Source: Meira nashicola (Eukaryota; Basidiomycota; Exobasidiomycetes; Exobasidiales; Brachybasidiaceae). Taken from it: DNA of 64,000 nt. Shown here piece by piece: positions 1-64,000 of the stretch. The stretch lies in assembly GCA_001600355.1 (NCBI GenBank), contig BCJU01000005.1, forward strand, positions 84,775-148,774. Reading direction: 5' to 3'. Made by a program: the position numbers and the translations under genes. How positions within the stretch are numbered: position 1 is the stretch's first letter; each line of letters opens with the position of its first letter. The notes under the pieces are model-generated. The model was not told the DNA's origin. It ran no database searches and saw only the letters and a list, made by a program, of their open reading frames with translations.

Positions 1-1
1 C

Positions 2-1390
2 AAGCAGCTTGAAGGAGCAGATACGGAAAAACAACTACGAATTGATGAACTCATGGAAGCATTGGAAGAATCTAGATCTGCTCTCGAAAGTGAAAGGAGT
101 GAACTGGAAGCTCTGCGTGCGGAAGCAATGATCATGGGCGAAGGACCTGATGGAAAGGATGTCAAAGCATTGGAGAATGGTCGATTTGAGGCTGAAATTG
201 AACGCCTTAACGGGCTCTTAGAAGGTGCTCGATCAGGCAAGCGAGAAGCTACAAGACAGGTTGAAGAGCAACGTAAAGAGATTGACGATCTTCATACTCT
301 ACTCGAAGATGCACGATCTCATTTAGAGAGCGAGAAACAAAGTTCTCACAAATCATCTGCCAATCTTGGTGTTCCTGCAAACAATCGTGCTTCTTTGGAT
401 TCACAACATGGCAGTCAATACATCGCTTCTCCCATTCCAGAATCCGAAAATGTTTCTCCTTTGATCAATGGTGGACAAAGTGCATCATTTTCACCCAGCC
501 TGCATGCTTCGAAACGTTTCTCCACTGCTAGTACTCAAAGTAGACGAAGCTACGGGTCAGGTATGGGCGGTAATGGCATTTCCTCATCCGAAGCAATGGT
601 CAAAGAAATGTCAGGCTTACGTTCGATCGTCAATACTCTCAATCAAGAATTGACAGAAGTAAAGGTGACAAGCAAACAACAAGAACGTGAATTACGTGCT
701 CAAATTGAACATTTAAAACATGAATCACGAAGATGGGAATTGGTAGCTGCAGAGCAAGGTGCCAAATCGGTAGATAGTCAAAGTTCCGCCAGTGTTGAAC
801 AGCGATTAGAATTGGAAACGAAATTGCGAAATGCTGAAGAAGAAATCGTTCAATTAAAGAAAAAGATGCGATCGATTGAGAATACAAAGCGAGAAGAGAT
901 TGAGAAACTCAACAAAGATATTGCTGAATTGGAAGCATTATGCGAAGCAACAGTTTGGAGACGTGAAGAGCAAGAAGCCAGAAGGGAAGAGTTGGAAAGA
1001 AAGGTTGGTAAATTGCAAAGACAATTAGAACGTTTACAGCAAGGTGGATTTTTGGATTCTACCAATGCGGAAAACGATCAAACAAAGTCAAAGGACGTAG
1101 CCAAGGATGATGAAAAAGAGCACAAACATTCGATGAGCAATGGAGAAGCCAAATCTACCATCTCTTTAGTAGCACCTTCTCAACCTTCTCGCGAATCATC
1201 CGAGAAACAAACCACAGTCATTTCTGAACTTGCAAATACACAAAAGCAAGTTCCTGAACTCTCTAGTCAACCTACACCCTCAGCACCTGTACCAACGGCA
1301 GAGCTTACTTCGGCGGCATGTGTCGAATGCAATGAAGCTGGCCATGCGATGGACGATTGCCCCTATTTGAACGATGACGTCTTATTTTGA
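2..1390 (+). CDS. CLIP-170/Bik1-like microtubule plus-end protein, C-terminal part (partial)
   Basis: The frame is open from base 2, so the gene begins left of the window and only its last 463 codons are visible. The visible part is mostly long heptad-rich coiled coil (roughly codons 1-120 and 190-350) broken by a Ser-rich linker. The last 30 residues hold one CCHC zinc knuckle with C-x2-C-x4-H-x4-C spacing, followed by an acidic tail ending in Phe. In the CLIP-170/Bik1 family this order (CAP-Gly domain, coiled coil, zinc knuckle, acidic aromatic tail) marks proteins that track growing microtubule ends and bind dynein regulators. The CAP-Gly domain would lie outside the window, so the assignment rests on the coiled coil, knuckle and tail. 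Another coiled-coil protein with a retroviral-type knuckle remains possible. Confidence 0.7.
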   Translation, partial: KQLEGADTEKQLRIDELMEALEESRSALESERSELEALRAEAMIMGEGPDGKDVKALENGRFEAEIERLNGLLEGARSGKREATRQVEEQRKEIDDLHTLLEDARSHLESEKQSSHKSSANLGVPANNRASLDSQHGSQYIASPIPESENVSPLINGGQSASFSPSLHASKRFSTASTQSRRSYGSGMGGNGISSSEAMVKEMSGLRSIVNTLNQELTEVKVTSKQQERELRAQIEHLKHESRRWELVAAEQGAKSVDSQSSASVEQRLELETKLRNAEEEIVQLKKKMRSIENTKREEIEKLNKDIAELEALCEATVWRREEQEARREELERKVGKLQRQLERLQQGGFLDSTNAENDQTKSKDVAKDDEKEHKHSMSNGEAKSTISLVAPSQPSRESSEKQTTVISELANTQKQVPELSSQPTPSAPVPTAELTSAACVECNEAGHAMDDCPYLNDDVLF

Positions 1391-1483
1391 TTTTGCGCGA
1401 AATACCCTTTTCCCAAGCATTCATTTGTATCATATACTCTGAATACCTTCAGCAATGACATACATTAAGTACTTGAATTTATA

Positions 1484-2372
1484 CTACATCCTCGGTGCAT
1501 TAAGCTTATTTTGTGCTAAAACTCTCTCTACAGAAGCCCGGAAAGCTTCACTATCGACACTCTTCCCTATTCCTGTAATTCGCTGTTTTTGAATTTCTTT
1601 CTGCCGTAGAATACGCTTTTGTTCTTTTTTCTCTTTTAGCTCTTGTAATGCATCTTCGTCCAAATCTGTCAAATTATCATCCTCCTCTTCATCTTCTTGT
1701 TCACGTTCTAGCGATAAACAAGCAGGATTTCTGGCAACGAATTCTACCCAAGGACCACGACTGATTTGTGCAAGAACTCCATTAGTTGTCATTCCACCTG
1801 TAGCAGGAATACCACCACCTCCGCTAAATGTAGCAGCTGAAGAAGTGAAACCGGATCCACTCGTAGCACTTGGAGGTGCACGTCTTGTGGGAGCTTGAAC
1901 TGGATCGGTTAACATAACAAATGTATAATTTGTAAGAGTTTGTAAATGAGCAAGCGTATAAGTTGAAGTGGAAAAGCTATGAAGAGTTTCTTTTGATGAT
2001 TGATTTGTTCCATTTTCTGTATTTTGAGGACTTAACTTTTTCGTCATATTTCGTAATGAGAATACTAAACCATAAACTAATTTTGCTTGTTCGGATAAGG
2101 GTAAGATTGAACTTTTGCCTCCTCCTTGTGCTCTTCCATTTACTCCATCGATGTTATTAGCGGAAGAAGAAGAAGGATTGTTACCAGCATTTTGTGCATT
2201 TCCTGATCCTCGATTGTGGAAATAAGACCAATCAGCATGAAAGACTAGAGTACAATGTCGATCATAAATCCATAAGGACCAAACCTGAGAGAAACAGAAT
2301 TTATCAGAATACTTTACAATCTTATACTCAATCACTGATACATACTCTTGGCTGACCACTTGATCCCGACAT
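1484..2372 (-). CDS. BET5: TRAPP complex subunit Bet5 / TRAPPC1, two exons
   Basis: This is a longin-fold core subunit of TRAPP, the Golgi tethering complex and GEF for Ypt1/Rab1. Exon 1 is 2372-2346 (ATG, nine codons) and exon 2 is 2284-1484. The 61-nt phase-0 intron starts GTATGT and ends TTCTCTCAG. The join gives 275 aa with the family signature WSLWIYDRHC directly after the short leader. Further family segments follow: the LVYGLVFSLRNM helix and the FSTSTYTLAHLQTLTNY stretch. Two insertions are unusual: a Gly/Asn/Ser-rich loop after the first strand and a Ser/Gly-rich loop before the last helix. The C-terminus carries an acidic then Lys/Glu-rich tail of about 70 residues that yeast and human proteins lack. 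It is divergent from the zeta-COP gene, whose ATG lies 264 bp away. Confidence 0.85.
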
Positions 2373-2636
2373 GATTACTACTATGGTGATCTTATGATAA
2401 AGGTCACAAATGAAGAAGCACGCAAGCAAGTTTACACAAAATGTTCAACAATCGCCCAAATGCATGGACCAAGCCGAAGGTTAAATCCCCGCGCTACAGC
2501 AGCAAACAACAATTGAATTCTTCTTTGGCGTGTGCTGTTCACACGTGTGAGTGCTCAAGTGCTAAACAAAGCGCAAGCATACTTCCTTCTTCCTTTCTCC
2601 TTCCACCACCTAACGACAACGACAACATAGGAAGCA

Positions 2637-3436
2637 ATGACGAATTTGACACTGTATACGACAACAGCAGGTGAGCTTTATTGTTCTGGTAGAACGATCT
2701 CTTATATAGCATGTCATTGACAATTATTCTTTATTCCTTCTTTGATAGTGCTATTGCTAGATGTCGATGGAAATCGCCTTTTGGCCAAGTATTATCAACC
2801 TCCTCATGCACCAGCACCACCACCAGCCGGATCCACCAATGCTTCTTCAGCGCCTGCACTCCCCGTTCATAACGCACACGGAAATCAACCACCTCAGCTA
2901 AGCGCTCATAATCCTTTCGGAACGTTCAAAGAACAACGTACGTTTGAAAAAGCAATTTGGGAAAAGACACGTAGAGCATCTGGTGATATCATTCTATTCG
3001 ATGGACATTTAGTTCTGTTCAAAACTTCTCTCGATACAATCCTTTACGTTATAGGCCCTGCTGCAGAGAATGAATTAATGCTTTCAGGTTTATTATCTTC
3101 ATTGTACGATAGCATCACAATGCTTTTACACGGAGGTCAATTGGACAAAAGGGCAGTTTTGGAAAATTTGGATTTGGTAAGCTTGGCTGTTGATGAAACC
3201 GTTGATGATGGGTGAGTAAAAACAAATCAAGATCAGCACGAGCAACATTTCAAGCTGACCACTCTCTTTTCCCCTTCAGTATCATTCTCGAAACCGATTC
3301 AACGACTGTTTCATCACGCGTTTCGAGACCACGACCTGATGCGACTGATATACAGATCAACGAACAAACAATCATGAACGCATATTCGAATCTCAAAGAG
3401 AGAGTGACACAGAGGATCTTACAAGGAGGGCTCTAA
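2637..3436 (+). CDS. RET3: Coatomer subunit zeta (zeta-COP), three exons
   Basis: This is the small longin-fold subunit of the COPI vesicle coat, acting in Golgi-to-ER retrograde transport. Exons are 2637-2670, 2749-3211 and 3280-3436. Both introns (78 and 68 nt) have GTGAGY donors and AG acceptors, and splicing restores the frame to give 217 aa. The start is set by homology: ATG at 2637 gives MTNLTLYTTTA, which joins to VLLLDVDGNRLLAKYY, the typical N-terminus of zeta-COP. Later family features are the KTSLDTILYVIG strand, the DGIILETD segment at the last splice junction and a C-terminal helix with QRILQGGL. A Pro/Ala-rich insert of about 35 residues after the first strand is unusual. The gene is convergent with the carnitine acyltransferase, 140 bp away. 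Confidence 0.92.
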
Positions 3437-3576
3437 ATTTGTCGGTATATGTATTCATCATCTCAATTTTTAAAATCCGACATTGTATACTGTTTACACG
3501 TAAGGACAGAAGAGCTCATAAAGTATTGATTGTTATACGAAATACAGGATGTGAAAGTTCTGGTCTTTTTAATAAT

Positions 3577-5901
3577 CTACGCATAATCGTCCAGCAAAAG
3601 TAAACGACCTGTTCCGGCGAGCCGAGAAGTACCCGAATCAGTTCTGGGTCTTCCGTCATTATTTTTCTTCTTTTGATCGGAATCTTCATCATAGAATGAA
3701 TATCCACTAACGCCAGGCGTTTCGTCATCTCCCAAATCGTATCCGTTTCCTTTATGTTGATGACTTCCGATCGGTAAACCGGTTCGAATATCACATTCAC
3801 GACCTTGATGATCGATAAAGGTATGAGAAGTTCTTTCATTGGCAGCACGATAATTTTCGATTAAGATCTTTTTCATCATGCGTAAATACCATTCTAATGT
3901 AGTCAAAAATCTTTGTGTTTGAAGATGTTTACTTGCTGCACAAACTGTTATTGCATCATCTTTGATAATATAACCCAAACCGAAACCGTCTGGAGCAACG
4001 GGACCAAAACCGAATAAACGCAAAGCAGGATTACCGCAATTTGAGGTACTCAAAACGGTATGATTGATCGTTTGATAACCTTTATCACGGAATAAGGCAG
4101 GCATTTGAGATTCTTTATATTTTCCTGCTTTTATTAATTCTTCCGTGATACATTTTAATCCGTATAAATGACGATCGAAACCATGACCCGAAGCACATGC
4201 TTTACTGAGCTTTGTATGTGCATCACATGCTTTACGTAATTTTTCAATCTTATTCTGTGAAGATGATTCAGTATCAGCAAATGATTTTACGAAATCCATA
4301 GAAGCAGGTTGAACGGTACGAATTGCTTCTGTTCTTCCGTGCAAGAATGCTTTTGTCATTGCAGGTTCGTAGGTTGTTTCACAACGTCCATACAATGTAA
4401 AATAGGCAGCTTGAAATGCCATTTGTACGAAAGCATCAGGAGAGAATTTGTGTCGAGTGATAAAATTTTTACCGTAATCATCAAATTCCATCACTTGACA
4501 TTCATTTTGACAAATCAAATCGGATAATCTTGTTTCGCCAAATTTGATTGCATTCTTTAATTTTTGATCTAAATTCCATTCAAGCTTTTTAGGTGTAGTT
4601 GCACGTATGATCGCTTGTGTCTTTTCAACATCATCCGATTGTCCTGTACCCTTTCCACCTCCACGAGCATATGGACTTGTTTTAGCATGGAATAAACTTT
4701 TTGTTGCACTGTGGATTGATTTAGCAAATCGCATAATTAATTCAGTATACACATCAGCAACATAACGTAAAACTGTATGACCATCTACACCTGTATGTTC
4801 GAAATTGATTCCTGCAGCACCATTTGCACAAACGATAATTTGTAATTTATCATACCAACGATTTGTACATGTACCCACTTGCATACCATCTCGCAATTCA
4901 TACGTTCCACATAACATATTTTTGCATAATTGTGCTGCATCTTCAGGTTCCGAATCGTCCATACAAACAACAAAAAGAGCGGTATCGATTACTTCTAAAC
5001 AACGAGCATTATGAGCATGTCCTTTGAGAATGTCTCTGCAATTAGACCATGTCTTTCTGTTTTCAGTTGATAGAATTCCTACTGCAGCTTGTGCAACATT
5101 GATTGGTTCAGTATGATCTGCATCTTTGACAATAGAAGCTAAATTAGACAACAATGCTCTTTCTGTTAGCAAAGGTCGATGTTCTTCATCCAAAGCGTCA
5201 AACCAATAAAATTGACCCCTTCTCATCACGACAACATGTCTTGCATTAGGTGTAGATGACATGTGACAGCCATCCTGTGTAGGAATACGTGAAGTTCCAA
5301 ATAAGCGTGTATATTGATACATATCCAAAGGTGTTCCACGAACAGAATCAGGTTCTAAAACGCCATGTCGTAAATCATGCACGAAAGTTAAACTTGCCAA
5401 GATTAAACTTGCTGCTCTCATCAATTGATTACCACGTGAAGGTGTTGGATCATCTTCTAAAATGAAAAAAGGATTCAAATTTAATACGACTGAATCACTT
5501 GTGCTCAAATAACTTTCATCCCACCATTGTTCGATATAAGATGCTTTATCTTCCGCATACTTTTGCAATTCAATTTGTAATTTTGGACCTTCGTTTTGCA
5601 AAAACTCTTTAACAACTTTTTCAGTTTGTTGAAAATCTTTTTCGGATTGAAGTGCTTTAAGTGCTAAAAGGTAACGATCACAACTTTCTTCTAATTTTGG
5701 TATTGGTAATTTAGGTAATTCATTTTGTCTTGCAAACGTTTTACCACCTCCTTTTCCTTCTTCTTTTAATCCTTTTGAATTTAATTCGATACTCGTTGCA
5801 TTTTGCTTGCCTGCTGCTGTTTGTGTTGGAAGAGGTCCTGATTCTCCTCCATTTGCACCTGGAGCGGGTGCTGCATTTATTGTTGTTGCTGCAGGCGCCA
5901 T
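3577..5901 (-). CDS. Carnitine O-acyltransferase (probably acetyltransferase, Yat1/FacC type)
   Basis: The 774-aa product belongs to the choline/carnitine acyltransferase family, which moves acetyl groups between CoA and carnitine so that they can enter mitochondria. The N-terminal carnitine acyltransferase motif (KLPIPKLEESCDRYL) begins near residue 64. The catalytic His sits in NFEHTGVDGHT (His369). The substrate-binding Ser-Thr-Ser motif is STSNCGN near residue 618, followed by the GFGPVAPDGFGLGY signature. There is no PTS1 tripeptide (the C-terminus is DDYA) and no clear presequence, which fits a cytosolic or outer-mitochondrial Yat1/FacC-like enzyme better than the peroxisomal/mitochondrial Cat2 form. 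ATG at 5901 is chosen because it has A at -3 and G at +4; the frame stays open 11 codons upstream without an ATG. About 60 disordered residues precede the fold. Confidence 0.88.
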   Translation of the reverse strand: MAPAATTINAAPAPGANGGESGPLPTQTAAGKQNATSIELNSKGLKEEGKGGGKTFARQNELPKLPIPKLEESCDRYLLALKALQSEKDFQQTEKVVKEFLQNEGPKLQIELQKYAEDKASYIEQWWDESYLSTSDSVVLNLNPFFILEDDPTPSRGNQLMRAASLILASLTFVHDLRHGVLEPDSVRGTPLDMYQYTRLFGTSRIPTQDGCHMSSTPNARHVVVMRRGQFYWFDALDEEHRPLLTERALLSNLASIVKDADHTEPINVAQAAVGILSTENRKTWSNCRDILKGHAHNARCLEVIDTALFVVCMDDSEPEDAAQLCKNMLCGTYELRDGMQVGTCTNRWYDKLQIIVCANGAAGINFEHTGVDGHTVLRYVADVYTELIMRFAKSIHSATKSLFHAKTSPYARGGGKGTGQSDDVEKTQAIIRATTPKKLEWNLDQKLKNAIKFGETRLSDLICQNECQVMEFDDYGKNFITRHKFSPDAFVQMAFQAAYFTLYGRCETTYEPAMTKAFLHGRTEAIRTVQPASMDFVKSFADTESSSQNKIEKLRKACDAHTKLSKACASGHGFDRHLYGLKCITEELIKAGKYKESQMPALFRDKGYQTINHTVLSTSNCGNPALRLFGFGPVAPDGFGLGYIIKDDAITVCAASKHLQTQRFLTTLEWYLRMMKKILIENYRAANERTSHTFIDHQGRECDIRTGLPIGSHQHKGNGYDLGDDETPGVSGYSFYDEDSDQKKKNNDGRPRTDSGTSRLAGTGRLLLLDDYA

Positions 5902-6638
5902 CTTTTCTACAAATTGTTGACAAAAGAAAGACAAAAGAAGGTGAGCTGCCCTTTTTATACTTTTCTCAATCGGTCAATCCGTTCCCCACAAAAGAAAAGC
6001 GAATGATGATGTTTATTGATCAAAGTGAAAAAGAGAGCTTGGCAAAATATTATCTGCATATACCCGAAAAGTGCTTGCTGCTTTTCCGCACTGAAAAGGT
6101 TTATGGTTGCACCTTTATTGATTGGCCTTCGGAACAGCCGTATAAAAAATGCATACCCCGCACTGCTGCTTTAATGCCTCCACCTATTCTAAAAATGCAA
6201 CGCAAGCGTAAGCGCGGATCTTTTTCTACCAAATCCTTTAAACGGTTTCTGGGCCCAGGAAAAAAAGTGTGTGTGGCTTTTTTCGGTGCTACAGATTCTT
6301 CAAAGCGAACACCTTCTTCATCTTCATCATTCATCGGAATTTCCGATCAAGATCACTACAATAAAAATCAAAACAATTTATCGCATATACTACATCATAC
6401 ATTTCGAAAGAAAAAAGTACGCAAAAGTATAAAAACAACAACAAAGAATAGAAAGAGACGGCGAAAATAATTATCAGTAAGCTATTTAAAATTATTGGGG
6501 GGGAGAGGAAAGAAAAGAGACGAAATGGATATAAACAGGAAAAAGACTGAAATGCAAGCCTTTTGCACGTCATATTCCCCGTTACGCAAAAACAAAAAGG
6601 CTTTGGCCACTAGTATACATATATAATGCCCCTTTTCT
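5902..6638. other. Intergenic: upstream of the carnitine acyltransferase, downstream of the CRZ1-like gene
   Basis: No convincing gene is seen. Stretches open on the + strand are Lys/Arg- and Ser-rich and run antisense into the acyltransferase. A T-rich pyrimidine tract just before the acyltransferase ATG fits a fungal 5' UTR. Confidence 0.5.
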
Positions 6639-9600
6639 TCATAAGACGTGACCTTTGAATCTCGCTTCTTTACGCATAGCCAAAGCCGTTGAACCTGCAA
6701 CAGCATCAACCGTGGCGTTTGCAGAATTGATATCTTGTTGATCAAGAGAATTTACATTATTTTGGAACATTGATCCCAATTCAACTCCTCCCATCTCATG
6801 AATGGCAACATTCTTTGGTGATCCTTGCTCACCATCGATCGTTCCATTTTCGGATTCGCTAAGTCGTTGTGCACATCCACCTGCTCCAGCATCATTACGT
6901 AAATGACGAGAAAGTGCATCTGCTCTTGCAAATGCTTTTCCACAACTTTCACAAGTATGCGGTTTAACTCCAGCATGTAACTTCTCATGTCTGCTCAAAT
7001 CAAAACTTCTTGCAAAGCTCTTACCGCAACCGGGAGCACGACATTGATAGGGTCTTTGTCCTGTATGAGATCGAATATGTCCGTTAAGATTGAATTTTCG
7101 AGTGAATGTCGAACCACAACCTGGAATTGGACAAACATGAATGGCTTCATTCTTTCTTCTGCTGGCACTTGCTGCTTGTGTTGCACTTGTAGTGACTTGC
7201 TGTACGATCGGAATGGCAGTTGTGTTGTTACCATCCATCTCATAAGGTGAGGCGCCCAAATCTTGTGTTCGATTGGGATGTAAAGCAGTATAAGCAGGCG
7301 TTTCTGTTTGTGAATAGACTTGATCAGAAGGCGAATAACGCATGCTACCGTATCTGTTCATCATCGCCTGCAATTCTTCTTGCGATCGAGGGTATTGTGC
7401 GCCATACAAATTCAAGTGAGGTGCAGTAGAGAAACCTGCGTGAGTTGGAACGCTAGTATCAATGCGTGCCAAACCATTTCGATTTGTTGCAGATGTCGGA
7501 GGTCCCATAGAAGACATTCCCGGTTGGGTATTGGGTGGTGCTAAGCCACCGTCGGGCGCAGTAATGCGAGTTAAAAATTCATGGGGATTTGACATTCTTG
7601 CCAATTGTGATAAATCTTCAGATTGTGCCAAGCGCGAATGACGTCTAGCGCCATGTGCACTTCGACCTGAATGGGATCTTTGCAGATCTGAAACCGGTGT
7701 GCCTTGCTGTTGAACTGTTTGGAAAGACATTGGTTGTCCAGCAGAAGATATCGAAGCTAAAGAGCCAGACGATGCTGTTCTCCCGTGACCAGGATAAGGT
7801 GCTGCACTACCTCTTCCACTCAAACTTTCACGTTGACGAACAGGACCAGAAGCAGGATTTTGTTGATATTGTAGCATCTGTTGATGATACATATTCTCTG
7901 CATGTTGCTGTTGCTGCTTTTGCAATAACAAAGGATCCATACTTGCGTTATTGATCGAATTCTGAATTCCATCAAAGCTTTGTCCATGTCCCGTGCCATC
8001 CTGCAGCCCGAGCGCGGCCAATTGTTGCATTCTTCTTTGCTTAGCAGCTTCCGTTGCCCAATCAACACCAGATTGCATCGCAATGGGCGTCTTATCCGTA
8101 ACTCCACCAGGAACGACTGCGTATGGAGGTGGAGATGGAATATCGTCTCCTTGTAAAACACCATCTTCTTTGTAAGATAAACCGAAATCGGAATTGGATC
8201 TTTTACGTGGTCCACTTTCTGTTACGCTGCCTGAATCACGTTCTGCTTGAAAGCCCATATCCACATCCAGGCGAAGAAACTTACGAACACGATCGTAGGA
8301 ATCCTGTCTCTTTGGATCTTGTTGCTGAATATGTTGAGCATCCCCGGAAGTGGAAGCAGGTCGTTGTTGGTTATTAGCTAAGGAAGCTTGATGATGTGCC
8401 AAGGCAGCATAAGGTGCAGCTTGATTATCACTGGTCATAAATGATTGGGGGCCATTTCCGCCATCTAGCATCCATTGTTGTTGAGATTTTGATGGAAATT
8501 GGAATCCTCTCGCACTACTGTTTCCCGATTGGTCATGCTGATTTTGTTCGAAAGGTACGGAGGAATCATTGATGGAAAGCATCGGAACGGGTGCGTCATT
8601 GCCTGCTCCTGGAACAGCTGTCGGATCATGCGAAGGTAAAGAATACGTGTATGATGGAAACGAGGAATTTGGTTGCTCTGCGTTTCCTACTTCTGTACCA
8701 TCTTCTTCAAATACAGGAGTGAAGTAGGGCGCGTGCAATTGCGTTTTCTGCGGCGCAGCTTCATTTGACAGCCGAGAAGAATCGCTAGGATGAGAGACCA
8801 ATACAGAATCGTTGATCGTCATTCTTTGTCCCAACGTTTGCATTTGCTGTATTGCTGGATCCCCTTCTCCGTTTGGCGATGAAAATTCTGCGCTTGATCC
8901 AAAAGAGGAAGTTCTTGTATGAAGAGGCGATTGAATTGGACCGAGCAAAGGGCTGGCTATTGGACTGACTATTGATTCGTTGCGTGCTTCTCTATATCCC
9001 GATTCGCCTGAGAATGCAAATGTTGGTACGTCGTTATTCTGCGACTTGGTTTCAGCGTTTGCAGGTGTTATAGTTGATTGTCTATTCTGCTGTTTTTGTG
9101 TATCTTTACCTGATCTTGAATCAGTCAAGACGGATTGCGATAGAAGTGCTGCGTTGAGGTGATTATAGCTATCTGCCGTATCAGGATCGTAGTGAAAGCT
9201 GGGTATAACAGCCGCCTTTTCGATTCCAGGAGATTGATCGTCAAAAGCGAAGTCGATTCCGTCGATGTGCTCTCCTATCGATTGTAGAAATTCTTGTTGA
9301 TCGCTTAAAACGTCGGAAAAATCTCCCACCGAATTGTAAGAAGGCGTATAAGGTCGATTGGTTGGATCAAAAAGATCGGTATTTGGTATAGATTCACTGT
9401 TGGACGGAGGGAAAGAAATGTTCAATATACTTTCAAAGCCAATACTCCTCCCTTTGACATTCTTACCTTGTCAGCGTCACCAGTGGCGCAGAATGAATTG
9501 CTCCTGATGTCGATCCTGTTTTTGAGGTGAAGGAAGAAGAAGGAAAAAGATGAGAAGGGCGATGTGGTCAGTCCTGTGTCTGGTTTTGCCTTTTTAAGTA

Positions 9601-10864
9601 CGAATGGCAGTGTTCTATTGGGGTTGCAAAGCGGTCTCCTTGACTGGCTTTCCCAACTGTGTAATTAGGGGCGATGGCGATCAAACACGCCCTTTCGTAG
9701 CTGTTCTTTGTGGAATCGAATAAGCCGAGAGCAGCCACTTTGGATGATTGTCGTTACGTATTCGCGTAAACGGCGTATCTCCCAAAAGCAAGCTGGCCAA
9801 GATTTCAACATCACAGCCGCACGCCCCCTCTTCTGACGAAAACCGTCCGAGAATGGCCCTGATTTCATCGCCTCACAAGGTCCCACTTCGGTGATCCAGT
9901 TCCATCTTTATGATCAAGTGAGATGAACAAAAGCAAAGATTGGTGTATTCAAAACAAATTGACCGCCAATTCGCCATCATGAATGCAGCATTTTTATTGG
10001 CGTCGAATACATGAAAGAATCTTCATGTCGCAAATTGAGATGAGGGAAGCCAAATCCAGCCAAACAAATCAAGATCTGAACCAAACTTGAGACGGGAAAC
10101 ACTACTTCCTCTCGTGCGTGAGTCGATCATGTTTCGCCTCGAAGCGGCGCTTCATTTACGCCATCCAAAATGTGAATCGGCGAATTTTTGGATCACAGCC
10201 AAGAGCGCCCAAAGTCTTAACAAACGAGTACGCAATCGGTTGAGAACGTCATCAATTGTAAACGAAGGCCTCTCCATGCAATCTTTGCCTACTCTTCGCT
10301 TAATCCATCATCTTTTCGCCCCATAAATGCTGCACATCCCTCGTACGAACGATAAAAACCCTCCCATTCGGGGCTTTCAAATGATACACAAACATAAAAC
10401 TCATACTTACCCCACTGTGCTTCTGGTGTCATCATATCATTTCCCGTCATTGTCGAGTCGGTCGGGGCAGAGGTGAATCCCAATTGTTGCAGCATCATTG
10501 TGTCTCCCATAGCGGCAGGCGCACTCTGTATTGTTGATTTTGACGTCATCCCCGGTTGAGTATACTGGGATTGTGAAAGACTGCCATCCATTTTTCCTAG
10601 TTGATGTAATTGTTGTATCTGCTGGCTGTTTCCATATATATCATGTCCATACATTGATTGCTGTGAATCAGGATCGATAAAGCCGGATTGTGATTGATTT
10701 GTGGCTGTATTACCTCCTCCATCAAGAGAAGGCTGTGAAGAGTTGTAATAATCAAAAGTTTGTGACGGATCCGAAGTAGCACTGGTCGATTGACCGTTGG
10801 AATACCGACCGCCAAAAGATGAAGAGGACATGGAAGAAGATGATGCGTTTCCCTGACCGTCCAT
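6639..10864 (-). CDS. CRZ1: Crz1-like C2H2 zinc-finger transcription factor, three exons
   Basis: Reading the frames across splice sites gives exons 10864-10411, 9515-9467 and 9396-6639, 1086 aa in all. Exon 1 ends in phase 1 at a GTAAGT donor. The 49-nt exon 2 lies between a TCAAAAACAG acceptor and a GTAAGA donor. Exon 3 starts after CCGTCCAACAG, and both junctions restore the frame. The long Gln/Ser/Asn-rich N-terminal part resembles an activation domain. Near residues 950-1040 are three zinc fingers: two of C-x4-C-x12-H-x3-H form, then one C-x2-C finger whose final ligand is Cys (HLRNDAGAGGC), as in Crz1/Prz1, the calcineurin-activated Ca2+ and stress regulator. Without splicing the third exon has no ATG near its start. 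I did not find a certain calcineurin docking site. Another member of this finger class is the main alternative. Confidence 0.78.
9516..10410 (-). other. 895-nt intron inside the CRZ1-like gene
   Basis: The donor GTAAGTATGA at 10410 and the acceptor CTCAAAAACAG ending at 9516 join exons 1 and 2 in frame. It is about ten times longer than the other introns in the window. It holds no ORF with recognisable similarity and no clear C/D-box snoRNA on the minus strand. An unannotated alternative exon or internal promoter cannot be excluded. Confidence 0.6.
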
Positions 10865-12972
10865 TGCGTATATGCGCGGCTGATTTTAGAGGGATCTTTG
10901 CCCTTTGGATGTTACCTCTCCACTCGCTCGAGGTCCTCGATTAGGCACTGGACTGGATGGTGTAATTTCGGTCCAATACCTATCCGAATTGTCCCAAACT
11001 GTCAAGATAGCGTCTCAAAAAGGCTATGATGCAATAAACAATCCAAGAAGATAGAATATTCGCCACCCTTGTTAAGCAAGAAAGAAAAAGTCCGTAGGAC
11101 GAGCTTGTTTATCTTGTCGTGCGATCCTTCTACTTTGATTAGGTATCTAATATGGTGAGTGTGGTAAGAATCGAATGTGTCTATCGAAAGCTTGTAAGGT
11201 GTAGAAGGAAGCGTCGATCGCTGTTGGTCGATCGTAGAACAATTTTTAATATTAATTCAATCTGAGAAAAACGAGGAAGAGATCTAAAAATACCTACGCC
11301 GGTCTTTGTTTGTCGCGGAGCGACCGAACGGAGGAGCAGCGTAGACTGCAGAATCATTAAGTGCGTTCAAAAAGTATGTACATAGCTGTACAAGATAGTG
11401 AGTGGATGCTTGGACTTTTTTTAAAAAAAAAAAATATTAAATTGATAATATTAAAGCGGTGCAAATGCGTGCGCGTGCGCTGCGCAGTTAAATTCTCTCT
11501 ACCAAAGACTTTTAAACGCTAATGCATGCTCAATCGATCATCAATGTTGCATTGAACATCATAAAACACAGACAATTTGCCCATCTCATTGTTCATTAAT
11601 CAAAATACTCCGAGTTGAACAAAAGAGGAACGCAGATTGATCCATACAGGAAGATACGGATATCACTTACACGTTTTTCATTAATTTCCCAGATGAGAGA
11701 TACCCGGATAAGAATGACGCCACCCGATATCTTGTTTGATAGATGTCATCCCTCTTTCTTTAAGTTGCTTAATTGCAAATGTCGGAGAGATGCCCTTCTT
11801 CAAATAGTGGAAGCCATTAATGTTTTTGCGAAAAACAGAAATAAAAATTTGTCCAACCACTTTATCCGCAAATTCCCAAGTTTTTCCTTGGGACTTCTTA
11901 ATAGCCGTATGCTGAATATCTGCAATGTTTGAGTTAAGAAAGCTTCGATGCTAGATACATATGTAAGAAGGAGATTTTAATTGTTCGTCTATTCTCCATT
12001 GTATTTTCATTTCCCGCTCCCGCTTCTATAATCCCCACATTTCCAACTGCTCAGCACATATCCGCCGGCCAATGAGAATAAATTTATCCATTTCATAAAG
12101 GATCAAAAAAGGGAACAAGGGACCACCCTAGAAATGAAGAGGGAGGCAATTATTTCCGCAGAATAGTATCTTTTTTGACATTCAATCAGGAACAAGAAGA
12201 CGACGTTCTTGACGTTCATGTACAATGTGCAGCAGGCTCAACTATCTCATTCAATATACATATGTAGTCTACATGCACACTGTGGGCGCAGCCATGCATA
12301 TCTGAATGTACTAAAATGGCTTCAAAAAAAAAGAGGGACTGGCCTTTTGCACAAGCACATAGTCTTTGCTAAAATTTATACTGCGCCGAAATGGCCGTCT
12401 TGGCGCAGGTGCGCGGCTTTCGAAATATGTCAAAAAGTCACAGGATAATTGCGAATACACTTGACAAGTTCAACGACCGGCGAATAATTTCGTTGATACT
12501 CTCAATCGGCGTATTGTTTAAATTCACCGAGAAAGAGGATGAGTTAGGAAATCCAAAGTGGGTTCCGAACGAAATCCGATTTATGTACGCATCTCCACTT
12601 ACTCGTGTTCAAGAGTGAATTCAAGAATCTGTGTAAACATATGTTCAAAAATTCTTGTAATTGACTCCTAATCTAAAGTGCGAATCACGTAATCAAAGCG
12701 AACTTCGTTTTGTGAAAATGTGACATTCAAAAAGTAAGAAAAAGATACATAAAGAAATGCGTGTTCAAGAAGATGACAAAACATGGTCTTTTATTTAGAG
12801 AAGATCGAAAGGAATAGATTAAATTCCGTAAAGGTCATGAAAAACGAATCCGGTTAATAAAGGGAGGGGTAAGAATCATCGCCTTAATACAAGAGGAGAC
12901 GGATGACGGATATAAAATTGTAGAGGGAAATTTGCAAAATTTTGGTTCTCTTTTTTTCCAAGAGAGAATTGA
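10865..12972. other. 2.1-kb gap between the CRZ1-like and SUR7 genes
   Basis: I see no supported gene. Short open frames here have biased, non-protein-like composition. An alternating purine/pyrimidine GC stretch lies at about 11466-11490, with a poly-A tract just before it. This is probably the long upstream regulatory region of the CRZ1-like gene plus the 3' flank of SUR7. Confidence 0.5.
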
Positions 12973-13746
12973 TCAGTACTTGGAACGGCGACCGCTAATG
13001 CAAGAGATTAACAAAGGAATTACTGCCAAAACTGAAGCACCTCCGGCAGCCCATGTCATCCACAATGCATTTCCGTAATGAGCATCCAAACCGGATGTGT
13101 TTTGTTGATCGGCAAGACTGTGACGTACTTTGTAGATTACAGCGGTCCAAATTGCTGCACCGACAAAGAATAATCCTGCACCTGCCAATGCCAAAAGGGC
13201 TCCCAACAAGAATGCGAATCTGTGTGCCAAGAAAGCGATCAAAAAGGATGCTCCAATCACAACAGTTGCAACAAAGATAATGTAGTTTGCGGCATTCGTG
13301 AATCTTCCTAGGTAGTTTGAATCTTGGAAAGTGGATGCAGAAACGGTATCAGAGACGATTTGACGGTATTGGGTGTTGATATCGCCTTGCAGAACATTTA
13401 GAGGTTCATATTTGTATCCGAAGTTTCTGCCACTGCAAGCGAGATTATCACCAGATTCAGCTCCGGCACAGAAGTTGTACAAACCCCATTTGTATTCATC
13501 CTTTACACCATTTCCAGCCAATTCAGGAGCGGATTGATCAGATGCAAAAATTTGATCGACATTTATGTTTTGATTGTTTGCATTTGTTCGTAAAGCGCTT
13601 TCGAAACCGGTTGTGTCTAACGAGGTAATGTAAATATTACGGGCAACGATGTTTCTTGAAATCTGTCCCATATTGACCAAAATACCCAACACCATGGCCG
13701 AAAAGGTGAGGAATTCACCCAAGCCGACACAGAAGAATGCCACCAT
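12973..13746 (-). CDS. SUR7/PalI family four-pass plasma membrane protein
   Basis: The 257-aa product has a claudin-like layout: a first membrane segment at residues 5-26, a large extracellular loop, two adjacent segments near 150-205 and a last one near 225-250, then a short basic tail (GRRSKY). The loop carries the family signature WGLYNFCAG followed by a second Cys (LACSGRNFGY), matching the W/GLYN-C-C motif of Sur7 and PalI. Sur7 members sit in eisosome-associated plasma-membrane domains in yeasts; PalI/Rim9 members act in ambient pH sensing. I cannot tell which branch this is, and the short tail favours Sur7. ATG at 13746 has A at -3 and G at +4; the frame continues four codons upstream without an ATG. 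Confidence 0.85.
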   Translation of the reverse strand: MVAFFCVGLGEFLTFSAMVLGILVNMGQISRNIVARNIYITSLDTTGFESALRTNANNQNINVDQIFASDQSAPELAGNGVKDEYKWGLYNFCAGAESGDNLACSGRNFGYKYEPLNVLQGDINTQYRQIVSDTVSASTFQDSNYLGRFTNAANYIIFVATVVIGASFLIAFLAHRFAFLLGALLALAGAGLFFVGAAIWTAVIYKVRHSLADQQNTSGLDAHYGNALWMTWAAGGASVLAVIPLLISCISGRRSKY

Positions 13747-16241
13747 TATTGCTAACAAACTCTAAGAAGCAAGAAAGAAAAGGATGATTGAATGCGCGAT
13801 GTATGCCAAGTGGCAGGTACCGGGATAGGGGAAGTAGGTGGTGGTGGTAGTGTGTGGAGATCTTTGAAAGAAGGATGACGAGATCTGGGTGAAGAAAAAT
13901 GAATGAGGGAGGGAAAAAAATACACAACTGTATGCGTCCAGTGGAGAAAGAAGGGTAGCAAATCGGTTGAAAAAAATTCGGTGGAGAAAAGGCATATGCG
14001 GAAAGAGAAAAAACAAATTTCAGGCTCTAGCGCGGCGCAACATTTTGTTCAACACCCGATACGCTCAGAGCAGATGCGTAGAGGTGGGTGTGCGAATTCA
14101 AAGCTGTGTTGTTGTACACGCTTCCACAACGTACACAGCCTCTGTACAGCGGCATTAAACCACATATAGAGGAGGAGGAGGAAAAGATCAATTTACTGTG
14201 CTTTTGCTCCTATTCTCTTCTTTTTCATCTGCATTCAGTGTATCTTGTCTTGGCAAGTACACGTACAAACACCCGCTCGCTCACCCGCTTTTGATTGCAG
14301 TCAATAAGACCCGTACATATCGTCACAATGTGACGCTGTGGCTATGCCATTCGGGAAATAGTTTTTTTAATCGGAGGTTCAGGGCTGAGAAAAGGCGCAC
14401 AAATACACGCCCTTTTACGAAAGTCCGACTAGAATCGTCTTTATTGACTGCACTCTGCAAATCAACACACTAACTTAACCCAATTCGAACAATTAGGCGT
14501 ATAAGAGGAGAATATATGCTTCAAAGGTTGGACAGGTTTAACCCCTAAATAGGGCACGGCGACGGTAAGATAGAAAGAGGTGGAGGAGGGCGAATCGTCT
14601 GTGTTTTTATGAAAGAAAAAGCGCTAGATGTTATCTATACGCGATGCTATAAATTTTTTGCTAACTGGTGAAGTGCACAGCTGTTTGTGTTCTTTCTCCT
14701 TTTGGCAGAAAGAAAGCACTATTTTTTGCTGCGTCTGGCCCCTTGATTGTTCTTCTTGAAGCAGAGTGATGCCATAACAAATCAAAATGCAGTCGTGAAT
14801 ACGTAGCATGTACGGCTTAAAAGGCACAAAGAAGCGACCGATTCAATCTGCAGCACTAGTCAACTTTTTATCCTACCGTGTGCGGGTCCAATGAAAGATT
14901 GGTACAGTGTTGTATACGTTGAATCGACGTCATTTCACCTAGATTGCATTGTGATAAGAATAAGAGGATTAGCCAATGAGGAGAGTAAGCGCACGTAAGA
15001 ACAACAAGATCAGAGATCATTAAATTGGCTTCCCTGATTTGTCGGCGACTATAAAAAATAATGGTGACTAAATCTTATCATCGCTCGATCTGGATCATCA
15101 ATATTGGATCATAAGATCTGACAAAGACCATGCCGAACATGAAGTTTGAGAGCCGGTTGCTGTGCCTCCCGCGCCGCGCTATTAGATTAGGTTCCTGCCG
15201 ACGCTTGAAAGTAGGTACTACGCGTAAATGGATAAAAAGCTTAATCTGCTCGACAGCCACACATCTTGCAATCGAATAATAGAGCCGTTGGCAAGCACAT
15301 GCATATGTAGATAGATGTCTAGGGCTTGCTCTTATTCTATGCCTACAAATACCTTTCCACACACGCGTTCTTTCTGTGGGGACACGTCGTTTGAATGCAT
15401 GTAAGCAGAGCTTATATCAAACTTCGATCGAGAGGAAAAAGAAGCCTAGCTTTACATAATTATTATCTTCACCCGCCGGCCTTTGACGCAAGGCACTAAC
15501 TAATAGGGCAAGGTCCCCATCTAATTTCGCCGTTTAATTTTCTCCATCAAGGTTCCGGTCTGAGCATTCCGATACCATTCGGCCCCTCTTCGATAAAATT
15601 TGACTCTTTTTCTTAACACCGGAGATTTCTTTTCCCATTTTAAGGGGGCGTAAAAGAGTGGATAGACCCAGAAACTTGTCCCAGGCATTCGCATGGGCTA
15701 CCTAATCTACGCGATATAGTTTACTGCAGACTACAGTAAGAAAAGGGCGTTCGATCCCGGATTATAAAAACCGCCCTACGTAAATGCAGTTTGTCAGTCT
15801 TTTATTTATGCATGCGTGTATGTATTTACCCTGTACATAAGCTTCGATAAAGTTACCTGGTTTGAAATATATGCATGTAATTTGCCTTACCATCTCACCT
15901 TTTCGTCAGCCACGTATACCTACTTCCTCCTTTCTCGACATCCTCGCCCTTGTCGACTGAAGCCATCATAAAAGACACAATTGCTCTCACATTAGGACGG
16001 TTGTCTAAATTCCGATAGCGATCAATCTTTACTTTGACCTTATAGCACCAAACGCCGGGAGCTTCAAAGCATACTCAGCATTCAAAGTGTAGCCGGCACG
16101 ATTTCTTCAATCTACTTTTCTTCAGACATCAACCTTAACAGTGGTGTCTCAAATCAAAGTCATATCTAGCCGCGTCGCACACGCGCGACGGGTGGATTAT
16201 TCACGATTCCAATTCAGCATCCAAAGTGATCGTGGCAGAGG
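13747..16241. other. 2.5-kb divergent gap between SUR7 and the HAD/DFN kinase gene
   Basis: No supported gene or RNA is seen. The region has scattered TATA-like runs (near 15048 and 15766) and a GC-rich inverted repeat, CGTCGC/GCGACG, at about 16173-16190 just before the kinase ATG. It probably holds two promoters. Confidence 0.45.
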
Positions 16242-19200
16242 ATGTGGACTTCTTTTCATCCGAGAAGATCATCCAATTGGAGTTTAGACGATCACGACAG
16301 ACTTAAAGAAACAGAAAGGAACGCGCAACATAAAGAACAGCAAACGGCCTCTTCCTCTAGAATACAAGAATCCACTTCACCTATCTTTCGTGCCGATGAC
16401 TTACATCACATTGACGGTAAAGGAGGATTACTTCAACGGGCCAAAGATCCTCGTATTAAAGGCTCAAGACCTCATCCATCATTGTGGCAACTTCAAATAG
16501 GCGAAACAAAATTAGATAGGCGAAATAACGATGCTAGTATAGAAGAAAGGAATGGTCTTTCTACAACTTCATCCTCTCCAGCATCCTCGAGAAGAGCAAC
16601 ATTGACCGAAAGAGCATCTAGTGCTTCTCCGCCTTCTCCTTTTGGAATCTCTCACAGCGATTGCTCACCGCCTAGCACACCACCTGACGCACTTTCAAGC
16701 GGCAGTTCAAGCGTACCATTTAGCTCAAAGCGACACTGGAATCTGCTCGGCCAAGATGCCAATGAAAAGTCAGAAGCAAAGATCAATGATTCTATCGATC
16801 CAAGGCAAAGAGTACCCGCACCTGCTGGAGCCACTACAGTGATTCAACCTTTACCCAAAAGCTCTTCAAGGAACGATATCTTCTCCGCTTCTAGTCCAAG
16901 TATGCAGCCTGCTCCACGTCTACCTTCTGTCGTGGCCGATGCTGCGGGAACACCTACTCCAGCAACAAGAAGACAAGATTCCATAAAGAAAAGGAACCGA
17001 CAATCTGGATTTTTCTATGGCTCACAATCTGATGCCTCATCTTCGTATCCTTCTCCCATAAGACCTTCTGATCAATCACCAATTCAGACAACGAGTCGTT
17101 TATTATTGAATGTCGATGACTCGGATAGGCCGGGATATGGTCGATCTAATACGGAAGAGCGGGAACGTGAACGTGAAAGAATCCGTCAAACAAATATGGA
17201 GATCGAATTCCGTCTTTGTCCTATAAAAGAATTGATGCTAGGAGAAGGAAGACATTCGAATGTTTATTTGGGCGCTTATCGAGTCAAAGAAGAGGTACAA
17301 AATCCTTCTTTTGAAGTAGATGAGAATGAGGATCACGAATGGCGATTATGTGCGATGAAAAGGCCGCATGCTGATAGGCAATCACAATTACTTGCATTGG
17401 AAGAGGCATTCGCCCTGCGAAGGCTAGGACCGCATCCTAACATTATCCGTTTGATAAAAATACGAGATGAGGTACAACTCTCTCGACCAAACTCTCCAAG
17501 GATAGAAGGCAACCAAGAAGCGAAAGAAGGACAAAGTCAGAACCTCAATCAGACAGGCCAAGCAGGATTAGGTATTGGATTGCCGAGCAACTTTCTTGCA
17601 CCGACTTCTGTAAGAGCAAGGGCGACCAGCGAAGTGAATGCATTAGAGAAGAGTCCGGAAAAAGGAAGATCGCAAGCCAACACAGGTATGCTGCATCATC
17701 GTAGAATGATCAGTCAACCAGAAAGCTCTAGTGAAGCCGCCGTTCAACCGAGCGTGAGAATCGTTGCACCTGATGCAGTCGAATCACACAGTCCGCAGAT
17801 TGATGACAGAGCAGGAGTTTTACGTCAAGCTGAAACTGATACTTCGCGAAATGATGCGCCGCGCTTGTTGATGTTATTGGAGCTTTTGCCATTTAGCTTA
17901 TCATCTTTTTCTCGACGTAATCCTGAATTGGTGGATTACGAGCAATGGCGAACATGGGCATTGGAACTGGCAGGCGTGGTAGAATGGATGCATTCGCGTG
18001 GATGTATTCATGCCGATTTGAAACCGGAAAATATTTTACTAACCTCTGACCTTCATGTTAAATTATGCGATTTTAACTCGGCACTATTCCCAAATGCATC
18101 TACGCCATTGATGGATGGTATTGGTCTTGGAACACCAGCTTATGGAGCACCAGAGCTATCGCGATCTCTTAACAAATCTTCCGATTCAAGCAACGGATTT
18201 AGTTACCCTGTTGACATTTGGAGTTTAGGTGCGATCTTATATACTCTTGCAACCGGCAATGAACCTTTTAGGAGGGCAAGATCGATGATCGATATGGTGT
18301 ATCGTAAAAGGGTGTTCTTTGAATCGGAAGAGAATGATCGTGTTGCTCGTATGAGTGTTGCAGAAGGATCCAGTACGGCAGGTCCAGCAAGTTATTATGC
18401 CGGCACGATTGGAGGAAAGCAAGGAAGTCTGCCGGCAAGTCGTAAGAGTAGCATCCGTGGCAGAAAAAGTGACAATATGGCAAGCACAACTACATCAACA
18501 CCCTTACGCTCACAAGCTTATAGTATGCACAAACGTGCTCCTAGCACAGAAAGTGTTTCTAGTATCAACAGTAGCATGGTTGTTTCAAGTTCTTCAGGCA
18601 TGCGACCTTCAATTCAAGCAATTAATATCTTGCTTGATGACAGGACTCCAACAGGTCTTTTAACAATTCCCGGTTCACCGCAAATGGCTTTGAGAAACAT
18701 TGCTGCTGTAAATTCTACCAATCCTAATGATGGAAGCAAGCATGCAGGAACATTCGCGACGATCAATGGACACCATCGTGCATCCTCAATGGGTAAAGCA
18801 CAAAGTCATCAATTTGCAGGAAGCACACATGCACGAGGTCAACAAAGATGGAGCAGTCAAGGTACAGAAGCACATGATAAAGAACACGGTGCTGATGCAT
18901 CTCTTGCTTCTCCACGCACAAACACAATGCTCGATCTATTGAATGTTCGTCCAGATTCATTGAGAAGGACGACATCTTACAACGGCCAAGATGCAAATGC
19001 CAACACTTCACAACCCGAAGTACAATCACAGGAACGTGAATCAGACGAAGCTCATTTAGAGAGAACTACTTCACGAGGATCTTTATCGAGCTTTACTGAA
19101 GATTCATCGCGTGCTTCAATCTCTCCGCCATCTTCAATCTCTAGAAAGACTGGCGAAAATGCAGAATTACGATTGGCAGTTGCTGCCGCATTTGCTCGAT

Positions 19201-19514
19201 CTGCAAATTATGCACCACCAATATCAACATCTTCTAGGAATACTACATTCAAAGATCTTCGAAAGATGAGTGGAGATTTATCCACATTTTCACTTCAAGA
19301 TCAAAGTCGTTCTGAATACGATCTCGAACATGAATTAAACAATGAAGAACAAGAAGATCTTCGGGCATATCATGATGGAACGCCTGCTTTACTCTTTCCT
19401 GGCGGGGGAAGATTGCCTGATCAAGCAAGGAATTTGCTCGAAAGGATGTTAAGAACTGATCCTGCTAAACGACCAACAGCATCGCAGGTTCGAGCTGTTT
19501 TGGAATCTTTATAA
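16242..19514 (+). CDS. Protein kinase with non-canonical HAD and DFN motifs and large inserts
   Basis: The 1090-aa protein begins with about 320 disordered Ser/Pro-rich residues. The kinase fold follows: a Gly-rich loop LGEGRHSNVYLG near 333, the ATP-anchoring Lys in CAMKRP (Lys373), catalytic loop HADLKPEN (His590, Asp592), DFN in place of DFG (Asp610), a GTPAYGAPE activation segment and DIWSLGAILY. Catalytic Lys, Asp and metal-binding Asp are all present, so activity is plausible. HAD instead of HRD and DFN instead of DFG are rare. An insert of about 130 residues splits the N-lobe before the hinge, and one of about 350 residues splits the C-lobe, whose final helices (RMLRTDPAKRPTASQV) close the protein. 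It reads as one exon. I cannot assign it to a named yeast kinase. Confidence 0.85.
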   Translation: MWTSFHPRRSSNWSLDDHDRLKETERNAQHKEQQTASSSRIQESTSPIFRADDLHHIDGKGGLLQRAKDPRIKGSRPHPSLWQLQIGETKLDRRNNDASIEERNGLSTTSSSPASSRRATLTERASSASPPSPFGISHSDCSPPSTPPDALSSGSSSVPFSSKRHWNLLGQDANEKSEAKINDSIDPRQRVPAPAGATTVIQPLPKSSSRNDIFSASSPSMQPAPRLPSVVADAAGTPTPATRRQDSIKKRNRQSGFFYGSQSDASSSYPSPIRPSDQSPIQTTSRLLLNVDDSDRPGYGRSNTEERERERERIRQTNMEIEFRLCPIKELMLGEGRHSNVYLGAYRVKEEVQNPSFEVDENEDHEWRLCAMKRPHADRQSQLLALEEAFALRRLGPHPNIIRLIKIRDEVQLSRPNSPRIEGNQEAKEGQSQNLNQTGQAGLGIGLPSNFLAPTSVRARATSEVNALEKSPEKGRSQANTGMLHHRRMISQPESSSEAAVQPSVRIVAPDAVESHSPQIDDRAGVLRQAETDTSRNDAPRLLMLLELLPFSLSSFSRRNPELVDYEQWRTWALELAGVVEWMHSRGCIHADLKPENILLTSDLHVKLCDFNSALFPNASTPLMDGIGLGTPAYGAPELSRSLNKSSDSSNGFSYPVDIWSLGAILYTLATGNEPFRRARSMIDMVYRKRVFFESEENDRVARMSVAEGSSTAGPASYYAGTIGGKQGSLPASRKSSIRGRKSDNMASTTTSTPLRSQAYSMHKRAPSTESVSSINSSMVVSSSSGMRPSIQAINILLDDRTPTGLLTIPGSPQMALRNIAAVNSTNPNDGSKHAGTFATINGHHRASSMGKAQSHQFAGSTHARGQQRWSSQGTEAHDKEHGADASLASPRTNTMLDLLNVRPDSLRRTTSYNGQDANANTSQPEVQSQERESDEAHLERTTSRGSLSSFTEDSSRASISPPSSISRKTGENAELRLAVAAAFARSANYAPPISTSSRNTTFKDLRKMSGDLSTFSLQDQSRSEYDLEHELNNEEQEDLRAYHDGTPALLFPGGGRLPDQARNLLERMLRTDPAKRPTASQVRAVLESL

Positions 19515-19768
19515 GTTTGCAAACATGAAATTTGATTTGCATACTTTTTTCTCTCTTCATCATTTATTATTTTCCTTTGTTTTCTCCAATGCTCCTATCT
19601 TCATCTCCGAAAAGGTTTTCGTAATATTTGTACTAGTACTGTTAATGTATCAATCTCACAAAAGATGACAAAATTGTGTGACACATCAGAAAGAACAAAG
19701 AGAGATACAATAGACACGAGAAAAGGACGTCAAACGTTCCAGACGAGACAACAAATATGACCAACTAT

Positions 19769-20392
19769 TCATTCGCCTTCTTTCAAGATACCCTTAGCAC
19801 GCAATTGATCCACATCAGGTCTAGAAGCAAATTCCTTACCGAGCTTGTCCTGGAAGGGTGGGAGGGGGAAACAAAGTTGATAAGCTTTAATGAAAAAGCA
19901 CGCTGCCTGCCTGTTTTACTCACTTCTAATTGACTTCTTTCCAAATCGCTCAATTTGCCTTGTAAAGCAGGAGCTACATTTTGATCTTTGAGCTGTTTTT
20001 TACGAAAGGGATTTACAAATTGATTTGCGTTAAAAATTCAATCTCCTTCACCGGACAAAATAATTTCAATCAATCGATCACTCACAATTCCACGTCTTTC
20101 CAATTCTTCACGTTCAGGTCTACGCTCTAAACGACCTTCAAGTTTATCTTCCAATTGAGATTTTTGTAAATCTGCCGTTGCTGCTTGTAAAGCGGGTGCA
20201 ACGTTGCCAGCTACAAAGGGGGAGAAACAAAAAAGTTAATTATTTTTTTTTGAATTCTTTGACTGGTATAAAATACGCACTTTTAATAATATTCTTATCT
20301 TGTAATTCTTTCAAATCACTACGATTCTTTAGCAACTTTTCCAATCGTTCTTTCTCTTCTGTATGATGAGGATCGTTGATTGAAGCTGGCAT
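19769..20392 (-). CDS. Small RPEL-repeat protein, four exons
   Basis: I assembled this gene from splice signals; each exon is short. Exons are 20392-20281, 20210-20086, 19992-19924 and 19849-19769. The introns (70, 93 and 74 nt) have GTGCGT, GTGAGT and GTGAGT donors and AG acceptors, and the frame is kept through all junctions to give 128 aa. The product is almost wholly three RPEL-like repeats (R-x3-RP-x3-EL-x4-GI pattern): LLKNRSDLKELQDKNII (degenerate), RLERRPEREELERRGIL and EFASRPDVDQLRAKGIL. Each later repeat is preceded by a VAPALQ..LQ/LE-SQLEDKL spacer. RPEL motifs bind G-actin in animal MRTF and Phactr proteins; small fungal RPEL proteins have no firmly established role that I know of. 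The start has AAAC before the ATG. Confidence 0.85.
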
Positions 20393-20788
20393 GTTTAGGA
20401 AGAGGAAGCTGGGTGAGCTTAATTGATCAATTCTGTGCCTACCAATCTTTCATCTTCTCACCCATGATGATTCTTTAATGCGGATGTGTGCTTTTTGATG
20501 AACAAAATCTTTGAACGGTGATGGTGATAAGGATCATTTGAATCAATATAGTCTCAAGACATCTCTTATTTCAAGTCAAAATCAAAGACGGCCCGAAACG
20601 CTTCATTTGTTTATGGCGCGCCAGAATAAGGCACTTGACCCCTTTCAATGCATGTAGAAAGTACAAAAAAGTGTTACTTTAAACGGCGGGGATGGCATTT
20701 TGTATCGCACGGGCCTAAAAGCGCCTTTCTCAACAGACACGATACAAATACAGTACAATTTATTGCAGTAAAAAAGAAGAGCATACAA
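20393..20788. other. Intergenic, 5' of the RPEL gene and 3' of the Nudix gene
   Basis: Nothing recognisable is seen beyond A/T-rich runs. It contains the RPEL promoter and the Nudix 3' UTR. Confidence 0.4.
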
Positions 20789-21706
20789 TCATGGCCCTGG
20801 TAGCCGTAAATCATTATGAAGAGAACATATCAATTTCACATAATCGCAATCGCAATTTTCCATCGTTAGAAAGCCATGTCGAATTAAAAAATCGATCAAA
20901 ACTAAAGCACAATTTGGCTTAAATTTTCCTTGTTTCATTAAAGGTAATACTTGTTCAATTTCCATCAATTCAAAAGATTCCGCTTCTCCATCCACAGGTT
21001 TAGGTTGAAAATGTTCGGGAACAAGGATATCATACGTATATTCAACTTCTGGTTGTCTCCATCCTAAAGGCGTACGATAAAAGTAAGAAATCACTCCATT
21101 TTGTTTCATCGTTGATCGTACCAAAGATTCTTCCATTCCTGCTTCTTCTCCGCATTCACGTACCATTGAATCGTATGGTGAATCTCCTGCTGTTATACCT
21201 CCTGCTACAGAATTGTCCAAATAGCCAGGCCAAGTAGATTTATCGTGTGCTCTTTTGGGAACCCAGATTTTATAATCTGACGTATAAGCAGTAGCATGAA
21301 CGCCAAAAGTTGCTACTCCAAATAAAGCACAAGCAGAACGTTCCAATGCAAAAGCTTCTTTTCTATCAGGTCCATAAATGCTGTATAATTCATTTCTCCA
21401 TCCTTTCAAAGGATCAGGAAATATATTTCTATCACGCCAAGATTCTACTACTTTCTTTAATCCTTCTGTTTTGTCTTTATTTGTTTTTAGCGAATCATTT
21501 ATCCAAATTGATTTTCCATCTTGTGATAAACAAAATGCATCTGTTCGTTTTTGTTGTACATCATCTCGAATTGCCTCTACAACAATAGCAGGCAAAAATC
21601 CTATTTGAATTCCTTGAGGAGGTTGATTAAGAAAAAACGGCGTCAAGCTGGAATCTGACCATGGATCGTCATTATGACATTGTCGTATGATGGTAAGCAA
21701 ATCCAT
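20789..21706 (-). CDS. Nudix hydrolase with N-terminal DUF4743 (Tnr3/YJR142W type)
   Basis: The 305-aa protein has an N-terminal DUF4743-like half (residues 1-125, with the IQIGFLPAIV and WRDRNIFPDPLKGWRNELY segments) and a C-terminal Nudix domain. The Nudix box is GGITAGDSPYDSMVRECGEEAGM, which fits G-x5-E-x7-RE-x2-EE-x-G except that the first Glu is Asp. The metal-binding REC-EE core is intact. Members of this family in yeast, fission yeast and plants remove damaged oxidised forms of thiamine diphosphate. The same role is inferred here from architecture only. The start is a true ATG and there is one exon. It is divergent from the sulfite reductase gene, with 404 bp shared. Confidence 0.88.
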   Translation of the reverse strand: MDLLTIIRQCHNDDPWSDSSLTPFFLNQPPQGIQIGFLPAIVVEAIRDDVQQKRTDAFCLSQDGKSIWINDSLKTNKDKTEGLKKVVESWRDRNIFPDPLKGWRNELYSIYGPDRKEAFALERSACALFGVATFGVHATAYTSDYKIWVPKRAHDKSTWPGYLDNSVAGGITAGDSPYDSMVRECGEEAGMEESLVRSTMKQNGVISYFYRTPLGWRQPEVEYTYDILVPEHFQPKPVDGEAESFELMEIEQVLPLMKQGKFKPNCALVLIDFLIRHGFLTMENCDCDYVKLICSLHNDLRLPGP

Positions 21707-22110
21707 CCTCTTTTTGTCACACGTAAAGAATACAGTATGTATCGCTGAGTGAAGTGTGTCTTATCAACATCAACACTTAAACCTTCTTTTCGTCCCCACG
21801 CTTATCCCCCACTCACGTGTACGCGCTGTGTCTTCACCCGGTACTCCCGCTAATGGAGATGCTCGCATACATAATCTACAGATACGGCCAATCATCGGCT
21901 TAAAGTATAAAGCAGACCCTGGCCTGTTGCACGCGTAGTGACAGGCTGCATAATCTGGTTCCTATGCATTTTTGGGAAAATGGCGTGCTTGAGAAAAAAA
22001 ATAAAATTGGAAATTGGAAGATTCTATTGTTAGGCCAAAGTGAAAGCGCGGCACAACTGCTGTATTAAGATCTATTCCGTTTCCATCACCATCATCACCT
22101 TATCCTAAAC
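21707..22110. other. Shared divergent promoter region, Nudix / sulfite reductase
   Basis: This is 404 bp between two divergent ATGs. A CCATCACCATCATCACC pyrimidine/A leader lies just before the sulfite reductase ATG. A CACGTG core lies near 21823, the E-box bound by Cbf1 in yeast sulfur regulation; its use here is only a possibility. Confidence 0.45.
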
Positions 22111-25100
22111 ATGGCTGCTGCAACCCAATCCAGCATTGCTACTTCGGCAGTTGTATTCGCTGGTGGTTTGGCTGTGGGAATCGGAGGTGCTCTAGCGCTC
22201 TCTCGTGGTGTTTTTGCTCCATCCACTAAGCCAAACAAAAAGATTGGTGAAAAAGCACGAAAGGGATTAAATTTGCCAAACGGTCAAGCTGTAACTGAAA
22301 AAGATGTTCCAGCTTCGGAAGTTCTTGATGGAGTTGATCAAAAAGGTGCAGGACCCGCTGGAGTCCAATCAAGTGGGATCGTAAAACCTCTCCTTGCAAA
22401 CAGCAAAACAAGTAAACCTGCTCCCGTTCTTTCTATTACTGGCAAAGAATTGTATCCTGAACCATCTAACAAAAATCGTGTTAGTGATTTGGAAACTCGA
22501 ATGAATCCAACCGAAGCTAAACGCCAAAATGCTTCTGCTTCCGAACAAGCAAACGCTCAACTTCCCGTTTGGTTGTCTGGCTCACCTCAAAGTAATCTTT
22601 TGAGTACAAGCACAGGTCAAATTGACAAGATTGCTTATGAATCAAGTTCAGCTGTATTTGTTTACGAAAGCAATACAAATGCAGGCTTCGGTTCCTATGC
22701 TGAGAAAGAAGCAAGTGATGCCCAACGTAGAGGTATTTCTCACACCAAAGTGGTTAGCATGCAAACTCGAGCAGGTGCAGGTGCTGCCATTGCAGGTTAC
22801 CTTTCTGAAAGTGGCAATTCTTCTGCTCAAAGCACTGTTGATGGCAAAGTTGTGTCTGCTTTAACTAATGCCGACGGATTCTTGGCAATGGCTCCATCTC
22901 TTGCTAACTTAGCTGCTGCAACCAACAACCGTCGTCTCGTTTTGCAAGTTTCAGCTGCTAGTCAAGAACGTGAAGAAATTTCAAACAATTATTCTTCCAT
23001 CCTTGCAGCAGCTTCCACTGTTGGAGAAGACATCTCCGTCGTATTATCTGCAGGACGTCAAGAGGCTGTTGATATTGCGTCAATCGTCTCTTCACCTTCC
23101 ATTAAAGGTCATGTTGCACATGTCTTTGATGGCGCTTTTGCTGGTTCTCAATTGGCCAAATTGAACGCTCCAAATGTTTTGTCAAAATCAGCCTCATTGA
23201 CTGACGCTTTGCAAGCTTCTGGTTATGAAAATTTCATTTATCAAGGACCTCAATCTCCTTCCGTCTTACTCATCGTGCCCAACGGCTCTCACTTTGAAGC
23301 TGCCAAGACAATTTTAGCTCGCGCCAATGAAGAGATTCAAAGTACTTTAGGTTTGATCGCCGCACGTGTGATCCGTCCCTGGAGCGATGAAGATCTTTTG
23401 AAATTGATCCCTTCCAGCGTTGAAACAATTCATGTATTGGACGAAGTTCGTGTTGCAGGTGTTACTGGCGTCTTGTTTGAAGATGTTCAATCTACCATCA
23501 TGTCTAACATCCTTTCAGCCAAAGGTCCAACTCCTATCGTTCAACCGATTGCCTTACATTCCGCTGAATATTTGAGCGCTGGTCATTGGAACTTGTTGCT
23601 CAACGCAGCTGCCACTACTGCTCACAAATGGCAATTAGATTTAGATACAATCAAAAATGTGGAAGTCAAATCTCTCGAAAGCGAATTGATCGATCAGGCT
23701 ACTAAACTGATCACTTTCATCGATCAAGATCAATCTGCTACTGCCACAGCTGGATCCTTGTTCGCTCGCGTCTTCCGTGACCGTAACGGCAATGTTCGTC
23801 ATTCTCGTTTGTTGTCTCGCTTTGACAACTTTGAAGCTGGTGGTCTTGTTCGTCATGATGTCCTTCTTACTTCACCCGAGAATGCCGAAAGTGCTTCTCA
23901 TTACCCTTTGCCGATCGTAGCATCGGGCAATCAGAGCAACGCATTGGTGATCGGCGATCTTGCTGCTCTCAAGGGTTATAATGTCTTTGAATCATTAAAG
24001 GTTGGCGGTGTCGTCTTAATCAATGCACCTGGATTGAACGGCTTGGAATTGTCAGCCAAATTGCGTGCAGAAGATAAACAGACTTTGGCAGCAAAGAATG
24101 CCCGTGTCTATCTCTTGGATGCACCAAAGGTTGTCGAACGTATTTACAATGCTACAGCCAAAACAAGAGGTGGTAAACATCGTCTTGCATCCAACGAAGT
24201 TCCAAAAGAAACTGCTGCTGTTGTCGTTTTGGCAGCTGTTTTGAATAAGTTTGCTCATTTCAATCCAACCGCTGTAAAGGCTTTGCTCGGTAAAGTGCTC
24301 GGAACAGCTCCCTTAGGCGATGAAGGCGTTTCAGGTGTGGTTGATGGATTCGTTTCAAGTTTGCAGTTGGTGGCATTTAATGGTGAAGAATGGAAGAAGA
24401 GTCAACCAGTAAATGAGGTGGAAGCAAACGCACCCATTCGTCCAATGCAATTCCGTTATAATGCCTTTTCTCCTTTGGCCGATGCTGCTAGCTTGACTGC
24501 TGATCCAAGTGCTGCTCGTGCTACTTGGACTTTACCTGCTTGGCAAACAATGTTTGGTGAAGCATACAACACAGATCACAAATCTTTGCGTCCCGATTTA
24601 CCTGAAGATAATTACGTTTTAACCGTAACAGAGAACCGTCGTTTGACCCCTCTTGATTATGATCGTAACGTGTTCCATATGGAATTGTCTACTGCTGGTA
24701 CTGGACTTAAATATGAAGTTGGTGAAGCATTAGGTATTCATGGCTTAAATGATGCTGATGAAGTTCGCGAATTCATTTCTTGGAGCGGATATAATCCAGA
24801 TGAAATTATTAGTATTGCAAGTCTTTCTGATCCAAGCCGTTATGAAAGTCGTACCGTTTTCCAAGTATTACAACAACGTCTTGATATCTTTGGTAAGCCA
24901 GGCAGAAGTTTCTACGAAACTCTTTCAAAGTTGGCAACGGATGTAGATGAAGCAAAATGGTTGCGATTCGTTGGTTCAGCAGAAGGTCAAAGTACGTTTA
25001 AGAAATTGTCTGAAATTGAAACTGTTACATACGCAGACGTTTTGCGTATGTTCCCAAGCGCACGTTTACCTTTAGATGTCCTTTTAACTGAAGTTGAAGC

Positions 25101-25782
25101 GATTAAACCACGTCATTACAGTATCGCAAGTGCACAATCTTTCGTTGGTGATTCAGTTCATCTTTTGATCGTTACCGTCGATTGGCGCACACCAAGTGGT
25201 AGTCCAAGATACGGTCAATGTACACGTTATTTGGCCAATCTCAAGGTGGGCGAACAAGTGACTGTTTCACTAAAGCCAAGTGTTATGAAACTTCCACCTT
25301 TTACCACTCAACCGATCGTTATGAGTGGTTTGGGTACAGGAGCTGCACCTTTCCGTGCATACATTCAAGCAAGAGCAGTTCAAAAACGTCAAGGTCATGA
25401 AATCGGACCAATGATTTACATCTTTGGTTCGCGTTATAAACATGCAGAATATTTGTATGGAGAAGAATTAGAAGCATACGAAAAGGATGGAATTGTGAAA
25501 GTTTTGACCGCATTTAGTCGTGATCAAAAACACAAGATTTATATTCAAAATCGAATCGAACAAAATCAAAAGGATATCTTGGATCTTTTAATTCCCGAAA
25601 AAGGTGCAGGAGAAGAAAGAAAGGGATTATTCACTCTTTGTGGACCAACTGATCCTTTGCCAGACGTTCAAGAAGCTTTGATTAAAGGTTATATGACCAA
25701 AACTGGTAAATCTCATGCAGATGGTGAAGCATGGTTAGAAGAATTGAAGGAAGAAGAAAGAGCTGTATATGAAGTATACTGA
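22111..25782 (+). CDS. MET10: Assimilatory sulfite reductase (NADPH) flavoprotein subunit, Met10-like
   Basis: The 1223-aa protein passes electrons from NADPH through FAD towards the haemoprotein subunit that reduces sulfite to sulfide. A pyruvate:ferredoxin-oxidoreductase-like N-terminal half spans about residues 160-770. It is followed by a cytochrome-P450-reductase-type FAD domain (from about 830; FAD motif RHYSIAS at 1001) and an NADPH domain (GLGTGAAPFRAY near 1073, IYIFGSR, and a C-terminal aromatic Tyr). There is no flavodoxin domain, as in yeast Met10. The protein is about 190 residues longer than yeast Met10, mainly through an N-terminal extension with a hydrophobic segment at residues 8-31 (TSAVVFAGGLAVGIGGALAL) and then a Lys-rich, disordered linker. 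This resembles a membrane anchor. ATG at 22111 has AAAC before it and G after. Confidence 0.9.
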   Translation: MAAATQSSIATSAVVFAGGLAVGIGGALALSRGVFAPSTKPNKKIGEKARKGLNLPNGQAVTEKDVPASEVLDGVDQKGAGPAGVQSSGIVKPLLANSKTSKPAPVLSITGKELYPEPSNKNRVSDLETRMNPTEAKRQNASASEQANAQLPVWLSGSPQSNLLSTSTGQIDKIAYESSSAVFVYESNTNAGFGSYAEKEASDAQRRGISHTKVVSMQTRAGAGAAIAGYLSESGNSSAQSTVDGKVVSALTNADGFLAMAPSLANLAAATNNRRLVLQVSAASQEREEISNNYSSILAAASTVGEDISVVLSAGRQEAVDIASIVSSPSIKGHVAHVFDGAFAGSQLAKLNAPNVLSKSASLTDALQASGYENFIYQGPQSPSVLLIVPNGSHFEAAKTILARANEEIQSTLGLIAARVIRPWSDEDLLKLIPSSVETIHVLDEVRVAGVTGVLFEDVQSTIMSNILSAKGPTPIVQPIALHSAEYLSAGHWNLLLNAAATTAHKWQLDLDTIKNVEVKSLESELIDQATKLITFIDQDQSATATAGSLFARVFRDRNGNVRHSRLLSRFDNFEAGGLVRHDVLLTSPENAESASHYPLPIVASGNQSNALVIGDLAALKGYNVFESLKVGGVVLINAPGLNGLELSAKLRAEDKQTLAAKNARVYLLDAPKVVERIYNATAKTRGGKHRLASNEVPKETAAVVVLAAVLNKFAHFNPTAVKALLGKVLGTAPLGDEGVSGVVDGFVSSLQLVAFNGEEWKKSQPVNEVEANAPIRPMQFRYNAFSPLADAASLTADPSAARATWTLPAWQTMFGEAYNTDHKSLRPDLPEDNYVLTVTENRRLTPLDYDRNVFHMELSTAGTGLKYEVGEALGIHGLNDADEVREFISWSGYNPDEIISIASLSDPSRYESRTVFQVLQQRLDIFGKPGRSFYETLSKLATDVDEAKWLRFVGSAEGQSTFKKLSEIETVTYADVLRMFPSARLPLDVLLTEVEAIKPRHYSIASAQSFVGDSVHLLIVTVDWRTPSGSPRYGQCTRYLANLKVGEQVTVSLKPSVMKLPPFTTQPIVMSGLGTGAAPFRAYIQARAVQKRQGHEIGPMIYIFGSRYKHAEYLYGEELEAYEKDGIVKVLTAFSRDQKHKIYIQNRIEQNQKDILDLLIPEKGAGEERKGLFTLCGPTDPLPDVQEALIKGYMTKTGKSHADGEAWLEELKEEERAVYEVY

Positions 25783-26195
25783 TTGGTTCATTTCTTTAGA
25801 TGTGTTTGTTCGTTTTGCTGTTTATGATCATTCAGCCAATATTATGATTGCTTTTCCACGAATCAGAGAGTGTCAGAGAGAGTGTGTGTATGGGTTTTTT
25901 TTTAGCTCAGACGGCGTCCTCGGCGGCTTTTAGCCAGAAAATATTCTAGAATGCACGGATCTTCAGGGCGTGTGCCCGAATCGGATATTGAGTGTAACCT
26001 TAACGGTAGGCGTGCGGGCGAAAAAGGCGGAGAATAATTAGCCTTTTAAAGGCAATGAATGCATTGATTGGAAGATGTGAATGCTTATAAATAAGGTTGA
26101 ATAGTATACAACTTTACTCCATTTCCATCACACTTCTTTCCCAATTAAGATCGGCTTTACGTATCTATACGATCCTATAGAGTGGATAAGATCGA
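25783..26195. other. Intergenic between MET10-like and metallophosphatase genes
   Basis: No gene is seen. It has a (GA)/(GT)-rich stretch near 25868-25890, a T9 run, and an AT-rich promoter with ATAAATA near 26090. Confidence 0.4.
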
Positions 26196-29003
26196 ATGGC
26201 AATGTCGGGAAGGAGTGTATTACCAATCTTACACTTTAATGATGTTTATCGTGTTCAACAAACATCAAAACAAGGTACCATCTCTGCCGACCAATTTGCA
26301 GCAAAGATTGCGCAAATTCGAACAAAATGGGGAGAAAGAAGTCGTGCTTTAGCATTTTTAGAAGAGGAAGAAGGACATCAAAAAGGCAAGGTTGATGATG
26401 ATGATGAGAATGAAGAACGATCAAAGCACATTCAACATACCTCTCCATCTTCCTCTGATCCTTTACGTGGTTTAACATTATTTTCTGGAGATGTTTTTAA
26501 TCCAAGTATAGAATCAAGTGTAACACGCGGAGAACATATGATCGAAATTTTGAATGCAATGTCAATCGATTGTGCATGTTTGGGTAATCATGATTTCGAT
26601 TTCGGTTATCCGCATTTATGTAAACTTATGCCACAAACAAATTTTCCTTGGACGTTTTCAAATATTGCAGATGTTCAACATACAGATCCTCAACGTGGTC
26701 ATGAGATTGAACCACAAGAAACAGACAGACAAGTTGATGGAACTTTGCGTGCTTGGGTAACGGAATTGCATGACGGCGTTCGAGTTGGTTGTATTGGTTT
26801 GGTAGAAAGAGATTGGATCGCTACCGTTCCTGCTTTTCCTCCAAACTTTCGTTATAGAGGAATGGTGGAAATTGCAAAAAAGCTTTCGAAAGAATTACGA
26901 GATCCTGATGGACCGCATAAATGTGATCTGATTGTCGCTTTAACGCATTGCAGATTACCAAACGATATCGACCTTGCCAACGCATTGGGTGCCACTAGCA
27001 ATTCACCTGAAGATCAGCATGGTGTTGATCTTATTTTGGGAGGACATGATCATACTTATTATATTGGTAATGGGATTGATAAATATGAAGGTGAAGAATG
27101 GGGAACATCTATGCCAGGAACAGAAAAAGACAAGAGTTGCATGTTGGTCAAAAGCGGAACAGATTTCCACGATCTGAGTGAGATTGAGCTAGAATTAAGC
27201 GAACCAAAAGAAGGAGTGATACGAAGACGAAGAATAATTGGTGCAAATGTTCGACGTCATAAAACAAAGCCAAACGATCAAACATTGCCAGAATTGAAAG
27301 CACATATTGACGAATTGATGAATCGTGTCGATCAGGCTACAGGACAACCTGTTGCATTTGCAATGACTTCATTAGATTGTCGAATGGATAAAGTTCGTAC
27401 GGATGAAGCAGGTGTGGGTAATTTTATTGCAGATATTCTTTTGCACAGTTATGATGATGCATTACGTCAACGTGATCAACGTGGCGAATTCGAAGAAAGA
27501 AGAGCAGATGATGCACGAGAGGTGGATTTGGCATTCATCTGTGGAGGAAGTTTACGTGGTGATGAAGAATTTGGACCGGGCATCATTACTTTACGTGATA
27601 TTTTGACAATTATGCCATTTGAAGATGCGGTAATCGTTCGAAATTTAAAGGGGAAAGATATTTTGGAAGCTTTGGAGAATGGTTTGGGTGCCTATCCAAG
27701 CCAAGAAGGCCGCTTTCCACAAGTAGCCGGTATTTCCGTCGATTGGGATTCAAGTAGACCACCAGGACAACGTGTGGTCGAAGTGCGATTACTCAAAGAT
27801 GTGCACTTGTTTGATGATGAAGGCAAACGAGAAGTTTCAACAAATACTAACGGCAATGCATCGCCGGCAACAGAAGGTGGTGAAGGAGCAGAAACATATG
27901 CATTCGAGCGTAAAGAAGAAGGTGGATATTCGATCGAAGTAAACAAACCACGAATTCGCAAAGGAGCAAAGTTAGATCCTGATCGTGTTTATCGAGTGGT
28001 CACGCGTGAATATATGGGCGATGGTCACGATGGATATGCGGCATTAAATCGAGCTTGTGGCGAAGATTTGGTCGATCACGAAAATGGAAGTTTGATGAGT
28101 ACCCAAGTACGTAAATTCCTGCTTGGAGCATCGTTAATTTGGCGATTGAAAGCATTTCGCGATCAAGCCAAAGACGATGGACTATCCGTTGTTGGTCAAA
28201 AGGAAACTCTTTCTCATAAAACTAGAAAAGCCATCGAACGAGCTCATGCTCTTTCTGATCCACCTTTCATATCACATTCATTGCTCAAAAGTCATAATCC
28301 TAGTGCTATACAGGCTACATCTGCCGGTGCTGAGAGTGCCCATGCAGCACAAGATACCAAAGTTGATTCAGGAAAAGCGACTCCCAAGAAAGCAGAATCA
28401 CGTAGGGTGGTTGTGGATTCCAGTCCTGGTGCATTTAGAGATGCGATGCACGTAGGCGCAAGTGAACATCATTCTCATTATGATGCAGCTTCAAAGCATT
28501 TCCGAGATTCTCGTATTCCAGCCAATGCCCGATTACGTTCTCCACTTTCAGCCTCTTCACTTCGTAATGATCGTATTGATCGTTCAATCGATTCAGTCCT
28601 TGCTGGTGATGATGGCGGAATGACAGGAGATGATTCGCATTTGAGTAACGGAAGTATTTCTGCCGATGAAGGAGAACAAGATTCGAGTAACTTTTTACGT
28701 GAATTGAGAAGAAGAAATGAAGATGAGCTTGCAGAAGTTGGTTCTGTTTCTTCAGCAGGGGATAATGAATCTCCATCAGCTTTTCGCTATCCAACATCTG
28801 CATCCACAATGATGGGTAGCAACGATGATCTTTTGATGGCTGGATCTTCTTACTTTTCACCGAAAGCGATCAGAAAACATGTCGAAGTAACGGCTGAAGA
28901 TGGTGCTCTTTTACGTTCTTCAGAAGGAAGTTTAGCTATTATCGCACCTATGCGTGATGGTCGTTTGGTCGACCTTTCGAGGATTAAGACAAAGAATAAA
29001 TAG
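26196..29003 (+). CDS. Cytosolic 5'-nucleotidase / metallophosphatase family protein
   Basis: The 935-aa protein has an N-terminal calcineurin-like metallophosphatase domain with the metal motifs in order: HFNDVY (residues 13-18), FSGDVFNPS, GNHDFDFG, THCRLPND and GGHDHTYY. The C-terminal 5'-nucleotidase domain follows (VGNFIADILLHSY, FICGGSLRGDEEFGPGIIT, IMPFEDAVIVRNLKG). The usual DxH of motif I is DVY here, as in many intracellular fungal and plant homologues. There is no signal peptide and no GPI signal, so it is probably not an ecto-nucleotidase. An acidic insert (EEEEGHQKGKVDDDDENEE) splits the first domain, and about 260 disordered residues follow the fold. The substrate is not predictable; UshA-like enzymes cleave nucleotides and related phosphoesters. 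Confidence 0.85.
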   Translation: MAMSGRSVLPILHFNDVYRVQQTSKQGTISADQFAAKIAQIRTKWGERSRALAFLEEEEGHQKGKVDDDDENEERSKHIQHTSPSSSDPLRGLTLFSGDVFNPSIESSVTRGEHMIEILNAMSIDCACLGNHDFDFGYPHLCKLMPQTNFPWTFSNIADVQHTDPQRGHEIEPQETDRQVDGTLRAWVTELHDGVRVGCIGLVERDWIATVPAFPPNFRYRGMVEIAKKLSKELRDPDGPHKCDLIVALTHCRLPNDIDLANALGATSNSPEDQHGVDLILGGHDHTYYIGNGIDKYEGEEWGTSMPGTEKDKSCMLVKSGTDFHDLSEIELELSEPKEGVIRRRRIIGANVRRHKTKPNDQTLPELKAHIDELMNRVDQATGQPVAFAMTSLDCRMDKVRTDEAGVGNFIADILLHSYDDALRQRDQRGEFEERRADDAREVDLAFICGGSLRGDEEFGPGIITLRDILTIMPFEDAVIVRNLKGKDILEALENGLGAYPSQEGRFPQVAGISVDWDSSRPPGQRVVEVRLLKDVHLFDDEGKREVSTNTNGNASPATEGGEGAETYAFERKEEGGYSIEVNKPRIRKGAKLDPDRVYRVVTREYMGDGHDGYAALNRACGEDLVDHENGSLMSTQVRKFLLGASLIWRLKAFRDQAKDDGLSVVGQKETLSHKTRKAIERAHALSDPPFISHSLLKSHNPSAIQATSAGAESAHAAQDTKVDSGKATPKKAESRRVVVDSSPGAFRDAMHVGASEHHSHYDAASKHFRDSRIPANARLRSPLSASSLRNDRIDRSIDSVLAGDDGGMTGDDSHLSNGSISADEGEQDSSNFLRELRRRNEDELAEVGSVSSAGDNESPSAFRYPTSASTMMGSNDDLLMAGSSYFSPKAIRKHVEVTAEDGALLRSSEGSLAIIAPMRDGRLVDLSRIKTKNK

Positions 29004-29342
29004 AGGGATGGTTGGTGTTTGTTTGAACGATTCAGATACATTTGTACACTTTCTACAATCCAAAAACGTGAACTAGAAATGATAGAGTGAGAAAAGCTGA
29101 GTCAATAAAACAGATACAGATAGACCTTATTAGAACACACGTCACCACACCAAATGATTGTTTTTTGAAATAATTAATTGCAAAGCAGGTACATGGCAGT
29201 CAACGAAGCTGCATTCCTTTGCCATCACCCACTTTCATCCATTGAGTCGGAGACGTTTTGAAAGAAAGCAAATGGGAGACAAAAAGGAAAAAGAGGAAAA
29301 AAGTTTTGAAAAAGGAAGGGCGCGCGTCTCAAGGCGAGAGTG

Positions 29343-29511
29343 TAATGCCAAGGACACACATGGCAACGGTGTTGGCAAGCCAAATTGAACCGAAGCCCCC
29401 ATTAAGCAAAAAGAAAGTTGACGTAAAACATCTCCGAAGAGATGGATGTAGACGTCAATCTACATAGAACAGATACTACACTTGATCTAAGCCAAAAGGC
29501 CGAAAAGGTGA
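29343..29511 (-). ncRNA. U2 spliceosomal snRNA
   Basis: Read on the minus strand, the RNA begins near 29509-29511. It has the highly conserved U2 5' region: the GGCCTTTTGGC stem I, TTAGATCAAGTG, then GTAGTATCTGTTCT, whose GTAGTA pairs with intron branch sites. Stem-loop IIa follows (TGTAGA/TCTACA), then a perfect IIb hairpin with UUCG loop (CATCTC/GAGATG). A CTTTCTTTTTG Sm-like site and a 3' stem-loop IV (TGCCA/TGGCA enclosing a 10-nt loop) complete it, ending near 29343. This order matches U2 of yeasts and animals. Exact ends are estimated. It is convergent with the metallophosphatase gene, with 339 bp between. Confidence 0.93.
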
Positions 29512-32500
29512 GGGAACAGAAAGAAGAGTTGCAAAACACAAAATCAAAATAAATACTTGCGCTGGATGAAAAAAAAATTATGCATACGCCCAATTGACTT
29601 CAGCGCACGCACAAACCATTTTGACTTAGCTAAAGTGAAAGAAGCACGTGCACAGTATCTGTGATCTTAGAAAAGAACAATTGACGAAGACGCGTTCATT
29701 GCAACAGGGGTAACGCGTTTGAAACAATATACACGATTCTACTCACGCTATACCAATTCATCAAACAAAAGCATTGTTCTCCTTGCATACGATGTGAAAT
29801 TTACATAAATCGGAGCCTGAACTTGTTTATGAACGGAGAGGATGCATTTGATCAGCAATGAAACATGACTTTACCTTTTTAAGCTCAACGGGCATGTATA
29901 TATTGTCCATTTAAAATGATTTTTACGCATTTTAGCATTCTTGCTTACACATCATCTAATTTAGTCAGATCTAATGGAAGTCATGCACTCAGTATAATCA
30001 CCGTACAGGCTACCCTATGTACGTACATCGGTCAAATGCAAGGATAAGCAGGTACGAAAATCATTTCACCGGATGTATAAATCTCACGCAAAAGTTGACT
30101 AGGGTTGAAATTTTTTGACGTGCGAGATCATTGGAATTTGTATAAAATAAATTCCGAAAAGCGTGAGACCGGATAAGACCCCTTTTCGCACTCATCCTTA
30201 CATCTTTTTCTTCATCCGAAACACATTCCGTACGATCTTTTTCCGTTTCAAGATAAGGTAAGACGATTGAAAATTTTTATCTAGATATGGATAAGTCAAG
30301 GAAACAGTTTGGATCGGCGATCGCTGACCTACAATTGTCTAACTGCAAGTGGCTTTACGCTTGTCAGAATAGCGAACAATACAATTTTAACGTCATCTGG
30401 CACGTCGGGCTCTAGAATGGGCACAATGCACTCTGACAAATAGGCGTTCATTTACACAATGGTAGTGCGGGTGCCGGGAAAACATTATTGTTACGCGACT
30501 TTTGCTACGCGCCGGCGCTGCTCTGAAACCAACACTTTTTCTTCACTTTATTGCTTGCTACCCATGCTATAAACCTTAAATCTTTCGGCGAATTTCGCAC
30601 GGTTCGGATCTGATTGTTTCATTCATTAGACGAAAAAAGGTCTAGCTCCTGAAAAACATACAGAGTAGTGATGAATAAATATTAATTAAATAAATATCCT
30701 TTTGTTGTTTGTCTTTATGAGAAAATGGAACGTTGTCTTTTGAAATCAAACAAACTTAAAATGGCCGTTGCCTCGGTCCTCTTAGATTAATTAATATATA
30801 AATCCACTAATTCAGACTCTATTGTTGATATTTATCCATTCATTGAAAGCAAACAGTCATTCTTTGCAAACGTCGCCTTCCTTTATGTACGTCTCATTAT
30901 CTTTTAGCGTGTTCAATATTCTGAAATCACGCAACTGCGGGACATACCCACCCCTCCCTTTGTCCCACACATTGACTTAGAAAATAAGCTTTATCTTTTA
31001 AAATCGGTTGTTCAAAAATAAGAAAACTTTTTCATGAATTACCTTTATCTTTTCGCTGACACAAATAACTTTATAAGCGTTGAGCCTCCCGCTTTTGCTT
31101 CATTCTTCATGACGTTGACATTTCCATCTCCGCCTGAGCACATACACGCCTACGCATGTAGGGTACAGAGACAGAGGGAAATGGATATTATTTGCGTGCT
31201 TTCGGTTCTTCCTCGCACTAAAGAGACAATGCGTCCATGATTTTATTTAAAAAAAAAAGCTAAAAATACGCGTATGTATCCTGGTGTGTGAAATTCTTAA
31301 ACGTGGGGAGGGGCGAGCGATGTGTGTGTGTGTGTACGAGTTTATTTAATTCGTGGCTGTTTAATAAAAAATTCCGGCGTAAAAAGATAAAACTATAAAT
31401 CGAGTCTTGATTTTCCCCGTTTTTATCAAATAAGTTTCTTGATGGGTGAGGTGCGTGCATAAATTCTTGCATATTTATGCATATAGGCAGTTTAGAACCC
31501 TTAAGATTGCAAATGACCTCTTCTTTTCTTGCAACGGAGTTATCCCCTCACCACGACGATCGAAAGAATCAAATTAGCTTTGAAGCGGACGGATACGTTG
31601 TACTTCGATCGTGCTAAAATAAAGGACCCTAGATGGGTTCGAACCTCATCTCATTTTAGATTTCTTTATTTGATTTTGTTTAGACCCTCATTTATGCTTT
31701 GAAGTTGAAAAGAGTCCCACTTGTTTGTTAAGGGAATGAAAAGTTGAGCTGCAGATCATCAGTCTTTGAAGGGAAAAAATGTCACATCTCTAACGCGCGC
31801 CTCCCGTCCGTAACGAAAAAATGTGACTTGTAAATGGGAAGATGCCATGCATGCATGGAAGCACGCACATGAGAAAGGGCGTAGTAGCCCAGTTGTGCTA
31901 GGTAGTGCGGAAGAAGAAATCATTATAATCCAATATTAGGGGCACAAAATCCCGTTTTTTCCAGTGGAGAAATTTATTGCGGATGTACTGCATCGGTTCA
32001 AGAAAAAAAAGTATGTATGCATTGCTGCTGCATGTTGCTCAATGATAAGACGTCCTCATAGATCGAGAGTTTTAGTATGGCTGCCTACAAGCATTTTAAT
32101 GAATAAATCGTGGCTTTCGCATAAGCTACGTCTACATATGTAATTGATGAAACTTCCTCTTGTTGGACATGCCATATCTCTCTCGTTCTCCGATCACTCT
32201 GTCCATTTCAACGCGTCGATCTAGAAGTCAGAACGCCGCTCTCTCCGCCTTTTTATTTGATATCTATTCTCGTCAAAAAGAAAGAGGCTTTTCCCGTACA
32301 TAACTCGAAAAAAAAAACAAATCTAGATTTCCGGAAAGAGGCCGGCATTATTCAAATCGAACGAAACTTGGCATTGAAGTTTTTGATAATCCCTTTGCCT
32401 CCTTTATCACTATCATCCTCATCATTGTCATCATCACAATCTTGTCAATGTCAACGCATTGATTCCTTGCAAAAACCTTCAACATAGATCAAAGCGTTAA

Positions 32501-32872
32501 CTCTTGCAACTTTGACCTCCGCCTCATTACGAACTTTTCAAAAGCATACGCCGCTTCTTTATTGGATTATATTGTTTGCGGTATTTTTAGTACCGCTGTT
32601 TTAAATATTCAAAGGGAATTTCACATTCAGCCTCAATTAAACGTGCATGAATGCCGTAAGATTATCAGAGTAAACGTCAACAAGCAAGTGAAAATTTTCT
32701 TTATTTTTATATTATTGCTTGCCAAGACACTGTCATCATCGTCTTTTTGTGATCGGCATACCGCTGGTAAGCTTTCACATTGATCAACAACATCTTATCA
32801 TACACTTCCGCCAGTCTCCATTTAAGCGACACCTTTTCTTTGCTCTTCTTCTTCTTTCCATAAGCATTCAAA
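29512..32872. other. 3.4-kb gap between U2 and the PAS-kinase-like gene
   Basis: No supported protein gene is seen. A TATAAAATAAA box near 30140 is followed by a pyrimidine-rich stretch and a GTAAGA donor-like site at 30257, which could be a spliced non-coding transcript or a distant 5' UTR exon. A (TG)6 run lies at 31321. A B-box-like GGGTTCGAACC lies at 31635-31645 but no cloverleaf can be built. Confidence 0.4.
31321..31332. repeat. (TG)6 microsatellite
   Basis: Six tandem TG units are seen, in non-coding DNA. Confidence 0.8.
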
Positions 32873-35587
32873 ATGCTACAAAGATCAAGACCGGCACATA
32901 TTGTGTCAAATATGCAAAATACATCACAAGATCATTCAGCCGATCAAGATGGTGATATTCTCATGATGAATTCAACATACGATAGCAGCAGCAGAGATCA
33001 TACAAATGATTCAGATATACCTTGTTCGTCAAGTATGGCAATAAAGATGGGCATGTCTTCTCGCGGATCGGCCGATTCGCTTGCATCAACAGCTTCTTCA
33101 TCTTCGCTAAATCAAGAACCTGAACTCTCACAATCTTTTGGATCAACAAGGAGCTATGATTTGATGACACCTATTAAGCCATTACAAAATTTACACCCAT
33201 CCAATCAATCCATCAAACGATTTTCAATCGCAGCTTCTTTAGACGCTGCTACAACCGCAGCCATTCAAGCCAAATTACATCAATCTCCCCATATCAGTCC
33301 ACGTACGTTATCGGATACACCTTTACGTCGTGATGAGAATCAAGTAACATCAACAACTTCTCCCTCTCAGGAAAGTCAAAAGAAATCTTCTTTGGGTTTG
33401 CACCTCAACCATGCCTCTGATGTTGTCCGTGTTGAACCAAGAAAGAACCCGCCTCCAGGATTGGCCGGAAGATTGAAGATCAATTTACCGAGCAATAAAT
33501 TACAAAGTGATGGTCCAATCACGCCAGGCGGTCACGCCGCAATCGGTGCACGGGATGGAGCAGCAAATGGAGGATTCCCAATGAGCCCTTTTGAACCACC
33601 AACGCCGCTTTTGTTACCACAAGATCAACAATCAATGATGATGACCATGAGCCCGATCAATACCACTCCAACGCAAAGACCTATCCTTGCTCATCGTCAT
33701 TCAAGTGGAAGGCCAACACCTTTGATTATGTCACCATTGACAAAAGAGTTATCATCTTTGGGTATGCGAAAAACAATGAGTTCAAATTCAAAAGGATCAG
33801 AATCAGGTTCAATCTCGTCTTCACAAAGGAGCGTTGCTTCAGAAGCTTCTTCTGCCACTTCAGCATCAACACTTTTAACGCCACCTTTTTCTCCATTCAC
33901 ACAAGCCAAAACTATTTCCACCGAATCAGATGTCTCCTCTCTTAATGTTGGTATTCCTACTACTCCTTTTGATCCTTCTCAAAGGTCTATTAGTGGAGGA
34001 AGTGCTTCAAGTGCAGTAAGTACAACTGCTGTTGCTTCTCCTTCTTCGGGTAATGCAAAAGCACCAAGAACTGTTTCACCAAGACCCAAGGTAAGCAAAG
34101 CCGTCAAGTCTGCTCCTTATCCATCACCTTCCCGTGAGGATAACAAAGCAAGTTCAGTATTCATGAGCATCACGCAATCTCAACCATCTTCGAGCTACTT
34201 TGAAGCACCACAAAAATCCAATGCAACGCCCACCACTGCTACAACATCACCTCTGGCTCCTTCAATCTTACGTGATGTTGTTAAACCACCTGGTCTTTCT
34301 GGCAAACAATTGACAACTCCTTCTTCGGCAAAGATGGAAAAATGTTTATCTGAACCTGTGCCCAGAACAGTATCTGCTCGCCATTTGGCAAACCGGACAT
34401 TACATCCAGTCTTTGCACGCAATTATGCATTAGGAGATGAATTGGGTAGCGGTGGTTTTGGCTTCGTGGTCGGAGCAACAAGAATTTCCGATGGATTACC
34501 TGTTGCGGTTAAATTTATCTGGAAAGAAAAAGTACCAAGTCATGGTTGGGTAAGGGACGATAAATTTGGAGCAATTCCAATGGAAGCTTTCGTTTTGAAG
34601 GTGATCGATAGCCCTTTTGTGGTGAAATTTGTTGATCTTTTTGCCGATGGTGAATTTTTCTATTTGATTATGGAACATCACGGTTCACCATGGAAAGCAC
34701 CTCAAAGTGGCGAAGATGAAAAGATGGATGAAACGCCAGTTTTGGAAAACAAACAAGAAGATAAAACATTAAAAGCCATCAAGCCAAGTAATTCTAAAGC
34801 ACAACATCTTTCACCCATTAACACAAAAGCCACTTTGCCTGCTGATAATGGTCCAGCACCTTCTCCTACATTCGCAGTCTTTCCACCGGGTAGTGATGTA
34901 CCTTTGAAAAGCGAAGAAGTACTTTCAAGTAGCCCAACAGCAATGTCACCTTCTTCGGATAGTGATGTAAGCGAACTTTCTGCTTATTCTTCTACAAGCT
35001 CTTTGCGACCAGCGCCAATGGAACGTAGATCATCTTGTGATTTATTTGAATGTATCGAACAGCATTCAAGTTTATCAGAAGATAAAGCAAGATGGGTTTT
35101 TGCACAAATCGTTGAAGCAGTTTATGATTTGGATAAACGTGGAATTTGTCATCGTGATATCAAGGATGAAAATTGTGTTGTTGACCGTGACTTTAACGTG
35201 AAATTGATCGATTTCGGATCAGCGGTGATCACTGATCCACGTAAGCCAATGCCTTACTTTAATCGCTTTTTCGGTACGATGACATTTGCATCAAGTGAAA
35301 TCCTTCAAGGAAAGCAATATCGTGCTCCACATGCAGAAATTTGGAGTTTAGGTGTCTTATTGAGCATCTTACTTAGTGGAGAATGCCCTTTTGCTGATCC
35401 ACAAGCAGCAATTCGTGGTAAGATTTCTAAACCTTCAAAGCCATATAGTAAGGAAGCAATGGATCTTTTGATTGGATGTTTACAGGTTGATCCTGATAGA
35501 CGTGCAACAATTCGTGAAGTTCGACAACATCCTTGGGTGCGTAAAGCATGGGAACAACGTAGTAATCGTCGTGCATTTACACATTAA
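32873..35587 (+). CDS. PAS-kinase-like (CAMKL) serine/threonine kinase lacking a PAS domain
   Basis: The 904-aa protein starts with about 510 disordered Ser/Thr/Pro-rich residues. The kinase domain follows: GSGGFGFV (from Gly525), Lys547 in AVKFIWKEK, HRDIKDEN (His760, Asp762), LIDFGSA (Asp780), RFFGTMTFASSE and EIWSLGVLL. The HRDIKDENCVVD and LIDFGSAV strings are typical of the PAS kinase (Psk1/Psk2) branch, which controls sugar flux and translation in yeast. I see no PAS sensor fold upstream. A low-complexity insert of about 120 residues separates the hinge (LIMEHHGSPW) from helix D (CDLFECIEQHSSL). The usual APE is SSE. All catalytic residues are present. It is a single exon with a good ATG context (CAAAATG). 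Confidence 0.85.
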   Translation: MLQRSRPAHIVSNMQNTSQDHSADQDGDILMMNSTYDSSSRDHTNDSDIPCSSSMAIKMGMSSRGSADSLASTASSSSLNQEPELSQSFGSTRSYDLMTPIKPLQNLHPSNQSIKRFSIAASLDAATTAAIQAKLHQSPHISPRTLSDTPLRRDENQVTSTTSPSQESQKKSSLGLHLNHASDVVRVEPRKNPPPGLAGRLKINLPSNKLQSDGPITPGGHAAIGARDGAANGGFPMSPFEPPTPLLLPQDQQSMMMTMSPINTTPTQRPILAHRHSSGRPTPLIMSPLTKELSSLGMRKTMSSNSKGSESGSISSSQRSVASEASSATSASTLLTPPFSPFTQAKTISTESDVSSLNVGIPTTPFDPSQRSISGGSASSAVSTTAVASPSSGNAKAPRTVSPRPKVSKAVKSAPYPSPSREDNKASSVFMSITQSQPSSSYFEAPQKSNATPTTATTSPLAPSILRDVVKPPGLSGKQLTTPSSAKMEKCLSEPVPRTVSARHLANRTLHPVFARNYALGDELGSGGFGFVVGATRISDGLPVAVKFIWKEKVPSHGWVRDDKFGAIPMEAFVLKVIDSPFVVKFVDLFADGEFFYLIMEHHGSPWKAPQSGEDEKMDETPVLENKQEDKTLKAIKPSNSKAQHLSPINTKATLPADNGPAPSPTFAVFPPGSDVPLKSEEVLSSSPTAMSPSSDSDVSELSAYSSTSSLRPAPMERRSSCDLFECIEQHSSLSEDKARWVFAQIVEAVYDLDKRGICHRDIKDENCVVDRDFNVKLIDFGSAVITDPRKPMPYFNRFFGTMTFASSEILQGKQYRAPHAEIWSLGVLLSILLSGECPFADPQAAIRGKISKPSKPYSKEAMDLLIGCLQVDPDRRATIREVRQHPWVRKAWEQRSNRRAFTH

Positions 35588-36140
35588 AGTTTCAAAAAAA
35601 TGAACAATATTGACGAAAAGTCATACAATATATACCCAATCACATTAATACTTTTTCTTTCTCTCTCTAATCTACTCCTCTCTCTTTCATCTAATCAGCG
35701 TCATCTCTTCCTCGCATCACTTCATGTTTCTCTCAGCATATCAAGCTTCTCTCAGCACAATATTTTTTCTCATCGTACTATTATACTCGCACTCGAACAC
35801 TTCATTTAGTGATTTGTCCCTTTTATCTTAACTGTATCATATATGGCATCAATCCTCTACTTTAATGAGAAACCTTTTTTCATTGACATCACTGTGTGTA
35901 TTTAGAATATGGTAATTGGCTTAGAGTGTCACGTGGCTATCATATTTTTCTCACTTTATTCATATGTTAAAGCGCGTTTAAGCTACGCGACAAGTGCAGT
36001 GTATGCAAATTCAAATGCATGCACGAAGCAATAGAATGTCAAAACTGGAGATCAATCTTTAGTGGATGGTTAAATGCTTCAATCATCCTTTGTGACTTAC
36101 TACGACAGCCCATTTTGACAAGAAGGAAATCAAAATCAAA
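35588..36140. other. Intergenic between kinase and SMD3
   Basis: The first part is a T/C-rich 3' flank; the second is the SMD3 promoter. No gene is seen. Confidence 0.4.
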
Positions 36141-36677
36141 ATGGCTGATAAACTTGGAATTCCTGTTAGGTTATTACACGAAAGTTTAGGGCATGTTGTA
36201 ACGATTGAAGTAAAGGGTGGAGCGACATATAGAGGACAATTGTATGAAGGTGAGTATGAATTAAAAAAAGGGATCAAAAGGGAATGATCACACTAACGTT
36301 TAATCATAATCACTAACAGCTGAAGATAATTTAAACGTAAGCATGAAAGAAATCACAGTTACAGCAAGAGATGGACAACAATCAAAATTAGAAACTGTTT
36401 ATATACGTGGAAGTATGATAAGATTTATCATCGTTCCAGATATGTTACAACAAGCTCCAATGTTTAAACGTGTAGGTCCAAATGCAATGAAAGGTCGTGG
36501 AATCGGTAGCGCTCGTGGAAGGGCAACGATTATTAGAGGTGAGTTTTATTTTAGACTTATTTTTGCTAAATATACCGCTGACAAATTTCCTTTTCCCATA
36601 CAGCTCAAAATAGACGCGGACGAGGAGGAGGTAGAGGTGCTCCACCGCCGCCAAGTGGACCAAGTATTCGTCGATGA
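36141..36677 (+). CDS. SMD3: Small nuclear ribonucleoprotein SmD3, three exons
   Basis: SmD3 is one of seven Sm proteins forming the ring on U1, U2, U4 and U5 snRNAs. Exons are 36141-36249, 36320-36538 and 36604-36677. The introns are 70 and 65 nt with GTGAGT donors and AACAG/TACAG acceptors; both are phase 1 and the join gives 133 aa. Sm1 motif residues lie in [24 protein letters not shown], and Sm2 in [16 protein letters not shown], the classic RG and (I/V)P pattern. The C-terminus is Arg/Gly-rich (RRGRGGGRG) then proline-rich, and ends in RR. Only the spliced form keeps the RG tail. The U2 RNA it would bind is encoded about 7 kb away, probably by chance. Confidence 0.95.
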
Positions 36678-36805
36678 AAATAATTCAACACAGCATTGTA
36701 TACTAATCACAAAATCGAGAAAAAGGTTACGCATCGTATATGTATTGAAAGGTATATTATACATGAATTAGTGTAGTCTTGAGTGAGAAAGGCTTTTTAT
36801 ATTCA

Positions 36806-38923
36806 CTACGTAGGTGTTCGCATCAAACGCAAGATTCGCTTGAGTTCACTTTGTACTTCTTCTACGGCGATATCGTGTGAGGATGTATGTTTTTCATGTT
36901 CGCGTAATTGTTCCATCAATTCATTTACCGGTCCAATAACCGACCTTGCAGCTTTGGTACGTTCTTCTTGTAAATCAGCAATAGCGGCATGCACTCTCTC
37001 ACCTTCTTGATCAACTTGCTTATAACGCTTTTGCATCTCTTCCAACGCTTCACGATTTCGTTTGGCCGTTTCTCCGTGCGTCATTCGAAGTTCTTTCATT
37101 TCTTTTTCCCATGCTTCTCGGGTTTGTTTCCAAGTAGTAGAAATTGCATCGTATTGCATCTCAGCCCTTTGCTTCGTCACACGTTCTTCTCCTAATTCCG
37201 CTTCAATCTTACGCACTCTTGCTCCCCACTCTCGACTACTTTTTCCCAACTCTTTCGATTCAGCTTCTGCCTTTCGTGCACGTTCTAATACTTCTTGATG
37301 TTGTCGATCTTTACGTGATAGCATTTGAACTGATGCTTCATTCTCTGCACGAGATCTACCCAAAGCCTCACGAGTTTCGTCCAAAGACCTTTGCAAAGAA
37401 GTCACCGTACGTTGACAGGTACGTAATTGCATTTTAGTATCATCTAATGCAGACCGTGCCGCATTCAATTCATTTGTCAAAGATTCAATCACTTTGCCCG
37501 ACCCTTTTGAAGCTTGACCGCCTGATTGGGAAGCAGGAGTAAATTGACCAGGACTGGAAGTCACTGGTGATCCAAGAACAGCAGCAGTATTTGCCAGCCT
37601 TCTATTCTCACTCGCAATTGTTGGCGAAAGGAAACCTTCTCCAAGGGCTAGCTGGGATCCTTTCCTGCCCTCAGGAACGGTCTCAAGGCCAAGTTGATTG
37701 CTTAAAGGAGATTGTTCTGGCGTACTATATCCGTTTGTCAATCCTGAAGAATTTGCATCTTTTCTCCTTCTTCGATTGATCGCCATTCCGTTTCCATTGC
37801 CAGGCGTGTCTGCTGTATTTGCGATATCGGAAAAGGGCTCCTTGTTGTTCTCGCTTAAATGATTACTATCAGAAGATTGGAAACTATCTGTTGTCCTTTC
37901 CATCGAGGATGCTCTAGACCTACGCCCGCCACCGCCTAATAATGGCGATAAAGAGGCAGCACCTGCAGCAGGTAATGAATTACGACTTCTTGGCACACGC
38001 CGAGCGCCACTGGAAGATGATTGAATGCCCGCTTTTTGTTCGAGGGTAGTGATGATTGCATTCTTTTGTCTTAAGACATGCTTTAATTCATGCACTTGTG
38101 ATCGCAAAGCTGCCTTTGAAACGCTTGATCCATTCAGACTATCATCTCCAGTATTCGCGTGACTGCTATGGAATGTAGCATCGCTTCTCTCACTCGATCG
38201 GGAAGGTGTGCGTTTGGGTTGTATAATGTGATTTGTACCGTCTAGGGATGTTCGTACTTCTTCTGGCGATTCAATTTTCGGGAATGCAGCTGTAGTAGGA
38301 TGATGAATAGTGAGTGGGCTTCCGCTTTCACGTATTTCATCAAGCGCTTCCAAAATGCTTAACGACTCGTTCCAAGTAAGTTTCTCACTTTCAGCTTTGG
38401 AAGCAGATATGCCTATCGCACATTCATCAGCAGCCCAAAGGAGACCTTTTTCTTGACTCTGTTTTCGCATCACAATTCCCAACCAATGTTTCTTATCCCG
38501 TTCCGCTAATTCGCAAAGCTCGCCAGCTTCGATTCTCGTCATGGCGATAGGCTTATAGAGTAGAACGGCCTTTCCACCACGAATAGCAGAAGTTGCTTCT
38601 CGATATCTTTCGATTTGAGGGCCTCCAATGTAGATTGCATCGATTGATGGATGCGCATGTAGTTCAGTAGAAGTTCCAAATGCTTCAACATGTTTGGCTT
38701 TCTTGTCATCACCTTTATTCAGTCGAACATGGGTATCCGCAAAAGCTCTAGCTTCTTTTTCGATTGTAGAGGCAACTGCTACGATTGTGTGCTTGATCAA
38801 AGGTTTACTCGAAGAAGAGGCAGTCGTTTGATTGGATTGCAAATCTGCAGCAAATTGAGCAGCATCTGTTCCACAACCTAATATTCCCCATCTGCAACTG
38901 AAAGCATCACCGGACTTCGTCAT
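36806..38923 (-). CDS. Fusion of a truncated Gfo/Idh/MocA-type Rossmann domain with a She3-like coiled coil
   Basis: One uninterrupted 705-codon frame starts at a true ATG. Residues 10-150 resemble the NAD(P)-binding half of Gfo/Idh/MocA oxidoreductases: nucleotide motif WGILGCGTDAAQFAADL at 12-28, then AIYIGGPQIERYREATSAIRG, and LLYKPIAM at 121-128. That last segment corresponds to the catalytic EKP motif with Glu replaced by Tyr but Lys kept. The substrate-binding half is missing. After a disordered Ser-rich region comes a short coiled coil (271-298) and a long one (477-700) that resembles the She3 family. Its signature is the VIESLTNELNAARSALDD stretch followed by KMQLRTCQRTVTSLQRSLDE. In yeast She3 couples mRNA cargo to type V myosin. 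Enzyme activity is doubtful; a cofactor-sensing or structural role is possible. Confidence 0.8.
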   Translation of the reverse strand: MTKSGDAFSCRWGILGCGTDAAQFAADLQSNQTTASSSSKPLIKHTIVAVASTIEKEARAFADTHVRLNKGDDKKAKHVEAFGTSTELHAHPSIDAIYIGGPQIERYREATSAIRGGKAVLLYKPIAMTRIEAGELCELAERDKKHWLGIVMRKQSQEKGLLWAADECAIGISASKAESEKLTWNESLSILEALDEIRESGSPLTIHHPTTAAFPKIESPEEVRTSLDGTNHIIQPKRTPSRSSERSDATFHSSHANTGDDSLNGSSVSKAALRSQVHELKHVLRQKNAIITTLEQKAGIQSSSSGARRVPRSRNSLPAAGAASLSPLLGGGGRRSRASSMERTTDSFQSSDSNHLSENNKEPFSDIANTADTPGNGNGMAINRRRRKDANSSGLTNGYSTPEQSPLSNQLGLETVPEGRKGSQLALGEGFLSPTIASENRRLANTAAVLGSPVTSSPGQFTPASQSGGQASKGSGKVIESLTNELNAARSALDDTKMQLRTCQRTVTSLQRSLDETREALGRSRAENEASVQMLSRKDRQHQEVLERARKAEAESKELGKSSREWGARVRKIEAELGEERVTKQRAEMQYDAISTTWKQTREAWEKEMKELRMTHGETAKRNREALEEMQKRYKQVDQEGERVHAAIADLQEERTKAARSVIGPVNELMEQLREHEKHTSSHDIAVEEVQSELKRILRLMRTPT

Positions 38924-39757
38924 TGTCTATATTTGAGAATCTTGTTCATCAGAATTCCTCGGGAAAATGCTCGAAAGGTGAATGATTTGTTTGACTATTT
39001 TGTGTCTTTTGAAGTAGCAATAAGAGGATCATATATCTTTTTCCGTCTTTTGCAACGTCCAGCGATGCTTGTTAGAGTCGGAAGAGGTTGTTCTGGAGAA
39101 AATGCTGATTCGTTCCAAATTCAACTATATAGATGAAGAATCGGAAGCGTACTTGTCTCTATCAAGCACGTACCCCAATCATATTACATGCCACCTTACG
39201 TTTTCAATAGCTTATATCTTCAAAACCTAATTCTCGATTAAAGCATATGTTCTACACATGATGCTTAAAGACTGCCTTCATGCCTTTACAGACTTCATTC
39301 ATCTTCCGTTACATTTCGCACGGGGACTATTAGCCTAACAACAGTTATACACTCAGGATCCGCCTTTTAGCTGAGTGAATAATAATTCTCCCCCTTTACG
39401 CGGAGTGTAGATTGAATACACAAAAAGGCCAAAGCGTGATTTGGCCTGGAGAGGAAAAAACAGGCCTTGTCTTTTTTTTCTTCGCGTGACTTATCGCGGA
39501 CGCGTCCAAACAAGAATCAGCATGTAACATTTAATGCTACGCGCCTCACCAAAATCAATTTCTTCTGCCTGTATAAAAAGTACGGAGCAATATTTCAGTG
39601 TAATGTAGCACCATCGATCGAAATAATAAAATTATACAGCACAAATTGCACAGCGTATATGTAGTACACGCTTGACTATTTTATTGGCAAACAACACACA
39701 CTGACACAAGCTTGAGCGTAAAAGGCATTGTGACAACTCTTAAGCAAATGTATCTTA
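38924..39757. other. Intergenic 5' of the She3-fusion gene
   Basis: No supported gene is seen. It contains the divergent promoter of the She3-fusion gene and a T9 run near 39473. Confidence 0.4.
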
Positions 39758-39910
39758 CTAAAGAAAGTCAATCCAAATAGCACGACCATCAATCCAGGTG
39801 ACTGGTGCTTCAATTAGCGAACTTTTGGTTACGTCTTGATCATTGGAGCAAGGGTACCAGTCTCCTTGAGCATGTGCACATTGGCTAGGATTTAGCTCCA
39901 ATCGTACCAT
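39758..39910 (-). CDS. Short ORF with protein-like composition (possible small protein or terminal exon)
   Basis: A 50-codon ATG-to-stop frame encodes MVRLELNPSQCAHAQGDWYP at its start and a Trp/Ile-rich end (TWIDGRAIWIDFL). The composition is far more protein-like than the surrounding open frames. A GTTTGTAG string just upstream could be an intron acceptor, so this may be the last exon of a longer gene or the remnant of one. A TATATA sequence lies about 110 bp upstream on the same strand. I do not recognise the family. It lies in the gap before the DBF4 gene, on the opposite strand. Confidence 0.3.
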   Translation of the reverse strand: MVRLELNPSQCAHAQGDWYPCSNDQDVTKSSLIEAPVTWIDGRAIWIDFL

Positions 39911-40232
39911 TGACTTTCCTACAAACGCAACCCTAGCATTGGATTATCGAGCGATATACGTCAAATATTGGCATTATACCATTAAATTTCTCAGTCTAGA
40001 ATACGTTCTAGCTATATAATGCTCCCTTGCAAACTTCGCTACACATTTTGATGCTTTTCGAATTGCACTTTAAAAGGCTCCAATCTTATGCAAAACAGAT
40101 ACCTCTTCAACAATCATCGTCTTCCTCGTCAATCCCTTCTCCCGATCTTTTCTCAAGTGGATCGGCTCTAGCAAGTACATATTCCATCCCCTTTCTTTCC
40201 CTATCGCCGCTGGTGCTGGCCCATTGCACACC
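39911..40232. other. DBF4 promoter region
   Basis: The 322 bp before the DBF4-like ATG contain a TATATAA-type box near 40012 and a pyrimidine-rich stretch near 40180. A + frame here overlaps the start of DBF4 but looks like non-coding Ser-rich sequence. Confidence 0.4.
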
Positions 40233-43200
40233 ATGTCCCGGCCATTCCATTTCATGTCAAATCATCATCAATCATCGACATCAAAAGGATCAAAGGACGC
40301 AAGTCAGAACGAATATGGATTGTCTTTGGCTCAATCGCCTAAATCCGCAACTGCGAGACAGCCGTTTGGTAACAAGAATACGGCCAACTTACCCTACAGA
40401 ATAACAGCAGAGGAAGTTGAAATGATCTCCAACGATGGAACAAAGAAGAAATCTCCCATTCTTACCAAAGAGCCGCCAAATCCGAAACCAACTACCCCCA
40501 AAGCAAACAGCGGGCGTCAGGATGGCAGTGCTTCACTGAAAGTTGCTCCTACAGGTGGCAGACATCAAGCATCACATCCTCACAGCAACAGATACCTAAC
40601 ACCACTGAGCGGCAGTAGTAATATTTATGGAAGGCATGGGGCCGGTGCGTATGCTGCTCATGCTCCCTCCCCGTTGAGCCATAATCAAAATCAGCAAATC
40701 GAAGAGCAGGAAAATGAAGAAGAACTTCCAAAAAAGCGGTTCAATGCTGGAGATTCGGTCCAACTATCTCCAAGTGCAGTCAAAACGCCGCGAAAGAGGG
40801 CGATTCCATTAGAGGATGTGCATGCTCGTAACATTGTTGGACGTGGTCCATTCGAAAATACCCATAGCCCGAATCCTCATAAGAAGAGCAAATCTTCTCA
40901 CAACGGTAGTAGTACAGCCGGTGGCAGTACGAGTACAAGTCTTGGCATTTCTGCTGCGATTGATGAAGTTCATCTTGAAGAGAGTAGTGCGGCGGCTGTA
41001 CCGAATGAAGCAATCACATCTACAAGTCGACTTCTTCTTCATAAAGACAAGAAATCTGCAACTTCTACTAACGTTGCAAAGACGATTCGAATTGACAAAC
41101 AATCGCGAATCTCACCAAGTGATCGTCTCAAGCGGGAAGAGACCAGATCGCTCAGCACGATGGAATGGCGCAAGCGATTCTTGCGTGCCTTTCCCTCCTT
41201 TCGTTTCTATCTTGATGGTTTCGACCAATCAACGAAAGCAGATATATCCAATACAATTGCACAATTTGGTGGTCAGCTTGAGCCTTTCTTCTCAAACACA
41301 GTCACACATTTGGTCACTCAACGTAAATTCAGTCTGCCTATGATGGATGAACAAGGTGAAGTGATTGGAACGCAAAGTGAATCGCTTTCGACGACAGATA
41401 GTGCAACAAGCGCATCAGCTTCAGGCCGTTCTCTGATGGGTGCTGGTCGCTTCTCAAGATTACCAACGCTGCGAAAGAAGAATGCCAATGTGCCTCTACA
41501 TTCGGAGAGAAATCCTTTTGACGAAATGGGTCCTCCAGTATCTGCAAATGATATCCTCGTTAAAGCCAAGAATTTCGGCATCAAGGTGTGGACGTTTGAT
41601 AAATTCAAAACAGTAATGTCAGGCTTGAAAGGCGAACACACGGTAGATAGCAAGAAGCAGCCTAATCTCTCACAAATGTTGGCCAAAGAAAAGGTTTATG
41701 GCACCCAAGAGCGTGACCCAAAAGCGGCACGATCCGATTATCACTACTTCTCCCGCAATTCAGTATACTTGTTGGTTGAGGATGCAACGGCTGAGCATAG
41801 GCCAATCATGGCGCAAGAATGGCGCAAACCAGCTCGTGAGGATGAAGAAGTACCATGGCCAGTTTTGTATGGTGAATTGGAAGGCCGTTGTCCGTTTACA
41901 CGCTTCCAACTAGCCGAAGGTCATCAACAGCGAACACGACCGAACAGATTCGAGACATTACAACGCTCAGTCTCACTCAATCATGTTCGAAGGCAAAATC
42001 GTAATGCAAGCTTGAGTCCAGCGCCCTCTAATGATAGCCGCTGCCGTTATACCATCGCTCGAGGTGCAAGTCCATACCCTCTTGCAAGTGGCAATAGCGT
42101 TAGCATTGCTTCCACGAATCTTACCAGTACAACATCTGCAGCGCCAAGTCATAGTGCAAATGCTTTAGGATTAATGTCACCCTTTCATCCTTTGGGTCGC
42201 AAAGCACATCAAGCAACTGTAATCGGGCTAGGTCGACCTTCATCTTTACCGCGCAGCTTTGGTCAACATCTCCCTGAGCCCAATCAACAGCAAGACAAAG
42301 CTCGAGTTTCATTGGTCAATAGAATGTTGGGAATCACTGATTCTCGCTCGACAAGTGATTTAACAAAGGCAAAGAAGATTGTCAATCCAGCATCTCGAGC
42401 GCTTGCTCAAAACGGTGGCATGCGTCGCTCTGCCAGTACGGGAACAGCTTTGCAAGAGTATCAGAGAGAGAAGCGTCCGGGATATTGTGAAAATTGTCGT
42501 CAAAAGTACGAAGACTTTGATGATCACGTTTTGAGTAAACGACATCGTAAATTCGCACAAGATGACAGTAATTTCGATAAAATTGACGAGCTTCTCTTGA
42601 GAGTTATGCGACCAATTGCAACTTGGGCTTTACGTATTCCCACAGGATTAGATGATATGGAAAATGAGAATGACCAGGATATGGGAGAAGAATATATTGA
42701 GGAGCCATTTTCTGATATCGATGGCGAGCAAAGTCCCGAAGAAGAGTTAGAGGAAGACGATTCTCTTGCAGTTCTATCTGGAGGCCGCATTTCAAGAGAG
42801 CAAAGTGTAAACCGTTCACCACAAATGTTAAAGGATGCTGTACAATCTTGGCAACGTGATGCAGCCAACACTGGAGAAGATGAAGGAGATCCTGATGAAG
42901 ACGATCACGATTTGAAAGAGCTAGAAAGACATGTCGCTGAAGCAGCGGCTGCTTTTCGTATTCGAACTGGAGTCGATCATCATCGTTCACCATCAGTAGG
43001 ACGTGAAACACAATATGGTAACGATATTGGAGATGAAACGATTGGAACTTCACCCAATGCACCCAGTTACGGAATCGGAGTAGGAACTGGCGGCATGGAT
43101 GACAGCATGACAACAACGATTAGCCCCCACACAAGTCCACAAGTAAAGCATCGTGAGATGCCTCAAAAACAACACGAAAATGATATTGCAAGTCATCATT

Positions 43201-43247
43201 ATCATACAACAATTCATCAACAAGATGAATTTGGAACACACCCTTAA
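40233..43247 (+). CDS. DBF4: Dbf4-like regulatory subunit of Cdc7 kinase
   Basis: Dbf4 activates the Cdc7 kinase that fires replication origins by phosphorylating Mcm2-7. The 1004-aa product shows the three family motifs in order. Motif N, BRCT-like, is at about residues 313-370 (FRFYLDGFDQSTKADISNTI, then FGGQLEPFFSNTVTHLV). Motif M is near 505 (YLLVEDATAEHRPIMAQEW). Motif C is a CCHH zinc finger near 750 (PGYCENCRQKYEDFDDHV followed by SKRHRKFA). Long disordered, Ser/His-rich segments separate them, and the tail is acidic then His-rich. ATG at 40233 (ACC before it) is the first in frame; the frame runs three codons further upstream without one. It is a single exon, convergent with the eIF3c gene. 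Confidence 0.9.
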   Translation: MSRPFHFMSNHHQSSTSKGSKDASQNEYGLSLAQSPKSATARQPFGNKNTANLPYRITAEEVEMISNDGTKKKSPILTKEPPNPKPTTPKANSGRQDGSASLKVAPTGGRHQASHPHSNRYLTPLSGSSNIYGRHGAGAYAAHAPSPLSHNQNQQIEEQENEEELPKKRFNAGDSVQLSPSAVKTPRKRAIPLEDVHARNIVGRGPFENTHSPNPHKKSKSSHNGSSTAGGSTSTSLGISAAIDEVHLEESSAAAVPNEAITSTSRLLLHKDKKSATSTNVAKTIRIDKQSRISPSDRLKREETRSLSTMEWRKRFLRAFPSFRFYLDGFDQSTKADISNTIAQFGGQLEPFFSNTVTHLVTQRKFSLPMMDEQGEVIGTQSESLSTTDSATSASASGRSLMGAGRFSRLPTLRKKNANVPLHSERNPFDEMGPPVSANDILVKAKNFGIKVWTFDKFKTVMSGLKGEHTVDSKKQPNLSQMLAKEKVYGTQERDPKAARSDYHYFSRNSVYLLVEDATAEHRPIMAQEWRKPAREDEEVPWPVLYGELEGRCPFTRFQLAEGHQQRTRPNRFETLQRSVSLNHVRRQNRNASLSPAPSNDSRCRYTIARGASPYPLASGNSVSIASTNLTSTTSAAPSHSANALGLMSPFHPLGRKAHQATVIGLGRPSSLPRSFGQHLPEPNQQQDKARVSLVNRMLGITDSRSTSDLTKAKKIVNPASRALAQNGGMRRSASTGTALQEYQREKRPGYCENCRQKYEDFDDHVLSKRHRKFAQDDSNFDKIDELLLRVMRPIATWALRIPTGLDDMENENDQDMGEEYIEEPFSDIDGEQSPEEELEEDDSLAVLSGGRISREQSVNRSPQMLKDAVQSWQRDAANTGEDEGDPDEDDHDLKELERHVAEAAAAFRIRTGVDHHRSPSVGRETQYGNDIGDETIGTSPNAPSYGIGVGTGGMDDSMTTTISPHTSPQVKHREMPQKQHENDIASHHYHTTIHQQDEFGTHP

Positions 43248-43574
43248 AAAAACGGAAACGAAAGATTCAGTCAATAATAATTGCATTTACTAACATACAT
43301 ACGTACGCATCATCATTATTTTCACGCCTCTTTATTCTATCATATATATTCATATCACACACACACACAATCCGTTTCCACACACGAAACCTAGCAATTG
43401 TACCATCTTTGCATTGACTTTTCTCATACCATTCCGTGTCACCTATTGTCATTTACGCAATTCAACATTCATCTTTAGATAATCTGCTTAGATCAATAAA
43501 TGTATTGACGATTTTAAGGTAAGGGAAAACATTTGTACATTTTGGGAGGAAGGGGAAGGGGGAAAAGAGCACGA
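43248..43574. other. Convergent 3' gap between DBF4 and NIP1
   Basis: Only AT-rich 3' flanks and a (CA)7 microsatellite at 43356-43369 are seen. Confidence 0.5.
43356..43369. repeat. (CA)7 microsatellite
   Basis: Seven tandem CA units lie in the convergent gap. Confidence 0.8.
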
Positions 43575-46283
43575 TCAAACGGTTTGCTGTCCTGGCAATG
43601 CATTGAATTGAGCTCTACCACGTCCTCTTCCACGGCCACGACCGGAAGCGCCTCCTCTTCTGCCTTCACGTCTTGGTCCGGCTCCATCACGACCTTCACG
43701 TCCGTCACGGTCTTGGGCACCCGTTCTACCTTCTCCTCCTGGACCTGCACGGTCTCCTAATTTACCGTCCAAACTTCTTTCGTTTTGTTCCAGAAGCGAA
43801 TTTGCTTTTTCTGCCAATTGTTGTGCCAAAACTTGAACTTTTGAAAGTTGAACGCCATGCAAAACAATATAACCTCCTTCTTCTTCTGCCGCATTTCCGA
43901 TATCCAAACTTGCTTGAATTTCTTCATTCCAGATCATCACGCTAACGATTGATTTGACTTTGGAGATTGGCAATTCAAACATTTCCGCCAAATGACGCAA
44001 ACTTAAACTTTTGTAGTAATGTGCATACGTGAAAAGATATGTGCGTAATCCTTCATCTTGAATTTTGCTCTTCAACATTGTGATCACTTCTTCATGATCA
44101 ACCATCAATTTCCAAATTTTTATTTCGGCAATTTGTTCTTGGGACTCTTTCCAATTTCCGTTTTGCAATGCTTTTGATGCTGCCATTACATGATCTCTTG
44201 TGCTTTCAGCTGGTCCTGAGAAAACTTGACGATCGGTGAAATCGAGCATCTTGCGGAATGTGCGGGAGATGATATTGCGTCTTTGATCTGCTTCGCTGTT
44301 GGCGCTTGCGATGTTTGGAATTTCGAGCAACATACTGCCGACCAAATAGATGCATTCGAGCAATTCCAAATTGATGTGCATGTGGAAAGGCAATTGACGT
44401 TGACGGTCAAGCTTCTCTTGTTCAGGTGTGGCATAAGGATTTGCTCTTGAGACACCTTGAGCAAGCAATTCTTTTACACGTGTTGATGCAAAGATTTCTT
44501 GAAGAGCACCTTGAGATTCACGAATCAATCCGACACGGAAAGCACAAACTCCCAATTGAACAACGACACGGTTGTACAAAATTTGGGTAGCTGCATCCGC
44601 CATTCCGATTGAATCTTGCAAGTGTGACATCAAGAACATATCACGAGCGATATGGTAATCGCGACGTAGTGCATGATGGTAGATGTGGTATAGCATTGCA
44701 CGTGTACGAAGTCTCTCTGTTTCCAAACCAGCAGTCTTGTATAGTTGAACGCACAAAGATCGAATCAAAGCTGAAGCTCCTTCTGGATTTGCAGCAACTT
44801 CTTCAGGTGAAGGGCATAAGCCCGATTTGGATGCGTTCAATGGCTCACCAGAAGATGCGCTTGCTGTTTCGAGTGCTTGAATGATGTTATCTGGTTTGGC
44901 ATAGATGTGATCAAGTCTGCGCATCATGATACGGCTTAAAGCGCCGGGTTGATCTATAGTCTCCATGTAGTTTTGGCTCAAGATGATTGTGCGGTAGAGA
45001 AGCTTCTCATCTCTCAATCGGTCAACATATTCGGTGGTGTGAGGGTCGATGTATTGCAGACTCTTTGTGAATTCATCGTCCAAGCGTTCAACGAAACTGA
45101 TTAAACTTCCACGAACTTCAACGATTGGTCCTTCGTCGCCTTGATTAGGCAACCTGTCAATCTCATCATCGTAATCTTTGGTGAGCTCCTTGACTTGGTA
45201 TCCTCGATCTTGATCCAAGATTTTAGTGAGCTGCTCCACTTCTTTCAAAGCACTGTTCCACATTTCGATGTTCATATAAGCAGCAGCACTTTGGTTGTAA
45301 TCGAAACGGGCGGCCAATAATGCCAAAAGAACGCGAACCTTTTGGTATGTGGAAACGGCAACACCCATCAATTTTGTCAGAATTTCAATTTGTTCTGTAC
45401 GATCAGTTGACTTCTTACCACGAGCTTCCATTACAGCAGCTAAGCTCTTGAACAGTCCTTCACTGGTGTAAGTGACAGCTTTACCACCACGGCCCACAGT
45501 CTGGAAGTCTTCATCTTCTTCTTCTCCCTCGGCTCCTGGAGCTGCTGACTTTTTCACCTTTTTAGGCTGAGCAGGTGCGGCTGCAGGTGCAGTTGTGGCG
45601 GTATAGTTTGCTTCGAATGCTTCGGGATCTGAACGGTAAGTTGCAACTCCTGCTTCGTGATCTTTGACAACCTTTTTCAACTTTTGCTTCATACCGTTCA
45701 AAGCACGTACATTTGGTGCTTTCATCTTCTTTTCTGCAGTTTTCTCCTTTGCGAGAGAGTCGTTCAAGAAGTCCTCTAATGTGACAAGAGTTTTGTAGAA
45801 TACTGGAGGGGTAGGTTCATTGACGACTTTGAGACGTTCGGCCAATCGGTTTAATCCATCAAACTCTTTCGAAATGGCTACCCAATCATCAATTCTTGAT
45901 GCATTTTCGATCGTACGTGCAACAGCATCGATTTCATCAACACGTTTTTCGCGTGCACTTTTGATTACCTTTTTCACCTCTTCTTCACTTTCGCTATCCT
46001 CGTCTGCGCCACGCAAGAAACGAGATTGTTTTCGTACTGCTGGACCCCCTTCTTCGTCATCTTCATCCTCGTCACTGTCATCGTCATCTTCGGATTCATC
46101 TTCCTCTGAATCTTCTTCTGAACTTGAATCGGAATCACCTCCTTTGAGAAAAGCAGATTTACGTGCAGGTTGAGCGCTTGTTGATTCTTTTTGTGCTCCT
46201 TCCTCTTTCTCGTAATCGGACATCAACTCCTCCTCAGATTCTGATTCGGATTCCGAATCCGACACTTTACGAAAGAACGACAT
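43575..46283 (-). CDS. NIP1: Translation initiation factor eIF3 subunit c (Nip1)
   Basis: This is a core scaffold subunit of eIF3, which links eIF1 and eIF5 to the 40S subunit. The 902-aa protein opens with MSFFRKVSDSESESESEEE, the conserved eIF1-binding N-terminus, followed by repeated acidic blocks. The helical body includes the VDEIDAVARTIENASRIDDW, YQKVRVLLALLAARFDYN and LRTRAMLYHIYHHALRRDY segments. A PCI domain lies near 720-850 (YAHYYKSLSLRHLAEMFELP, then KVKSIVSVMIWNEEIQASLD). The C-terminal 70 residues are Arg/Gly-rich, typical of fungal eIF3c. It is a single exon with a true ATG, divergent from the ATP synthase OSCP gene over 498 bp. Confidence 0.95.
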   Translation of the reverse strand: MSFFRKVSDSESESESEEELMSDYEKEEGAQKESTSAQPARKSAFLKGGDSDSSSEEDSEEDESEDDDDSDEDEDDEEGGPAVRKQSRFLRGADEDSESEEEVKKVIKSAREKRVDEIDAVARTIENASRIDDWVAISKEFDGLNRLAERLKVVNEPTPPVFYKTLVTLEDFLNDSLAKEKTAEKKMKAPNVRALNGMKQKLKKVVKDHEAGVATYRSDPEAFEANYTATTAPAAAPAQPKKVKKSAAPGAEGEEEDEDFQTVGRGGKAVTYTSEGLFKSLAAVMEARGKKSTDRTEQIEILTKLMGVAVSTYQKVRVLLALLAARFDYNQSAAAYMNIEMWNSALKEVEQLTKILDQDRGYQVKELTKDYDDEIDRLPNQGDEGPIVEVRGSLISFVERLDDEFTKSLQYIDPHTTEYVDRLRDEKLLYRTIILSQNYMETIDQPGALSRIMMRRLDHIYAKPDNIIQALETASASSGEPLNASKSGLCPSPEEVAANPEGASALIRSLCVQLYKTAGLETERLRTRAMLYHIYHHALRRDYHIARDMFLMSHLQDSIGMADAATQILYNRVVVQLGVCAFRVGLIRESQGALQEIFASTRVKELLAQGVSRANPYATPEQEKLDRQRQLPFHMHINLELLECIYLVGSMLLEIPNIASANSEADQRRNIISRTFRKMLDFTDRQVFSGPAESTRDHVMAASKALQNGNWKESQEQIAEIKIWKLMVDHEEVITMLKSKIQDEGLRTYLFTYAHYYKSLSLRHLAEMFELPISKVKSIVSVMIWNEEIQASLDIGNAAEEEGGYIVLHGVQLSKVQVLAQQLAEKANSLLEQNERSLDGKLGDRAGPGGEGRTGAQDRDGREGRDGAGPRREGRRGGASGRGRGRGRGRAQFNALPGQQTV

Positions 46284-46781
46284 TTTTGATTGTTGTTTTG
46301 GAGTGGAATCAAGGGATTATCGATTGACAGATTTCTTGTGATCGCGCTCAGGTTTCCAATCTTCTTTCCATCAATAATAAATTACACGCATCGCGGACGT
46401 TCCATAGAATACAAAGGGCGAAAAATTCTCACGTGTCCTTTACAGAGAAGATCCTTCGCAGCCCTCTGCTGATGCATGCGCGCTAGGCTAATTTGAGAAG
46501 AAATTGAATTGCTGGTCAAAAAAGGGCCATTCTCAACACGTGGTGCGCGTTACCAGTCAAGTTCAATCATTCGGTCGCATTCGGGCTCTGAATCCGTTGC
46601 TTTTTTTGGCTGGTAGACACGCCTGTGCGCGCGCGAAGAATACAAGCATGAAGGCGTTTGAGTGGAAAGCGCCCATAAACGCTAGCTAAACACATAATGA
46701 AATGGTTGTACCTACGTGGTAAAGGTTGATCAGATATTGACTTCCCGTCATCCATCTTTGATCACCTCGACACAGTTCACG
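46284..46781. other. Divergent promoter region, NIP1 / ATP5
   Basis: 498 bp are shared by two housekeeping genes. No further gene is seen; short frames here are GC-biased and unconvincing. Confidence 0.45.
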
Positions 46782-47616
46782 ATGGCTTCACGTTTCACTC
46801 CTCGTCTGTTGCAACAGGTTCGTAATACCGATTCGCGGATTGAATATCGACAAAATAAACGACGAATGCTGACCCACTTTTCCTCCCATCCATTATTTCA
46901 GACCACTCGTGGTTATGCCACACAAGCCGCTGTCCGACCACCGATCGCATTACACGGTTTGGCGGGTAAATATGCATCAAGTGCATTCGTTGCAGCAGCA
47001 CAAAAAGATGCAAAAACATTGGAAAAGTTGGAAGCTGATTTGAAACAAATCAAATCTCTTTTGAGCGCTTCTGGTGCCGAATCGAAAAAGATTAAAGAAT
47101 TCATCGAAAACCCAACTCTTTCTTCAGCTGAAAAGAACAAAGGTTTAAACCAATTGTTGGGCGGTAAGGAAGGTGAAATTACACGGTGAGTAGTGAGGGT
47201 GTCAATTGGATATTGTGGGGAGGAGTAAATGCATTCATTAGCAGGACAATATCTCTAACATATCGGCTTTATTTTCTCATCACAGTAACTTGTTCCAAGC
47301 TATGGCCGAACATGGACGTTTAAGCGAAACTGAACGTATGATTGACGGTTTCGTGCAATTGATGGGTGCTCATCGTGGAGAGGTTGAAGTTGTTGTCACA
47401 AGTGCAACTCCATTGGACAAACAAACTGCATCTCGTTTGGAATCCGCTATCAAACAATCTCAATTTGCCAGCAAAGGAAAGAGCGTTAAAATCACACAAA
47501 AAGTCAACCCAACCATTCAAGGTGGTTTGGTCGTCGATTTCGGAGATCGTTCAGTGGATTTGAGCGTTAGCAGCCGTGTAAACAGACTCAACACTTTGTT
47601 GCAACAAGGTGTTTAA
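46782..47616 (+). CDS. ATP5: ATP synthase subunit 5 (OSCP), two exons
   Basis: OSCP links the peripheral stalk to the F1 head of mitochondrial ATP synthase. Exons are 46782-47185 and 47286-47616. The 100-nt intron has a GTGAGT donor and a CATCACAG acceptor; it is phase 2 and re-forms an Arg codon, giving 244 aa. The N-terminus is a mitochondrial presequence rich in Arg and free of acid until the cleavage region (MASRFTPRLLQQVR). The mature part begins near TRGYATQAAVRPP and contains LHGLAGKYASSAFVAA, SSAEKNKGLNQLL and the C-terminal NPTIQGGLVVDFGDRSVDLS, all classic delta/OSCP segments. ATG at 46782 is preceded by CACG; upstream codons in frame lack an ATG. It is convergent with the NIMA-like kinase. 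Confidence 0.95.
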
Positions 47617-47884
47617 AGTGTGGGATATGCATATTATACTCGACTTAACATCAATCAATGAAGCATAAACTAGATTTGAAGGAACTTGTTCTGGACGATG
47701 AGGTTAAAAAGATATGCCATTGTCACTGGATTGATCTATGCAACAGTGAAAAGGGGGATAAAAAGGAGTGTGAATTGTGTGCTGTTGATGAGAGAGATGA
47801 AAAAATGATGAATGTGTGCTATGAAACAGATGATGGATATAATATAAAAAACGAGCAAAAAAGAATACTGTGAGAAGGGAAAAA

Positions 47885-49951
47885 TTATCCGCGAGATGGG
47901 ATAGCCATTTCACCACTCTTACGACCAAGAGGTGCAATGCCAACCGAGCCAGGCAAAACACTTTGTCGCCTGCGAGGCATTCCACTTAAACGACGAGCAC
48001 GAGCAGCAGAAGAGCTAAAATCATCTTCTTTGCTTGTTGTTGAAGAAGATGCTGGATGTTGTTGTGCGGCAGCAGCTTGTTTGATTGCTTCACGGGCTGC
48101 GCCTGCTGCAGCTGCTCTAGCCATGAAATGAGAATTAGAAATTTGTTCGGGTTTTGTAGTTGTTGTTGTTGTTGAGCGTGAGCCGATTTGATCACCGCTT
48201 GATGCAAAAGGGTCATTGTTGATTCCGCTAAAGTTAGTAATCGTTGCAGGTGCAGAAGAAAGAACTCTTTGAACATCATTTTGTTCCGAGTTGGCAATTG
48301 CTGCACTTGCTGGTGAAGAAGGAGGATGAGAACGTGTTCTTAAGATTTTACGTAAAAATGGAGAAGGTAAAGATTCTTCATCTTGTGCTAAAAGTGAAGC
48401 AACAGTTGGAGGTCCATTTGAAGAAGTATTTTTGGTGAATGGAGTAGAGGCGATTGGACGTAAAACAGAAGCAGAAACAACTTTTGCCGGTGAACTGCGT
48501 CTGCTGCGTAAAGGTGTACTTGCTCTGTTTTCTTTGTTGACGATATCATCGCTGCTACTGCTTCCGCCAACTGCTATCCAAACTGATGCATCTCTCATAG
48601 AAATGTCTGAATTATCAAATGGGTTTGCGCCCATGATCACACAAGGTGAAGAATGCATTCGATTTGCTGATGCTCTTCTTGCTGCTAATCGTCTTAAACC
48701 AGCTGCTGCCACATTGTTATTTTCTGTATTTGATGCCTCTCTTCTTGTAGACCTTTCACTTCTTTGTGTAGTTTGATTGATTGTTTGAGTGGATGCAGAA
48801 GCACTTGATTCGGCTATTTGTGCGTGTAATTTTGCTTCTGCTGCCGTGAGTTCTTGTTCACGTCGTTGGATTGTTTGTTCTCTTGCTTGCATTTGAATGT
48901 TTAATAATGCCATCTCTTCTTCTAATTTTGTAAGTTGTCCTTGTTTTTCTCTTAGAGATGATTCTTTTGCTTCCATTTCTGCCTGTCTTTGATTGAGTTG
49001 TGTTTCACGTTCATCCAAAGCAGCCTCACGTTTGCTCAATGTGATTCGATGATGACCGAGTGTTGTACTATGTTGTTCTTCACGTCTTCTAGAGGCTAAA
49101 CGGATAAGAGGATGTTGCATCAATGTACGTGTTGTAGGTCTCTTTGATGGGTCCAAGCATAACATAGATCGAATCATATCTCCTAAAGTACGGGAATATC
49201 CTCTTGGTAGTTCAGGAACATGTCCCAATTGAATCTTGCGTGTAAGTTCAGCTTGTGTGGTGGCATCAAATGGAGGTCGTAAACCACATAATTCATATGC
49301 AACACAACCTAAAGCCCAAATGTCAGATTTGACATCATAATGAGCGCCAACGGCCAATTCAGGGCTCATATAATAAGGTGTGCCAACATAAGTGCATGCA
49401 AAGCTATGAGCAGCAACTTCTTTTGATAAACCGAAATCTCCAATTTTAACAGTTTGTTCACCATCCAAAAAGATATTTTCCGGCTTAAGATCACGATGCA
49501 AAATTACACGAGAAGGACTTGTTGGAGCATTATGACAAGCATCTAAACCTTGAATCATTTGTGAAAGATAAGAAAGAACAACTTCTTCCGGTAAAAGTCT
49601 CTTTGTCTTTCTGCACTCTTTGATCGTTGAACCTAAATCTCCACCTTGACAATATTCCATGATGATATAGATTATTCCATTCTCACGGTCCACAAAACGT
49701 TCTTCATATCGAACGATGTTTTGGTGAGTGAGCGTTCGTAAGATGTTCACTTCACTAACGATCATCTTTCGATCACGATCTGACATTCGTTCAAAGTGTA
49801 ACTCTTTACGTGCGAAAATCTTTCCATCTGTTAATCTCTTCACTTTGCGAATTACACCAAACGTTCCTGATCCGATAATATCTAATGCTTCGTATGCGTC
49901 CAAGTTGGAAGGAGATGCAGCACCTGATTCGGTGCGAGAGATAGGCGGCAT
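47885..49951 (-). CDS. NIMA-family mitotic serine/threonine kinase
   Basis: The 688-aa protein has an N-terminal kinase domain: GSGTFGVIRK at residues 27-36, Lys49 in FARKEL, HRDLKPENIFLD (His152, Asp154), GDFGLSKE (Asp172) and GTPYYMSPELA. The SDRDRKMIVSEVNILRTLTH and MEYCQGGDLGSTIKECRKTK strings are typical of NIMA/Fin1/Kin3 and human Nek2. A coiled coil (about 295-385) follows the catalytic domain as in NIMA and Nek2, then a disordered Ser/Ala-rich tail. NIMA kinases promote mitotic entry, spindle-pole function and chromosome condensation. The start is a true ATG. It is a single exon, convergent with ATP5, and divergent from what lies to its right by a 1.3-kb gap. Confidence 0.92.
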   Translation of the reverse strand: MPPISRTESGAASPSNLDAYEALDIIGSGTFGVIRKVKRLTDGKIFARKELHFERMSDRDRKMIVSEVNILRTLTHQNIVRYEERFVDRENGIIYIIMEYCQGGDLGSTIKECRKTKRLLPEEVVLSYLSQMIQGLDACHNAPTSPSRVILHRDLKPENIFLDGEQTVKIGDFGLSKEVAAHSFACTYVGTPYYMSPELAVGAHYDVKSDIWALGCVAYELCGLRPPFDATTQAELTRKIQLGHVPELPRGYSRTLGDMIRSMLCLDPSKRPTTRTLMQHPLIRLASRRREEQHSTTLGHHRITLSKREAALDERETQLNQRQAEMEAKESSLREKQGQLTKLEEEMALLNIQMQAREQTIQRREQELTAAEAKLHAQIAESSASASTQTINQTTQRSERSTRREASNTENNNVAAAGLRRLAARRASANRMHSSPCVIMGANPFDNSDISMRDASVWIAVGGSSSSDDIVNKENRASTPLRSRRSSPAKVVSASVLRPIASTPFTKNTSSNGPPTVASLLAQDEESLPSPFLRKILRTRSHPPSSPASAAIANSEQNDVQRVLSSAPATITNFSGINNDPFASSGDQIGSRSTTTTTTKPEQISNSHFMARAAAAGAAREAIKQAAAAQQHPASSSTTSKEDDFSSSAARARRLSGMPRRRQSVLPGSVGIAPLGRKSGEMAIPSRG

Positions 49952-51217
49952 GGTGACAAAATGTATGCGGTCCGAATGAATGCTTGATTGAAAGAAAGGC
50001 GGCCCTTTTTGTAGGAGGCTTTCTTGAACCTAGCCGTCGAATGATATTAGGTAAAAAATTGTTGATGGTGATGATGAGAAAAGACGAATGTTAAAACAGA
50101 CCTTACAATTCCAAAAGCCTGAGTTGAATTTGGAAACCGGTGGAGGTAGACTGCCAAATGGAAATTGGAAAAAAGTTTAAATTGCCGAATTAATTACCGG
50201 GCGTAGAAGATTGACACACTTTTTTTTGTTACGTCTGTTGCTTTACGTCTACCGAATGTATGCTTGAATGTGTCTGAGATGTCGTACGTACTTGAACCCC
50301 AGCCTGCAGATTTCTTATCGGGCAAGAATGACGTACTCGTCTTTTGAACAACTACCACCAAGTTTTTTTATTGTGTTAAAAATTGGCAAGTTTGTAGAAT
50401 TAGTGTTGTGTACCTTACTTTCGAATGAGGCTTATCGTGCTTTTGACTTGCTTGAGTGTTGAGGAGATGGAAGTATGTATGAACGGATGAACATATGATC
50501 TATCCCAATCGATAGGATATCTCAAACCTTAAAGCAATGTATGCGTTCACTTTATGCTTGACTTGCCTTTTTGTATGTGACATTCAATGAACAACTTCCT
50601 TCTCCGTTTGTATGCCTGAGCAAGAAATAAGTTTCGGACCGAATGCATGAAAACAAAGACCGAAACAGTGCCCGCCAAGAAGTGTGATGTAGAATATCAA
50701 ATACACTTATGTGCGTGTATGCACAATTAAGAAGAAAAGTAGTGGCTTTAAGTGTAACTTCCAAAAGTAACACAAACGCACAAAATCACTCTCTTGGAAA
50801 TCACAACCTAAATGTTACATCTATCCGGCTTTCCTAGTTGGGTTAGATTCTCGTTCAATAAACCTTACGCCCGCCTATACGCGTATGCTGTGTGATTTCT
50901 CCACATTTTAAAACCGGTCAAATTTTTGCAAGTCACACAACCAGTACATATGTAGATAGGGCGGTGTCATTACGCGTGTTTTGCGAAGAACAACACTGCC
51001 TAACAAAAAGACCAACACTAATGTACGCACACACGGATGCAAATCGATCAACAACCTCTGTCCCTGAAAATATAGTCTAAAAACCGTTGAAAAAGACGTC
51101 ATGATTTTTGATTGTTTCGATTGAAAAGATAAATGACAATAAGATCGATAAAAAGTTTAAAGTTACATCATTGCTATGTTTGTTTGTTTCTATCGTACGT
51201 ACGAGATCGAAAGTTAA
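49952..51217. other. 1.3-kb gap between NIMA-like kinase and alpha/beta hydrolase genes
   Basis: No supported gene is seen. It contains the kinase promoter (near 49952-50250, with a T9 run at 50219) and AT-rich 3' flank of the hydrolase. Confidence 0.45.
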
Positions 51218-53950
51218 TCATTCACTCTCACTACTATCATCAAGAGCAGAATTAGTTGTTTGACTAGTGTGTTTTGAATGTGATCCATCTTGCACCTCTG
51301 CATTTCCACCAATATATCCTAAAGCATCCAATCTTCTACGTTCTAATAAAGAGCTCTCTTTTACTAAACTACCTTCTCCTCCTCCTACAGAAGGGGGTTG
51401 ATGATCATTTGATCTGCGTCTTCTGATCGGAACGGATGGTGGAGGAAGGAGCATAGATTGGGTATCATGCACATTCGCAGCGGCTGCAGCAGCATTTGCG
51501 CGAACCTTGCTTTCGACAGTACTGAAGCTATTTGGTCGTGATCGAATTGCCTGTTCTTGAATCTTGTTGATCAGATTAGACGGAGGTCGTGATGGCGAAA
51601 AACGTGGTGAAGTGGTAGGTGAACCTCTAGAAATTAGATTAGATTGTCTTCCTGACGCACTCGCTTGTGAATCTTGACTTTGCATTGATGGTGATCGTCG
51701 TGATTTTGGCGTGAATGTTAAAGCTTCGGTATCATCTTCTTCGTCTGATGAAGATGGAGGAGGTTGAAGAACGCCTAGCTTAGGACGAGCTGGTACAGAT
51801 TGTGATTTGACTGGAGGTTGAGGTTTTTCCTCCAATGAAGAAGATGAAGAAGGCGTTGAAACATCTTCACCCTGTTGTGCCCTTTGCAATCGAGCTGATT
51901 CGCTTCTTCTTTGTTCAGGTGTAAGAGCATGCTCTGTATAATCATCAAATGCGTCTGCACTCCATTGAGCTAAAAAGGAGATCACCTTTTTCACTTCAGG
52001 CAAAAGAGCTGACATTTGTAAATATCCATGAGACCATCCTTCAATGATACGCATTTGAACCCAATCATCCACATCTTCCTCTTCTTCCACCATTGTACTG
52101 CCAGACATGCGCAATTGTTCTCCAAACCGTGCACCGCGCTTCTTCAATGCCATCTGTCTTGCCAATTTTGCTTGTCGAATTCTTCCTGCCATTACCACTG
52201 TATCATCACAGATTGGATCTTTTTCACCACAAGTGAACAAGACTGGAGGAAAATCGGCTAGATACTTTGCTGGAGCTACGATAGGTGAAAGGTAATAATC
52301 ATTATCGAAATCCGGTTGTCTCCTTGGTCCAATATAGAGAATTGCCATTGCACGCATCATACTTTGTGTTAAGATGCGATCTTGGAAATACCCCGCCATA
52401 CTTGTCATAGTTAAACGTGTGTTCACCGTTGAGCTTTGAGCTGCCTTCTTTTCATTTAACTCTAAATCCATCTTTTCCGTTGCTGCTTGCAATTCACGTT
52501 GTTGAGCAAGCCTTTGTTGATGTTCTGGATCGTTCATAGTAGTTGCTTGTCTCTCCATTTCATCCGATTCAATTCGTCCAATCCAACTCGTCTGTGGAGT
52601 AACATCTGGTGATGATTCAGCTTCTGCCATCCTTGCCCTTTCGGCCAAATGCATTTCCGCTTGATTAGCAAGAGATGTATAGCTCTTGTTCGGTTTTATT
52701 TTTTGTTGATTTGGCGTTTGTGAACCGCTTGCTCTTGTTTTACCTCTCAATCGATTTCGTGCTGATAAATTTGAATCGACGCTATCCTTACCTTCATTCT
52801 TTCCTCTCATCGGTTCGATTAACTGTAGATTAACCTCACTTTGCGATCGTAAAACATTCAAATGATCAGGTTTCATCCAACTGGTAAATGCGAAATTGGT
52901 AGCAGGATAATTGAGCACGAGTGCAATCGGTCTTGGTAAAGGCGGTGGTGTACTTCCAGGCCCACCAGCAGCTTTGGCAGCATAAGCTGATTTGATATGT
53001 GCCTGTGGATATTCTAAAATCTTCAACATTACTCCAAGTGCTAAATTGCCACCTGCACTATCACCGGTCAAAATTGTTCGAAACGTTGAACGACCTGACA
53101 TGCCCAATACACTACCCTTGCACTCGTGTAAGCTGCGATAAAGATCAAAGCATTCCTCCAAAGCGTAAGGGTAAGGGTATTCGGGTGCTTTACAGTAGTC
53201 CACAGCCAGAATCGGTCGTTTATGTTCTGCTGCCAATTGCCTTAGTCGGTCTTCATGATGCTCTGGGCGCATACTAACGAAACCTCCTCCTACAAAATCA
53301 ATGATCAATTCGTCTTCTTCGCGTAAGAAACGCAATGGTTTATGATAGAACAACATTGCTCGGATAGGCCTTTTGTTGTGCGATCCTATACTTGGTCTAG
53401 GAAGGAGAATGGATTCTGCTATTGATAATCGATGAAACGAAAGCCAAGTGACAGCTCGAATATATGGATTAGAAGTCTTGTTCCATGTCGCACGTAAAAA
53501 GTCGACAGTACAAAAAGCACGATATTTGCGTAACTTTTCATCTGCTTCGTTGGCATAGATGACATAGTATAAAGACATTAACACAGAAGCGATATCTCGT
53601 AACCATTGTGGTCTAATAGCCATCGCACTGGCAAAGCCAGCATCTAAAGCAGTATTGATCCAAGTAGCACGATAGAATGAACGTGAATACATTCTTGCCA
53701 AAGGTTCAGGAGCTCCGAATCCAGCTACTGCATCTAAATGACGAATTGCATAAACGGAAGTTAAAGCGAAAACGAAAATTTGCCAAGGCGTAAATCGTTT
53801 AGCATATGCATTCATTCGTCTTACAAATGGAATTTTGCCTGGACCATCACGAGGACCTATACGTAATATCCAACCCCAAAATGATAAAACCAATAAAACT
53901 TGAACTCTTTTCAATCGAGTAGAAGGTCTACCCAAAAGATGATCAATCAT
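51218..53950 (-). CDS. Large hormone-sensitive-lipase-like alpha/beta hydrolase
   Basis: The 910-aa protein has hydrophobic stretches at residues 14-30, 56-70 and 100-132 that could anchor it to a membrane, then an alpha/beta-hydrolase fold. The nucleophile elbow is LTGDSAGGN (Ser298). The expected acid is Asp578 (FTCGEKDPICDD) and the His is His641 (EGWSHGY). The oxyanion-hole motif is DFVGGGFV, with Val in place of the first His of HGGG. A disordered insert of about 160 residues (370-530) splits the fold before the acid. A long Ser/Pro-rich tail follows. The family cleaves esters such as acylglycerols or sterol esters; the actual substrate is unknown. It is a single exon with a true ATG. 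Confidence 0.85.
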   Translation of the reverse strand: MIDHLLGRPSTRLKRVQVLLVLSFWGWILRIGPRDGPGKIPFVRRMNAYAKRFTPWQIFVFALTSVYAIRHLDAVAGFGAPEPLARMYSRSFYRATWINTALDAGFASAMAIRPQWLRDIASVLMSLYYVIYANEADEKLRKYRAFCTVDFLRATWNKTSNPYIRAVTWLSFHRLSIAESILLPRPSIGSHNKRPIRAMLFYHKPLRFLREEDELIIDFVGGGFVSMRPEHHEDRLRQLAAEHKRPILAVDYCKAPEYPYPYALEECFDLYRSLHECKGSVLGMSGRSTFRTILTGDSAGGNLALGVMLKILEYPQAHIKSAYAAKAAGGPGSTPPPLPRPIALVLNYPATNFAFTSWMKPDHLNVLRSQSEVNLQLIEPMRGKNEGKDSVDSNLSARNRLRGKTRASGSQTPNQQKIKPNKSYTSLANQAEMHLAERARMAEAESSPDVTPQTSWIGRIESDEMERQATTMNDPEHQQRLAQQRELQAATEKMDLELNEKKAAQSSTVNTRLTMTSMAGYFQDRILTQSMMRAMAILYIGPRRQPDFDNDYYLSPIVAPAKYLADFPPVLFTCGEKDPICDDTVVMAGRIRQAKLARQMALKKRGARFGEQLRMSGSTMVEEEEDVDDWVQMRIIEGWSHGYLQMSALLPEVKKVISFLAQWSADAFDDYTEHALTPEQRRSESARLQRAQQGEDVSTPSSSSSLEEKPQPPVKSQSVPARPKLGVLQPPPSSSDEEDDTEALTFTPKSRRSPSMQSQDSQASASGRQSNLISRGSPTTSPRFSPSRPPSNLINKIQEQAIRSRPNSFSTVESKVRANAAAAAANVHDTQSMLLPPPSVPIRRRRSNDHQPPSVGGGEGSLVKESSLLERRRLDALGYIGGNAEVQDGSHSKHTSQTTNSALDDSSESE

Positions 53951-54774
53951 TTTTGACAGAAGTACATCAACGAAAAGTACATCAAACGATTTGGTGCTTT
54001 GACAATGCTGGAAATACGATGCTCCTCCCCGATTTACGCTTCCTATTTGCTTGCTTGAGAATTAGTATACATGAATTTGACGAAGAAACTTGATGAGCTG
54101 CTCTACAGATGGTATCAGTGATGGTGGTAAGAGAGATATTTCATTCATCTTTTTCCATACCCTCTTCTTTTGGCTTTAGCTTTCACGAGGTACCCCGTGC
54201 TGATAACGATGCACGTCTCGGGCGATTTATTGAGTTTATGCGTGTGTGTATGTGTGTAAAGTGAATACAAAAGTCGCTGCCTTGTTAAGAATTCTCCTAA
54301 GCGGTATCTCCTTCACATTGGCATGCATGCCGCAACTTTTAACGCTTAAGTTGCCTTGCTGTGCCTGATCCAAAGTCCACAACTATTGGCAGCAAATCGT
54401 GGCTAAGTTTAGCGCGTGTGAGCGTGTTTGAACCTCTAAATAGCTTAGCGTGTGATTGTGTGTAGGAAATAAAGCTTTGAAGGAGACAATTATATAATCA
54501 AGCTATCTAGATTTCGATACCTGGTATTTTCGTTCTCAACTTTATCCTTGATCGTTTACACCGAGCAGAATATTGTATCGAAATATGCTTTCACTCCTTT
54601 TCGTAATCCCTTTATTCTCTAGTAATTAATATTATTATAAAATAGAGGGGATAAGAAAGCCCCTTTCATCTTTAAGTCTTTTTTTATATAAATATTTTAG
54701 TCATCAATATATAATCTTGTCTTATAAAACCCATACATTTTTCATAAATAATCTTTATTCTACATAGAGCATCA
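53951..54774. other. Divergent gap before the RNase H array
   Basis: It contains the hydrolase promoter and, from about 54600, strongly AT-rich DNA with TTATAAAA near 54722, which fits a promoter of the first array gene. A GT-rich stretch lies at 54240-54260. Confidence 0.45.
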
Positions 54775-55083
54775 ATGAAGAACAACAACACTAACTTCTA
54801 CGCTGTACGAAATGGAAGAAATCCGGGCATCTACAATACGAAAGAAGATTGTGAAAGGCAAATAAACGGATTCAGTGGTGCAGAATATCAAACATGTCAA
54901 ACATGGCAAGAAGCACGGAATTATGTTTTAAGAATTATGATTAACCCAATCTCTCAATCTTATAAGAATGTTGCAAAGTATCGTGATGAAAGCGAAATTA
55001 TTAAAAGGATAAGTCAACCTCCAAGAACAAATAAAAGAAAGTTAAGAGAAGATGATAAAGAAGATCGGATAAAAAAATTATAA
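54775..55083 (+). CDS. RNase H1-type hybrid-binding domain protein without RNase H domain
   Basis: The 102-aa product starts with a domain of about 45 residues matching the RNase H1 hybrid-binding domain: NFYAVRNGRNPGIYNTKEDC, then FSGAEYQTCQTWQEARNYV. That domain holds RNA/DNA hybrids and dsRNA. Here two binding positions are eroded: the Trp of the usual TW-EC is Lys (TKEDC), and the FKKF/YKKF strand is YQTC. Nothing of the RNase H domain follows, only a Lys/Arg-rich tail (TNKRKLREDDKEDRIKKL). The ATG context ATCAATGAAGAA is nearly the same as that of the gene at 56705, a sign of recent shared ancestry. It may be a decayed duplicate or a small nucleic-acid binder. Confidence 0.75.
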   Translation: MKNNNTNFYAVRNGRNPGIYNTKEDCERQINGFSGAEYQTCQTWQEARNYVLRIMINPISQSYKNVAKYRDESEIIKRISQPPRTNKRKLREDDKEDRIKKL

Positions 55084-55311
55084 AAAGTAGTCATCAATCA
55101 ATCAAACCGAAGAAGTAAGATTGATTTCTATCCTTTGTTTATACTCATTTTAAATTATCTTACGGCTCCGTTACGCTTGGTCTCCGCGCCGTTACACGGT
55201 CCCTCTTATTCATTCTCAATAGAATATGTCTTTACCAAATGAAGTTATTCTAGTAGAAATGGTTACTTTCTTTTCCACCATACTTATGATAAAACATAAT
55301 ACTTCCTTCAA

Positions 55312-56214
55312 ATGGGAAAAGGTGGTTTTTACGCTGTTCGTAAAGGTAAATTACCTGGAGTATATACTACGTGGGGCGAATGTGAAGCACAAGTGAGAGG
55401 ATTTGGAGGTGCGAGATATAAAAAGTTTTCAACGTTTGAAGAAGCGCGAAGATTTGTTGAAGAAACTGGCACTCGTATGGCAAAACCTTCAGGAGGATTT
55501 CGTTATAACGCTTGTGAACCTGATAAACTTGATTTTAGTCGTAGCAGATATTATCAAGCCGTAGAAGAAAACAATTCAAGCGGAAGAAGTGATGTTCCTT
55601 TTTATCAACAATCAAGAAAAAGAGAAGAACTTCCTCAAATTGAAACACCAACCAGTCCACCAATGAAACGAATTTGCTCCGATACAGAATCACAGGAGGA
55701 GGAAGTAGAAGTTTATATAAAAGTGATAATTATTAACAAAGATGAAGCAAAATGGAAGTTATGTTTTCCCGAATACGTAAAAGATTCAAAAGAATATTGT
55801 AGCAGAGGTGGAATAGAGCGTAATACACGTCGAGCAGGTTTAATGGCAATCCTTCGTGCAATAGAATCTCATCCTAAAGATCAAAAAGATATTCAACTTC
55901 ATATCTATACAAATAATGAAATTTCCGTTAAATGTATAAAAACTTGGAATGGCGAACTTCAAGGTGATGAATATATCAATTTAACAGAAGAAGGAGATTT
56001 GATCAAAAAATGTGGTGAAAAAATACAAAATTGTATTCGTTTACCAATCTTGGAATACGTCAAATCTGATTATGAAGAATCGATTGAAGAAGGTTCTGAT
56101 CAAACAAATCAACGTGATGCCGGCTGGGGTGACTTTGAACCATTTTTATCTGATGATGAAGAATTTAATCAAATATATTTCAACGACAATAAAGGGAAGG
56201 GAAAGCAGCTCTGA
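55312..56214 (+). CDS. RNase H1 paralogue: intact hybrid-binding domain, catalytically dead RNase H domain
   Basis: The 300-aa product begins with a well-preserved hybrid-binding domain (GFYAVRKGKLPGVYTTWGEC, then GGARYKKFSTFEEARRFV), with the binding Trp and the two Lys kept. A disordered linker leads to a remnant RNase H fold from about residue 135. Every catalytic position is lost: the first strand is YIKVIIINKDEAKW with no YTDG, RAELMAI has become RAGLMAI (Glu to Gly), TDSQ has become TNNE (Asp to Asn), and the GHS/ADxLA end is gone. The LRAIESHPKD and LHIYTNN strings still show the fold. The frame is intact over 300 codons, so the protein seems to be retained. An acidic tail ends it. Confidence 0.85.
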   Translation: MGKGGFYAVRKGKLPGVYTTWGECEAQVRGFGGARYKKFSTFEEARRFVEETGTRMAKPSGGFRYNACEPDKLDFSRSRYYQAVEENNSSGRSDVPFYQQSRKREELPQIETPTSPPMKRICSDTESQEEEVEVYIKVIIINKDEAKWKLCFPEYVKDSKEYCSRGGIERNTRRAGLMAILRAIESHPKDQKDIQLHIYTNNEISVKCIKTWNGELQGDEYINLTEEGDLIKKCGEKIQNCIRLPILEYVKSDYEESIEEGSDQTNQRDAGWGDFEPFLSDDEEFNQIYFNDNKGKGKQL

Positions 56215-56704
56215 GCACAAGTATTAAATATATGGAAGCTATTATTCCGAGACATATGAGGCGGAGAATGAAAGGGACAATTTTTTAAATATTTTCGTTC
56301 GGCTCCTTGTAAGACGCAATATGCTATTTATCTATAATCAGGCTGTATTTGAATACGTTTAACATATTCTCTATAGAATATTGTGGGCTGAGGTTTGCCG
56401 ATAATGAGCTTTAAAATTTGGAAAAAAGATTAGCCTTGATACATATAATATTTAAATTTCCGATATCGGTAAAATATAATTATACGCTTTTGTAATAAAG
56501 GATCGACTCAGCATTTTTATCAAATAAGCAAAACTCAGTAGGGCATCCTTTTAAAGGAAATTATAAATTGTATAAATATAACTGAGCTTTTCTTCATCTT
56601 AATGTTTACCCTCTACTTTTCCTTTAATTCACCACTTTATAATCCTATCTTCACTTCTATTTTTTCAAGAAATATTTTCTATCAATTTATAAAGGCAATC
56701 ATCA
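56215..56704. other. AT-rich spacer inside the RNase H array
   Basis: No gene is seen. TATA-like ATTATAAATTGTATAAATATA lies near 56560-56581, about 130 bp before the next ATG. Confidence 0.5.
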
Positions 56705-57412
56705 ATGAAGAAAAAAGGTGGTTTCTACAGTGTTCGTATTGGCCGTGCCCCTGGAGTTTATACTTCTTGGGAAGAATGTGAAAAGCATGTAAGCCATTTT
56801 AGTGGTGCAGAATTCAAGAAATTCAAATCAAAAGAAGAAGCAGAGAACTTTGTTAACTTGAAAAACCAAAATTCAAACTGTAGTTCATCTTCACCTACTA
56901 TCGAAGATGCTAAATACGCCGAAAAAGCTACTTTTACTGATAAACAAAAAAGTAATGATAACAGTGGTCAATCTAGTACTCAAGATAAGCTTCCTTCAGT
57001 ATCTTCATCTATTCGCGAGATTGAGGTATTGATTGAAGTATTCAAGTGTGGCGAAGAATGGCTTTGGCATGCATCATTTATCATCTGCGAGATTACTAAT
57101 AAGGAATGGACTATGCAATCTATACGAGAGGATGAAACAGCTGCTGGTTTTACGGCGGTTCTTCGTGCTTTAGAAGCTTGTCCTGATAAAGAAGCTCGTC
57201 TTCGTTTTAATTCTCGTAGAGAATCTCGTAATCTTGCAAAATATCAAAACGTCTTGATGTACGATAAACCAGAAATTCTCGGCAAGCATGAAGACTTATA
57301 TCAAAAATGTAAGCAAGAGATGCGTAAGTACAGTGATATGCCAAAGTTCGATTGGAACGATCCGATGAAACGTATGAATCAGCAAAGAAAGATTAATTTT
57401 TTTAATCTCTAG
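56705..57412 (+). CDS. RNase H1 paralogue: intact hybrid-binding domain, dead RNase H domain (second copy)
   Basis: The 235-aa product has a good hybrid-binding domain (GFYSVRIGRAPGVYTSWEEC, then GAEFKKFKSKEEAENFV), a disordered linker of about 55 residues, and a strongly decayed RNase H domain from about residue 100. The equivalent of RAELMAIIRAI is AAGFTAVLRAL (Glu to Gly), and the equivalent of IFTDSQ is RFNSRR (Asp to Asn). The first Asp and the C-terminal His/Asp motifs are missing. Like its left neighbour it has Gly where the catalytic Glu should be, which suggests the two arose from one already inactive ancestor. A role as an RNA/DNA-hybrid or dsRNA binder without cleavage is inferred. 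Confidence 0.85.
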   Translation: MKKKGGFYSVRIGRAPGVYTSWEECEKHVSHFSGAEFKKFKSKEEAENFVNLKNQNSNCSSSSPTIEDAKYAEKATFTDKQKSNDNSGQSSTQDKLPSVSSSIREIEVLIEVFKCGEEWLWHASFIICEITNKEWTMQSIREDETAAGFTAVLRALEACPDKEARLRFNSRRESRNLAKYQNVLMYDKPEILGKHEDLYQKCKQEMRKYSDMPKFDWNDPMKRMNQQRKINFFNL

Positions 57413-57889
57413 AAACATTTCTACTTTCTTTGTATATCTACCAAATGAATTTCATTTTCTCTAAATCATCATAATTCTATTCTATGATAAGATGTTGATT
57501 ATATAAGTTACTATTATAGGCAGACAAATAGTGTTTGTGGCTGAATTTAGCGTGCTTATAAAAAGAATGTTTTAGGCTGAGCCAGCGCCTACGCTTAGGC
57601 CTCTTTCAAAAAATTAATATTCTTCAGCCTTTCGTTTGCCTGTTTGACTTTCCTAATACCATCCTTTCAACATATTTATAAGTCAAAGGTGAACAAAGTT
57701 GTTTGAACAGCTTGGAGAAGTCACCTGCAATTTCATTCAAGAAAAGTGCGCTCCTTCTTTGCTCAAATCGGCATTGGCCGTTCGGTCAGAAGTAGAGGTG
57801 GCATTTGGGTGGGCAAGAATAACATATTCGGATTAGCGAAATATTTCAAACGTATAACTGAATCTTCTCAACAAGATCAGCAACAATCG
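57413..57889. other. Spacer and 5' leader of the canonical RNase H1 gene
   Basis: The last 183 nt (57707-57889) form an open frame joined to the RNase H1 ATG without any ATG of their own. They encode an Arg/Ser/Phe-rich, nearly acid-free peptide; see the findings. The rest is AT-rich with no gene. Confidence 0.5.
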
Positions 57890-58891
57890 ATGGCAAAAGG
57901 AACAAAGTTTTATGCTGTTCGTGTAGGAAAGCAACCTGGAGTATATGCTACGTGGGACGAATGTGAAACTCAAGTGAAAGGCTTTGGAGGTGCAATCTAT
58001 AAGAAGTTTACCACGCAACAAGAAGCAAATGCATTCATAGCGGGAGGCAGTAGCGAATCAAGCTCGAAAAAAACCCGAAACTCTTCCAATGAAGCTCTCA
58101 ATGGATCTTCATTCGCATATATTGATACCTCTTCCGGTTTAATTGTGAGCCAAAGTGAACATTCTAACGGATCTTTAAACGGCACTTCTTCATCAAAGCG
58201 AAAGAGTATCGAAAGTGAAAGACCTTTGACCAAAAAGCCTCGTCTGCCTTATCCAAAGTCAAGCATGCCAGATCCTGTTACCCCTGATGGCGTTCGTGTG
58301 ATCCCAGTATATACAGATGGAGCAGCTTCTGCTAACGGAAAAGGAGCCAGAGCCAAAGCAGGATGGGGTGTATACTTTCCGGACTATAACTATTTGAGTG
58401 AAAGTTGTAGGCTTGATGGATCAGAACAAACGAACAATAGAGCAGAATTGATGGCAATCATTCGTGCGATTCAACTCAATCCCGATCCAAAAGCACAATT
58501 ACACATTTTCACCGATAGTCAATATTCCATCAATTGTTTAACTGATTGGCAATTCAAATGGAGAAGAAATAATTGGAAACGTGGAAAAGATGAAGATGTT
58601 AAGAATAAGGATCTGATCAGATTATGCGAATTTGAGATACGCAAATGCGCCCATAGACCAATCATCACATACGTAAAAGGTCATTCATCCAACAAAGGCA
58701 ATAAAGAAGCCGATCGATTAGCAGTAATCGGTGCTGCAATGCCTTCTATACCTCAACCTGATTGGAAGAATCACGAGCCACCTCCTTCTGACGATGAAGA
58801 TTACGCTCGACAACAAGCTGCAGCATTTTGGCGAAAAGCGGGATTTTCCAAAGAAGATTCATTGAAGAAAGCTGGAAACGGGCAAGATTGA
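57890..58891 (+). CDS. RNH1: Canonical RNase H1 (ribonuclease HI)
   Basis: The 333-aa enzyme cuts the RNA strand of RNA/DNA hybrids, removing R-loops and primers. The hybrid-binding domain is at residues 4-50 (KFYAVRVGKQPGVYATWDEC, then GAIYKKFTTQQEANAFI). After a disordered, Ser-rich linker with basic patches, the RNase H domain holds all catalytic residues: YTDGA, NRAELMAIIRAI, FTDSQYS, VKGHSSNKGNKEADRLA (D-E-D plus His and the last Asp). The basic handle is present (DWQFKWRRNNWKRGKDEDV). ATG at 57890 is the first in frame. The frame continues upstream for 61 codons as a presequence-like peptide, so an additional mitochondrial form started at a non-AUG codon is possible. This is presumably the parent copy of the array. 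Confidence 0.95.
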   Translation: MAKGTKFYAVRVGKQPGVYATWDECETQVKGFGGAIYKKFTTQQEANAFIAGGSSESSSKKTRNSSNEALNGSSFAYIDTSSGLIVSQSEHSNGSLNGTSSSKRKSIESERPLTKKPRLPYPKSSMPDPVTPDGVRVIPVYTDGAASANGKGARAKAGWGVYFPDYNYLSESCRLDGSEQTNNRAELMAIIRAIQLNPDPKAQLHIFTDSQYSINCLTDWQFKWRRNNWKRGKDEDVKNKDLIRLCEFEIRKCAHRPIITYVKGHSSNKGNKEADRLAVIGAAMPSIPQPDWKNHEPPPSDDEDYARQQAAAFWRKAGFSKEDSLKKAGNGQD

Positions 58892-59141
58892 ATTAGACGA
58901 TTTATGCAATACGCTCTATCTTTATACCCCACTCATCAATTGTACAATATCATTCATTTTAATCTTGTAGATCATTCGAGTAGATGTTTAATCGCGACTT
59001 TGTGATATGTTGCGCTTTACTCGGGTCTATCACATGCACAAAGGGGAGGGCGCAATAAGTCCGAATAAGATTAATATGCGACAAATCACATTGTCATATC
59101 ACTTCCGATGCACAAATGGGGCGGAGCCGTTTGATTAATAA

Positions 59142-59888
59142 ATGGCAAGCATTTTTTCATTCTCTCTTACGATCATCATCATCGTCAACATCATTCTTGT
59201 TGTTCACACAATGAAACAAAACAAGGGAAAAAAACGCAAATATATCGAAGTGGAAGATGATGATGATGAACAGCAAGATGCCAACAAAGGAATCAGTATG
59301 CGAAGGCGAGATTCAGGAATTGTAGAAAAAGAAGAAGAAGAAAATTGTCTGATTATCGCTTATACTGATGGATCATTTCGAGGTCCAAAAGATGAATCTG
59401 AATGTTCATGTTTAAATAGAGCTGGATATGGAATTTATTTTCCAACATATAAAATACCTAAAAAATCAAAATCACAAGAATTATTTTTTTGGGGTCGTGT
59501 ACCGGGTAAAATTCAAAATTCAAGAAGAGCAGAAATTTATGCCGTTATACGTGCAATTCAACTTTGTCCAGATAAAAATGCAAAATTACACATTTTCACA
59601 GATTACAAAACTACAACAATGATGAAAACTGATTTTCGTTCTTGGTCAATCAAAGGTACTTCTGATATGGACCTTTGGATAACATTACGTCGTGAAATGT
59701 ACCTTCGTAAACACGTTCCAACTTTAAGTCATGTTAAAGGACATTCGGGTAATCATGGAAATAATAAGGCAGATGAATATGCAAAGAAAGGTACTCAACT
59801 TAAATGTGAAAAAGATGAATGTAGAATAACGATGAAGCAAATTTCAACAAAGACAACAAAGATGGTAGAAGTTTTAGAGGCGTTATAG
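59142..59888 (+). CDS. RNase H-only paralogue with hydrophobic N-terminus and Cys signature (catalytic residues intact)
   Basis: The 248-aa product lacks the hybrid-binding domain. From ATG at 59142 it begins with a hydrophobic run (IFSFSLTIIIIVNIILVV) like a signal anchor. A second ATG at 59211, with A at -3, would give a soluble form starting MKQNKGKKRK. The RNase H domain keeps the full set: YTDGSF, RRAEIYAVIRAIQ, IFTDYK, VKGHSGNHGNNKADEYA. Compared with the canonical copy, the segment from TD to GHS is 50 instead of 59 residues because the basic handle is missing. A C-x-C pair precedes RAGYGIYF and a C-x4-C pair (CEKDEC) follows the last helix. Activity is likely, but substrate grip must differ. 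Confidence 0.85.
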   Translation: MASIFSFSLTIIIIVNIILVVHTMKQNKGKKRKYIEVEDDDDEQQDANKGISMRRRDSGIVEKEEEENCLIIAYTDGSFRGPKDESECSCLNRAGYGIYFPTYKIPKKSKSQELFFWGRVPGKIQNSRRAEIYAVIRAIQLCPDKNAKLHIFTDYKTTTMMKTDFRSWSIKGTSDMDLWITLRREMYLRKHVPTLSHVKGHSGNHGNNKADEYAKKGTQLKCEKDECRITMKQISTKTTKMVEVLEAL

Positions 59889-60232
59889 TTATTTGTCATT
59901 CAGTCTCGATTCCGTCTATCAACTGTATTATTTAATGACTGCTTTTGCTTCATTTTGTTCTCATAATGTATATATTATTTATGCTTCATTCATCGTCATC
60001 GTTTTTTTGTCATGTTATAACCAGTAGGGTATTTATCGGCACCGTTTCATAATAGCAATCATACCAAATGGCGTAAAACAAGAACATCTACCCGTTCGAT
60101 CTTTCTTAAAGTCACAATCGGTATCATTCTTGAAGATATAAAAATCATACATCATTAAAGAACATCTCCCTTCACTTTCCTCCATCTTAAACGATACCTT
60201 GTCCAGCTTATTCTGAACACATAATTACCACA
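59889..60232. other. Spacer inside the RNase H array
   Basis: AT-rich, with GATATAAAAATCATAC near 60136, a likely TATA element about 95 bp before the next ATG. No gene is seen. Confidence 0.5.
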
Positions 60233-60793
60233 ATGGGAAGGAGAAGCAGATGTGATTCTGATGATGAAGAAGATCTCACAAACAATAAAACGAAAAGATT
60301 TAAAGGTCAAAATCGAAAGGCTATTATTAAAGTGTACGTTGATGGATCTTTTTGGAAAAAAGGATTAAATAAAGGAGAAGCAAAAGGATTACTATGTAAT
60401 TGTACTCAAAGAGCAGGTTATGGTATTTATTTACCCGGATGTACGAATGATAACCGTTGTGGAAGAGCACCAAAGAAGATTAAAAAAAGTAGTGATGCTG
60501 AATTTTATGCAATCACTCAAGCTATTCAATTATGTCGTACTAGAAAAGTTCAAGTACACATCTTTACAGATTGTCTTACGGCAGTTCATATTAGTGAAAA
60601 ATATCAATTTTGGTTAAAAGATGGAAAAAAACGAAAAGAACATATCAAAAAGATGTTTGAAGCAATGCAATCGTGCACACACCTACCTAAATTACTCTTT
60701 GTTCGTGGTCATTCAGGTGATAAAGGTAATGATATGGCAGACGGATTAGCTAAACAAGGTATGCGAAGAAGGTGTTCGGGAAATTGCGTTTGA
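60233..60793 (+). CDS. RNase H-only paralogue with four-Cys signature (catalytic residues intact)
   Basis: The 186-aa product has a short, basic, acidic-patched N-terminus (MGRRSRCDSDDEEDL) that could be nuclear, then an RNase H domain with all key residues: YVDGSF, SSDAEFYAITQAIQ, IFTDCLT, VRGHSGDKGNDMADGLA. The handle loop is absent, with exactly the same 50-residue TD-to-GHS spacing as its two sisters. A C-x-C pair (LLCNC) stands just before QRAGYGIYLP, and a C-x3-C pair (CSGNC) ends the protein after GMRRR. No hybrid-binding domain is present. It is a single exon with a true ATG. Confidence 0.87.
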   Translation: MGRRSRCDSDDEEDLTNNKTKRFKGQNRKAIIKVYVDGSFWKKGLNKGEAKGLLCNCTQRAGYGIYLPGCTNDNRCGRAPKKIKKSSDAEFYAITQAIQLCRTRKVQVHIFTDCLTAVHISEKYQFWLKDGKKRKEHIKKMFEAMQSCTHLPKLLFVRGHSGDKGNDMADGLAKQGMRRRCSGNCV

Positions 60794-61075
60794 ATTGGGA
60801 TATTTTGTATGTAGAATGTAACCGACTGTATTTATTTTTTTATTTTCAATTTCTTCTTGACGTCATACAATCAGTAACGGCGCCGTCAATAATATCATTT
60901 CGCCTCATTTAAAAATATGAATTGATTTTTGAGAAGGACTTTAAAGCAGATTTTTATCTTATCCTTAAGCCATCTTCATCCTTTATAAAGAAACTTTAGC
61001 CCTAAATCATAATAGCTCTTAAAAATAGACAAGATTAAAGGATTTTCGGGGTTTAAAGAAAGGTTCTATACATTG

Positions 61076-61549
61076 ATGTCGAATCCTTATGTTCCGGTAT
61101 ACGTTGATGGATCTTATTGGGAACAAGGTTATGGAATTCCATCAGATCTACAATGCGCTTGCAATATTAGGGCAGGCTATGGAGTTTATTTTCCGACTCT
61201 CAATAGATCATTTTATGGTCGAGCACCAGATTACGTTGAAACAAATAATGACGCTGAAATATATGCTATTATTCAAGCAATGAGACATTACGGAAACATT
61301 AATACAAGATTATACATTTTCACTGATTCGCAAGATTCGATTAGAATATGCGGTCAATATAACGATTGGTTGAGCGATAGATTTTTGTTTAGTCGTTTAC
61401 ATCAAGAACTTTTTCAAGAAATGAATAATCTCAATCAATTACCTCGTTTATATTACGTTCGTGCCCATTCAAATAGTCAAGGTAACAATATTGCCAATTC
61501 ATTAGCAAGACAAGGTATGCGATCAAGTTGTGGCGGATATTGCGCCTAA
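61076..61549 (+). CDS. RNase H-only paralogue, minimal, last catalytic Asp replaced by Asn
   Basis: The 157-aa product is almost only an RNase H domain: YVDGSYW at residue 8, NNDAEIYAIIQAM, IFTDSQDS, VRAHSNSQGNNIANSLARQGM. Three acidic residues and the His remain, but the last Asp (D134 in E. coli RNase HI) is Asn. E. coli variants with Asn at this position keep much of their activity, so this copy may still cut. It shares the C-x-C pair before IRAGYGVYFP (QCACN), the C-x3-C end (CGGYC) and the missing handle with its sisters. ATG at 61076 is used; the codon before it is TTG. Confidence 0.87.
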   Translation: MSNPYVPVYVDGSYWEQGYGIPSDLQCACNIRAGYGVYFPTLNRSFYGRAPDYVETNNDAEIYAIIQAMRHYGNINTRLYIFTDSQDSIRICGQYNDWLSDRFLFSRLHQELFQEMNNLNQLPRLYYVRAHSNSQGNNIANSLARQGMRSSCGGYCA

Positions 61550-62048
61550 AATAATAAATCTAAGAAAATAATTCCCTTTTCCAAACTATCGGTTCCGCCA
61601 ATCATATATTTTTCCTCACATTTTATTAATAAAGGCGCCGAATTTTACCATGTATCTTTAAAGAAAAGGGTGATAATCTTGATAAATAGTGTTTTGAATC
61701 TCAATTCTTAAAGAATAGTTCATAACAATGATATGCATGAATAGTTGGCAGAAAGGTTGTATGAAGAAATAAAAGAACGACAATGTTTACCACTCATATT
61801 CGTTTTGACGCAAATATGCACTGATGGCAATCGTAACAAATATTTCACACACACTACCTCGTCCTAAACAATGAGTTCACTCGTACCAATCATTCGGTTC
61901 ATGGCTTGACAAAATATGTATACTGATATTGATTGACTGTACATGATCGTGTGAGACAAGCCGGCTCAAATTTTGAAAAGGGGGGTTGGGGATATGGGGA
62001 AAAAGCGAAACGGCGAGGGCGAAAGGGGAGAAAACATCATCATCCCAA
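61550..62048. other. Intergenic, 3' of the RNase H array and 3' of RPS2
   Basis: Convergent 3' flanks. No gene is seen. A G-rich run lies at 61980-61990. Confidence 0.45.
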
Positions 62049-62822
62049 TTAGGCAATGGTCTTCTTAGCAGAGCGAGCCAAATGTGCGGCATGATCTGCG
62101 TAAAGTGTCGCGGAAGGTGCAACTTCGGGCCACAAGGTTGGTTCCAAAATGGCGTATGTCTTGGCCAAGGCAATGTAGGTGGCTTGGATGAAGTTTCCTT
62201 GGGTGGCAGTTTGACCACTTGCTTGAGAGTAACAGTCTTCAATACCGGCCAATTGTAACATTCTCTTGGCAGCAGGAGCGGCAACGATACCTGTACCACG
62301 AGGAGCGGGAACCAAACGACACATGACGGAAGCACACTTGGCACTGGTCTTCATGGGAACGGTGTGAGGTTCACCAAGATTTGAGCCCCAGTATCCACGT
62401 CTAATTGGAACAACATTCAATTTGGCGATGTTGATAGCAGCACGGATGGCGGTAGCAACTTCTTTGGCACACTTGACACCCAAACCGACATGTCCATCGA
62501 AATCACCAACGGCAACGAAAGCCTTGAAACGGGTACGTTGACCGGCACGTGTTTGCTTTTGAACGGGCATGATCTTCATAACTTCGTCCTTCAATTTGGG
62601 CAAGAGGATGTCGATAACTTGGTACTCTTTGATTGGCAAGGAGAACAAGTAGATTTCTTCGATAGACTTAATCTTTCCGTCTTTTACCAAACGACCGACA
62701 GATGTAACTGGGGTCCACTCTTCCTTTTCGTCTTTACGTCCACCACGGCGAGGTCCACGGCCACGTCCACCACGACCACGTCCACCGAAACCACCACGAC
62801 CACGAGGAGCTGCGTCAGCCAT
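62049..62822 (-). CDS. RPS2: 40S ribosomal protein uS5 (Rps2)
   Basis: The 257-aa protein has the eukaryotic Arg/Gly-rich N-terminus ([18 protein letters not shown]), then the S5 double-stranded-RNA-like domain ([20 protein letters not shown] and [20 protein letters not shown]) and the S5 C-terminal domain ([20 protein letters not shown]). uS5 lies at the mRNA entry tunnel of the 40S subunit and guards decoding accuracy. The length is normal. The codon choice is less AT-rich than in neighbours, as expected for a highly expressed gene. It is a single exon with a true ATG. Confidence 0.97.
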
Positions 62823-63294
62823 TATTATATATTAATTTGTTGAAAAGTGTCGAGAAGGTTGATGATGATAGTGACAAATCTGGATAGGAAGCTTTGAAGT
62901 TTTGACTGAGAATATGCGCGCAGCGCTTAGTGAATAAGCTTCCAGCCGAGTACTGCGCGTCAAGACAGTGTGCTTTAAGGCACATTTCCCCTTGTTTCAA
63001 TGCCGCGGGCTGCATGTCACGTGTATTAACTGACAATTTTCTGAACCAGCTCAATTCAGATTGCATTTTACACGTGCGCGTGAGATTTGAGATTGTTCTC
63101 AAAACGCGTAATTTAACTTGCTTAGCGCGCTTCTACGATGCACACATATTGGTGCACTCTAGTCCATGTACCTGACAGATCTGATCACTATGTACTACAA
63201 TCATCTTATTTAGTACCTCTGAATCTTTCGGTCACGATCGAACTCAGCCAATTGTGTATCACGCTATCCCTTATGAGCACAAATAAATCAAAAT
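62823..63294. other. Divergent promoter region, RPS2 / right-edge gene
   Basis: 472 bp with no gene seen. It contains short GC-rich elements (TGCGCGCAGCGC near 62914, CACGTGTA near 63018). Confidence 0.45.
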
Positions 63295-64000
63295 ATGTCA
63301 GCAGCATCCACACCCGCTTCTAAAGCCAAGAAAGCGAGACAGAGCAAGGATACGGTCACGCCCAAGAAAGAAGAAAATGGAGCCCACAATTCTGAAGTCA
63401 ACACTGAAGTCGGCATGGGCCAAGATGACTTGTGTGTGATCTGGGTGACATGCACACAAAGTAGCAGCGCTCACTATCCGTGTATCGTGAAAAGAAGGCG
63501 ATCTTGGAAACCTACCTTAGATTTCATTCGTCGTACATGGTCAGAATTGGCAAATTTAGAGGATCATCAGATCCAATTAACTTATCAATCGTCTAACAAG
63601 ACCATATCAATTGAAAATGAAGATCACTTTGATGCGATAATCTTATTAGCGTTTCTTAAAAATACGCAAAAGGAAGACACTTTGACTTTAGACGTAAAGC
63701 CTAATTTGGATAGCAAGCCAAAACCAACAAAGGCGGTAAGCAGAAAGAGAGTTGCAAAGTCAGAACAAACTACTAATGACAACAAGGATGTTGGTGCACA
63801 GACAAACAAGACGGAGGACATCTCCATCGGAGTATCTGCACCTGAAGAGGAGTCAAAGGCAGTAGAAGGAAAGAATTCAAAGGCAGCAGAAGAAAAAAAA
63901 CCAACGGCAGCGGAAGAAAAGAAGTTAAAAGCAGCAGAAGAAAAGAAGTCACAAGCAGCAGAAGAAAAGAAACTGACGGCAGCGCAAGAGAAGAAGTTAA
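63295..64000 (+). CDS. Unrecognised protein with Lys-rich N-terminus and Glu/Lys repeats (partial, cut at right edge)
   Basis: ATG at 63295 opens a frame that runs past the window end (235 codons seen). Residues 1-45 are Lys- and Ser-rich and disordered. Residues 46-130 look folded, with strand-like LCVIWVTC, LTYQSSNKTISIENEDHFDA and a following IILLAFL helix; the pattern hints at a ubiquitin-like or PB1-like fold, but this is weak. From about residue 187 the protein becomes an 8-residue repeat of the form x-x-A-A-E-E-K-K, which would make a long charged helix. I do not know the family. Confidence 0.65.
   Translation, partial: MSAASTPASKAKKARQSKDTVTPKKEENGAHNSEVNTEVGMGQDDLCVIWVTCTQSSSAHYPCIVKRRRSWKPTLDFIRRTWSELANLEDHQIQLTYQSSNKTISIENEDHFDAIILLAFLKNTQKEDTLTLDVKPNLDSKPKPTKAVSRKRVAKSEQTTNDNKDVGAQTNKTEDISIGVSAPEEESKAVEGKNSKAAEEKKPTAAEEKKLKAAEEKKSQAAEEKKLTAAQEKKL
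63853..63996 (+). repeat. 24-nt tandem repeat, six units, coding for Glu/Lys octapeptides
   Basis: Six consecutive 24-nt units run to the window edge and may continue. They encode variants of KAAEEKKx. Units three to six are the closest to each other. Confidence 0.85.

Follow-up and report, generated by a model that had tools for sequence, protein, structure and literature searches.

RNase H1 degrades the RNA strand of RNA-DNA hybrids and is usually encoded by a single gene, with the hybrid-binding domain (HBD) and the RNase H domain in one chain. In Caenorhabditis elegans, RNase H1 is encoded by four genes, of which three lack the HBD, and their developmental expression is gene-specific (PMC1950709). 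Prokaryotic type 1 RNases H that lack the HBD and have a reduced or absent handle are represented by Group A (PMC1950709) and by the enzymes of Halobacterium and Sulfolobus (PMC9719913). Drosophila RNase H1 carries a second HBD (PMC7657459), and R-loops are mapped with HBD-based sensors or with RNase H1 that has been made catalytically dead (PMC10639055).

The window analyzed here is a 64,000-nucleotide stretch of the Meira nashicola genome, in which 6.8 kb at positions 54775–61549 hold seven uninterrupted frames on the + strand, as found by an open reading frame scan. PF01693 (RNase H1 N-terminal domain, HBD) is found in copies 1–4 and PF00075 (RNase_H) in copies 4–7, with E values of 1.1e-12 to 7.7e-31 that all pass Pfam's curated thresholds. 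Frames and domains agree with the original observation of seven RNase H1-related genes, and the left-to-right sorting is as first described, because Pfam places the HBD and the RNase_H domain in these two overlapping sets. None of the seven copies contains an in-frame stop, whereas the two alternative frames of that strand hold 3–38 stops each. A search of the whole 17.9-Mb genome revealed no RNase_H domain over the cut-off outside the array. Instead of the usual single eukaryotic gene, one complete enzyme is accompanied here by six further paralogues with one half or a degenerate half of RNase H1. No title describing such an array was found among the best matches of a full-text literature search, and the first reading likewise knew of none.

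The complete enzyme expected in the middle of the array is encoded by copy 4 (57890–58891, + strand; 333 aa), comprising the HBD, linker, RNase H domain and handle. PF01693 (E 5.2e-21) and PF00075 (E 7.7e-31) are located in one chain, and the catalytic set Asp-Glu-Asp-His-Asp is fully present, as in 24/24 other RNases H of the alignment. By its domains and catalytic set this protein is a eukaryotic RNase H1, similar to human RNASEH1 in both domains, the five catalytic residues and the handle, and it would perform ordinary RNase H1 work in the nucleus and perhaps in mitochondria. Upstream, the frame of copy 4 stays open but contains no ATG (57707–57889, + strand); this extension is conserved in two relatives (identity 30/48 and 18/41) and appears to be basic and presequence-like. 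The GTG at 57746, used as the start in P0001, was rejected as bacterial-style gene calling, though the extension itself is conserved.

The copies to the left of this enzyme were first described as having the binding domain without catalysis. This describes copy 1 (54775–55083, + strand; 102 aa; Pfam E 3.8e-15), the sole binding-domain-only member of the array; copies 2 and 3 each carry in addition a degenerate RNase H domain, missed by Pfam and visible in the alignment. In copy 2 (55312–56214, + strand; 300 aa), the HBD is followed by a catalytically dead RNase H domain, the fold of which was also recovered in the predicted structure, and by a conserved acidic C-terminal motif. The catalytic first Asp, Glu and His are lost in all three copy 2 proteins (that of the window and its orthologues P0149 and P0150), the fourth Asp still aligns in 3/3, and the second Asp is kept in one of the three. 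Between species the dead domain is 62–70% identical, vs. 31–45% for the linker. Judged from sequence and model, copy 2 is a catalytically dead RNase H1 with the RNase H fold kept. Copy 3 (56705–57412, + strand; 235 aa), characterized by Pfam, alignment, tree and residue check, combines the HBD with a strongly degenerate RNase H domain. Its branch in the RNase H tree is very long (3.3 changes per column), and its tree position depends on this branch. The HBD tree, based on 44 columns, has no starred branches and separated nothing.

The term “hybrid readers”, originally applied to the left-hand genes, suits copies 2 and 3 as far as their sequences indicate, and fails for copy 1, in which the key binding residues are gone: Lys, Gln, and Thr occupy the positions of human W43, K59, and K60. 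The HBD of copy 2 in the window retains the Trp and both Lys residues, and P0150, the copy 2 protein of a relative, has Gln at the K59 position. Copies 2 and 3 could bind hybrids (or dsRNA) without cutting them, and either shield them or compete with copy 4, acting by analogy much like laboratory catalytically dead RNase H1. As in the dead RNase H1 and HBD sensors (PMC10639055), the HBD is kept and catalysis is apparently lost; however, the laboratory tool was engineered by a point change, while copy 2, a putative binder, arose naturally, is old and has undergone further remodelling. A change in the amount of hybrid binding per enzyme during evolution is also seen in Drosophila RNase H1 (PMC7657459), but there it took place within one chain, whereas in the array it involves separate genes.

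Orthologues of copies 2, 5, 6, and 7 are present in Meira miltonrushii and those of copies 2, 4, 6, and 7 in a second relative; within either set, the entries agree in the length given for the longest contig. No orthologue was found for copies 1 and 3 among the matches listed (best 120 of 184), for copy 4 in M. miltonrushii among the matches listed (best 120 of 594), or for copy 5 in the second relative (197-kb contig) among the matches listed. The check for a lack of the array in relatives did not refute the prediction, because a protein-by-protein comparison shows that they have orthologues of copies 2, 4, 5, 6, and 7, altered or intact as in the window. Since these orthologues come from independent assemblies, an assembly or gene-model artefact is refuted; the copies also differ strongly in sequence, no point in support of an artefact was found, and its probability is negligible. 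The proposal that a duplicated RNase H1 had its two domains divided is supported. The best reading of the array is a subfunctionalised RNase H1 family. We consider it fairly probable that, of these seven tandem RNase H1 paralogues, with copies 2, 5, 6, and 7 similarly altered in related Exobasidiales, specialised copies share out hybrid binding and RNA cutting.

The extra copies could instead be decaying duplicates, tandem spares drifting to loss and in frame by chance. This may well hold for copies 1 and 3, given the loss of key binding residues in the former, the strong divergence of the latter, and the failure to find an orthologue of either among the listed matches. Copies 2, 5, 6, and 7 are, however, older than the species splits and retain catalytic residues, cysteines or the dead fold, and no copy has acquired an in-frame stop. 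To judge from these features, decay of spare copies does not account for the array as a whole, and such an origin for it is very unlikely.

The right-hand part of the array comprises copies 5 (59211–59888, + strand; 225 aa; orthologues P0128, P0129, and P0130), 6 (60233–60793, + strand; 186 aa; P0124, P0125, and P0127) and 7 (61076–61549, + strand; 157 aa; P0126, P0131, P0132, and P0133), none of which has a PF01693 match in Pfam. The start of copy 5 is likely at 59211, because the proteins of three relatives begin near there, as does the database entry for this very protein; the alternative start at 59142, which adds a hydrophobic leader, was rejected. The designation “RNA cutters” is appropriate as a predicted role for copies 5 and 6, in which the RNase H fold retains the full set of five catalytic residues, and is questionable for copy 7, changed at a catalytic position. 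The fourth catalytic Asp of the alignment, which we take to be Asp134 of E. coli, is absent in 5/5 copy 7 proteins, being replaced by Asn in the window copy and by His in the other four; in one of the five, the first catalytic Asp is also replaced by Glu. Asp134 helps coordinate one metal (PMC8900815), and a literature search found no relevant paper on the activity of D134H or D134N. Copy 7 may cut with altered metal use.

The cysteine set, the shortened handle and the separate lineage of the right-hand copies were missed in the first reading. The hairpin that follows the first catalytic Asp contains a CxC motif in 13/13 copy 5–7 proteins, and this motif is present in 0/180 other matches of the census; the first tail Cys is present in all 13 and the second in 11 of them. 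In the window, the CxC codons are located on the + strand at 59403–59411 (copy 5), 60395–60403 (copy 6), and 61154–61162 (copy 7), with tail cysteines at 59805–59822, 60773–60787, and 61529–61543, respectively. The handle is shortened in all three copies in the alignment. Copies 5 and 6 could cut RNA reached via the remodelled hairpin, steadied by zinc-binding or disulphide-forming cysteines, in place of the HBD. The lack of the HBD and the reduced handle resemble the prokaryotic handle-less enzymes described in PMC1950709 and PMC9719913; unlike these, copies 5–7 carry the CxC and tail cysteines and group with fungal RNase H1, in a tree built without prokaryotic enzymes.

Each of copies 5, 6, and 7 forms a supported cross-species clade in the RNase H tree, and on this sequence evidence they are a lineage of their own. 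With long branches removed, copy 4 and Exobasidium RNase H1 form a group that excludes the HBD-less lineage, although a tree constrained to unite this lineage with copy 4 is not rejected by the AU test (p 0.353). No Exobasidium protein occurs among the 27 matches to the HBD-less copies. The RNase H domains of the window and the second relative are 92% identical for copy 4, vs. 64% for copy 6, 59% for copy 2, and 51% for copy 7; as judged by these identities, evolution has been slower in copy 4 than in the derived copies. The dS values are near saturation in the array analysis, which was counted against the best explanation.

Faster evolution of copies 6, 2, and 7 would also be expected if the array had switched substrate, its products being nucleases and binders for dsRNA or retroelement hybrids, for example against mycoviruses or transposons, and not for ordinary R-loops. 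The HBD binds dsRNA as well (PMC1950709), and a Sulfolobus tokodaii type 1 RNase H cuts it (PMC9719913). Human RNase H1 is, however, the best fit of the predicted structure of copy 6, and no link to defence was found in the literature search or among neighbouring genes; those flanking the array are an alpha/beta hydrolase gene and a gene of the ribosomal protein S5 family. A substrate switch appears quite unlikely.

Another explanation is that the copies were subfunctionalised in time or place and serve different compartments or life stages, with no division into readers and cutters. The N-terminal regions of copies 4, 5, 6, and 7 are unlike each other, and the C. elegans family, with its expression pattern, offers a precedent. 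It likewise combines a complete enzyme with HBD-less catalytic paralogues in one genome, but dead HBD-bearing copies and a tandem array are not mentioned in the passage that describes it (PMC1950709), on which the comparison is based. Time or place alone would leave unexplained both the dead copy with its HBD and dead fold and the cysteines common to every HBD-less copy, and we regard this explanation as unlikely.

A candidate cis element is shared by four array gaps. It was located by motif scan on the + strand as CGGCTCCGTT 149 bp before copy 2 (55163–55172), CGGAGCCGTT 89 bp before copy 5 (59122–59131) and CGGCACCGTT 196 bp before copy 6 (60037–60046); a fourth site, with no strand assigned, lies 198 bp ahead of copy 7, around CGGCGCCG (60876–60887). 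The palindrome is absent from the gaps before copies 1, 3, and 4. The form CGGNNCCG was spotted by eye in the array gaps and ranked afterwards, being first of 832 three-base palindrome/spacer types in these gaps. Its count of six in the whole window is not unusual (reached by 19/100 shuffles); five of the six sites lie within or just past the array, one of the five, at 61590, being downstream of copy 7. In the genome, the count for CGGNNCCG is 1229 vs. 896. The form CGGCNCCGTT is matched exactly at 101 genomic sites vs. 31 for the reversed control, and at three in the array vs. 0.04 expected. With one mismatch allowed, all seven window matches fall within the array or next to it; two of them overlap, and one is located 82 bp beyond copy 7. 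This window total is not unusual (17/100 shuffles). These statistics are post hoc, because the motif was refined on the array itself. Eight frames near the first eight other sites (L016–L023, two of them being one place) belong to five unrelated Pfam families or, in three cases, have no match, and share no theme. It is conceivable, though improbable, that the array is a natural reader/cutter system, in which dead copies would mark or shield hybrids and HBD-less cysteine-switch RNases H sharing the cis element would be directed in trans. The support for this in-trans reading consists of the gene clustering and the post hoc candidate cis element.

Overall, in the subfunctionalised family favoured here, the two halves of RNase H1 occur as separate genes beside the parent enzyme, and several are kept across species. 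Work on the role of the HBD apart from cutting has relied for the most part on sensors and on enzymes engineered to be dead. Because the halves are separate genes across species, deletion of single members could separate hybrid binding from cutting in a living cell. The cysteine set adjoins the active site and, if it is zinc-binding or redox-sensing, would represent a new means of controlling an RNase H.

The array at 54775–61549 on the + strand comprises seven uninterrupted frames (copies 1–7, left to right) and lies on a 679-kb contig of the 17.9-Mb genome. Pfam matches over the curated cut-offs assign the N-terminal hybrid-binding domain (HBD) of RNase H1 to copies 1–4 and the RNase H domain to copies 4–7, copy 4 being the complete enzyme. 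The array is AT-rich, with a GC content of 34–38% (54001–62000, 2-kb steps) versus 37–46% in the rest of the window, and is bordered by ordinary-looking genes: those for a DBF4-like protein, eIF3c, a protein kinase and an alpha/beta hydrolase on the left (40074–54061) and a ribosomal protein S5-family gene on the right (62049–62831). The absence of introns from the copies fits the intron-poor status given for Meira miltonrushii in PMC8476143. The tandem split array of the original prediction is thus borne out by the frames and Pfam domains, and is firmer than could be known from the window alone, since relatives also have altered copies.

A whole-genome search found five RNase_H matches. Four exceed the cut-off, all inside the array; the fifth, weak and below it, falls within a frame of 619 aa on contig 2 (L005:1276–3135, − strand). 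Of the six binding-domain matches, four belong to the array and one is weak. The remaining one exceeds the cut-off at 33.6 bits and lies in a 448-aa frame on contig 1 (L010:463–1809, + strand) that gives no match to RNase H. An RNase H2-type gene is present away from the array.

In copy 2 of three species, the first catalytic Asp is replaced by Lys and the Glu by Gly, the fourth catalytic position lacks His, and the second Asp is replaced by Asn in two of the three and retained in one. The last Asp aligns in all three, that of the window's copy lying where predicted pLDDT is below 50. The predicted model (mean pLDDT 69.4; RNase H core blocks 62–94) has strands and helices through the fifth strand, with the final helix absent. 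This model matches E. coli RNase HI, at a best E of 1.1e-05, and, as a separate match, the human HBD (TM 0.92, 1.0 Å). Across species the dead domain is 62–70% identical, the HBD 57–65%, the linker 31–45% and the C-terminal GWGDFEPFLSDDE stretch 75–95%; copy 4 has a related stretch at its end, W-K-N-H-E-P-P-P-S-D-D-E. We read this dead domain as retained for some non-cutting role.

Equivalents of human W43, K59 and K60 are present in copies 2 and 3 of the window, while P0150, the copy 2 protein of a relative, has Gln at the K59 position. In copy 1 these positions are occupied by Lys, Gln and Thr; among 16 aligned rows this copy alone lacks the Trp, and K59 or K60 varies in some complete enzymes too. 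Since changes at W43 or K59/K60 are described as compromising hybrid binding (PMC10639055), copy 1, judged by its residues, probably does not serve as an ordinary hybrid reader.

Altered copies recur in relatives, as the original prediction had proposed to check. A profile of copies 5–7 found 27 proteins, 13 of them far ahead (E 2.3e-52 or better versus 2.8e-11), including the window's own three and three from Meira miltonrushii (Brachybasidiaceae, Exobasidiales). Copy 2 orthologues occur in Meira and another assembly (profile of copies 1–3, best 120 of 184 matches). The Meira proteins of copies 2, 5, 6 and 7 share one longest-contig figure (1,658,990), as do those of copies 2, 4, 6 and 7 in a second relative (196,855); each set of four therefore very probably lies on a single contig. 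With copy 4 as query, the top named match is Exobasidium rhododendri, two further proteins have 73% and 60% identity, and no Meira orthologue appears (best 120 of 594 matches). Among the matches listed, copies 1 and 3 have no orthologue, and copy 5 has none from the 197-kb contig of the second relative. P0148, near-identical to copy 2 (55312–56214), is catalogued as a protein of the fern Adiantum nelumboides (3.75-Mb contig) and looks like fungal DNA inside a plant assembly.

A tree of 44 RNase H domains resolves one cross-species clade for each of copies 5, 6 and 7 (support 100/97, 100/97 and 99/91), so these genes had already diverged from one another when the species parted. Copy 6 pairs with copy 7 (100/97), and copy 5 is sister to that pair (100/99). 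Copies 2 and 3 group together (98/95), adjoining copy 4; copy 2 by itself has support of only 92/48, and copy 3, whose branch reaches 3.3 changes per column, is uncertainly placed. The HBD-less clade persists when long branches are removed (100/99), and for that tree the AU test does not reject a direct union of this clade with copy 4 (p 0.353). At least two duplication rounds probably occurred, one giving the HBD-less lineage and another the dead HBD-bearing copies.

Pairwise dN/dS is below 1 in 19 of 21 comparisons among the window's copies, namely those with finite dS. It spans 0.21–0.28 across 5 of the 6 binding-domain pairs and 0.26–0.77 across 14 of the 15 RNase H-domain pairs. Because dS is near saturation, these values hint only weakly at selection. 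A CGG-NN-CCG palindrome, a candidate cis element, lies in the gaps ahead of copies 2, 5, 6 and 7, 89–198 bp before the start codon. Its fuller form, picked post hoc, is threefold more frequent genome-wide than the reversed control, with 3 of 101 exact matches inside the array; frames near the first eight of its other genomic sites revealed no common theme.

Among the titles listed in open-access full-text searches, none concerns a tandem split RNase H1 array. Caenorhabditis elegans has four RNase H1 genes, three without an HBD, and archaeal enzymes without the handle had weak activity, according to PMC1950709; PMC9719913 describes type 1 RNases H including a handle-less and a dsRNA-cutting enzyme. 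The proposed division of RNase H1 into binding and cutting proteins probably holds for copies 2, 4, 5 and 6, may hold for copy 3 and is doubtful for copies 1 and 7; the copies may cooperate in trans.
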